Notes under the pieces: model-generated
Told to the model about the DNA's origin: nothing
What the model saw: only the letters and a program-made list of their open reading frames with translations
Database searches by the model: none
Made by a program: the position numbers and the translations under genes
In this document: in pieces, positions 1 through 32,582 of the stretch
Layout of the letters: each line of letters starts with the position of its first letter
Numbering within the stretch: position 1 is the first letter of the stretch
Virus record (IMG/VR): IMGVR_UViG_3300048672_001166
Coordinates: 1 to 32,582 of that record
Direction: 5' to 3' (one strand)
Source of the DNA: a virus
DNA length: 32,582 bases

Positions 1-1607
1 GCCGATAAAAATCCTGTCTGACTACCCAGAATAGATTTTTCAAATCCAACAAACCCTTGCAATAACTTTCCAACGATGGTGCCAAAAGTACCGACATGCT
101 TGCCAAAATCGTCATTAACTTTGTTAGGGTCGATAGGTGCGGCTAACGACGCAGCAGTGGTCGATTGCATCAATGCACCTAATCCGGATGAAGAACCAAG
201 TTCTTTAATCCAGTCGTGCATCAGTTCAAATGGCACAGAACCCATTTGGTTATACTGATCCATTCGTTGCTGAATGTTGCCGAGCAAGCCTTGCAGTTCA
301 ATATCACCAGTTGAACCACGTTTTCCTTGACCCATCACATACAATTGCGCGGCGCGTTCAGCTTCATTTTGCATACCAAGCATCGCACCCATTTGTCTCA
401 ATTGCTGCATCCCTTCAAAACGATCTTTGAACGAAGATGCTTTTTGAGCAATCATCGCATCAGTTAGTTTGTCGGCAGCAGCGGTGTTAATGTTCAGTGC
501 GCGATTATGTATTTGCAACTGCATCAAGTCGTTAAATCTGGCTTGTCGTTCAGCAGGAGCAAGACCATTCAACGCTGATTGCACAGCTTCATTTTCCGCA
601 ATTCTATCTGCCAGCCGGGCAAATTCTTGAGCAGAGATTAACGTCTGTTTATGTAGTTTAGCAAACCCACCTACTTGCTGTGAAACAGCTTTCCCAATAT
701 CCTGCATTGGTGTGCCAATTTGAGCAAACAGATTTGTAAAAGATGCTCGGAAATGTGCCGATTCTTCCCCAAATACTCCAAGGGTTGCTAACTGCGCGGT
801 TGATTGTGAGATAGTTTTATCAAACTCTGCAAATGACCCACTTCTCGCCACTGCACTCATCGAGTTGTTAATGAGGCCCAAGTATTCACTGAACGACATA
901 CCATTTTTGAAGGCGTCCATGTACATCTCGCCGACAGATGACATACTTCCCGCGCCGACACGTGCCAATTCAAAATAATCAGCAGTCACGTTCTTGATAA
1001 CTTTCAACGTCGCTTCAATAACGTTTTCAAACCGCAGGAACGTTTTTTTCATCACCCCTGTTCCGTTAAACAGGGTGTAATTGAAATTGTTGATTGCATT
1101 CCACCACGGTTGTTTAGTGGGTGTGGCAGGTTGTGCCGGTGTGATGGCGGGAGGGGTGACAGGGGGCGTTACAGGGGCTGTAGCCGCGTTTTGGGTCAAC
1201 GGAATGGTAACGGGTTGAACCGGAGGCGTAGTCGGCGCAGCGGGCTGATTAGAGGCTTGCGCGGGGGGTGCTGCTGTTGCCTGTTGATTCAGGTTCGGCT
1301 GAACAGTGTTGATGGACTTTATCAGGCGGTTGACCGCATGGTCTAATTTCCCTAAGCCAGCCGTTGAGCTGGATACTTGCTTGCGCAAATTGGCAAAAGA
1401 CTGCGTGAGCCGGCCGGTTGATTTGTTCAGTTCGGATTGTAAATTTAAGCTGGCCTTGAAAAGCTTCTCTTGTTTCTTTTTATCATTTTCTTGGCGCACT
1501 TCATTACCAGTACGCATCTTCGGGCCGTTATACATATGAGATGCTTTTTTGAGCACATCTTCAATCCGTCCTAACGCCTTGATAATTTCTGTGTTTGCAT
1601 CGGCCAT
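1..1607 (-). CDS. Tail tape-measure-like protein (partial, 3' end outside window)
   Basis: The reading frame starts at the ATG at 1605-1607 and stays open for 535 codons to the window edge, so only the N-terminal part is visible. Residues 1-100 are charged and helical (coiled-coil-like). About residues 103-170 form a long Pro/Ala/Thr/Gln-rich linker. After it comes an alanine- and glutamine-rich helical region with Gly/Ser breaks, typical of tail tape-measure proteins. The neighbour across a 51-bp gap is a gp26-type hub assembly gene, which supports a tail-core role (T4 gp29 equivalent). It lies on the strand opposite to that gene and has its own GGTAAATA promoter. I see no transmembrane segment in the visible part. 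Another large helical virion protein remains possible, because no tape-measure signature motif can be proven by eye. Confidence 0.6.
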   Translation of the reverse strand, partial: MADANTEIIKALGRIEDVLKKASHMYNGPKMRTGNEVRQENDKKKQEKLFKASLNLQSELNKSTGRLTQSFANLRKQVSSSTAGLGKLDHAVNRLIKSINTVQPNLNQQATAAPPAQASNQPAAPTTPPVQPVTIPLTQNAATAPVTPPVTPPAITPAQPATPTKQPWWNAINNFNYTLFNGTGVMKKTFLRFENVIEATLKVIKNVTADYFELARVGAGSMSSVGEMYMDAFKNGMSFSEYLGLINNSMSAVARSGSFAEFDKTISQSTAQLATLGVFGEESAHFRASFTNLFAQIGTPMQDIGKAVSQQVGGFAKLHKQTLISAQEFARLADRIAENEAVQSALNGLAPAERQARFNDLMQLQIHNRALNINTAAADKLTDAMIAQKASSFKDRFEGMQQLRQMGAMLGMQNEAERAAQLYVMGQGKRGSTGDIELQGLLGNIQQRMDQYNQMGSVPFELMHDWIKELGSSSGLGALMQSTTAASLAAPIDPNKVNDDFGKHVGTFGTIVGKLLQGFVGFEKSILGSQTGFLS

Positions 1608-1623
1608 ATGACAATTCTCAACT

Positions 1624-1631
1624 GGTAAATA
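1624..1631 (+). promoter_or_regulatory. T4-type late promoter octamer (GGTAAATA), rightward
   Basis: GGTAAATA resembles the T4 late consensus TATAAATA read by gp55-RNA polymerase. It ends 27 nt before the gp26-like ATG at 1659, so transcription would begin near 1637. The same octamer precedes other plus-strand late genes here. Confidence 0.6.
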
Positions 1632-1642
1632 ATCTCAAACCG

Positions 1643-1650
1643 TATTTACC
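1643..1650 (-). promoter_or_regulatory. T4-type late promoter octamer (GGTAAATA), leftward
   Basis: Read on the minus strand this is GGTAAATA, identical to the rightward octamer 11 bp away. It points at the tape-measure-like gene starting at 1607, with an expected start near 1637. The two octamers form a perfect 8-bp inverted repeat. Confidence 0.6.
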
Positions 1651-1658
1651 AATCCTGT

Positions 1659-2435
1659 ATGTCAAATCCGCTTATTGCTAATCTCAAACTTCCTGGCCGC
1701 ACTTTCCAACTTCCGTCAAAAGGTCTGCTTTACAGCGCGGACATGTTTTCTGAAGAAGTGAAAAATGGTGAGGTTCACATTCACCCGCTTTCATCAATTA
1801 CTGAAATTTCGCTAAAGAACCCTGACCTATTACTTTCCGGGCAAGCTGTTCTTGATGTTGTTCGTGAATGTATTCCGGCCATCAAACGTCCGTTAGAACT
1901 ATATTCGCGGGATGTCGATGCCATCATGTTTTTCCTCCGAATTGCCACCTATGGTGACCAGTATTCGATTGAAGTAACACATGATTGCGAAAATGCGAAA
2001 AAGCATGGGTATGTTGCCAACGTCGAATCTATCGTCAATCAGATGAAAATGCTCGACATTGAAACAGTTAAAGCCAATCATGAAGTGTTAGTTGGTGGGC
2101 AATTGGTCAAAACCCGTCCATTACTGTTTAGAGATTTACTCGGCATCTTTGAGATGAACATCGGTAAAAAGGAATTCAGTAACGAAGATTTGAAGAATCT
2201 TGCCGCTCAAAACTTGATGAGTATGATTGATTCAGTTGACGGTATTACTGACCGAGAGCAAATCAGGGAATGGGCGTTGTTACTGCCATCCCGGCTGGTT
2301 AAGAAGATTACCGACTCGGCTCAATTACTGAATGATTGGGGGCCGGAGCAAGTGGTAGAAATCAAATGCAAAGACTGTGGTGAAACGATGCGAGTTGAAT
2401 TACCAGTCAATCCAATCAATTTTTTCACCGATTGA
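1659..2435 (+). CDS. 26: Baseplate hub assembly protein, gp26-like
   Basis: 258 residues (T4 gp26 is about 208). The N terminus carries LPSKGLLY, comparable to the start of T4 gp26-family proteins (LPT/SxGxxY). The C terminus has a short zinc-ribbon half, CKDC, followed by the PxNPxNFF-type ending seen in gp26 homologues of T4-like phages. An earlier Cys lies in the DCENAKKHGY segment, which could complete a metal site. The family helps assemble the central hub of the baseplate. It is translated from a GGTAAATA late promoter and overlaps the next gene by 4 nt (ATGA). Confidence in the family is good; the exact role (chaperone or structural hub part) is taken from T4. Confidence 0.8.
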   Translation: MSNPLIANLKLPGRTFQLPSKGLLYSADMFSEEVKNGEVHIHPLSSITEISLKNPDLLLSGQAVLDVVRECIPAIKRPLELYSRDVDAIMFFLRIATYGDQYSIEVTHDCENAKKHGYVANVESIVNQMKMLDIETVKANHEVLVGGQLVKTRPLLFRDLLGIFEMNIGKKEFSNEDLKNLAAQNLMSMIDSVDGITDREQIREWALLLPSRLVKKITDSAQLLNDWGPEQVVEIKCKDCGETMRVELPVNPINFFTD

Positions 2436-2656
2436 TTCTATCAGGGGATAGCGATAGAATCAAAAAGCTTATCGACCAACTGGCCTTTGAAACAAAAATG
2501 ATTTTGAAGAATGCCTATGAGCTAGCTTATTGGTCGAAAGGTGCGGCAGACTATTCCAGCATTCTGCACATGAGTCCCGTTGAACGGGAAATGGTCGCAG
2601 AATTTATTGAGGAACGCATGAAAGCGATGAAAGGGAATCCTTTCATGATGATGTAA
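2432..2656 (+). CDS. Small protein coupled to gp26; possible tail assembly partner
   Basis: 74 residues, starting inside the stop of the gp26-like gene (ATGA overlap), so it is translationally coupled. It is charged and helical, with a Trp-containing middle and the segment MSPVEREMVAEFIEERM, and ends in a Met-rich tail. Small proteins of this kind follow hub or tape-measure chaperone genes in several contractile phages. I do not recognise the family itself. A strong bidirectional terminator follows directly, so the two genes form a closed bicistronic unit. The role is inferred from position only. Confidence 0.65.
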   Translation: MILSGDSDRIKKLIDQLAFETKMILKNAYELAYWSKGAADYSSILHMSPVEREMVAEFIEERMKAMKGNPFMMM

Positions 2657-2684
2657 AAAAAGCCGGGCAATGCCCGGCTTTTTT
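2655..2684. terminator. Rho-independent terminator, bidirectional
   Basis: Perfect 8-bp stem AGCCGGGC / GCCCGGCT with a 3-nt loop, flanked by an A-run on the left and a T-run on the right. It serves the plus-strand gp26 unit and can also stop the minus-strand gene ending at 2692. An identical hairpin occurs at 22664-22690. Confidence 0.92.
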
Positions 2685-2691
2685 GTGACGA

Positions 2692-3021
2692 TTACCGTCG
2701 GTTATTTCGACCGTGATAACACAGCCAAATATATTCGGTTAGTTCTGTCAGTGATTTGTTGGCAGACGATTTAGTCGAACCGTTAAATGGCATCTCAATT
2801 TTATCCAGCCCTTCCTGAATGGCGGTGAGATGTGTCCGGATGGATGAAGCAGAAAATGCAACAGATGCGCCCGGTGCTGCTGATTCATCCGGCTTCAAAT
2901 CGGAAATAACCATGTCAAGCAGTTCATTGATGTTGCACATTTCGTTATTGGCAATACCGCTGGCAGTGACCATCCGCTTGACCATTTCAAGCGTGGAGAC
3001 GAGTTGGTTTGTGTTCATCAT
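2692..3021 (-). CDS. Hypothetical protein
   Basis: 109 residues, not recognised. The N-terminal half is helical with paired Asn/Met residues, the middle is Ala/Ser-rich, and the C terminus ends basic (RNNRR). There is no signal peptide or membrane segment. The start overlaps the stop of the 255-residue gene upstream by 4 nt (ATGA), so they are co-translated as the last genes of a leftward accessory operon. The terminator at 2655-2684 ends the unit. A double ATG at the start leaves the first residue uncertain by one codon. Confidence 0.7.
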   Translation of the reverse strand: MMNTNQLVSTLEMVKRMVTASGIANNEMCNINELLDMVISDLKPDESAAPGASVAFSASSIRTHLTAIQEGLDKIEMPFNGSTKSSANKSLTELTEYIWLCYHGRNNRR

Positions 3022-3785
3022 TCAATCCTTTCAATGTCAGTAAAATCGTTTGGAACATTTCCAAAATGCTTCTGGTACATAGGTGAAGTAGCGAACCGCT
3101 TAAAGGCAGTTTCAGCATCTTCACCAAATTCTACATCAAAACCACACGCAACTAGGCCACCTTTCCAATTTCCTTTTCCTCGGCCAACATCTTTCTCAAA
3201 TTCCATCTCCATACGGACGCGGACAAAAGGTGCTTTAAGGAATTTAACCCACTTGAACAGCCCAGAACCATACTCCCACACCATCTTATTGAAATAGACC
3301 GAAACAGTATTTTCCACGCCGTCAAAGTCTTTGAACCGAAACTTGGCCCGAGAAACAGTATTTCGAGCAGCCTCAATGCCATTAAAGTTAATGCGCCCAC
3401 CATCATCGTGGACGGATTGATGGAATGTCCAATCAGCATTGTAATACTCATCAACCACCCGCCGAGTTTGTCGCCAAGGGATGCTAAAAATCTTAACGGC
3501 GCGGTTCGTCATATTTGTATCTTCACTTTGAAGGCCATAGTAAATGAAAAACACATCATCAGACGTGCAAAAACCATATTCTCGGCTCACGTATTCAGTA
3601 ACCATCGCCCCAGGATTTGCATAGCTCGGCCGAACAAATTCACCCGGCTTTAGCCATTTGTTACCCAGGGTGATACGATATTGCCGGCCAGGAATCCAAA
3701 AGAGAATACGGTTCTCCCCGTTTTCACTTACAGTGTACTGGAGCCGAGTCCCGTAATTCGGCCTTGTATCTTTTTCAATTTTCAT
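3018..3785 (-). CDS. Hypothetical protein
   Basis: 255 residues, not recognised. It is rich in aromatic residues and beta-strand-like alternation (for example YRITLG, FVRVRMEMEF), and looks like a soluble mixed alpha/beta protein. There is a Gly/Lys-rich loop (GRGKGNWKGG) near residue 205. No catalytic motif is evident. It overlaps the downstream 109-residue gene by 4 nt (ATGA) and the upstream interrupted gene also by 4 nt (3782-3785), indicating a tightly coupled operon. Confidence 0.75.
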   Translation of the reverse strand: MKIEKDTRPNYGTRLQYTVSENGENRILFWIPGRQYRITLGNKWLKPGEFVRPSYANPGAMVTEYVSREYGFCTSDDVFFIYYGLQSEDTNMTNRAVKIFSIPWRQTRRVVDEYYNADWTFHQSVHDDGGRINFNGIEAARNTVSRAKFRFKDFDGVENTVSVYFNKMVWEYGSGLFKWVKFLKAPFVRVRMEMEFEKDVGRGKGNWKGGLVACGFDVEFGEDAETAFKRFATSPMYQKHFGNVPNDFTDIERIE

Positions 3786-4067
3786 AGGTAAGCTCCATAA
3801 CGGACAGTTGTGGGAAATTCAATAACAACCCATGGGCCTTCTTTTCGCAAAGTGTCCACAAGTTTTTTCATTAGCTTCATGAATGGCATCGCATCATCTG
3901 TGCTGCAGATGCTAACATCCCATGAGGACAGATTATTCGCTAGCGAGCACTGAAACACACACTTCACTGAAATCACATTCGGACACAAGGTGTTTGATGT
4001 TAATAGTTCTGCCCAAAACAGGGGGCAAGAAAGTAACCGCGCCGTTTGTTTCTTGCCAGATGGACAT
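3782..4067 (-). CDS. Hypothetical protein, reading frame interrupted by a +1 shift
   Basis: An ATG at 4067 with a good ribosome site (GAAGGAACAGAA) opens a 44-codon frame that stops at TAA 3935-3933. The following sequence is protein-like in the +1 frame to the TGA at 3782, which overlaps the next gene by ATGA. That +1 frame has no ATG start upstream of its first natural-looking part; its only early start is a TTG at 3988. Joining the frames at the stop gives about 94 residues, with strand-like SEVCVSVLAS running into SSWDVSICST and then a helix. The product is unknown. Either this is a single-base insertion, a recoding site, or two separate tiny genes, the second starting at an internal ATG. 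Confidence 0.5.
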
Positions 4068-4081
4068 TTCTGTTCCTTCAG

Positions 4082-4201
4082 TTAAAGGGTGTGCAGACTT
4101 ATTATCTGCCCAACATGCACCGGATCTTGCGAGTCCAAAAATACCTCAATAATTTGTCCAGGGGTATAGACATAAATTTGCATACAGTTTTGTTCACCCA
4201 T
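4082..4201 (-). CDS. Small hypothetical protein
   Basis: 39 residues from an ATG at 4201 with GGAG about 8 nt upstream, ending at TAA 4084-4082. The sequence starts MGEQNCMQIYVY and has strand-like alternation (IIEVFLD). It lies 14 nt upstream of the next start, within the same leftward operon. No function is recognised. The ribosome site and tight spacing are the support; its short length keeps the call moderate. Confidence 0.5.
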   Translation of the reverse strand: MGEQNCMQIYVYTPGQIIEVFLDSQDPVHVGQIISLHTL

Positions 4202-4231
4202 TCTGCATCTCCATTTGAAAGGCTTTAGTAA

Positions 4232-4516
4232 TTAACGCGATTGAGAAATGAACACATCAAGCTGATTGTAAACTTCCTGAAAAATTTGAGAACGAATTTT
4301 GTAGTATTCAGCTTCGCTTTCATCGTAATGCTCGAACCTATTGTCTTTAACAATCTGCGCCGCTGATTGTTGTTCCCGAAACAGATAATCAGCCAGCTTG
4401 AAAAGAGCTGCGCTATTTCCCATTTGAGATTTTTCAATTCGTTGTTCGATCGCCACCTTCTCTTTGAGAGAGGCAACAATTCGTTCGAGTTCGTCAATCA
4501 TCTGTAGTTGGTTCAT
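4232..4516 (-). CDS. Hypothetical helical protein
   Basis: 94 residues, mostly helical and charged, with a coiled-coil-like N-terminal third (IDELERIVASLKEKVAIEQRIEK) and no membrane segment. The start ATG at 4516 is preceded by GGAGAGAA, a good ribosome site. It lies in the leftward accessory operon. Not recognised. Confidence 0.7.
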   Translation of the reverse strand: MNQLQMIDELERIVASLKEKVAIEQRIEKSQMGNSAALFKLADYLFREQQSAAQIVKDNRFEHYDESEAEYYKIRSQIFQEVYNQLDVFISQSR

Positions 4517-4583
4517 ATTTTCTCTCCAAGTTCGGTGGCGATGAAAAAATTCTAACGGAGCATTCCTGCACCGCCAAGCACTG

Positions 4584-4961
4584 TTACATCAGGGTGATTG
4601 ATTCGATGTTTGCTGCAATTGATACATTATAGGAGGGCTGGCGTACAGTTAGAAATGTCGGGTTAGTAATCGTTTTGATTTCACGACCACCTTTTTTAAC
4701 TCCAGAGACATACGCAAAATTATCGACCGGGTTGTAAAAAGAAGTCATTACCACATCAGTAATTTTCAAATCCATTGTCACTTCCCTGGCAAGACCTGTA
4801 TCATTCAGCGCCGGGTATCCATGAAATTCTACAACCGGGTATTCCAAAACGAAATGAAATCGGCACAGTGTTCCAACGCTGGGCATGATTTGGGTATCGT
4901 CATCAACGGTGATGACAAACTTTTCGCCCTTGTCAGTAGTGACGTTAATTTCATATTCCAT
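4584..4961 (-). CDS. Hypothetical beta-rich protein
   Basis: 125 residues with many alternating hydrophobic stretches (YEINVTTDKGEKFVITVDDD), suggesting a beta-sandwich or barrel. No signal peptide or catalytic motif. The start has GGAGAG upstream. It is the first gene after the terminator at 5003-5030, so it needs its own promoter in 4962-5002, where an A/T-rich TATACT-like stretch is visible on the minus strand but not convincing. Not recognised. Confidence 0.7.
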   Translation of the reverse strand: MEYEINVTTDKGEKFVITVDDDTQIMPSVGTLCRFHFVLEYPVVEFHGYPALNDTGLAREVTMDLKITDVVMTSFYNPVDNFAYVSGVKKGGREIKTITNPTFLTVRQPSYNVSIAANIESITLM

Positions 4962-5002
4962 GAATGCTCTCCGGTTCGTTTAGGATATAAGAAGTATAAA
5001 CG

Positions 5003-5030
5003 AAAAATGCAGCCAACAGGCTGCATTTTT
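5003..5030 (-). terminator. Rho-independent terminator
   Basis: Perfect inverted repeat AAAAATGCAGCC / GGCTGCATTTTT around a 4-nt loop. It lies 17 bp after the stop of the Tim44-like gene on the minus strand and ends in a T-run in that direction. Confidence 0.9.
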
Positions 5031-5047
5031 CTAATATGTTACAAATG

Positions 5048-6007
5048 TTACACTTGCTCGATACCGGACAGCACCCAATGACTGTTCGTGAAAGTGAGAT
5101 GCCACACTTCATTGATAGGGATGTTATCGATGTTATCAGTCCCTACGTAATGAATGGACATTTCATTTCCATGCTGTTCAACCACTTGATACGTGAGAGC
5201 GACATTCGGCTTGCTGGCCGTTTGCGGAAAATTCATCTTTAGCATTTCAAACATGTCAGCGTCTGTTAGGCGGGCCAGCGCATTTTCATCCTTTGCGAGA
5301 AATGCGGTGGTAGTTGCCATATAGAATTGCAGCGGGCTACCCAGAGGATAAATCGATTCTTCTTGCTGCATATGAGTATAGGTTCCAAGTTTGTTAATGA
5401 CCTTTTGCCGATTGCGCCAAACGGTGTAAAGAACGTAGCCAATAGCGGCGAACACTGCGAGGAAGAACAGCCAGCCGAGAAATGACCATGTTGCAGACCA
5501 GCCCGAGAATGATTGGGTAGGTTGATAAACAGGTTGCTGATAAAACGGCTGACCCATTTGCGGTTGTGGGATGGCCGGCTGCTGCATCATCGGCTGTCCA
5601 ATCGGTGCGCCGCTCGGAACGTTGTTAATAACGGTGGTCGGCTGTTGAGGATGATTTGAATTTGCGAGGACAGAACCGGCAACGGCACCAACGACCAATC
5701 CTCCAACGGCCCCTGCAGCGGCAGCTTGGTTGGCAGTCAGACCGCGATTTTGCGGATAGTAACCGTTACCACGATAATCGGACGGACGATACTGGTAGTT
5801 GGCTGTGGGCGCAGGTTGCGTGTAAACTGGCTGCGGTGCTTGTTGAACTTGTTGAGGCGCCGGACTGGTTCGTGCAGTTGTTACTGCAGCCGGCCGTGAC
5901 ACCCCGAAACTACGGGCGGGTGCCGGCGAACCTCCGGAACGTGAAATAGTGGCTGCTTGCGCGACCAGTGACAGCAGCAGAGCAGAAATGACAATGATTC
6001 GCTTCAT
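5048..6007 (-). CDS. Tim44-like membrane protein with signal peptide
   Basis: 319 residues. Residues 1-19 form a signal peptide (MKR, hydrophobic core, AQAA). About 20-90 and 120-165 are Pro/Gln/Tyr-rich, low-complexity linkers. Residues about 90-115 are an Ala/Gly-rich glycine-zipper segment, and about 170-195 a second strongly hydrophobic membrane span (FLGWLFFLAVFAAIGYVLYTV) followed by positive charges. The C-terminal ~110 residues look like the compact Tim44-like/NTF2-fold domain found in bacterial membrane proteins of this layout. The product should sit in the host inner membrane with one soluble domain. It reads like a gene taken from a host. The Tim44 assignment is by layout and pattern, not alignment. 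Confidence 0.6.
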   Translation of the reverse strand: MKRIIVISALLLSLVAQAATISRSGGSPAPARSFGVSRPAAVTTARTSPAPQQVQQAPQPVYTQPAPTANYQYRPSDYRGNGYYPQNRGLTANQAAAAGAVGGLVVGAVAGSVLANSNHPQQPTTVINNVPSGAPIGQPMMQQPAIPQPQMGQPFYQQPVYQPTQSFSGWSATWSFLGWLFFLAVFAAIGYVLYTVWRNRQKVINKLGTYTHMQQEESIYPLGSPLQFYMATTTAFLAKDENALARLTDADMFEMLKMNFPQTASKPNVALTYQVVEQHGNEMSIHYVGTDNIDNIPINEVWHLTFTNSHWVLSGIEQV

Positions 6008-6025
6008 GATTACCTTTCAATGGCG

Positions 6026-6244
6026 TTAAATTCGTTCAACACGGTATTGAGTCGTGTCTTCCAGATTGATTTGAGAAAGACCTTCAAAACCAATTCCACC
6101 CGATTGTAATGCCTTTTTGACTTTTTGTATAGCCTGTTTTTCAGAAGTGGCGCCGATGTACATCGAAAATCCAGTACCGATTAGCGACACTTCAAAAGAC
6201 TTGATGGGTCGAGTGAACCATGAGAAAGGGTTAAACAAATTCAT
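6026..6244 (-). CDS. Small hypothetical protein
   Basis: 72 residues. The N terminus is hydrophobic and aromatic (NLFNPFSWF), followed by an alpha/beta-like segment ending ATSEKQAIQKVKKALQSGG. Such short strand-helix folds occur in many phage accessory proteins. It overlaps the upstream two-span membrane protein by 14 nt and precedes the Tim44-like gene by 18 nt, so these three probably form one membrane-associated transcription unit. Function unknown. Confidence 0.65.
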   Translation of the reverse strand: MNLFNPFSWFTRPIKSFEVSLIGTGFSMYIGATSEKQAIQKVKKALQSGGIGFEGLSQINLEDTTQYRVERI

Positions 6245-6452
6245 TTTGCTCCTTTGTGAAATCGTAAAGATAAGTTACCAACGCGACTACATTATAAATC
6301 GCGTAGACAAAATTTGCAACAGGGATGATGGTTGCGGCGACCGGGTGCTCATGCTCTGGAAGCCATCCGCGTTGCGGCAGATTATCCCGAAGAAAGGTTA
6401 CAAAGACGCAAATCCAAAAAGATACAAACCAGATGAGAGTGAATTCAAACAT
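6231..6452 (-). CDS. Small two-span membrane protein
   Basis: 73 residues with two hydrophobic segments (about 3-20 and 42-63) separated by a polar loop containing Arg, Pro and His residues. It is a probable inner-membrane protein. It overlaps the next gene by 14 nt, suggesting translational coupling. There is no holin signature beyond the two spans, and no endolysin gene is nearby, so a holin role is not claimed. Confidence 0.65.
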   Translation of the reverse strand: MFEFTLIWFVSFWICVFVTFLRDNLPQRGWLPEHEHPVAATIIPVANFVYAIYNVVALVTYLYDFTKEQNEFV

Positions 6453-6462
6453 GATTTACCTT

Positions 6463-6954
6463 TCAATCGTTTTTGACACAAAAGTCGTGCATGGCCTTCA
6501 TCAGCCGGGAGATAGCATTAGACGACAGCCCTTTGGCCGCCAGAAGGTCTGAAAACAGTTCTTCAACTTCTGCCAAGGTTGATGTCCGTTCCTCTGCCAG
6601 AGCTGCATTATATGCGGTTTCATTCATCATGTAAACCGTCTCTTTGCCAAAGTTACTCAGGGTGCGTGAGCTTCCGAGGCCATTGGCACAGTCACTAACG
6701 TCTTGTTCCAGTCGTGATACAGCTCCGCGAATCTCACAACAACTCGGAGGAATGCATAGGTATTGCTTATGAAACCGGCCTGTGGAGGTTTGTTTAACGC
6801 TACTGCACAGAAGTTGATTATTTTTCGATTCACCTTCAACAAACCACATCGTTCCAAGATACGGCCATAGATGCCGGTGTCGCACGCCACTTTTCGCAGT
6901 GGTGTTGACAAGCTGCACCCTTCGGCCAGCATATTTCATTTCGATTGGGGTCAT
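6463..6954 (-). CDS. Hypothetical protein
   Basis: 163 residues. The N-terminal half is Cys-rich (about five Cys between residues 50 and 90, including a CC pair) and basic. The C-terminal half is helical (AALAEERTSTLAEVEELFSDLL). The mix suggests a small beta domain, possibly metal-binding, joined to a helical tail. It overlaps the upstream GNAT-like gene by 4 nt (ATGA). Not recognised. Confidence 0.6.
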   Translation of the reverse strand: MTPIEMKYAGRRVQLVNTTAKSGVRHRHLWPYLGTMWFVEGESKNNQLLCSSVKQTSTGRFHKQYLCIPPSCCEIRGAVSRLEQDVSDCANGLGSSRTLSNFGKETVYMMNETAYNAALAEERTSTLAEVEELFSDLLAAKGLSSNAISRLMKAMHDFCVKND

Positions 6955-7349
6955 TCGGATTCTCCGTTAAGTTTGTCATCCAGATTTTGCCAGAACTTTC
7001 TACTTCCGTCAATACCTGTACTCCAGTACATCTTTCCTGCAGGATTTCTGTTACGTTGCATACGTTGTGCAGCATCAACTGCAATCGTGCCATAGCCTCG
7101 GCGGCGCTCAGATTTCCGGCAGAACGCCTGCAGCGCAATTAGGCGGCCTTGAAACGTGTCATACGCAACTGCCACCGCGACAGGTTTGTCATCTTCGTAA
7201 GTGAGCGCAACCGTCCCTTTTAGAGTCCCTTTACGGAGTTGCTTCAACCGGTCGCTCAAATCCCATCCGGACACATAGAGCCGAGACTTCAGCGCAATGT
7301 CGGCACCTTGCTTGACCAACTCACCGGGGAACACTTTCACTTTACGCAT
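6951..7349 (-). CDS. GNAT-like acetyltransferase domain protein
   Basis: About 132 residues from the ATG at 7349, preceded by AGGAGA; a TTG one codon upstream is the only other start. It has the order of a small GNAT fold: a strand pair (GTVALTYEDDKPVAVAVAY), then FCRKSERRRGYGTIAVDAA, where RRRGYGT fits the acetyl-CoA-binding (Q/R)xxGxG/A loop at the start of the helix. This predicts N-acetyl transfer from acetyl-CoA to an unknown amine. It is the first gene of the leftward operon, downstream of the sigma-70-like promoter at 7382-7410 and of the two SP6-like repeats. It is not obviously related to the two larger GNAT proteins at 10034 and 15322. Confidence 0.6.
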   Translation of the reverse strand: MRKVKVFPGELVKQGADIALKSRLYVSGWDLSDRLKQLRKGTLKGTVALTYEDDKPVAVAVAYDTFQGRLIALQAFCRKSERRRGYGTIAVDAAQRMQRNRNPAGKMYWSTGIDGSRKFWQNLDDKLNGESE

Positions 7350-7381
7350 CAAACATCTCCTGAAAAAATGGCATGGAAAGC

Positions 7382-7410
7382 ATTGTGCATCAGGTTCCGG
7401 CCGGCGTCAA
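7382..7410 (-). promoter_or_regulatory. Sigma-70-like promoter for the leftward operon
   Basis: On the minus strand: TTGACG, 17-bp spacer, CACAAT, ending 33 nt before the GNAT-like ATG at 7349. The same -10 (CACAAT) and spacing occur at 14397-14425. Confidence 0.6.
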
Positions 7411-7538
7411 GCACATTCATGCATCCTCTCGAAACGGCTTAAAACGGCCTGTAGGCGCGTTTCAACGCAAGTTGATGTGATGGTATGTCCAACAGGTAAA
7501 AACGGCTGTAAAGCCCGTTAAACGCGTTCTAGGCCCAT

Positions 7539-7566
7539 TTCCTTATTTGTCACCTAAAGGTATTTC
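7539..7566 (-). repeat. 28-bp direct repeat, copy 1, with SP6-promoter-like core
   Basis: Identical to 7710-7737. On the minus strand it contains TTTAGGTGACA (7558-7548), the same 11 bases as the recognition part of the SP6 RNA polymerase promoter, then five bases and GGAA. The G falls exactly where SP6 starts transcription. It points left toward the operon starting at 7349, giving a leader of about 193 nt. Confidence 0.75.
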
Positions 7567-7709
7567 TCAAATGAGTGGAAAGCCGGTAGGTCAGTCGGTT
7601 GGTTCCGTTCAGAGAAATGTTTAGGTTGGTTCGTTTAGTTGGTTTAACTTTCAGTTCTGCTTCTCTTTTTTTAAGTTCTGTTAACGTCGTTTAAGCAATT
7701 CCAAGTCCG

Positions 7710-7737
7710 TTCCTTATTTGTCACCTAAAGGTATTTC
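7710..7737 (-). repeat. 28-bp direct repeat, copy 2, with SP6-promoter-like core
   Basis: Exact second copy, with TTTAGGTGACA at 7729-7719 on the minus strand followed by AATAAGGAA. Same orientation as copy 1. Flanking sequence on the 7738-7800 side is similar but not identical to that beside copy 1, so a unit of about 100 bp was probably duplicated and then diverged outside the core. Confidence 0.75.
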
Positions 7738-7943
7738 ACTAATTGGCTAGAAAAGCTGGTAGGTGGGTGGCTTAGTTGGTTAGCTCACAGAAAAGCTTAG
7801 TTGAGTTAGTCCTGAGCTGGCTTGACTGCTAGTTAGAGCAGCAAACAGCGAGTGATTAACTCTACTACTGAAGCCCGTTAGGGCTGAGGTTAGGTAAACA
7901 AAGGGAAATGACTACTGATTGATTAATTCCTAACCACGAATGC

Positions 7944-7975
7944 CAAAAAGCGAGCAGGCTTGCGCCTTACTCGCT
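7944..7975 (-). terminator. Rho-independent terminator after the polymerase gene
   Basis: On the minus strand: AGCGAG, two bases, AGGC, loop GCAA, GCCT, one base, CTCGCT, then TTTTT. It lies 36 bp past the polymerase stop codon. Confidence 0.85.
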
Positions 7976-8011
7976 AATGTAATGTCTGTTGGATTGATGT
8001 TTAGTTTCTGT

Positions 8012-9250
8012 TTACTTAGACAGCATGATATTCATGCTTTGTCTAATTGGTTCAATGAGGTCTTCAGGAATTCCTTCAATAGAATCATGAACCATGATGC
8101 CTTGTTTACCGGCTCGTTCCCAGATGAGATAACGAACGGAACGTTCCCAATCGAAATAGTCGAGGAATACTTGCTTGTTCGCTTTTTTACTCGCGCCGCC
8201 GTAGTTGATGTTAGCGATATCGGTCTTAGCTTGCCGGTATTCAGACGCGATGGATTGAAGACGAATGCCAATCTTCTTTTTGTCTTCAGTATTGATATCA
8301 AAATGGTTGTTGATGTAGTCAACAGTTTGTGACCACTTGATGTTACGGACGAGCATCTTGTCCGAGATTTTTGACCCGTTAGCGATTGACATGAGAATCT
8401 TCTTCATGTGCATTTTGTTCTTAGGATTGTATTCACTATGGAAATAGTTTTCGCACAGGTCTTTACGAATTGCTTCCTTGTCATGGAGCAATTGGACAAG
8501 TTGAGGATAAAGGGCATGAACCTTTTCCTCTGATTCAAAACAGACGGTCAGATATTCGAGCAGGTATTGAGTATAAGCGGCGTCAATATCGATGCCACAG
8601 CCGAACAGTTCTTCGCGCAGCCATGAAGGCCACGTTTCAATTGCACGCACTGGATAAACAGACGTGTCGCGCAGTTGTAGGCGGCCAGATGGCTTGAAAA
8701 CGAACGTATGTTCTGGCTTCGAGATTAGATACTTGATTTGGGGAATGAGATAGGCTTTGCCTTCAGCTTTGGCGCGCATGATTAGGTCATCACCATTCAG
8801 ATTTTTGGTGATGACGACTTTTGATTCAACGCCTTCTGGCTTGACGGGCGGCTTGTATTCGAGGCGATTAACGGCCGCTTGCAGTTCACTGACATACTGT
8901 GCTGGCAGCTTGATAGCTTTCAGCGTAGAAATGTCATATCGTTCAACCTTATCATTTTCTTCACGGAAGCAAAAACCAGTTTGTTCAACGACAAAAAACT
9001 TGTCTAGCACTTGGCGATAATCGCGGTCGATTTCGCGGAGTGACAGGAGGCGAACCTTCGGGCGTGGGTCATAGCCATAACCGATGGTGAACGTTGACAG
9101 GTACGTGTGCACCAGCCACACAATCAGATTTTGACGGGCAGCAATCTTATTCTTGTGGGCGCGCTTCTTCACTTCAAAAAACTTTGAGACATGCAGCGGC
9201 GAATCTTCTGAAATAGTTGAAGTGTCAAAGCTGAATGGTGATGCTCGCAT
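8012..9250 (-). CDS. Small T7/N4-type single-subunit RNA polymerase homologue
   Basis: About 412 residues from the ATG at 9250 (GGGGA upstream; a TTG at 9265 is less likely). The C-terminal 230 residues carry the T7-family polymerase motifs in order. PSGR (187-190) fits the TxxGR region. Motif A is DIDAAYTQY (D221; D-to-Q spacing of 7 as in T7 D537-Q544). Motif B is KKILMSIANGSK (K283), aligning with T7 K631 to K642 (KRSVMTLAYGSK). Motif C is VHDSIEGIP (D389), like T7 IHDSFGTIP. T7 enzyme is 883 residues; here the N-terminal domain, the B-to-C interval (about 106 versus 181) and the C-terminal foot are much reduced, as in the small N4 RNA polymerase II. T7 Tyr639 is replaced by Asn (N291). 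It would transcribe phage DNA; another polymerase activity is possible. Confidence 0.75.
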   Translation of the reverse strand: MRASPFSFDTSTISEDSPLHVSKFFEVKKRAHKNKIAARQNLIVWLVHTYLSTFTIGYGYDPRPKVRLLSLREIDRDYRQVLDKFFVVEQTGFCFREENDKVERYDISTLKAIKLPAQYVSELQAAVNRLEYKPPVKPEGVESKVVITKNLNGDDLIMRAKAEGKAYLIPQIKYLISKPEHTFVFKPSGRLQLRDTSVYPVRAIETWPSWLREELFGCGIDIDAAYTQYLLEYLTVCFESEEKVHALYPQLVQLLHDKEAIRKDLCENYFHSEYNPKNKMHMKKILMSIANGSKISDKMLVRNIKWSQTVDYINNHFDINTEDKKKIGIRLQSIASEYRQAKTDIANINYGGASKKANKQVFLDYFDWERSVRYLIWERAGKQGIMVHDSIEGIPEDLIEPIRQSMNIMLSK

Positions 9251-9286
9251 GTAGTAGTTCCCCAAAGATGAAAAGTTGATACTGTA

Positions 9287-9295
9287 ATTGTAACA
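9287..9295 (-). promoter_or_regulatory. Extended -10 promoter TGTTACAAT for the polymerase gene
   Basis: TGTTACAAT on the minus strand fits TGn plus a TATAAT-like hexamer (TACAAT), with no clear -35. Identical elements precede gp46, gp47 and gp55. It lies between the upstream unknown gene and the polymerase. Confidence 0.65.
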
Positions 9296-9321
9296 CAGGT
9301 TGCCGCCGTTTTTACCCGACG

Positions 9322-9921
9322 TTAAAACTTGCCCGAATATCTTGGATTGATATTTGAATCCACATGGTCAATGATGTAATGTTTATCCTGAGCATGTAGG
9401 ACAATTTCCCAATTAGTTACTGACGCTGTACCTAGTTTGGACAGTTTCGGCTTGACGATAATTAACTGATACTGGTCTACATTCTTGACATATTCCATCT
9501 TGACTGGTTCACATCCCGGCAGTTTCAGCCATTGCTGTTTACCATCATAGTCAATCGAATACGTATTTTTGGTCAGTTGAATGCTGTGAATAACTGAGGG
9601 GTGGGGAGTTGGTAACGCCCGTTTCCCTTGAGTTGACTCACAAAACTTGATAGCAGAATTGATGAAATCATTGAACGACAATTCATTCATACCTGCGTTT
9701 TTGACGTTTTCAATGAGCAGGTCTTTACCCGGTGGCAGATACTTGGTCGATGAGTTACGTTGCCGGGCGTTATACGGCATCAGATAGTTGTACAGATTCT
9801 CATACGTCTGATAATGTCCTTTGACCAGTTTCATCAGGTCAGACCAAGAGTTAAAGTCTCTCGACAGGTTTTTACGGACGGTAGAGTATGTTGATTCACT
9901 CCGAATAATTTGCTTGCTCAT
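9322..9921 (-). CDS. Hypothetical protein upstream of the polymerase
   Basis: 199 residues from the ATG at 9921, which has AAAGGTG just upstream; an in-frame start at 9960 would add 13 residues with no ribosome site. The N-terminal half is helical and basic, rich in Ser/Tyr/Asn. The C-terminal third is beta-like (YQLIIVKPKLS, WEIVLHAQDKHYIIDHVD). No known family is recognised. It is directly upstream of the RNA polymerase homologue on the same strand. N4 RNA polymerase II is made of two subunits from neighbouring genes, so a partner role is a possibility but nothing in the sequence proves it. Confidence 0.7.
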   Translation of the reverse strand: MSKQIIRSESTYSTVRKNLSRDFNSWSDLMKLVKGHYQTYENLYNYLMPYNARQRNSSTKYLPPGKDLLIENVKNAGMNELSFNDFINSAIKFCESTQGKRALPTPHPSVIHSIQLTKNTYSIDYDGKQQWLKLPGCEPVKMEYVKNVDQYQLIIVKPKLSKLGTASVTNWEIVLHAQDKHYIIDHVDSNINPRYSGKF

Positions 9922-9972
9922 CTTTTCACCTTTGTTGTTATTTGCCAAACGACAGAACATCGTTCTTGAAAT

Positions 9973-9980
9973 TATTTAGC
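9973..9980 (-). promoter_or_regulatory. Possible late promoter octamer (GCTAAATA), leftward
   Basis: Minus-strand GCTAAATA differs from the GGTAAATA set by one base and lies 52 nt before the ATG at 9921. It is back-to-back with the rightward octamer at 10008. Confidence 0.35.
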
Positions 9981-10007
9981 GGGTGAAAACTGCGTGGTGT
10001 ATGGCTA

Positions 10008-10015
10008 GGTAAATA
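10008..10015 (+). promoter_or_regulatory. T4-type late promoter octamer (GGTAAATA)
   Basis: GGTAAATA ends 18 nt before the ATG at 10034. A ribosome site (GAGGGTG) lies between. Confidence 0.6.
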
Positions 10016-10033
10016 GAACAAAAAGAGGGTGTT

Positions 10034-10699
10034 ATGAAACTTCAACACGTGGTAGAAGATTTTTCAGCAGTGGCGTTAGATGAACCACCGGCTAACTTTC
10101 CCAAACTATCAGATCCATCGATAGCGGAATATGGGTCGTTTGACGGATATTCAGTGATGGTTTCATTCCAAGAAGAAAAGATGGGTTGGGTATATTTCTT
10201 TGTAACAGATATTCAGGCGGTGGATGACGTGACAACGCTGAAAGACGACAATGTTATGGCCTATGTTATTGTTGGTAAGGATGAAACCCCCGATGGAATG
10301 AACAGACTTCATGAATGCTGGAGTAATCCAAATCATCGTGGAAAAGGATATGCTACCGGATTACTCAGATTCCTTATGCAGAAAGTTGGCATGAAACTGT
10401 TGCTTGATAAGAAAGAAATTGTTAGTTCATATTTCAGAGCATTTTTGAAGAATGCTGTGTTAGGAAAGTACCGCAAATTTCATGCGTATCATCGAGATAT
10501 GACAGAGTATCAGCCTAATGAACTGCTGCAAGTATTGAACAAAGGTGTTAGAGATAATTCTGAGATTGTGTTATGGGAAGAAAAAAGCGAAACGCCCCTG
10601 TTTGCCAATCGTCGAATTGACAAACAGGGGCGCAGTTGTTTAATTGAAAAGCGCGGAACTATTCAACCCCAACGAACTCATGACGATTGGCTAGACTGA
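10034..10699 (+). CDS. GNAT acetyltransferase-like protein with capsid-targeting-like N terminus
   Basis: 221 residues. Residues 101-110 (HRGKGYATGL) are the acetyl-CoA-binding RxxGxA loop of GNAT enzymes, preceded by strands VMAYVIV and an acidic helix. The N terminus MKLQHVVED resembles the MKLxxLFES tag of the internal-protein-like genes at 17798-22661. It is a clear paralogue of 15322-15981: shared NFPxLxDPSI near residue 25, GNAT core, WPLFAN/TPLFAN-type segment and the WLD end. It is a single gene under its own late promoter. Prediction: a late-made acetyltransferase that may be packaged in the head and act on a host target after injection; the target is unknown. Confidence 0.75.
   Translation: MKLQHVVEDFSAVALDEPPANFPKLSDPSIAEYGSFDGYSVMVSFQEEKMGWVYFFVTDIQAVDDVTTLKDDNVMAYVIVGKDETPDGMNRLHECWSNPNHRGKGYATGLLRFLMQKVGMKLLLDKKEIVSSYFRAFLKNAVLGKYRKFHAYHRDMTEYQPNELLQVLNKGVRDNSEIVLWEEKSETPLFANRRIDKQGRSCLIEKRGTIQPQRTHDDWLD
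10593..10632 (-). terminator. Possible terminator inside the convergent GNAT gene
   Basis: Perfect 12-bp inverted repeat CGCCCCTGTTTG / CAAACAGGGGCG with a 16-nt loop. On the minus strand it is followed by TTTCGCTTTTTTC. It could stop the leftward run of genes ending at 10702, about 70 bp past its last stop codon. No T-run follows on the plus strand. Confidence 0.5.
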
Positions 10700-10701
10700 C
10701 T

Positions 10702-11115
10702 TTAGATACTTGCTAGCAAGCGTCGGCGCAAAGCTAGCAAACGTCGAAGCGTCGTTATCCAGTTTGACTGATTCGGCTCATCCACTAGGCTAACGTCCAA
10801 TTCATCGTCTGGATGTTCAATAGCCGCGACAATTAGCCCATCCGCATCATGATAATGGTATTTCCATCCATTTTCGACCAGCAGTTCAATGATGATTTGG
10901 CCGGTTCGATAATCGGAAATCAGCGGGCTGGTTTTGTTCTGATTCGCATGTGCGAGATTTGCAATAGCATTGATCTGAAAATTTGGGATAACGGCTTCTC
11001 CGATGTCATCATCCCAATACTTGATGATTAGGTTATCAATGGTGGAAAGTGCAACCGCGCGAATTTCTGTTTCGGCTTGCAGCACAAGAGTTTGAATGTC
11101 AGAAGGTGTAATCAT
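10702..11115 (-). CDS. Hypothetical protein, member of a tandem paralogue family
   Basis: 137 residues. It begins MITPSDI and contains NLIIKYWDDD and later ELLVENGWKYHYHDADG. The next gene upstream (11112-11531) has VTPDKM, NLIIRGWDEH and NLVKTGWIGSYMFSSDG at matching positions, so the two are paralogues; 11814-12131 shares the ITPQEI start and a KSGWN segment and is probably a more distant member. The C terminus is an Arg/Leu-rich helix. It overlaps the upstream gene by 4 nt. Function unknown. Confidence 0.7.
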   Translation of the reverse strand: MITPSDIQTLVLQAETEIRAVALSTIDNLIIKYWDDDIGEAVIPNFQINAIANLAHANQNKTSPLISDYRTGQIIIELLVENGWKYHYHDADGLIVAAIEHPDDELDVSLVDEPNQSNWITTLRRLLALRRRLLASI

Positions 11116-11531
11116 GATGCCTTTGCAAATAGCGCAGTAATGAAATTGAAAAATTTCGCAATGTAGTTTGGTTTAGGTTCGTGGCGGGTTTCGCTGACAT
11201 GGATTTTGTCATATCGGTCATACCCGTCGGAGCTAAACATATACGAACCAATCCACCCGGTTTTGACAAGATTAGCTGTAACGATTTCGCCAATTTTGGT
11301 AGTATCAATCTCGACGGTATAAGTGATTGCCCCAGAAGAAAACGTAACATACCGGGTTTTAACTGCAACCGTGCAGAGTATTGGGATATAAATATCGGCA
11401 GATTGGGAATGTTCATCCCACCCCCGAATGATTAAATTACCCACCATGTCATTAACGGCTTTCCAAATCGCGTTATTGTATGCGATTTGATACTCACCCA
11501 TTTTGTCAGGTGTCACAGAAAAATCACTCAT
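11112..11531 (-). CDS. Hypothetical protein, paralogue of 10702-11115
   Basis: 139 residues from the ATG at 11531, which overlaps the stop of the upstream gene by 8 nt. A longer in-frame start at 11612 would lie deep in that gene and is rejected. It shares the VTPxxM start, the NLIIxxWDx(H/D) core and the GW(x)nDG segment with its downstream neighbour, and ends in a hydrophobic Phe-rich helix (IAKFFNFITALFAKAS). Function unknown. Both paralogues have nearly the same length, consistent with an old tandem duplication. Confidence 0.7.
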   Translation of the reverse strand: MSDFSVTPDKMGEYQIAYNNAIWKAVNDMVGNLIIRGWDEHSQSADIYIPILCTVAVKTRYVTFSSGAITYTVEIDTTKIGEIVTANLVKTGWIGSYMFSSDGYDRYDKIHVSETRHEPKPNYIAKFFNFITALFAKAS

Positions 11532-11781
11532 CAGAATCCTCATCAGGGTTATATTCGTCTGCGGCATCATAGCCAATTCCAAGATTAGTGAGGGTGCACG
11601 AATCAGGGACATTTAGCGTATCAAAATGGAAGCCATCTCCATCAGCCCACCCTGAATCATAGTCGAGTTCTCCCGCCTCATCCTTTTCAATCATCTTGTC
11701 AATCCAGTCGGAATTCATGGTGTAGACCGGGTGATAAGAGCCATCACCGCCATCGCGGATAATAATGTAAAGAATTTTCAT
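11524..11781 (-). CDS. Small acidic hypothetical protein
   Basis: 85 residues, very acidic: about a quarter Asp/Glu, with many Gly and Tyr. It begins with a strand-like MKILYIIIRDGGDG and ends DEYNPDEDSDE. Acidic small phage proteins often bind host proteins or mimic DNA, but no known inhibitor is recognised here. The start is a clear ATG at 11781. It is part of the leftward run of unknown genes. Confidence 0.65.
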   Translation of the reverse strand: MKILYIIIRDGGDGSYHPVYTMNSDWIDKMIEKDEAGELDYDSGWADGDGFHFDTLNVPDSCTLTNLGIGYDAADEYNPDEDSDE

Positions 11782-11813
11782 GTAGGTTCCTTTGGAAAAA
11801 TAATTTGATGACG

Positions 11814-12131
11814 TTAGTTATTCGCCCGGATGGTTGAGATTTTCAAAAACGCTTCTCCAAGTTCCCGAGGCTGACAATTCCACCCTGACTTGCGAAGCTG
11901 GCGATATAAGGCGTTACAGAACTGGTCATAATCAGTCCCATGATTAAGACGGATTTCGACAGGTTCATTGACAGGTTCGTAAGGATCGTTCACATACAGT
12001 CTGAATTCACCGCCTTTTGCCTGTTGCGCCAAGAGTGTTAACACAAAGTTAATCTTCTCTCGATAGGGCATGAGCAGTGCTTCGTCCTGTTGGTTTTGAA
12101 CCATTTCAATCTCTTGCGGTGTAATGAACAT
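11814..12131 (-). CDS. Hypothetical protein
   Basis: 105 residues from the ATG at 12131, placed 7 nt after AAAGGAG; a TTG two codons upstream overlaps the ribosome site. It begins MFITPQEI, like the two paralogues downstream, and has RLYVNDPYEPVNEPVEIRL followed by LYRQLRKSGWNCQPRELG. This suggests a third, more diverged member of the same family. Function unknown. Confidence 0.65.
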   Translation of the reverse strand: MFITPQEIEMVQNQQDEALLMPYREKINFVLTLLAQQAKGGEFRLYVNDPYEPVNEPVEIRLNHGTDYDQFCNALYRQLRKSGWNCQPRELGEAFLKISTIRANN

Positions 12132-12146
12132 TTTCAAACTCCTTTC

Positions 12147-12749
12147 TTAACTAACACAGTATTGTTTCTTGACCGACAGTTCTTTGCCAACTTGCACAAC
12201 CCTAATTTCTTTGCCATCATTTTCATCGCTGTTCACGAACTCATTCACTTGGTCGAGTGAATTAAATGAGTATGCAGAAGTTTTGATTTCAGTCTCATTG
12301 AAAACCAGAACTAGATACTCTTGTTTGGAGATATTATCCGCAGGCATTTTGTTGGTATCAAAAACATCAACGATTCTGAATTTGACTTCATTAACATCAA
12401 TCCATAAAGCTTCAACTACCACTCGCTTACCCGGGATAAGCCCGGTAACTTCAAATTTATTCAGCTCCGTTTCATCCATATCAACGGCGATGCTGGCGTA
12501 ATCGTGAAAGATGAATATGAGTACGGAATTATGTTCGGTAAGAGGCACAATCCGCAATGGCCGGCGATGTGAAACCGTAGACGGACTTATCGTTGAAACT
12601 ACCCCATCAGGATTGACTAACTCCGCGTACACATCACTGCGGTTTTCCCAAAGTCTTTTTTCCACCACACCCTTTTCAATCCGCAGCTTATACCCGTGAT
12701 GCAGTTCTTTGTAATAGTAAGTCATTGCTTCGTAATGGTAATCATGCAT
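12147..12749 (-). CDS. Hypothetical protein, paralogue of 12752-13399
   Basis: 200 residues from the ATG at 12749, with AGGAG 7 nt upstream. Its opening YYYKELHHGYKLRIEKG matches YYYHSLNHGYKLRVEKN in the next gene upstream, and both continue with a strand pattern and an NPDG/SPSG turn. A late segment (SLDQVNEFVNSDENDGKEIRVVQV) also parallels the neighbour. It looks like a beta-rich soluble protein. It starts 3 nt after the upstream stop. Function unknown. Confidence 0.7.
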   Translation of the reverse strand: MHDYHYEAMTYYYKELHHGYKLRIEKGVVEKRLWENRSDVYAELVNPDGVVSTISPSTVSHRRPLRIVPLTEHNSVLIFIFHDYASIAVDMDETELNKFEVTGLIPGKRVVVEALWIDVNEVKFRIVDVFDTNKMPADNISKQEYLVLVFNETEIKTSAYSFNSLDQVNEFVNSDENDGKEIRVVQVGKELSVKKQYCVS

Positions 12750-12751
12750 TT

Positions 12752-13399
12752 TCAACTCCTATCAAACTTGACCATACGCTCAACCGCCACTTCACGAGTG
12801 TTCACCACTTCATGGAGCTGTATGTTCTTCCAAGACGGAAGGTAATTTTCATGAACATATGCTTTCGCATCTTCTTCACAATCGAACATGTGCGACACTT
12901 GTTCGTATTGCTTTGTAACAAGGTTCTGCCGTTCAAACCTTAGAAGGAATTTTACTACAGGTTTGGACGGTTGTCCAGTGGGTGCAGCAAGGTTTTCAAT
13001 GGTATTGCACAACGGGTGCAGGAGAAAATCTTCTACAGCCATTTCACATTTGCCGTTACCGGCATCCAAAAATTGAATTGCAATCCACTCGAATACAGAA
13101 GCAAAGTTCTCGATTAGAAATTTATTCTGGGTCTTTAGAAAAATGTTTGACACCGTTGGGTAATCAATCAAATCGCGGAAAGTAATAGCGCCGTGTATGC
13201 TTTTAATATAGGCTTCGCTGCGAAAAATCTGGGGCGGGGCATAATTATCCCCATTATAACCGTCAACATTATAAATCTTAACAGCCTTACCGGAGGGTGA
13301 AATGATGTCCACCCGCGCAAACATCATGTTCTTTTCATTCTTCTCAACTCGCAGCTTGTAACCGTGATTGAGACTATGATAGTAATACTTTTCAGACAT
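12752..13399 (-). CDS. Hypothetical protein, paralogue of 12147-12749
   Basis: 215 residues from the ATG at 13399, preceded by GAAGGAGAA. A longer in-frame start at 13483 has no ribosome site and would overlap the upstream gene by 90 nt. It shares the YYYxxLNHGYKLRVEK opening with the downstream gene. Otherwise it is soluble, mixed alpha/beta, with no recognised motif. The pair is a tandem duplication in a run that holds two other such sets. Confidence 0.7.
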   Translation of the reverse strand: MSEKYYYHSLNHGYKLRVEKNEKNMMFARVDIISPSGKAVKIYNVDGYNGDNYAPPQIFRSEAYIKSIHGAITFRDLIDYPTVSNIFLKTQNKFLIENFASVFEWIAIQFLDAGNGKCEMAVEDFLLHPLCNTIENLAAPTGQPSKPVVKFLLRFERQNLVTKQYEQVSHMFDCEEDAKAYVHENYLPSWKNIQLHEVVNTREVAVERMVKFDRS

Positions 13400-13637
13400 T
13401 AGGGTTCTCCTTCTGTTCGTCTTGTTCAAGCGTGCAGTGGTCTGCGATATGGTCTGCGAACATGTGCAAAATTTCTCGCACACGTTCTCTTGAAATGAAT
13501 TCGTTGATGCACTCGATGGTTCCAGTGTCTCTATCGGAACTGAAACTCATCTGGCCGAATCCGAAATCTGGAAGCGACCAGTTGAAATAAACATCAGACC
13601 AAATAAGGGTAATTTCACCACGTTTTGTATCAGTCAT
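13392..13637 (-). CDS. Small hypothetical protein
   Basis: 81 residues from the ATG at 13637, which overlaps the stop of the upstream gene (TAATG). It overlaps the start of the next gene by 8 nt. The first half is beta-like and aromatic (ITLIWSDVYFNWSLPDFGFG), the second helical and acidic. Translational coupling on both sides supports it. Function unknown. Confidence 0.65.
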   Translation of the reverse strand: MTDTKRGEITLIWSDVYFNWSLPDFGFGQMSFSSDRDTGTIECINEFISRERVREILHMFADHIADHCTLEQDEQKENPNV

Positions 13638-14017
13638 TAATGCTCCAGAAGTTCTTTGATAAGGGTTTTGCGAAAGTATGAAGATTCCGCCCATGTGGGT
13701 GCATCACGCGGAAACATATCACCAGCAATGCTAATCAAGTATTGATGCAGCCTAATCATTTCACGGTGCAGGTCGGTGTTAAGCTTTTTCATCTGCTTGT
13801 TCACCATTTGGTGTTCGTGTGACTGGACGAAACGCCGGCCTGTAAGATGCTTTTCCCACTGCACGGAAAAAGCGAGTTCGTACATTGCGCCGCGCAGTTG
13901 GTGAATTTGGTTAATCTTCTTGAGCAGATGCTTCACCTTTGCATCATGCTTCAACACAATTGCCCCGGCGCGCGCCGTGTTGGCAATGGTTTGTTCTTGA
14001 CCAAGAAATTTGCGCAT
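13637..14017 (-). CDS. Helical basic hypothetical protein, paralogue of 14020-14370
   Basis: 126 residues, almost entirely helical, rich in His, Lys and Arg. It shares with the upstream gene the order KK/RxLNxxLHxEMxxLHx ... FRKxxxxxLL near the C terminus, indicating tandem paralogues. The basic helices could bind nucleic acid; that is inference. It starts 2 nt after the upstream stop. Confidence 0.65.
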   Translation of the reverse strand: MRKFLGQEQTIANTARAGAIVLKHDAKVKHLLKKINQIHQLRGAMYELAFSVQWEKHLTGRRFVQSHEHQMVNKQMKKLNTDLHREMIRLHQYLISIAGDMFPRDAPTWAESSYFRKTLIKELLEH

Positions 14018-14019
14018 GT

Positions 14020-14370
14020 TTACACCATGTTGTTAAGGCCGGCCACAAAAACGTTTTTGCTGACCAGAAGATGCCGAACGAAATTCTTGCGAAACGTCTT
14101 TGAGGTGCACACATTTTCCAGATACCTGCTAGAAAGTACGCGCCGCGCGTCTTCGTGCAGCAACGTCATTTCGATATTCAGTTGTCGCTTGAGCGACTTC
14201 AGTACCCGGTTGCAGTCTGCGTAACGTTCCTCGCTGTCGATTTCAGACCTCAGGCCGGAAACCAGTTTCATCTGCTTACTGATGGCAGCAATGCGTGCGA
14301 CCCGCTTGCTGAATGCATATGCCAGATAATCAGCCAGCAGGGCCACGTTGCAGTTGGTACGGTTGGACAT
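14020..14370 (-). CDS. Helical basic hypothetical protein, paralogue of 13637-14017
   Basis: 116 residues, helical and Arg/Lys-rich. The C-terminal half (KRQLNIEMTLLHEDARR then FRKNFVRHLLVS) matches the downstream neighbour. It has a well-formed sigma-70-like promoter just upstream (14397-14425), so it may start a sub-operon running left to 10702. The ribosome site AGGAG lies about 8 nt before the ATG. Function unknown. Confidence 0.68.
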   Translation of the reverse strand: MSNRTNCNVALLADYLAYAFSKRVARIAAISKQMKLVSGLRSEIDSEERYADCNRVLKSLKRQLNIEMTLLHEDARRVLSSRYLENVCTSKTFRKNFVRHLLVSKNVFVAGLNNMV

Positions 14371-14396
14371 GATTCACTCCTAAAGTTGATAACGCT

Positions 14397-14425
14397 ATTG
14401 TGCAAATTTTCGAGACTGTTGACAA
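14397..14425 (-). promoter_or_regulatory. Sigma-70-like promoter
   Basis: Minus strand: TTGTCA, 17-bp spacer, CACAAT, 27 nt before the ATG at 14370. It shares GC-TTGnC and GCACAATnGC with the promoter at 7382-7410. Confidence 0.65.
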
Positions 14426-14441
14426 GCAGTGTTACACTTTG

Positions 14442-14684
14442 TTACCCCACGTAAAAGAGGTTGTGACTGAGGACAGTGTTCAATGTCTCCCTGTCCATCA
14501 CGCAAAAACCAGTCCTGCTGCTTCTCACACACTTCCCCTGTTTGTCACAAAGGAACAGCTCGTTTGGGAAGGCAGTCGGTTGTGACACCACAAATTCCAC
14601 TCCGTTGATTTTAATCGTTTCGCCATATTTCAGGCCAGCGATTTGTGCTGAAAAGTCCAGCGGTACGGTGTTGATTTCAATCAT
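14442..14684 (-). CDS. Small hypothetical protein
   Basis: 80 residues, beta-rich (IKINGVEFVVSQP), with three Cys residues. The start overlaps the upstream stop by 4 nt (ATGA). It is probably translated with the 62-residue gene before it. Not recognised. Confidence 0.65.
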   Translation of the reverse strand: MIEINTVPLDFSAQIAGLKYGETIKINGVEFVVSQPTAFPNELFLCDKQGKCVRSSRTGFCVMDRETLNTVLSHNLFYVG

Positions 14685-14869
14685 TTCAATTCCTCAAGAT
14701 GGACGTGATACGCGACAAGTTTCACATCAGTGAAAATCCATTCAATCCGGGATACAACCATCGGATTGCAGTCAGGTAAGACTATAACATCTTTGCCGAC
14801 ATTTGGCAAATGCCCTTCAAAAATGTAAGGTCTTTGCTCGCCGGAAGGAAGGATGAAACGCAGAATCAT
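14681..14869 (-). CDS. Small hypothetical protein
   Basis: 62 residues, compact and beta-like (MILRFILPSGEQRPYIFEG), perhaps an OB- or SH3-like barrel by pattern. The ATG at 14869 has GGAGCG upstream. It is the first gene of the leftward run; no convincing -10/-35 was seen in 14870-14944. Function unknown. Confidence 0.65.
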   Translation of the reverse strand: MILRFILPSGEQRPYIFEGHLPNVGKDVIVLPDCNPMVVSRIEWIFTDVKLVAYHVHLEELK

Positions 14870-14917
14870 GTAACGCTCCTTAAGTTTTTCAAGGACGTTA
14901 GCATGAAATGGTGAATT

Positions 14918-14925
14918 GGTAAATA
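14918..14925 (+). promoter_or_regulatory. T4-type late promoter octamer (GGTAAATA)
   Basis: GGTAAATA ends 19 nt before the DUF1353 ATG at 14945. Confidence 0.6.
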
Positions 14926-14944
14926 GTGAAAAACCCTCGTTCTT

Positions 14945-15322
14945 ATGAGCAAATTCATTTCAAAACTTTGTGTCACGTATGTATCAGATGCCGGTATGTT
15001 CGGCCGCCCACTTTGGCAACTGACCAGCCCGCTAATTTATGCAAGCGATGTTACTGGTGATACCTATACTGTTCCAACTGATTTTCAAACCGATTTTGCG
15101 ACCATTCCGCGAATCCCTTTTGTCTTTGATGCATTTGGGGATTCAGCTACGGAGGCAGCAACGTTGCACGACTGGCTTTACACTGAAGCTAAAATACCGC
15201 GTGAAAAGTGTGATGCGGTTTTCAAAGAAGCGATGCGAGCATCTAACGTTGGATTTGTGCGGAGAAAACTGATGTATTACGCCGTTAGGCTGTTCGGTTC
15301 AGCTTTCTATGGGAAGCCATAA
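14945..15322 (+). CDS. DUF1353 family protein
   Basis: 125 residues. It has the family's hallmarks: VPTDFQTDFATIPRIPF, then ATLHDWLY and CDAVFKEAMRASNV, ending RRKLMYYAVRLFG. DUF1353 proteins are common in phages and prophages, often near tail or lysis genes; the HDWLY motif has a conserved His-Asp that may be catalytic or metal-binding, but function is not established. It is expressed from a late promoter and shares one base of its stop codon with the next start (TAATG), so the following GNAT gene is co-translated. Confidence 0.85.
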   Translation: MSKFISKLCVTYVSDAGMFGRPLWQLTSPLIYASDVTGDTYTVPTDFQTDFATIPRIPFVFDAFGDSATEAATLHDWLYTEAKIPREKCDAVFKEAMRASNVGFVRRKLMYYAVRLFGSAFYGKP

Positions 15323-15981
15323 TGAAGCTGCATCATCTTTTCATGGAAGATTATTCGGTAAGGGCGTTAAACGATAACAACCCGTTAAATTTTCCTAACC
15401 TAACCGACCCATCAATCTCTGAAGCAGGTTCCTATGACGCCCATGCTGTCTTTTCATCTTTTGAGAAAGAGCATCTGGGGCTGGTATATTATTTTATTAC
15501 CGTTCATCAAACTCCAGATTCCATTAGCCGTGAAGATGTAATGGCCTACATCATGATTCATATGAATGAAACAGAGGATGGATTAAATCAGTTTAGAGAA
15601 CTTTGGGTCAATCCATCAGCCAGAAATAAAGGGTATGGAACAGCCCTCATCAGGTTCCTTACCCAAAAACTGCAAGTGAAATTGCTTCTTGCCCATGATG
15701 AAATCGTCTCGGCACCGATGCGTACTTTGTTAAAGAAAGCTGCCATTTCTGACTATCGGAAATTCAAAATTAAAAATAGAGACGGTGAACTTTATACAGT
15801 TGATGAACTGACGACCATTCTGAACGACATCCATTTGAACGATGTGGAGTTGGTTATCTCTGAACAGAAATCGAAATGGCCGTTATTTGCCAATCGTAAA
15901 TTTGACAAGGATGGTAAAGCCTGCTTGATTGAACACTATAGCTGTATTCAAGCTGACTGTGAAACTGAATGGTTAGACTAA
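15322..15981 (+). CDS. GNAT acetyltransferase-like protein with capsid-targeting-like N terminus (paralogue)
   Basis: 219 residues. Residues 101-110 (RNKGYGTALI) are the acetyl-CoA-binding loop of GNAT enzymes, after the strand VMAYIMI. It is a full-length paralogue of 10034-10699 with the same domain order and the same WLD end. The N terminus MKLHHLFMED is close to the MKLxxLFES tag; a head protease cut would fall after the Glu. It is co-translated with the DUF1353 gene and followed by a strong terminator. Two diverged copies in separate late units suggest different targets. Confidence 0.78.
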   Translation: MKLHHLFMEDYSVRALNDNNPLNFPNLTDPSISEAGSYDAHAVFSSFEKEHLGLVYYFITVHQTPDSISREDVMAYIMIHMNETEDGLNQFRELWVNPSARNKGYGTALIRFLTQKLQVKLLLAHDEIVSAPMRTLLKKAAISDYRKFKIKNRDGELYTVDELTTILNDIHLNDVELVISEQKSKWPLFANRKFDKDGKACLIEHYSCIQADCETEWLD

Positions 15982-16004
15982 AAGAGGGGCGCAAGCCCCT
16001 CTTT
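15981..16004. terminator. Rho-independent terminator, bidirectional
   Basis: Perfect 10-bp inverted repeat AAAGAGGGGC / GCCCCTCTTT around GCAA, between the convergent GNAT and gp46 genes. It touches both stop codons. Confidence 0.92.
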
Positions 16005-17735
16005 TCATTCTATCAGTGAACTGAACCCATGATGCTTTCTAACCAACATCTGTTGGTCAAGTCGGCCACGGATGTTGGGATGGTGACTGATGACATATAC
16101 GCCAATTTGCTCATCCCTCGATTTCTCTTTCAGCACTTTGATAAAAGCATCAAGGCCGGAATCATCAAGGCCGCCATCGAGTTCATCGATAAGTAAAATA
16201 TTGAACCAGTTTTTAGACAGGCCAGCAATATCACGGAACGCCAGACTGAGTGCCATGTTCGCCCGTTTCGTCTCACCTTTACTCAACATGCCAAAATCAA
16301 TCTCTCTGCCAAACTCTGTCACTTCGCACGTCATGTCCGCATTAAATTTCAGTTGGTGCGGCAATCCAAGTTTTTTGGAGTAGGTCTTGATTCTGTCGTT
16401 CAGAATTGGTAACTGCTTGTTGATGATGTTTCGCCGAATGAACGAATCTTTGTTAGTTAACAGCTTGAGCAAAAATTGCTGATGAGTCAAGCGACGTTGC
16501 AATTCATCAATTTTACCAGTGTCTACTGAAAAAGAAGTTGCGCGTAGCGAGTCAAGATTTTCCACGTGTGGATTTGATGCTTGACGCAACGTTTCAAGTT
16601 TACTGCGAGTTGATTGCTCAGATAACCTCGCTTGGATAATGGTGTCAAGATTCGGAATGATGTCTGGCATGATAACTAATTGCGACGCACAGACAGCAGT
16701 ATGCTCTGATTCTAGTTTAGTAAGTTGACTGGCAATATCTTGTGCTTGGCCCGTTAATGAATCAATAACGACGGTAATTTTATCAGCCCTTTCATTTGCA
16801 TCATGCAGCGCCTGTTCGCAATAAGGGCATTTGGCATTTTGCAACGTGGTCAACTCTTTTTCTTTTTGCGTCAATTCTTTGTCAAGTTTGTTGAAATCGT
16901 ATTCCAACGATTTCATTTGATTTGCCAACTCACGCTCTTTTTGTTTCAAGTCGGACATTTGTTTAGCCAGATTCTGCTGTTCAGTAATGTCCACTTCAAT
17001 TTCAGCGGACGTTAATTGAGTCGTTAGTTTATCAATTTCGGTCAAAGTGTCTTTATACCACTTATCCACGCGCAGTTGAGCTTCTTTCACTTGCTTTTCA
17101 TGATGGGTGACCGCCGTTCGTTGTTGAGCAACAACAGCCTCTTGCACCTTCAAGTCACTTTCAGTATTCTTTATCCTGTCTTTCAGTCTAGCAGCTTTTT
17201 CGGACAGTAGGCCGATGTTGAAAATTTCTTCCACGAACGCACGTTGCTGACTTGCGGGCAGGTCAAGGAATGGGATAGAATCACCTGAGAAGACAATGGT
17301 CTTGGTGAAGACTTCGTAAGACATGCCAAGGAGGTTAGCAACCATGTTGTCAAGTTCGGTGACGGATTTGCCGGGGGTGATATCGACACCTTCGCGTTGC
17401 AAGCTGAATTGATTACTGCCACCTCGGCTGCGGTACAGTTGATATTCAACCGAGTCCACCGAGAAATTGATGGTGGTTTCCATCGCCACTTTTTGTGAAG
17501 CATTGGTCAAATTCATCAGGTTTGACATTTTGATTTTTGACAAAGGGGAGCCATACAGGGCATAGCAAATGACGTTCAGGATAGTTGTTTTTCCGGTGCC
17601 ATTGCGTAACGTCGGTACGTCAAAATTCTCGCCAACAATTTCAAACGTGTTAGGTTTCGTTAAATCAATATAGGTTTCATTGTTGCCGAACGCCATGAAA
17701 TTCTTGAACGTAATCCAGTTTAGGGTAACTCGCAT
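16005..17735 (-). CDS. 46: Recombination endonuclease subunit gp46 (SbcC/Rad50-like ATPase)
   Basis: 576 residues from the ATG at 17735 (T4 gp46 is 560). The N-terminal Walker A is NGTGKTTI at about residue 47. Long coiled coils flank a zinc hook CPYCEQ near the middle. The C terminus has the ABC signature LSKGETKR and Walker B ILLIDELDGGLD, followed by a switch His in VISHH. It forms with gp47 the Mre11-Rad50-type complex that resects DNA ends for recombination-dependent replication. The partner gene lies about 6 kb away rather than next to it, because the plus-strand block 17798-22661 sits between them. The promoter TGTTACAAT lies 25 nt upstream and is shared with gp47. Confidence 0.95.
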   Translation of the reverse strand: MRVTLNWITFKNFMAFGNNETYIDLTKPNTFEIVGENFDVPTLRNGTGKTTILNVICYALYGSPLSKIKMSNLMNLTNASQKVAMETTINFSVDSVEYQLYRSRGGSNQFSLQREGVDITPGKSVTELDNMVANLLGMSYEVFTKTIVFSGDSIPFLDLPASQQRAFVEEIFNIGLLSEKAARLKDRIKNTESDLKVQEAVVAQQRTAVTHHEKQVKEAQLRVDKWYKDTLTEIDKLTTQLTSAEIEVDITEQQNLAKQMSDLKQKERELANQMKSLEYDFNKLDKELTQKEKELTTLQNAKCPYCEQALHDANERADKITVVIDSLTGQAQDIASQLTKLESEHTAVCASQLVIMPDIIPNLDTIIQARLSEQSTRSKLETLRQASNPHVENLDSLRATSFSVDTGKIDELQRRLTHQQFLLKLLTNKDSFIRRNIINKQLPILNDRIKTYSKKLGLPHQLKFNADMTCEVTEFGREIDFGMLSKGETKRANMALSLAFRDIAGLSKNWFNILLIDELDGGLDDSGLDAFIKVLKEKSRDEQIGVYVISHHPNIRGRLDQQMLVRKHHGFSSLIE

Positions 17736-17759
17736 CAAACAGAAAATTTTGTAACCTTG

Positions 17760-17768
17760 ATTGTAACA
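17760..17768 (-). promoter_or_regulatory. Extended -10 promoter TGTTACAAT for gp46
   Basis: TGTTACAAT on the minus strand, 25 nt before the gp46 ATG; identical to the elements before the polymerase, gp47 and gp55. Confidence 0.65.
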
Positions 17769-17777
17769 TGCCCGCCC

Positions 17778-17784
17778 GTAAATA
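17778..17784 (+). promoter_or_regulatory. T4-type late promoter (GTAAATA) for the internal-protein-like operon
   Basis: CGTAAATACTG. It ends only 13 nt before the TTG start at 17798, so the leader would be very short. It lies 10 bp from the divergent gp46 promoter. Confidence 0.55.
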
Positions 17785-17797
17785 CTGATTTGAAAGC

Positions 17798-18862
17798 TTG
17801 ACCGACAAGAAATTAGCTACACTTTTTGAATCTGCGCAGGTCACTGACCTATCGAAACGATTGCTGTATGGTTACCCTGACAAATATCACACTATGGCAG
17901 ATTTGTGTTTATTGGCTGATGCGGCTGAAAAAAGTCCAGGGACAATAGCAATTTGGCCGTATTCTGAGAGGTTGGCTCTGACGTTCGACCCGGCAGACCC
18001 CACTTATATTAAAGACAATACCAACGACGTTAAACTGACAAGCATTCTACCTCTCATCTTGCGCCCGGATAATTTTATCACCATTTATGAATGGGTTAAC
18101 GAACGGTATGGCGCCGAGTATGAGTATCAAAAATTAAAAGCTCTAAAATTTCTGGCGGTCAAAGCATTCACTCCTTTCTTTTCTAATCCCCAAAATTTTG
18201 ATATGGGGTCTGACGATATGGAAGATTTTATCGATGCGGCCAAACAAACTATCCAATCACTAATTCGTGCTGGCATTCCATCCCATTTGATTTTTGGTTC
18301 TGCTTATACGATGGCTACCGTCAAACAAGCCATTCGTGACATCCTTGCAGCGTATAAACGAGAATTTACGCATACACATTCAGCCGATTTCAGTAAACAT
18401 TCCCCTGCGGATATTTTTAACGTTTTCAGCGAAGCGTTAAAAGACCCGTCATTTGACGCGGATGAGTCGGTGCCAATCGTGAAAGAAATTAGCCGGATGA
18501 TATCTAGTATCGGTGATTGGGTGGACAACTACGCCGAGTTAGTTAAAGCAACCCGTGATGCTTATGGGATTTTTAGCGTCGGTGAAGTTGTGAACGAACC
18601 GGAATATCTTCAAGGTGTGCATGTGGGCAATATCTGTCGCCACGTAGTTAAATGGATGCGCAGTGGGCAAATTATTCCACCGGCTTTGATTCCAATCATC
18701 AACGCAACTGCTGAAAAGATTGATGCATGGGTAGTTAAAGAAATGGAAAAACAGCATCTCTCTGGCATCAAATTTTTAGATGCCAATCCAGTTATGTCTT
18801 TTGTGCTGGCAGCGACTAAACGGCCAGAACTCTCATTCACTGCCAAAAGCCTCAACACCTAA
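17798..18862 (+). CDS. Internal-head-protein-like paralogue 1 (LFES tag)
   Basis: 354 residues from a TTG start preceded by GAAAG; there is no in-frame ATG nearby. The N terminus contains KLATLFES, a variant of the MKLxxLFES tag of the next three genes; LFE followed by Ser fits the T4 head protease rule (I/L-x-E, then A/G/S). A middle segment around residues 148-195 (DAAKQTIQSLIRAG...HLIFGSAYTMATVKQAI) matches a conserved helical block in the others. The protein is soluble and helical, with no enzyme motif. Expected to be packaged in the head and perhaps injected. It is first in a four-gene late operon. Confidence 0.65.
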   Translation: MTDKKLATLFESAQVTDLSKRLLYGYPDKYHTMADLCLLADAAEKSPGTIAIWPYSERLALTFDPADPTYIKDNTNDVKLTSILPLILRPDNFITIYEWVNERYGAEYEYQKLKALKFLAVKAFTPFFSNPQNFDMGSDDMEDFIDAAKQTIQSLIRAGIPSHLIFGSAYTMATVKQAIRDILAAYKREFTHTHSADFSKHSPADIFNVFSEALKDPSFDADESVPIVKEISRMISSIGDWVDNYAELVKATRDAYGIFSVGEVVNEPEYLQGVHVGNICRHVVKWMRSGQIIPPALIPIINATAEKIDAWVVKEMEKQHLSGIKFLDANPVMSFVLAATKRPELSFTAKSLNT

Positions 18863-18874
18863 CCATCCAAAATC

Positions 18875-20065
18875 ATGAAACTTTCACACCTATTTGAATC
18901 AACGGAAATTATCGACTGCATGGAGCAGCCGTTCAAATTTGGCTTGGCTACCGGCGTCAGCATAGTTTTGACGAAACCGGCAGCCAAGCCACGTGTTCAA
19001 GGAATGAGTTCGTACATCGAAACCGACTACGCTTTGCGTTTTCCTGGTGATGGGAATGCTTATCAAGCTAAATCTTTTGCCATTTTTGCGTCAGGTGAAA
19101 CGGTCGCCGCCGCACCTGAAAAATACGGCCCACAAAAGATTGGCATTCTGAAAACGTTTTTCACTACTCGAACCTTCACCGGACGCTTTAATATTTCTCC
19201 ACTACTTGACCCTCATGGAGATATTGAGCTAAAACTAGAGCAGCAATATACGTGGTTTGTGAAAGCGTTTAACAACCTTGCGTACCTGTATTACCACGCG
19301 CATGTGAATCATTCTATGGATGAAGATGCGTATGAAGATGAGCTTGACCGTGCGAAAAACAGTCTGAAACAAATTATTTCAACTCTCTCGCATGATATGC
19401 ATCTATCTCATGCCACCATTTTTGGTAAGCACACACTAGCCAGTTCGATGAAACTAATCGAACAGGGTGTCAAAGAGTATGTGAACGAAACTGCTATCCA
19501 TACTCATAATATGGAAAATCATGTTGACGAACTAACAGCCGAAGAAGAAGGCCAAACATGGGATTGGTCACAAAAGCTTGAAAAATTTGATGCTGAACAT
19601 ACCTATAACGAAAAAGCTTCTGAACTGTATTATGAAAAGTGGAAACGTGTTCAGTTTACACCGTTCATCCGAAACAACGCCGATATTGATAAAGCGTGTT
19701 TTTTCAATAGCGACGCCGGCACTTCCTGCACGGATTTCAGTTTTCACGACATTACTGCTGAACTGTATATTCCAAATCCTAACCTCTTTTCCAAGCCGAT
19801 AGCAGAACAGATGCGCAAAGATTTTGAAGAACTCGATGGAATGTTGTTAAATTCGTTCAAGGCCATGGAAGCAAAGTGCAAAGGTTTGAATATCCTTTTA
19901 TATATGAGTGGCGCTATCAACGATATGCAAAAGGTTCTGTCTGCCGTTGGATACAATAGCGCGCTGGCTAAATACTTGAAACAATATGCTACTGATTTGG
20001 TTGCTGAGTATGCTACGCCGGCCACTGCAACTCGATTCTCCAAAAAAAGCATTGATGGTACTTAA
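18875..20065 (+). CDS. Internal-head-protein-like paralogue 2 (MKLSHLFES)
   Basis: 396 residues from an ATG 12 nt after the previous stop. It begins MKLSHLFES, a clean match to the tag. The conserved block is at about residues 150-200 (RAKNSLKQIISTLSHDMHLSHATIFGKHTLASSMKLIEQG), followed by VNETAIHTHNMENH. The N-terminal part before the block is beta-like and differs from the other paralogues, so the family seems to combine a common core with variable ends. No known domain is recognised. Injected head proteins in T4 act on host RNA polymerase or restriction enzymes; the role here is unknown. Confidence 0.65.
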   Translation: MKLSHLFESTEIIDCMEQPFKFGLATGVSIVLTKPAAKPRVQGMSSYIETDYALRFPGDGNAYQAKSFAIFASGETVAAAPEKYGPQKIGILKTFFTTRTFTGRFNISPLLDPHGDIELKLEQQYTWFVKAFNNLAYLYYHAHVNHSMDEDAYEDELDRAKNSLKQIISTLSHDMHLSHATIFGKHTLASSMKLIEQGVKEYVNETAIHTHNMENHVDELTAEEEGQTWDWSQKLEKFDAEHTYNEKASELYYEKWKRVQFTPFIRNNADIDKACFFNSDAGTSCTDFSFHDITAELYIPNPNLFSKPIAEQMRKDFEELDGMLLNSFKAMEAKCKGLNILLYMSGAINDMQKVLSAVGYNSALAKYLKQYATDLVAEYATPATATRFSKKSIDGT

Positions 20066-20137
20066 ATCTGATGGATGGGGAGATTTGACGATGGCTGTAG
20101 AACAGGATTTTATTGACACAGTGGAAAAGGGTGGAAA

Positions 20138-21406
20138 GTGAAACTACAAAACTTATTTGAATCATCCGGCACGCTAGATTTTTCTAATCTAACCGATGTC
20201 ACCAAGTATTACGGTAATACTAAATCGTCCGAGATTGTTGCATATAACGCGTCTGACAATTTTGGCGCCGACAGTTTTGAATTTAGCAACCCCGGAGAAC
20301 ATCCGTATGTGCTTTGGGGGCCGGCCGATAGTAACTTCCCCAATAAACACGCGGTTGGGCTAATTGGTTCTATTATAGCCAGTGCTTTTATACCAAAAGC
20401 GATTAATGTTCGCGTGTCAGAGGTAAAAATTTCTCCTGAACAGATTAGTAATCGAGAAGAATTGGAAGATAAACTTAACCATCTAGCCACTCTCGGCGGG
20501 AAAGCGAGCCGATACGCGGATGTTGACGATAGAACACCTGAAGATGAAAAATTTTTAAAGTCTCAAGGGCATTTGGATGAAATTGCTGACCAGCGCGAAG
20601 AAACCTTGGACGAGTTTAAATATGCAGCGAAAGACATTGCCAAATTCCTTATCAATGTTTGCGGATTCCATATGAAAGTCATTCTTGGTTCAAAGAATAT
20701 GGCAGGGGTTAGCAAACTCGTTGATGACATTTATGAAATGCATAACCAATCCAAAGTTCATGCAAAGACGCTAATGCATCATCTTGAAAAAGCTCCAACT
20801 GAAAAAACTGCTTCGAGCTGGCACACGATACTAAATTATATCGAGAATCGTAGATTGACATCGCTTTCCGCCATAGAATCCGAATTACTGACTTCGGGTA
20901 TGCTCACCCACCTGTTCAAAACAGATTCTGTGCTGAAACCGACAATATTGCAGTCGGTGTTCAACGATTTGAAAAATATGCATCTGGTCGCCAATGCGTT
21001 TTATGTACAATCAGATGTGTCACATTTTCAGGCGGATAAAATCTGTAAGTTCCTTCACCCGGATGATAAAGACCGTATAGCTGAACAGCTTAAAAAGATT
21101 TCAGGTTCTGTTATCAAAACCTGCCAAGAAACTAAAAAGACTGACACCGACATTATTATATTTTCCGACGCAGACCACGTCGGTTTAAAAGTGATAATGC
21201 ATCTAGATAAATGGTATCAAGAGTGTGGCGGGGAAAATGAATTGCCCTGTGTGCCATATCTTAAAACGCTTATGAGTTCTCAATACCATTTCCTGAATGA
21301 TTATTTAAGAACATCTGGTGTACATATTCAAGGGGCACGAATTCCATCAGGTTATACACGGCTGATCGCCCGAGTAATCTCCAATCTATCGGATTTGTCG
21401 GGCTGA
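20138..21406 (+). CDS. Internal-head-protein-like paralogue 3 (MKLQNLFES)
   Basis: 422 residues from a GTG start with GGTGG upstream. It opens MKLQNLFESSGTLDF, nearly the same as the next gene, and the two share LIGSIIASAF near residue 75, the block LDEFKYAAKDIAKFLI...VILGSKNMAGVSKLVDDI, and VHAKTLMHHL. It is helical and soluble, with no membrane span. The pair 20138/21426 is a more recent duplication than the split from 17798 and 18875. A 72-bp gap separates it from the previous gene with no promoter seen. Confidence 0.68.
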   Translation: MKLQNLFESSGTLDFSNLTDVTKYYGNTKSSEIVAYNASDNFGADSFEFSNPGEHPYVLWGPADSNFPNKHAVGLIGSIIASAFIPKAINVRVSEVKISPEQISNREELEDKLNHLATLGGKASRYADVDDRTPEDEKFLKSQGHLDEIADQREETLDEFKYAAKDIAKFLINVCGFHMKVILGSKNMAGVSKLVDDIYEMHNQSKVHAKTLMHHLEKAPTEKTASSWHTILNYIENRRLTSLSAIESELLTSGMLTHLFKTDSVLKPTILQSVFNDLKNMHLVANAFYVQSDVSHFQADKICKFLHPDDKDRIAEQLKKISGSVIKTCQETKKTDTDIIIFSDADHVGLKVIMHLDKWYQECGGENELPCVPYLKTLMSSQYHFLNDYLRTSGVHIQGARIPSGYTRLIARVISNLSDLSG

Positions 21407-21425
21407 CCCGAATAGGAAAAAAGCT

Positions 21426-22661
21426 ATGAAACTACAAAACTTATTTGAATCGGGAAGTGGCGTAATCGATTTTACCGATTTACCCACTGTTAAAAAGTAT
21501 TACGGTGGCACTAAAAATCATTTGACATCGGTAATGGCTGGTCCCCCCAATACATTATCTGCACAATTTATTTTCAACCCTGAACCGGCCGCACCGACCG
21601 TTAGTTGGCGCGAGAGTATTCATGGAATTAACCACGAAGTATCCGGACTTATCGGGTCTATTATTGCATCAGCATTTACGCCCGCAATGTGCAAACCCCA
21701 ACTTCTTTCTTCAGCTACCCATGAAATGCGAGATGCGTGCACCGAGATTCGCACCCGGCTTGAAGCTCTATCCCGGATAGGGAATAAAGTTGGGCAATAT
21801 ACCATTTTACCCGATAACGAACACACTGAAGCGGATGAAGAACGATTTGAAGATTCGTTAGATGATTTCAAATCTGCTGTGAAGGTGGTAGCAAAAGAAC
21901 TCATCTCTCGTGGATTTTCCTCAAAGGCCATCCTCGGTGGAAAATCCATAGCAAGTCTGGGTAAATTAGTTGACGACATTCATGCTATCCATACTAAGTC
22001 GCGGGTTCATGCCGGTTCTTTACTGACCCATTTGCAAAGGGCTGCCGATGATGGAGGGTTTGAAAAAATTTTGGAATATTTGCAAAACCATCGAAAGTTA
22101 CCACTATCCGCTGATGAGTCCAATTCGGTCACGTCTGCTATCCTGAACGACGATATTTTTATAACCAATAGCCATGTGCAATTCATACGGAACACTTTGG
22201 ATTCAGATATGTCCATCATGCGCGCTCGCTCGGCACTAAAACCCCTTGGAATCAACGTTTCAAAGTTTGTTCCAAAGTACCGTAGTATTTTTACCTCTGA
22301 TATCGCGCGCATTATCGATCTGCTTCTTCCAGCCGATACGCTGCGCATAAAGAACCAACTAGAAGCACTCTCACAGGGGTGTGTCTCAGCTATTGAGTCG
22401 GCAATACGCTCTGAACATGATATTGTTGTTTTTTCTTCGGGAACTAAACACGGGCCATCACTTTTTCCCATATTGAACAAATGGTATGCTGCTGCTGCTG
22501 GTGGTGACGGTGATTTGCCGTGCATAGGCTACATTGAGAATAATCTAAAACGGGGTAGTCAAGTTATTTCCTCGGTAATAAAAGACGCCGCCGATAAACA
22601 GAAGCTGACGCTGAATAGCCTTGAAAAACTAATAGCCACCAACCTTTCTCAGTTGGCATAA
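21426..22661 (+). CDS. Internal-head-protein-like paralogue 4 (MKLQNLFES)
   Basis: 411 residues from an ATG with AGGAAAA upstream. The tag MKLQNLFES is identical over nine residues to the previous gene, followed by LIGSIIASAF, AVKVVAKELISRGFSSKAILGGKS and VHAGSLLTHL at matching positions. Sequence between these blocks has diverged strongly. The DNA coding for the tag is also nearly identical between the two genes. It is the last gene of the late operon, ended by a strong hairpin at 22664-22690. Confidence 0.68.
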   Translation: MKLQNLFESGSGVIDFTDLPTVKKYYGGTKNHLTSVMAGPPNTLSAQFIFNPEPAAPTVSWRESIHGINHEVSGLIGSIIASAFTPAMCKPQLLSSATHEMRDACTEIRTRLEALSRIGNKVGQYTILPDNEHTEADEERFEDSLDDFKSAVKVVAKELISRGFSSKAILGGKSIASLGKLVDDIHAIHTKSRVHAGSLLTHLQRAADDGGFEKILEYLQNHRKLPLSADESNSVTSAILNDDIFITNSHVQFIRNTLDSDMSIMRARSALKPLGINVSKFVPKYRSIFTSDIARIIDLLLPADTLRIKNQLEALSQGCVSAIESAIRSEHDIVVFSSGTKHGPSLFPILNKWYAAAAGGDGDLPCIGYIENNLKRGSQVISSVIKDAADKQKLTLNSLEKLIATNLSQLA

Positions 22662-22663
22662 AT

Positions 22664-22690
22664 AAAAAGCCGGGCAATGCCCGGCTTTTT
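22664..22690. terminator. Rho-independent terminator, bidirectional, identical to 2655-2684
   Basis: The stem AGCCGGGC / GCCCGGCT with loop AAT is flanked by A- and T-runs, the same as the hairpin after the gp26 unit. It separates the convergent late operon and the gene ending at 22689. Confidence 0.92.
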
Positions 22691-23111
22691 AGTACCATTT
22701 TCGAGGATGCTCTGTTACGAACAAATCAATCCCTCGGAAAGAATCAGTTTTTACCACCCAATCAACATCATCTGGAATGGTGACTACTTTCAACCACGGG
22801 TCTTGATTGGAAGGGAAGAATTCTTTTCCCATGAACGTTATCACATCAATCAGCGCGCCATCTAATCTATTGTCGTCCATGTATTGAAACGTGTACACAG
22901 CCGAATCAGAAAAGAACGTTTCATAAAAATGAAGCAGCTTTCTGATGTCCGGCGTTACAGCCGTGCATTCTTCATAGTCCGAGTCTCTTAGCCAAGACAC
23001 CCTCTCAATCGGCTCACAATCGACGCAGGCGCTCTTTAATTCAATCAGATGAAGCATCGCATCATCTGAGATGGGCAACAGCCCTGGAAGCGTTTTAATG
23101 ACGATCTGCAT
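22689..23111 (-). CDS. Hypothetical protein
   Basis: 140 residues from the ATG at 23111. A longer in-frame start at 23183 lies deep in the upstream gene and has no ribosome site. It opens MQIVIKTLPGLLPISDDAM and has Cys residues at ACVDC (CxxC-like spacing) plus acidic and aromatic residues. The CVDC could be half of a metal site. It overlaps the 69-residue gene by 17 nt. Function unknown. Confidence 0.6.
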   Translation of the reverse strand: MQIVIKTLPGLLPISDDAMLHLIELKSACVDCEPIERVSWLRDSDYEECTAVTPDIRKLLHFYETFFSDSAVYTFQYMDDNRLDGALIDVITFMGKEFFPSNQDPWLKVVTIPDDVDWVVKTDSFRGIDLFVTEHPRKWY

Positions 23112-23304
23112 GTGGGTTCCACAGTAGGAAAAATTGTTCAATTTGGCAATTGGCATATTCCATCCCTCGCAAATTGAACTCATTCATCTGTTCAAGTAGG
23201 TTATTCGCTTTCGTCACCAGATGTCGGTCTGACAGCGAAAAGGCGTTATATTCTTCGGCTAGCAGTTTAAGCATATCCATCTGCATTTTAGAAATATCCA
23301 TCAT
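23095..23304 (-). CDS. Small helical hypothetical protein
   Basis: 69 residues; it starts inside the gp47 stop codon (TAATG), so it is coupled to gp47. The N-terminal two thirds form a Met/Leu-rich helix (ISKMQMDMLKLLAEEYNAF, LLEQMNEFNLRGM). It may be a cofactor of gp47 by position only. Not recognised. Confidence 0.6.
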   Translation of the reverse strand: MMDISKMQMDMLKLLAEEYNAFSLSDRHLVTKANNLLEQMNEFNLRGMEYANCQIEQFFLLWNPHADRH

Positions 23305-24323
23305 TACTCCAATTCTTCGTAAAGTTCAACCAAAAATTCGTTATCAACTGTATTCGCCCCCAACACCCCTTGCCTAATCATCGTTTTGATTTCAGTATGA
23401 AGGTTTCCTGAAAACTCTACATCTAACGTCTGTTCCAAAATATCTTGTTTAGCAATAGCTTCTTCTTCCACCGTAAAATCTCTCAGAGAAAATATATCAA
23501 TCATTTCCTGCCGGATGTGCTGAACTTCGGTGTAAGGTAACTGCATATCAAGCCGGCATAAAACTCGTGTCTTCGGTTTGTAAATCACATCCCCAGAAAT
23601 GACCTTTGACAGTGTGGTGTATTCGTATAACGGCGCATCTTCCCAATCGTAAAATTGAAGCGAGTTCGTTTGAGAATCTAACAAAGCACACCCTCTATCT
23701 GAATCACCCGCATCACCGAAATTACTTGGCACACAGTTGCCAATATAAACAGTATTACCTTTTCTCTGACGCTTATGGTAATGTCCGGAAAAGATGAATA
23801 ACGGTTTGTGATACAGTTCAATTTCCGGCCCATGTTCCATTTTGTTAGAACTACCCGAAATGATGAAGTCTTTGAATTCAAAGTGGCCGAGAACGTATTT
23901 GTATTTGTTAATTTCTGATGCCATCTCCGCATATTCATGCTTGAACAGAAAGGGCACGGCAAACAAATCACGGGTCAATTCGGTTGGCTTATCAATCAGG
24001 ACGAAGTTGCTAAATTCGTTGAAGTGAGAAGTGGAAAAGATATCCCGGTTGTTCCGCTGGTGCAGGTCATGGTTGCCGATTAGAAAGTAAACGGGAAGTC
24101 CGAGGGCGTTTAGCATCTTCGCCCCTTCTTGCGAATAGTGAAGGGTTTTGACAGAGATGGCATGTCGGTTCTCAAACCAGTCGCCGAGGAAAGCGACATG
24201 AGTCGCTTTCTCTTGTTTTGCTTTTTGACAGAACCACTGTAAGAAGTCTAGGCAATCAAGGTTATGTTCTTCCGAATTACCCCTCGCGCCAAAATGGATG
24301 TCAGTGAATTGAATTAGTCGCAT
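23304..24323 (-). CDS. 47: Recombination endonuclease subunit gp47 (Mre11/SbcD-like)
   Basis: 339 residues, the same length as T4 gp47. The phosphoesterase motifs are all present: D8-x-H10 (FTDIHFG), D48 (GDWFENRH), N84-H85-D86 (GNHD), H147 (LGHFEF) and H181-x-H183 (SGHYHKRQ). These coordinate two metal ions. With gp46 it processes DNA ends for recombination and replication restart, and helps degrade host DNA. The promoter TGTTACAAT is 24 nt upstream, the same spacing as gp46. Confidence 0.96.
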   Translation of the reverse strand: MRLIQFTDIHFGARGNSEEHNLDCLDFLQWFCQKAKQEKATHVAFLGDWFENRHAISVKTLHYSQEGAKMLNALGLPVYFLIGNHDLHQRNNRDIFSTSHFNEFSNFVLIDKPTELTRDLFAVPFLFKHEYAEMASEINKYKYVLGHFEFKDFIISGSSNKMEHGPEIELYHKPLFIFSGHYHKRQRKGNTVYIGNCVPSNFGDAGDSDRGCALLDSQTNSLQFYDWEDAPLYEYTTLSKVISGDVIYKPKTRVLCRLDMQLPYTEVQHIRQEMIDIFSLRDFTVEEEAIAKQDILEQTLDVEFSGNLHTEIKTMIRQGVLGANTVDNEFLVELYEELE

Positions 24324-24346
24324 TGCTCAATTGCTGTGTAGCAACA

Positions 24347-24355
24347 ATTGTAACA
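24347..24355 (-). promoter_or_regulatory. Extended -10 promoter TGTTACAAT for gp47
   Basis: TGTTACAAT on the minus strand, 24 nt before the gp47 ATG; it sits just after the gp55 stop. Confidence 0.65.
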
Positions 24356-24359
24356 CAAC

Positions 24360-24770
24360 TCATTCATTACCTTCATCTTCAAATCCGAAACTTGGATTGG
24401 CACCAATTTGCAGTAATAGCTTATCTTTGATTTTAGCCTGATTGTGCTCAGAGTCTAAAAAACTGCGAAATGCCCGATGAGTGGCAGTGGTGTAGTAGGA
24501 AAATGGGTTATTAGACTTTTCCGGATTGAACTTATACCAGTTGGCGGACAGGATGACAATCGCGTGTGCAATCATATCTTCCTTATAAGTAAATCGATTG
24601 AACCAGGGATGATTGGAGTATCTAGTTGCAATCAGCATCAAGCATCGTCCTAGTTCGTTCGTCAAATACCCAAGCTCTTTAGATTCCTTGAATGCTTTCA
24701 GAATCTCGGCATTGGTAACGTAATGCCCTTTGGTGCTGGTTGATTTTTCTCTCTTGTGTGTAGTAGCCAT
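24360..24770 (-). CDS. 55: Late transcription sigma factor gp55-like
   Basis: 136 residues (T4 gp55 is 185). The match to T4 gp55 runs YVTNAEILKAF (T4 YVNNKELLQAI), then LGRCLMLIAxxYS...FTYKEDMIAHAI (T4 LAIMLIAE...QEMIADGI), KFNPEKSNNPFSYYTTATHRAFRSFLDSE (T4 [25 protein letters not shown]). It is a minimal sigma region 2 that directs host RNA polymerase to late promoters together with the sliding clamp. The T4 C-terminal part is shortened, though the tail remains acidic (EDEGNE), where T4 has its clamp-binding segment. The late octamers in this window are consistent with it. Confidence 0.85.
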   Translation of the reverse strand: MATTHKREKSTSTKGHYVTNAEILKAFKESKELGYLTNELGRCLMLIATRYSNHPWFNRFTYKEDMIAHAIVILSANWYKFNPEKSNNPFSYYTTATHRAFRSFLDSEHNQAKIKDKLLLQIGANPSFGFEDEGNE

Positions 24771-24794
24771 TTCATAAGTTGCTTTGTTATTCTA

Positions 24795-24803
24795 ATTGTA
24801 ACA
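24795..24803 (-). promoter_or_regulatory. Extended -10 promoter TGTTACAAT for gp55
   Basis: TGTTACAAT on the minus strand, 25 nt before the gp55 ATG, back-to-back with the late octamer at 24810. Confidence 0.65.
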
Positions 24804-24809
24804 TAGATT

Positions 24810-24817
24810 CATAAATA
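24810..24817 (+). promoter_or_regulatory. Late promoter octamer (CATAAATA)
   Basis: CATAAATA overlaps the first in-frame ATG (24817), so transcription from it would start past that codon. This favours the ATG at 24844 for the next gene. Confidence 0.5.
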
Positions 24818-24843
24818 TGGTTTACTTGAACAGAATTCTGACC

Positions 24844-25455
24844 ATGCATTTGAAACCAAAACAAGACAAAAATGCCGTTGTCGCTATAGGAAGATTCTCA
24901 TCCCCGACCAAAGGGCATTATTTCTTGTTTGACAAGATGCGTAAATTCATTCGGACTGACAAAGCAAAAGAGCTGAAGATAAGTATCATTCCTATTGTCG
25001 TCATCATCGACGGGGAAGAAACTGGCAAGGATAAGCAGAAGAATCCGTTATCACCGCACGAACGAATCAAATTTATGCAGGCATCCGGAAAAGCTGACGG
25101 GTTGAAATTCCTGATAGCTAAGAATGCGGTTGATGCATTTAACGAAGTGCGCAAACAAGGGTATGAGCCGTTAGTTATTGCGGCCGGTTCAGACAGAAAA
25201 ACAAACTACTTAAAAATACTTGATGAAACTTTCACGGACAATGGGAAGAAAATGACGCATTACGCTATCAGAGGATTGGACAGAACGGATGATGAGTCAA
25301 CCGATATTTCCGCCACGTCCGGGACAAAAATGCGGGAGGCGGTCATAAATAATGATTACGAACGGTATCTTGATTTGTCCGGCTTGGAACATAAACCTGA
25401 GTTAGCTAAACAGATGTTCGACAAACTGAAAAAGGTGTTACATGGGGATTCTTGA
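24844..25455 (+). CDS. Nucleotidyltransferase (NMN adenylyltransferase / cytidylyltransferase-like)
   Basis: About 203 residues. GRFSSPTKGHYFLFDKM near the N terminus is the GxFxPxxxGH nucleotide-binding motif; SGTKMREAV near residue 165 is the ISxTxxR-type second motif (here SATSGTKMR). The fold transfers a nucleotide to NMN, pantetheine phosphate, or a similar substrate with release of pyrophosphate. Related proteins occur in large T4-like phages, sometimes with NAD-salvage genes. The start at 24844 is chosen because the late promoter covers 24817, although its ribosome site is weak. It overlaps the next gene by 14 nt, linking it to baseplate synthesis. The substrate cannot be told from sequence. 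Confidence 0.78.
   Translation: MHLKPKQDKNAVVAIGRFSSPTKGHYFLFDKMRKFIRTDKAKELKISIIPIVVIIDGEETGKDKQKNPLSPHERIKFMQASGKADGLKFLIAKNAVDAFNEVRKQGYEPLVIAAGSDRKTNYLKILDETFTDNGKKMTHYAIRGLDRTDDESTDISATSGTKMREAVINNDYERYLDLSGLEHKPELAKQMFDKLKKVLHGDS
25344..25351 (+). promoter_or_regulatory. Possible internal late promoter (CATAAATA)
   Basis: Same octamer as 24810, inside the nucleotidyltransferase gene, 90 nt before the tube-cap-like gene. Weak support. Confidence 0.25.
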
Positions 25456-26440
25456 CCAAGCAATTTTAAGAGCGGCGAAAGGGTCGGCGGCATCGTTAGT
25501 TATCAAATCAACTACTGCCGTAATCAATAACACCGTTACATCCATTGGCGCCATTTTCGGTGTCAAGAATCCGTTTTCAAAACTGAACGCGCAAGGGTTG
25601 GCAAATAGCTTATCCCCCGCTCCAGCAAATCCGCCGTCTGCGGAACAAATGAATATCATGACGGGCCGCGTTGATTTGGACGACCAATCGCATAAGGTAA
25701 AACTTTATGTCACGAATGGATTTGCGAAAACATACAACTTTGGTAATGCTTCAACTAACATTCTTAATTCAGTGGATTCAAGTCAAGTTATTTTTGAAGT
25801 GCAGCCACAAGTGCAGGAGCATCGAAGCGCGCAGTATGAAGGCGTGAACATCAGTCAAATGCCAGGACAGTTTCAAAAGTATAAAGGGAGTCAATCCGTT
25901 TCGTGGAATATCACGGCTGAGTTTGTTTCTAGAAATGCTGCTGAAGCAACTCAAAACTTGATTAACTTATTGAACCTTCGTGCTTGGCTTCAACCGTTTT
26001 TCGGGGAGAAGCAACATCAAGAATTTGACGGGGCATTAGGAGCACCACCACCGATTATTTGGTTTTCTGGCTGGCGTGGTCTAATTGGGCCGGTGCCAAC
26101 GGTCATGACTGATTTATCATGTACTCACGGCTCCGAAGATTGTGACTGGATTCCTACAAATATCATGGCGGCAGATGTTGATGTATCAGATTTCACGTAT
26201 TTGTCCGGGTTGAGTATGTATCAGCCAATCCGAAAAGAAATCGATGGATTCAAACAGAATGGCAATATGGTCGTTCCGTTTCCAGTAGTTATGCAAGTAT
26301 CTATTTCTCTACTTGAATCATTCTCGGTAGCGCAATTTAACGGATTTGATTTGCAAGCATTTAGAGAAGGTAGGATGGTTTCTGCGTGGAGTCCGTCAAT
26401 TACTACCCAACAAGTTGTTAACGAAGTTAGAGGGTCATGA
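25442..26440 (+). CDS. Baseplate tail-tube cap/initiator, gp48/gp54-like
   Basis: 332 residues (T4 gp54 320, gp48 364). The N terminus is Ala/Ser-rich and helical. The middle has IIWFSGWRGLIGPVP, and the last third alternates strands ending GNMVVPFPVVMQVSISLLESFS, like the C-terminal tube-domain strands of gp48/gp54 and related tube proteins. Cys pairs occur at LSCTHGSEDCDW. These proteins sit on top of the baseplate hub and start polymerisation of the tail tube. Its place directly before gp53 fits. Which of gp48 or gp54 it corresponds to cannot be settled. Confidence 0.65.
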   Translation: MGILDQAILRAAKGSAASLVIKSTTAVINNTVTSIGAIFGVKNPFSKLNAQGLANSLSPAPANPPSAEQMNIMTGRVDLDDQSHKVKLYVTNGFAKTYNFGNASTNILNSVDSSQVIFEVQPQVQEHRSAQYEGVNISQMPGQFQKYKGSQSVSWNITAEFVSRNAAEATQNLINLLNLRAWLQPFFGEKQHQEFDGALGAPPPIIWFSGWRGLIGPVPTVMTDLSCTHGSEDCDWIPTNIMAADVDVSDFTYLSGLSMYQPIRKEIDGFKQNGNMVVPFPVVMQVSISLLESFSVAQFNGFDLQAFREGRMVSAWSPSITTQQVVNEVRGS

Positions 26441-26811
26441 TGCCAAATTATAATTCGACATTAGTCAAATCATCCCGGTATGCGGCCGGTGGGTCTACCG
26501 AAGTTGGTGATAAGCTTGAATGGTGGAATCGAACGAATTACACCTTGACAGGGACTGAATCCGTCTTTACAATCACGGATAAGTATCAAGGAAGACTTGA
26601 TTTGATTGCTTATGATTTGTATCAAGACTCAAGTATGTGGTGGCTCATCGCCATGCTGAACAACATTCTTGACCCGTTCACGGAAGTAGTAGTTGGTAGA
26701 GAACTTTACGTGCCCACCAAGCAAAATGCCGTTAAAATGCTGGGCGCAAAAATAGGCGGTATTCAATCACAGAAAGAATTGCCGCCTATGCAGATTACGC
26801 CGAGAGTTTAA
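26437..26811 (+). CDS. 53: Baseplate wedge protein gp53-like
   Basis: 124 residues (T4 gp53 is 196). The segment DLIAYDLYQDSSMWWLIAMLNNILDPFTEVVVGRELYVP is the gp53/LysM-type core that links baseplate wedges; it is strongly conserved among T4-like phages. The C-terminal extension of T4 is absent. It overlaps the previous gene by ATGA, and its stop overlaps the convergent minus-strand gene by 4 nt. Confidence 0.85.
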   Translation: MMPNYNSTLVKSSRYAAGGSTEVGDKLEWWNRTNYTLTGTESVFTITDKYQGRLDLIAYDLYQDSSMWWLIAMLNNILDPFTEVVVGRELYVPTKQNAVKMLGAKIGGIQSQKELPPMQITPRV

Positions 26812-27182
26812 CTAAAGGTCTGATTAGACATTTTAGCCCCTAGCGACTTTTGTTTTTTCGGATTGGGAGGTTGCCCTGAGCCAGAATCATCATGGGAAAG
26901 AACTGCATATAGACGCAGTTCGTTTGGGTTAGAACCCATCATCGTGTAAAACACGCTGACATCATGCGTTAAATGCGCATGTTTAATTTTTGGAATAGCA
27001 GTTGCTAACGGCGTGCCAGCAGGATTAGCCTTATCGGAACTCCGGTAAGGCTGATTGGGATTTTCTGATTTGGCTTGAATGAACGCACCAAGCTCTTTGA
27101 GAATTTTAGCCCCGTCTTTCGTCCCCTTCAATTCGTTTACGCACTGAACGTAAAACGGGCAGGTCAGCAATTTAACTGCCAT
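26808..27182 (-). CDS. Toxin-like protein of a two-gene unit
   Basis: 124 residues from the ATG at 27182, overlapping the upstream 63-residue gene by 11 nt. The C-terminal half has IKHAHLTHDVSVFYTMM, then LRLYAVLSHDDSGSGQPPNPKKQKSLGAKMSNQTF: a strand-strand-strand pattern with conserved-looking His, Asp and Lys residues, as in small mRNA-interferase folds (RelE/YafO type). The order antitoxin then toxin, short overlapping genes and an insertion against the direction of the late block all fit a toxin-antitoxin pair. The family is not firmly recognised. Confidence 0.5.
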   Translation of the reverse strand: MAVKLLTCPFYVQCVNELKGTKDGAKILKELGAFIQAKSENPNQPYRSSDKANPAGTPLATAIPKIKHAHLTHDVSVFYTMMGSNPNELRLYAVLSHDDSGSGQPPNPKKQKSLGAKMSNQTFS

Positions 27183-27363
27183 GAGCGGGAACCTCCCCGC
27201 GCAGCAGCGCAGCAATGTAGGCATCCACATCCTTCACTTCGGTGAAGGTTTGGTGTTGCGCTTCAACCACCAGCGCGGCGTCAGACACATTGATGTTCGC
27301 TTCTTCGGCAAGCAGGATGGCGTTAGTGGTGTCGCTCATGTCAAGTACCTCGTTAATTTTCAT
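27172..27363 (-). CDS. Antitoxin-like small protein
   Basis: 63 residues from the ATG at 27363, or 55 from the ATG at 27339, which has the better ribosome site (GAGG). It is acidic and helical (NAILLAEEANINVSDAALVVEAQ), as expected for an antitoxin that neutralises a basic toxin. It overlaps the toxin-like gene by 11 nt. A minus-strand TGTAAATA octamer lies upstream. No DNA-binding domain is evident. Confidence 0.5.
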   Translation of the reverse strand: MKINEVLDMSDTTNAILLAEEANINVSDAALVVEAQHQTFTEVKDVDAYIAALLRGEVPAHGS

Positions 27364-27411
27364 GATGCAATCATATCCTTTTCAGAAAGACAGGTCAAGT
27401 CCTGTTACATC

Positions 27412-27419
27412 TATTTACA
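27412..27419 (-). promoter_or_regulatory. Late-type promoter octamer (TGTAAATA), leftward
   Basis: Minus-strand TGTAAATA, 49 nt before the ATG at 27363; back-to-back with the rightward octamer at 27430. Confidence 0.45.
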
Positions 27420-27429
27420 TTTTGATAGA

Positions 27430-27437
27430 GGTAAATA
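27430..27437 (+). promoter_or_regulatory. T4-type late promoter octamer (GGTAAATA)
   Basis: GGTAAATACTG ends 18 nt before the hub gene ATG at 27456; the same extended sequence (GTAAATACTG) occurs at 17778. Confidence 0.62.
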
Positions 27438-27455
27438 CTGAAAACGATAGAACGA

Positions 27456-29546
27456 ATGGCTACCAACCGAATTGAAAATCCTCTGGACAAGTTCCAATCC
27501 TATTCGACACATTTCATTATGGCGGCCTGTCGATCAACGGAAGATTTACACGTCCTGACCGATGATAACCCATTTCAAGAAAAGCGTGCTTTGGAAATTA
27601 TCAATGAGGCTAAATTTCTGGGCGATAGTCTGAACGTCAATTCAAATCCGGATTCAGCGTTTTTACTCATTGACACCCGGCGATTTGCTCAGTACACCGT
27701 TGATAACTATTCCCTCACTACTAAAATTCACGGGTTCGCCATCCCTGGCTCTAAAAATCCGTCATCTACTGGAAGCACTTTATCGTTCGACATCATTGAT
27801 GCGACCGGCATTTCATTCGCCAATTTTCTCCAATGGATTCAGGATGCCAAACTAAAAGTCGGCCTGCAAGGGTTGATTTTTGTCATGAAGGTTATTTTCG
27901 TCGGTCATAGTCAAGATAACACCACTTCCACTATTCAAACCATTTCCATTCCGTTCTCGTTCAAAAAGATGGAAATGGAGATGACGGACGTGTATGGACA
28001 TTACAGGTGTGAAGCATATCCACTCGTCGGCCTCATTTCCAACTCGGAGAAAAATCCAGAATGGACACGTATTGGCACTGCATCGAGTTATTTCTCAGGG
28101 GAGAAAATTAACACCCTTGGTGCGATGGTGAACGCTTTTGAAAAGGAACTGAACTATAAGGCATTGGAAGCGTATGCGAAACGGCAAGTGTTGAATGTGC
28201 AAGCAGGAGGTACATTTGAAAATGGTGTACTTACTCCTTCAAACGTTCGTTATGGTCGGCCGGTCAAATACTTAATCACGGTTCCGAGCAAATGGGAAAA
28301 CTTTACGTTTGCCGGCGCCAATTCAAATTCATCCGAAGAAACTAACTTCAAAGAACAGTTTAAGAAACGGGAAGCAGCAACTACCAAACAAATGCAGGAT
28401 GCAGTGATTGAATGGCAGAAGAAAAACCCCGGCAAAGATTTTCACATGTCGGTTGATACGTCTTCATCCATTACAGATGTTTTGACGGAAATTTTCAAGC
28501 AAGTGCCGCAAATCGCCGAACTTGGCAACTTCAAAAAGCAATCACCTGACCAGCCAATCGAGTTTTTCAAGTATCTAATATCTGTTACTTCATCAAGTGA
28601 AGATTATCTAGTTCATATCGATGTCATTGAATATGTCGTCCCTAACGTATATTTGCAGGACAAGCAAGCAAAATCAAATACGGTCGCGGAATCAATGCCT
28701 GACTATTTCACGAAAGATGATGATGGATTAGTAGTCCCTAAAAATTTCATCGAGTATGATTATCTGTTTTCAGGGACGAACGTTGATGTCATTCACCTAG
28801 ATATCAAACTTGAAAATTTAGTCTATGTGTTAGCCAGTCGGCCGGCGATGGGTGGTGATTTATTGGCAGTCAAGTCAGATGCTGGGCAAAATCAACAAGA
28901 TGCAACTGTCGCACCAAAAGTCGAAATGTTATCCATCATGCGACAAAATGACCCGGTGTATATTCAACCGAGAACTGAACTGGAGAAAACTAACGCCAGT
29001 TCACTGTCCGCTGCCGATTCATCTACCACGTCCCAACTATTTCAAGAGTACACCAAAAATCTAGCCATGTTTTACTCGGCCGGTCATGCAACTCATCGAA
29101 TGGAAATTCGAGGCAATCCAGACATTTTTTATAAGTTTGCTTTGCAGAAATTGCCACCGCATGCTAACAATTTAACCATCGACGCCAATTCTGGCGTGTC
29201 ATCTATCAATGTGAAATCTAAAGCTGATTATCGGGAGGCGTTGCTCAAATCATTAGAGAATGATGAAATAACTACGGAAGATGGTAAGTTAGTTGTCGGT
29301 CTTTCAGGCCCATCTATCATGTCTTCACCCGTTTTTGCGAAAGTGAACGTTTACACGACAAACTATGATTTTCTCGCGGAAGACGCGAGAAATGGTGCAG
29401 ATTTTAGACAGCCATTCCTGAAAGACAATTATTTCTGGGTGTCGGAGGTGGTAAATAAAATCTCTGGCGGAACATTTACTCAAGAACTTGAAATGAGAAC
29501 TTATGCGTCGTATGGTGTGCCGAAATTTGGAGGGATTAGCAAGTGA
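27456..29546 (+). CDS. Large baseplate hub structural protein
   Basis: 696 residues. It begins NPLDKFQSYSTHFIMAA, a hub/tube-like opening, and consists largely of alternating strands with an Asn/Ser-rich coil near residue 285 and a charged helical insertion (FKEQFKKREAATTKQMQDAVIEWQKK) near 295-325. The C terminus (FWVSEVVNKISGGTFTQELEMRTYASYG) looks like the last strands of a gp27/VgrG-type hub domain. Position directly before the spike, sharing 4 nt with it, suggests it is the hub that carries the spike trimer (T4 gp27 role, but nearly twice the size). The exact family is not recognised; the start is the ATG under the late promoter. Confidence 0.6.
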   Translation: MATNRIENPLDKFQSYSTHFIMAACRSTEDLHVLTDDNPFQEKRALEIINEAKFLGDSLNVNSNPDSAFLLIDTRRFAQYTVDNYSLTTKIHGFAIPGSKNPSSTGSTLSFDIIDATGISFANFLQWIQDAKLKVGLQGLIFVMKVIFVGHSQDNTTSTIQTISIPFSFKKMEMEMTDVYGHYRCEAYPLVGLISNSEKNPEWTRIGTASSYFSGEKINTLGAMVNAFEKELNYKALEAYAKRQVLNVQAGGTFENGVLTPSNVRYGRPVKYLITVPSKWENFTFAGANSNSSEETNFKEQFKKREAATTKQMQDAVIEWQKKNPGKDFHMSVDTSSSITDVLTEIFKQVPQIAELGNFKKQSPDQPIEFFKYLISVTSSSEDYLVHIDVIEYVVPNVYLQDKQAKSNTVAESMPDYFTKDDDGLVVPKNFIEYDYLFSGTNVDVIHLDIKLENLVYVLASRPAMGGDLLAVKSDAGQNQQDATVAPKVEMLSIMRQNDPVYIQPRTELEKTNASSLSAADSSTTSQLFQEYTKNLAMFYSAGHATHRMEIRGNPDIFYKFALQKLPPHANNLTIDANSGVSSINVKSKADYREALLKSLENDEITTEDGKLVVGLSGPSIMSSPVFAKVNVYTTNYDFLAEDARNGADFRQPFLKDNYFWVSEVVNKISGGTFTQELEMRTYASYGVPKFGGISK
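29450..29457 (+). promoter_or_regulatory. Possible internal late promoter (GGTAAATA) before the spike
   Basis: The full octamer lies inside the hub gene, 86 nt before the spike start. It could add transcripts for spike and gp25. Confidence 0.35.
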
Positions 29547-30614
29547 GTTATAATCAGATTATGGAAGGAGTTGTTGTCGATAACAATGACCCGGAACAAC
29601 AAGGCCGAATCAAAATTTGGATTCCGGCCGTGGATGGTTCTGAATATAACATCGATTCACTATCATGGGCTTCATACATTTCCCCTTTGGCTGGTCAGAC
29701 ACGTGATTATCCGGCCGGAACACCGGCTTCAGCAACGTTAGGTTTAGTAAGTTATGGTTTCTGGATGATTCCTAAAAATGGCGCCATCGTCGCAGTTAGT
29801 TTTTTGTACGGTGACCCGAATCGGCGCATTTATCTGGGAAGCATGTTTAGAACGCATGGCAATCGGTCGTTGCCTGTTGGCAGAAATCGGAAAGATGTTG
29901 CTGATTATCCCGTGTCAGATACGTTAGAACCAATCGAGCCACAATATTCTAATTTGCAAGCTCAGTTCCAAAATAACTTAGGTGCATCGGAAGCACAGAC
30001 GCGCGGTGCGTATGAGCGGCAAGTTGCCCAAGATAAAACAGTTAAAGACGGTTCAGAAGGATACTCCAAATCAAAAGTGAATAGTCAAGATTTGGAACCA
30101 GATACTTACTGTTTAACAACTCCAGGTCGCCATTCGTTAATTTTCCAAGACTCTGCTGAAAATGGTCGAGTGAGAATGAAATCTGCCAATGGACATCAAA
30201 TCATTTTCGATGATGCCAATGAACGAATTTATATCTCGACTGCTAAAGGGAATAACTACGTTGAGTTAGACCAAGATGGACGAATTCACGTGTACGGTTC
30301 GGGCAGCATCAGTTTTTCATCAGGGGGTGATTTTAACATTACAGCCGCAGGTTAACATCGGTGCGACCGCCGCCATGAAAATGAATAGTTGCGGTGGTTT
30401 ACATTTGAGTGGGTCATCCGTCAATCTAGAATCGGGTGGCTCGATGAACTTTTTGGCGGCGGCAGGTCTTGTCCAAAGTGCCTCTACAATCGACTTAAAC
30501 GGGCCTACAGCAGCTTCGGCTGAATGTGCTAGCCCACCCTCATCCTCTCCCTCCCACGAGCCTTGGCCGCGTCCTGCATCGTCGGCAACTCGCAACCCGA
30601 ACTGGAAACCATAA
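29543..30614 (+). CDS. 5: Central baseplate spike, gp5-like, reading frame interrupted (+1)
   Basis: GTG start with GGAGGG upstream. Residues 1-115 form the OB-fold of gp5/gpV spikes (EGVVVDNNDPEQQGRIKIWIPAVDG, GAIVAVSFLYGDPNRRIYLGS). A polar linker follows, then beta-strands. The frame stops at TAA 30353-30355 after 270 residues, in the middle of the C-terminal beta-helix. The +1 frame continues the same eight-residue repeat in exact register (ITAAG, then NIGATAAMKM, GGLHLSG, SVNLESG, STIDLNG) and ends HEPWPRP...NWKP at 30614, the expected spike end, one base into gp25. The joined product is about 356 residues. The T4 lysozyme domain is absent. The cause is a one-base insertion, an assembly error or a programmed +1 shift. 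Confidence 0.8.
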
Positions 30615-30973
30615 TGTCTTATATCGGCTACTCAACTTTCGGTTTTGCTAAAAAGAAAAGCCTGTCAATGACAGGCCAAGAACTGATTAAGCAAGACATC
30701 TACAATCACATTTTCACGGTGAAAGGTTCGCGCCCACATCTTCCAAAATTCGGGACGCGAATCCCTTTACTTTCTTTTGAACAACTTGACCCAACGTTGT
30801 TAACGATTGTCCAAGAAGATTTATCCTACGTGTTCAAATATGACCCACGAGTTAGACTGATTGATATTAGCCTAAATCCGTTGCCGGCGAACAACGCGCT
30901 TGTCGCGTTTGTCGATATTGAATATGTCGAACTAGGCGGGAGGGACATTATGCAAATCAGTTTTGGTGATTGA
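30614..30973 (+). CDS. 25: Baseplate wedge protein gp25-like
   Basis: 119 residues from the ATG at 30614, which overlaps the spike stop (TAATG); longer in-frame starts lie inside the spike. T4 gp25 is 132 residues. The GPW/gp25 family pattern is clear: FTVKGSRPHLPKFGTRIPLLSFEQLD, then VQEDLSYVFKYDPRVRLIDISLNP and a final strand pair. It is the baseplate sheath initiator that contacts the first sheath ring; the family is also in contractile systems such as type VI secretion. Confidence 0.92.
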   Translation: MSYIGYSTFGFAKKKSLSMTGQELIKQDIYNHIFTVKGSRPHLPKFGTRIPLLSFEQLDPTLLTIVQEDLSYVFKYDPRVRLIDISLNPLPANNALVAFVDIEYVELGGRDIMQISFGD

Positions 30974-30977
30974 GCGA

Positions 30978-31287
30978 CTAGAGTCCATTAACGCCATAAC
31001 ACCGGAAAAGCAGCTTATCACAGTTCCTAGCATCCTGGCGTGATTCATGAAGAATCACCATTAGCGCCGGTTCTTCACCTTTGCTATGCCAAAGTGGCGT
31101 CCAGTTATAAGGGCTGAAAATGTGAGAAATGCACTGCTGCTTATTAGGTTGATTGCGCCAGCTAATTAGACGGTTACTGCTTATCGCAACCATTTTCAAA
31201 TCGAATGTACTGGTTATCATAATTTTGTTGGATGCCACCAAACCATCGGAACTCGGTAAGTTCGATTGAGAAATATTGCTGTTTCAT
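30978..31287 (-). CDS. Hypothetical protein, reading frame interrupted by a +1 shift
   Basis: An ATG at 31287 opens 37 codons (MKQQYFSIELTEFRWFGG...CDKQ) to TAA 31176-31174. The +1 frame continues (NRLISWRNQPNKQQC...) for 65 residues to the TAG at 30978. Together they make about 102 residues, aromatic and basic, with four Cys/His-containing stretches. The +1 frame is also open upstream to an ATG at 31241, so a separate 87-residue gene inside the first is the alternative. Not recognised. Confidence 0.5.
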
Positions 31288-31302
31288 AATCCATTTCAGT
31301 AA

Positions 31303-31443
31303 TTACACCTTCCTGAAAAGTCTTAGACATACGGCCGCTTTTTTGGCGCGTTTTTCATAGGCTGGTAATACCCGCATTCCATAACCCTTTGCGCAAACAC
31401 CAAAACGGTGAATTTCTTTTGCCATCGTGTCATTCACATCCAT
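31303..31443 (-). CDS. Small basic hypothetical protein
   Basis: 46 residues from the ATG at 31443, overlapping the upstream stop by 10 nt. Very basic in the second half (YEKRAKKAAVCLRLFRKV). A longer start at 31491 lies inside the upstream gene and is rejected. Function unknown; it could be a nucleic-acid or host-protein binder. Short length limits confidence. Confidence 0.5.
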   Translation of the reverse strand: MDVNDTMAKEIHRFGVCAKGYGMRVLPAYEKRAKKAAVCLRLFRKV

Positions 31444-32138
31444 TTGCCATCCTTCACGATTAACCGCGGGATGAACCCGCCTTGATAACATCCCATGATT
31501 GGAATCATGTTATCACCTATTTGGTCAACACCTTCAATACTGCTAATTTTCTTATACCAAGTTTTGACGAAAGATTTTTCAACCTTTGTCAAATTAATGA
31601 GGACATGGATGCCGCCACGTGTTTTTAACACATTGATAGAACTGTTGTTAACAGCCATCTGCACCTGCGTGACAATACCAGCAACTTCAGACTCAGCACA
31701 ATCAAAATCAAAATCGATATAAGTCTTAGTTCCGCACGCTTTCTGAATTTCAGACATCACCTCTTGATGCGGATTGTATCCATCATATTTCTTGGTATTC
31801 AACTCAGCCAATTTGATTAGGCTTCGTTTCGATGCCAACTCCAAATCACGAGGGTTTACTGTAATGTAGGCGGCCAACGCTTCCTGCGGAACAATAATAC
31901 CCTTTTGAGAATAACAGCCGAGAGGTACTTCCAATTGTTTCAGCTTTTCAAACAGTCGCGTTTTATCACTGGTGAATCGAGCTAAACATTGCTTATCAGA
32001 TTTCAAGTTGGTAATCTGCGCACAGTATTTCTTTCGAGCATACAGGCCAACATAATACAATTCTGAAGAAGCAGTATCGGGAAGAAACGATATAAACTCT
32101 TTCAGTAATGATTCATCTGAGACTATTTGATAATTCAT
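31434..32138 (-). CDS. Primase-like (AEP/PrimPol-like) conserved phage protein
   Basis: 234 residues. TYIDFDFDCAES near residue 138 gives a DxD pair on a strand, and LKTRGGIHVLINLTK near residue 170 gives the Gly-Gly-x-His strand; this DxD/GxH order resembles archaeo-eukaryotic primases. Further fixed-looking parts are YYVGLYARKKYC near the N terminus and IPIMGCYQGGFIPRL near the C terminus. Proteins of this layout occur as unknowns in other T4-like phages. A role in priming or repair is inferred. It lies 1 nt after the 5' nuclease stop, so both are in one replication unit. Confidence 0.55.
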   Translation of the reverse strand: MNYQIVSDESLLKEFISFLPDTASSELYYVGLYARKKYCAQITNLKSDKQCLARFTSDKTRLFEKLKQLEVPLGCYSQKGIIVPQEALAAYITVNPRDLELASKRSLIKLAELNTKKYDGYNPHQEVMSEIQKACGTKTYIDFDFDCAESEVAGIVTQVQMAVNNSSINVLKTRGGIHVLINLTKVEKSFVKTWYKKISSIEGVDQIGDNMIPIMGCYQGGFIPRLIVKDGKWM

Positions 32139-32139
32139 T

Positions 32140-32582
32140 TTACACCTTTTGCTTTTCGTTCAAGTGGAAAATTTGCGCGAAAGAACCTAGATTCTCTAAC
32201 ACCTTTTGCAGTTCATGCTTGTGGCAAAACTTTGAAATTTGCATGACATTGTACTTGCCGGTATTTGCTCGGGCAGTTTGAACAGTTTCCGCCATCAATT
32301 GTTTAATGTCGGCCGGCTGACCATCAATCAAATCCATCAGGATTTTATTTTCTTCAAACAGTTCCTTCACTTTCATCGTGCGAGGCTGGCCGGTTTCCGT
32401 GTCGCAAAATTCCCATTCGTGCGCGAGTAGGGCCAATCGTTTGAAATCATCATTGAATGCTGCTTGTAATTTAGTTGCCCGCACTCGCGGATAGGCGGAC
32501 ATGACGTTATCACCCGAATCACCTCTGAAGCACTTTTCAAAAATGAAATAATTGGCATCATCGACACCACACACTTCCGCGA
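32140..32582 (-). CDS. 5'-3' nuclease, T4 RNase H-like (partial, 5' end outside window)
   Basis: Open to the right edge; at least 147 residues of the C-terminal part are visible. CFRGDSGDNVMSAYPRVRATKLQAAF is the metal-binding and helix-hairpin-helix part of FEN-type 5' nucleases (GDxxDNxxxxPxV). T4 RNase H removes RNA primers and flap DNA from lagging strands. The helical C terminus fits. The N-terminal active-site part is not visible, so activity cannot be judged. Confidence 0.75.
   Translation of the reverse strand, partial: AEVCGVDDANYFIFEKCFRGDSGDNVMSAYPRVRATKLQAAFNDDFKRLALLAHEWEFCDTETGQPRTMKVKELFEENKILMDLIDGQPADIKQLMAETVQTARANTGKYNVMQISKFCHKHELQKVLENLGSFAQIFHLNEKQKV

Follow-up and report, generated by a model that had tools for sequence, protein, structure and literature searches.

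A candidate capsid-targeting propeptide of the T4 type on diversifying, probably head-packaged proteins of a jumbo phage

Introduction

Why should four consecutive phage genes, whose products are otherwise largely dissimilar, begin with nearly the same nine residues? The window analysed here (the whole stretch of 32,582 nucleotides of IMG/VR record IMGVR_UViG_3300048672_001166) carries four such genes, A to D, with starts of the form MKLxxLFES. In phage T4, N-terminal propeptides are removed from gp24, gp23, Alt and the internal proteins (IPs) by the protease gp21 (PMC5694885), the IPs have only their leader in common (PMC3012670; PMC12373910), and IP1-3 are injected inhibitors of the GmrSD restriction enzymes (PMC12373910). 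The ejection proteins of SPN3US and phiKZ are cut by the prohead protease and form an injected bolus, and SPN3US gp53 and gp54 are paralogs of 34% identity with identical 15-residue N termini (PMC5694885). In phage P1, the large injected protein DarB is loaded through an N-terminal signal situated in its first 30 residues, and no consensus of this signal is common to other Dar proteins (PMC9024508). The original prediction likened A-D to the T4 proteins, as a set of injected factors that carry a cleavable capsid-targeting tag.

Results

A tandem gene cluster inserted between gp46 and gp47

Judged by its sequence, the source of the window is a giant T4-like jumbo phage of the PA5oct/Phosso/Atu_ph07 type that is known from environmental DNA. 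The top matches of its gp46 are to phages of this type (~30%), and the order gp46, gp47, late sigma factor, nucleotidyltransferase or virion protein, wedge, virion protein, hub-lysozyme and gp25 is near that of PA5oct and Atu_ph07, with the run from the nucleotidyltransferase onwards (Table 1) arranged as in these two phages. In PA5oct and Atu_ph07, however, gp46 and gp47 stand next to each other or almost so, whereas in the window A-D intervene on the other strand. A-D share this strand with the baseplate genes, while gp46, gp47 and the late sigma factor are encoded on its complement. The strong bidirectional hairpin that follows D is the end of the A-D transcription unit; this hairpin was not among the listings of the pattern scan. 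Promoter scans revealed neither an enrichment of T4-type late promoters above chance nor any sigma-70 promoter signal above chance. No portal, protease, scaffold or capsid gene lies within the 32.6 kb fragment; a gp21-type prohead protease is present in PA5oct, in Atu_ph07 and in two of the contigs described below (G002 and G012).

Table 1. Features of the window, with positions counted from its first nucleotide.
Feature	Position	Strand	Evidence or remark
Gene E, 221 aa, GNAT-like, tag variant MKLQHVVED	10034-10699	+	PF00583 22.0 bits, cut-off 20.7
Gene F, 219 aa, GNAT-like, tag variant MKLHHLFMED	15322-15981	+	PF00583 25.7 bits, cut-off 20.7
gp46-like (SbcC-type) recombination subunit, left flank of A-D	16005..17738	-	phrog_77 4.5e-87
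Gene A, 354 aa, TTG start, begins MTDKKLATLFES	17798-18862	+	ORF; weak homology to B-D
Tag of A	17798-17833	+	predicted cut after Glu11
Gene B, 396 aa, begins MKLSHLFES	18875-20065	+	ORF
Tag of B	18875-18901	+	predicted cut after Glu8
Gene C, 422 aa, GTG start, begins MKLQNLFES	20138-21406	+	ORF; 34% identical to D
Tag of C	20138-20164	+	MKLQNLFES
Gene D, 411 aa, begins MKLQNLFES	21426-22661	+	ORF; 34% identical to C
Tag of D	21426-21452	+	MKLQNLFES
Strong bidirectional terminator hairpin after D	22664..22690	.	AAAAAGCCGGGCAATGCCCGGCTTTTT, -21 kcal/mol
gp47-like (SbcD-type) nuclease, right flank of A-D	23304..24323	-	phrog_100 1.7e-57
gp55-like late sigma factor	24360..24770	-	phrog_234 4.6e-28
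Nucleotidyltransferase and baseplate/virion gene run, strand of A-F	24817..30973	+	PHROG matches

The prediction of four consecutive genes that open with MKLxxLFES-like starts and encode proteins of 354-422 residues was borne out by the plus-strand ORFs A-D. The N terminus of A extends three residues ahead of the shared Lys, and TTG is the sole usual start codon ahead of its tag, since a stop codon interrupts the frame four codons further upstream. C and D align over 389 aa (E=1e-54), and the other pairs give weak, partial matches (E 1e-2 to 1e-4, ~16-21% identical). By these alignments A-D are tandem paralogs of one family, and the common tag is therefore partly inheritance, so that the original notion of four separate factors overstated their independence, while it understated the size of the set, since genes E and F are tagged as well. 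Searches of Pfam and PHROG found no domain in A-D. An identity as Alt-type ADP-ribosyltransferases (ART) was rejected, as neither database gave an ART match in A-D. A structure model of D (AF2, four sequences) is weak and helical (pLDDT 42) and was too poor to be included in the fold search.

The tag is conserved as a peptide

To gauge how unusual the shared start is, we compared it with the remainder of the proteins. Tag identity amounts to 8/8 residues for C-D and 6/8 for all other A-D pairs, and outside the tag it falls to 125/389 residues (C-D) and 16-21% (other pairs). The pattern M.{0,3}[KR][LIV]..[LIF][FIL].?E fits 4/48 called ORFs of the window, a count that leaves out B because it was mis-started by the ORF caller used, versus a mean of 0.02 and a maximum of 1 in 2000 shuffles. 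The proposed genome search for MKLxxLFE likewise recovered the ATG-started DNA pattern twice in the record and not once in the backward control. At identical tag residues the same codon is used no more often than elsewhere in five of the six pairs. The exception is C-D, in which 7/8 tag codons are alike (P=0.02), a likeness that may reflect recent gene conversion. As the bodies have diverged and tag codons are unbiased outside C-D, the conserved thing is the peptide.

These comparisons bear on the possibility that the tag marks ancestry only, i.e. that A-D are recent tandem duplicates whose start has no role of its own. Their paralogy and the shared C-D codons speak for it, yet the tag has been kept, in different codons, on bodies that retain 16-21% identity, and it also occurs on the unrelated proteins E and F and, elsewhere, on a GNAT and an Acb1. 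We consider this explanation most improbable, and in its pure form we reject it, because the tag outlasts body divergence and is found on proteins of other families.

Unrelated proteins carry the same start

E and F are 47% identical to each other and align with A-D over residues 1-9 only. The F model (pLDDT 66) is GNAT-like with moderate confidence, its first 20 residues being disordered or of low confidence, and its Foldseek matches are mostly GNATs (E 3e-3 to 5e-2); as a query against named phages, F gave no match. Because two unrelated families, A-D and E/F, have the tag in common, shared ancestry alone does not suffice to explain it.

Outside the window, the tag precedes further GNATs (MKLKHLFES in contig L144, MKLAELLES in G002) and nucleotidyltransferase-like proteins, the latter by weak matches. 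It also occurs on an anti-CBASS Acb1 (L153:7263-7739, +; PF23474 9e-36), where MKLIDLFES stands directly ahead of the first strand; a near-identical copy lies in L165 (start 938, -). T4 57B, also an Acb1, is without the MKLxxLFES extension, unlike the tagged L153 protein, whose start suggests that this Acb1 may be delivered from the head. The window itself contains no Acb1. From the presence of the tag on unrelated proteins (GNAT, nucleotidyltransferase-like, Acb1), it would follow that it serves as a loading label in general use, with the bodies as its cargo.

Several other tagged proteins were encountered. The Acb1 homolog gp57B of Vibrio phage KVP40 (L213:1501-1956) begins MKLSKFLES, unlike T4 57B; KVP40 showed no convincing wider tag set, and this start, which could be due to chance, is given as a lead only. 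Two proteins, L156:6313-7419 (-), starting MKLRELFES, and L182:5000-5968 (-), starting MKLAEIYPLTEA, match phrog_12810 of unknown function (8e-8 and 6e-16, respectively), and their LWRG/LYR motif hints, by eye, at an ADP-ribosyltransferase. In G011, two tagged proteins (L173:18345-19996, +; MKLRQIIESP and MKLRALLETP) match phrog_4301, likewise of unknown function, and have a GxGSSR loop of kinase-like appearance.

Tagged relatives lie in tandem clusters of other viruses

Single-protein searches with A-D members against named phages, viral contigs and prokaryote genomes returned no relatives, no A-D homolog was detectable in PA5oct, in Atu_ph07 or in the contigs closest by gp46, G001 (44%) and G002 (37%), and the A-D alignment was too diverse for a pattern scan. 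We therefore turned to the MKLxxLFES DNA pattern, which hit 26 stretches of the viral contigs, a few contigs having several tagged ORFs each. The same pattern gave 24 single matches in the control, a prokaryote collection of 257 billion bases, and it opened ORFs of at least 80 aa in 8/24 of the prokaryote matches versus 29/33 in the viral set.

Two contigs of one other metagenome, G011 (200 kb) and G012 (48 kb), encode MKLxxLFES proteins in tandem clusters. Five tagged genes of G012 are located inside a T4-type head cluster, among portal, protease, scaffold and major capsid genes (assigned by similarity to PA5oct proteins, E 1e-16 to 1e-93); the T4 gene order in the corresponding interval is 20-67-68-21-22-23. 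A G012 tagged protein found no match among named phages. The G011 cluster has six tagged genes ahead of the gene for the large terminase, and its paralogs 170686 and 171920 are without the tag. To assess relatedness of the bodies, the first ten residues were removed before profile searches. A tag-stripped A-D profile run against 2394 proteins had four best non-self matches that were all tagged (P=1e-8), each of them individually weak (E 0.008-0.09), and conversely a tag-stripped G011/G012 profile recovered both B (7e-10) and A (3e-6). Since tag-stripped profiles link the bodies, A-D and the G011/G012 proteins form one fast-diverging family, and by these profile matches this family is large and occurs as tandem clusters in one or more other groups of viruses.

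On the same G012 contig (L179/L180, ~16565-23335), a Cas3 gene (PF22590 1e-16) is found beside phage tail and head genes, and the genes after it resemble, by eye, the remainder of a type I CRISPR-Cas operon.

The strongest rival explanation is that the tagged proteins are structural components associated with the prohead core or scaffold, akin to T4 gp67 and gp68. These components would be required for head assembly and would either be degraded or stay in the head, and the tag would target them there without their being effectors for injection. In favour of this, protease and scaffold genes bracket the G012 cluster, T4 core genes 67 and 68 share the head operon, and neither A-D nor their relatives have a recognisable enzyme domain, the weak D model being helical. 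On the other hand, gene number, size (213-445 aa) and place vary between viruses, with placement in the gp46/gp47 gap (window), before the terminase (G011) or in the head cluster (G012); divergence is very fast; and the same tag sits on GNATs and Acb1, which are not scaffold proteins. We regard a structural core role as unlikely.

The tag resembles a prohead protease site

The leader of A-D ends in LFE-S, which conforms to the prohead protease site pattern of L/I-x-E followed by a small residue, and the T4 gp24 and Alt starts (MAKINELLRES and MELITELFDED, respectively) obey the L-x-E rule like the tag. In T4, cleavage occurs after residue 10 of gp24 and after residue 65 of gp23. When we aligned the capsid proteins, the FLTE-AE site of T4 lined up with FLVE-NA in PA5oct, ALME-TA in G012 and HLIE-SA in G002. 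As these aligned major capsid protein (MCP) sites agree, the protease of this clade probably reads L-x-E and then a small residue, a specificity deduced from the alignment with which LFE-S is consistent; the earlier proposal that LFE-Ser fits the head-protease rule thus agrees with the sites of the clade itself. The fit is poorer for E (VVE-D) and F (LFME-D) than for the LFE-S of A-D.

Leaders of this kind were also sought in related phages. In PA5oct, a comparable leader is present on 5/93 proteins detected by mass spectrometry (MS) versus 4/295 other proteins, a marginal difference (p=0.04) that came from a stricter pattern refined on these same data; with a looser pattern (LxE anywhere near the start) there was no enrichment (14/93 MS-detected versus 53/295). 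The stricter count ties such leaders directly, if weakly, to virions. Proteins with such leaders in PA5oct include 82921 (MKINDIITE), 157529 (MKIKDILVE), 261429 and 262099. Atu_ph07 has its own MRLxxLLE-like version of the leader on five proteins versus 0.1 expected.

We also observed a tandem trio in PA5oct (260677-262300; L142:10677-12300) with the leaders VRLNEINLIETS, MKILEFNLTEK and MKLSEICILESS, two members of which are MS-detected in virions. In many jumbo-phage contigs (L032, L046, L051, L066, L072, L076, L092, L098 and L103), an orphan protein encoded downstream of gp46 has a MKIxEIIxES-type start, followed by a Gly/Ala-rich stretch, and no PHROG match.

The start might instead be an uncut assembly helix for another part of the virion, serving in tail, baseplate or core docking. 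Baseplate genes are neighbours in the window, and tagged genes of G013 are found among tail sheath genes. By contrast, the start keeps a Glu behind L-x, followed by a small or acidic residue, and resembles the T4 gp24 and Alt propeptides; in T4, ipI is likewise far from the head operon. We judge an uncut helix to be quite unlikely.

Discussion

On balance, we favour the reading that MKLxxLFE/S is a T4-style capsid-targeting propeptide on diversifying, head-packaged and probably injected proteins. Capsid targeting by the tag is well supported by comparison: the predicted tag draws strong comparative support from unrelated tagged proteins, from relatives in a head cluster and from the L-x-E agreement. 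What we infer is that the proteins dock to the prohead core, are cleaved, reside in the virion and are injected, and that A-D affect the host. The tag would dock each protein onto the growing prohead core; during head maturation, a gp21-type prohead protease would, on the strength of the motif agreement, cut after the Glu of L-x-E, so that the predicted mature proteins start with Ser; and the trimmed proteins would remain inside the head alongside the DNA and probably pass into the host upon infection.

The closest parallel is with T4 IPI-III and Alt, which like the window proteins possess a short N-terminal leader that opens with MK- or M.L-, shows a hydrophobic pattern and has L/I-x-E ahead of a residue that is small or acidic, as in Alt. 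Both phages have several leader-bearing members, and in both the leader is placed on otherwise unrelated proteins, that of the window (8-12 residues) being common to A-D and the GNAT-like E/F. The T4 IPs differ in that they are small and have MKTFKEF-type leaders with a later Glu (IPI), whereas the window proteins have MKLxxLFES and span 219-422 aa; A-D are moreover one diverged paralog family, unlike the IPs. The gp24 propeptide (MAKINELLRE/S) has almost the same peptide pattern as the tag, but gp24 is a capsid vertex protein and not cargo. In SPN3US and phiKZ, which belong to another phage lineage, propeptides mostly exceed 100 residues and the motif is A-x-E or S-x-E. We rejected a phiKZ-type propeptide, since the motif of the window is L-x-E and lies inside the first 8-11 residues.

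As for the role of the cargo, our leading guess, by analogy with T4 IP1-3, is that it would act against host defences or in host takeover early in infection. A serious if still tentative possibility is that jumbo phages of this group have a large virion-delivered set, readable from sequence by one short capsid tag, which would comprise a dedicated cargo family (A-D and the G011/G012 proteins) together with tagged enzymes (GNATs and, in other phages, Acb1), such that anti-defence functions would arrive together with the DNA, ahead of all phage gene expression. If true, a nine-residue tag would permit the injected-protein set of uncultured jumbo phages to be read from sequence, for which the T-even internal proteins are a precedent. 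It would also define a new family of fast-evolving cargo proteins that lacks known homologs, and would predict head-delivered acetyltransferases and a head-delivered anti-CBASS enzyme.
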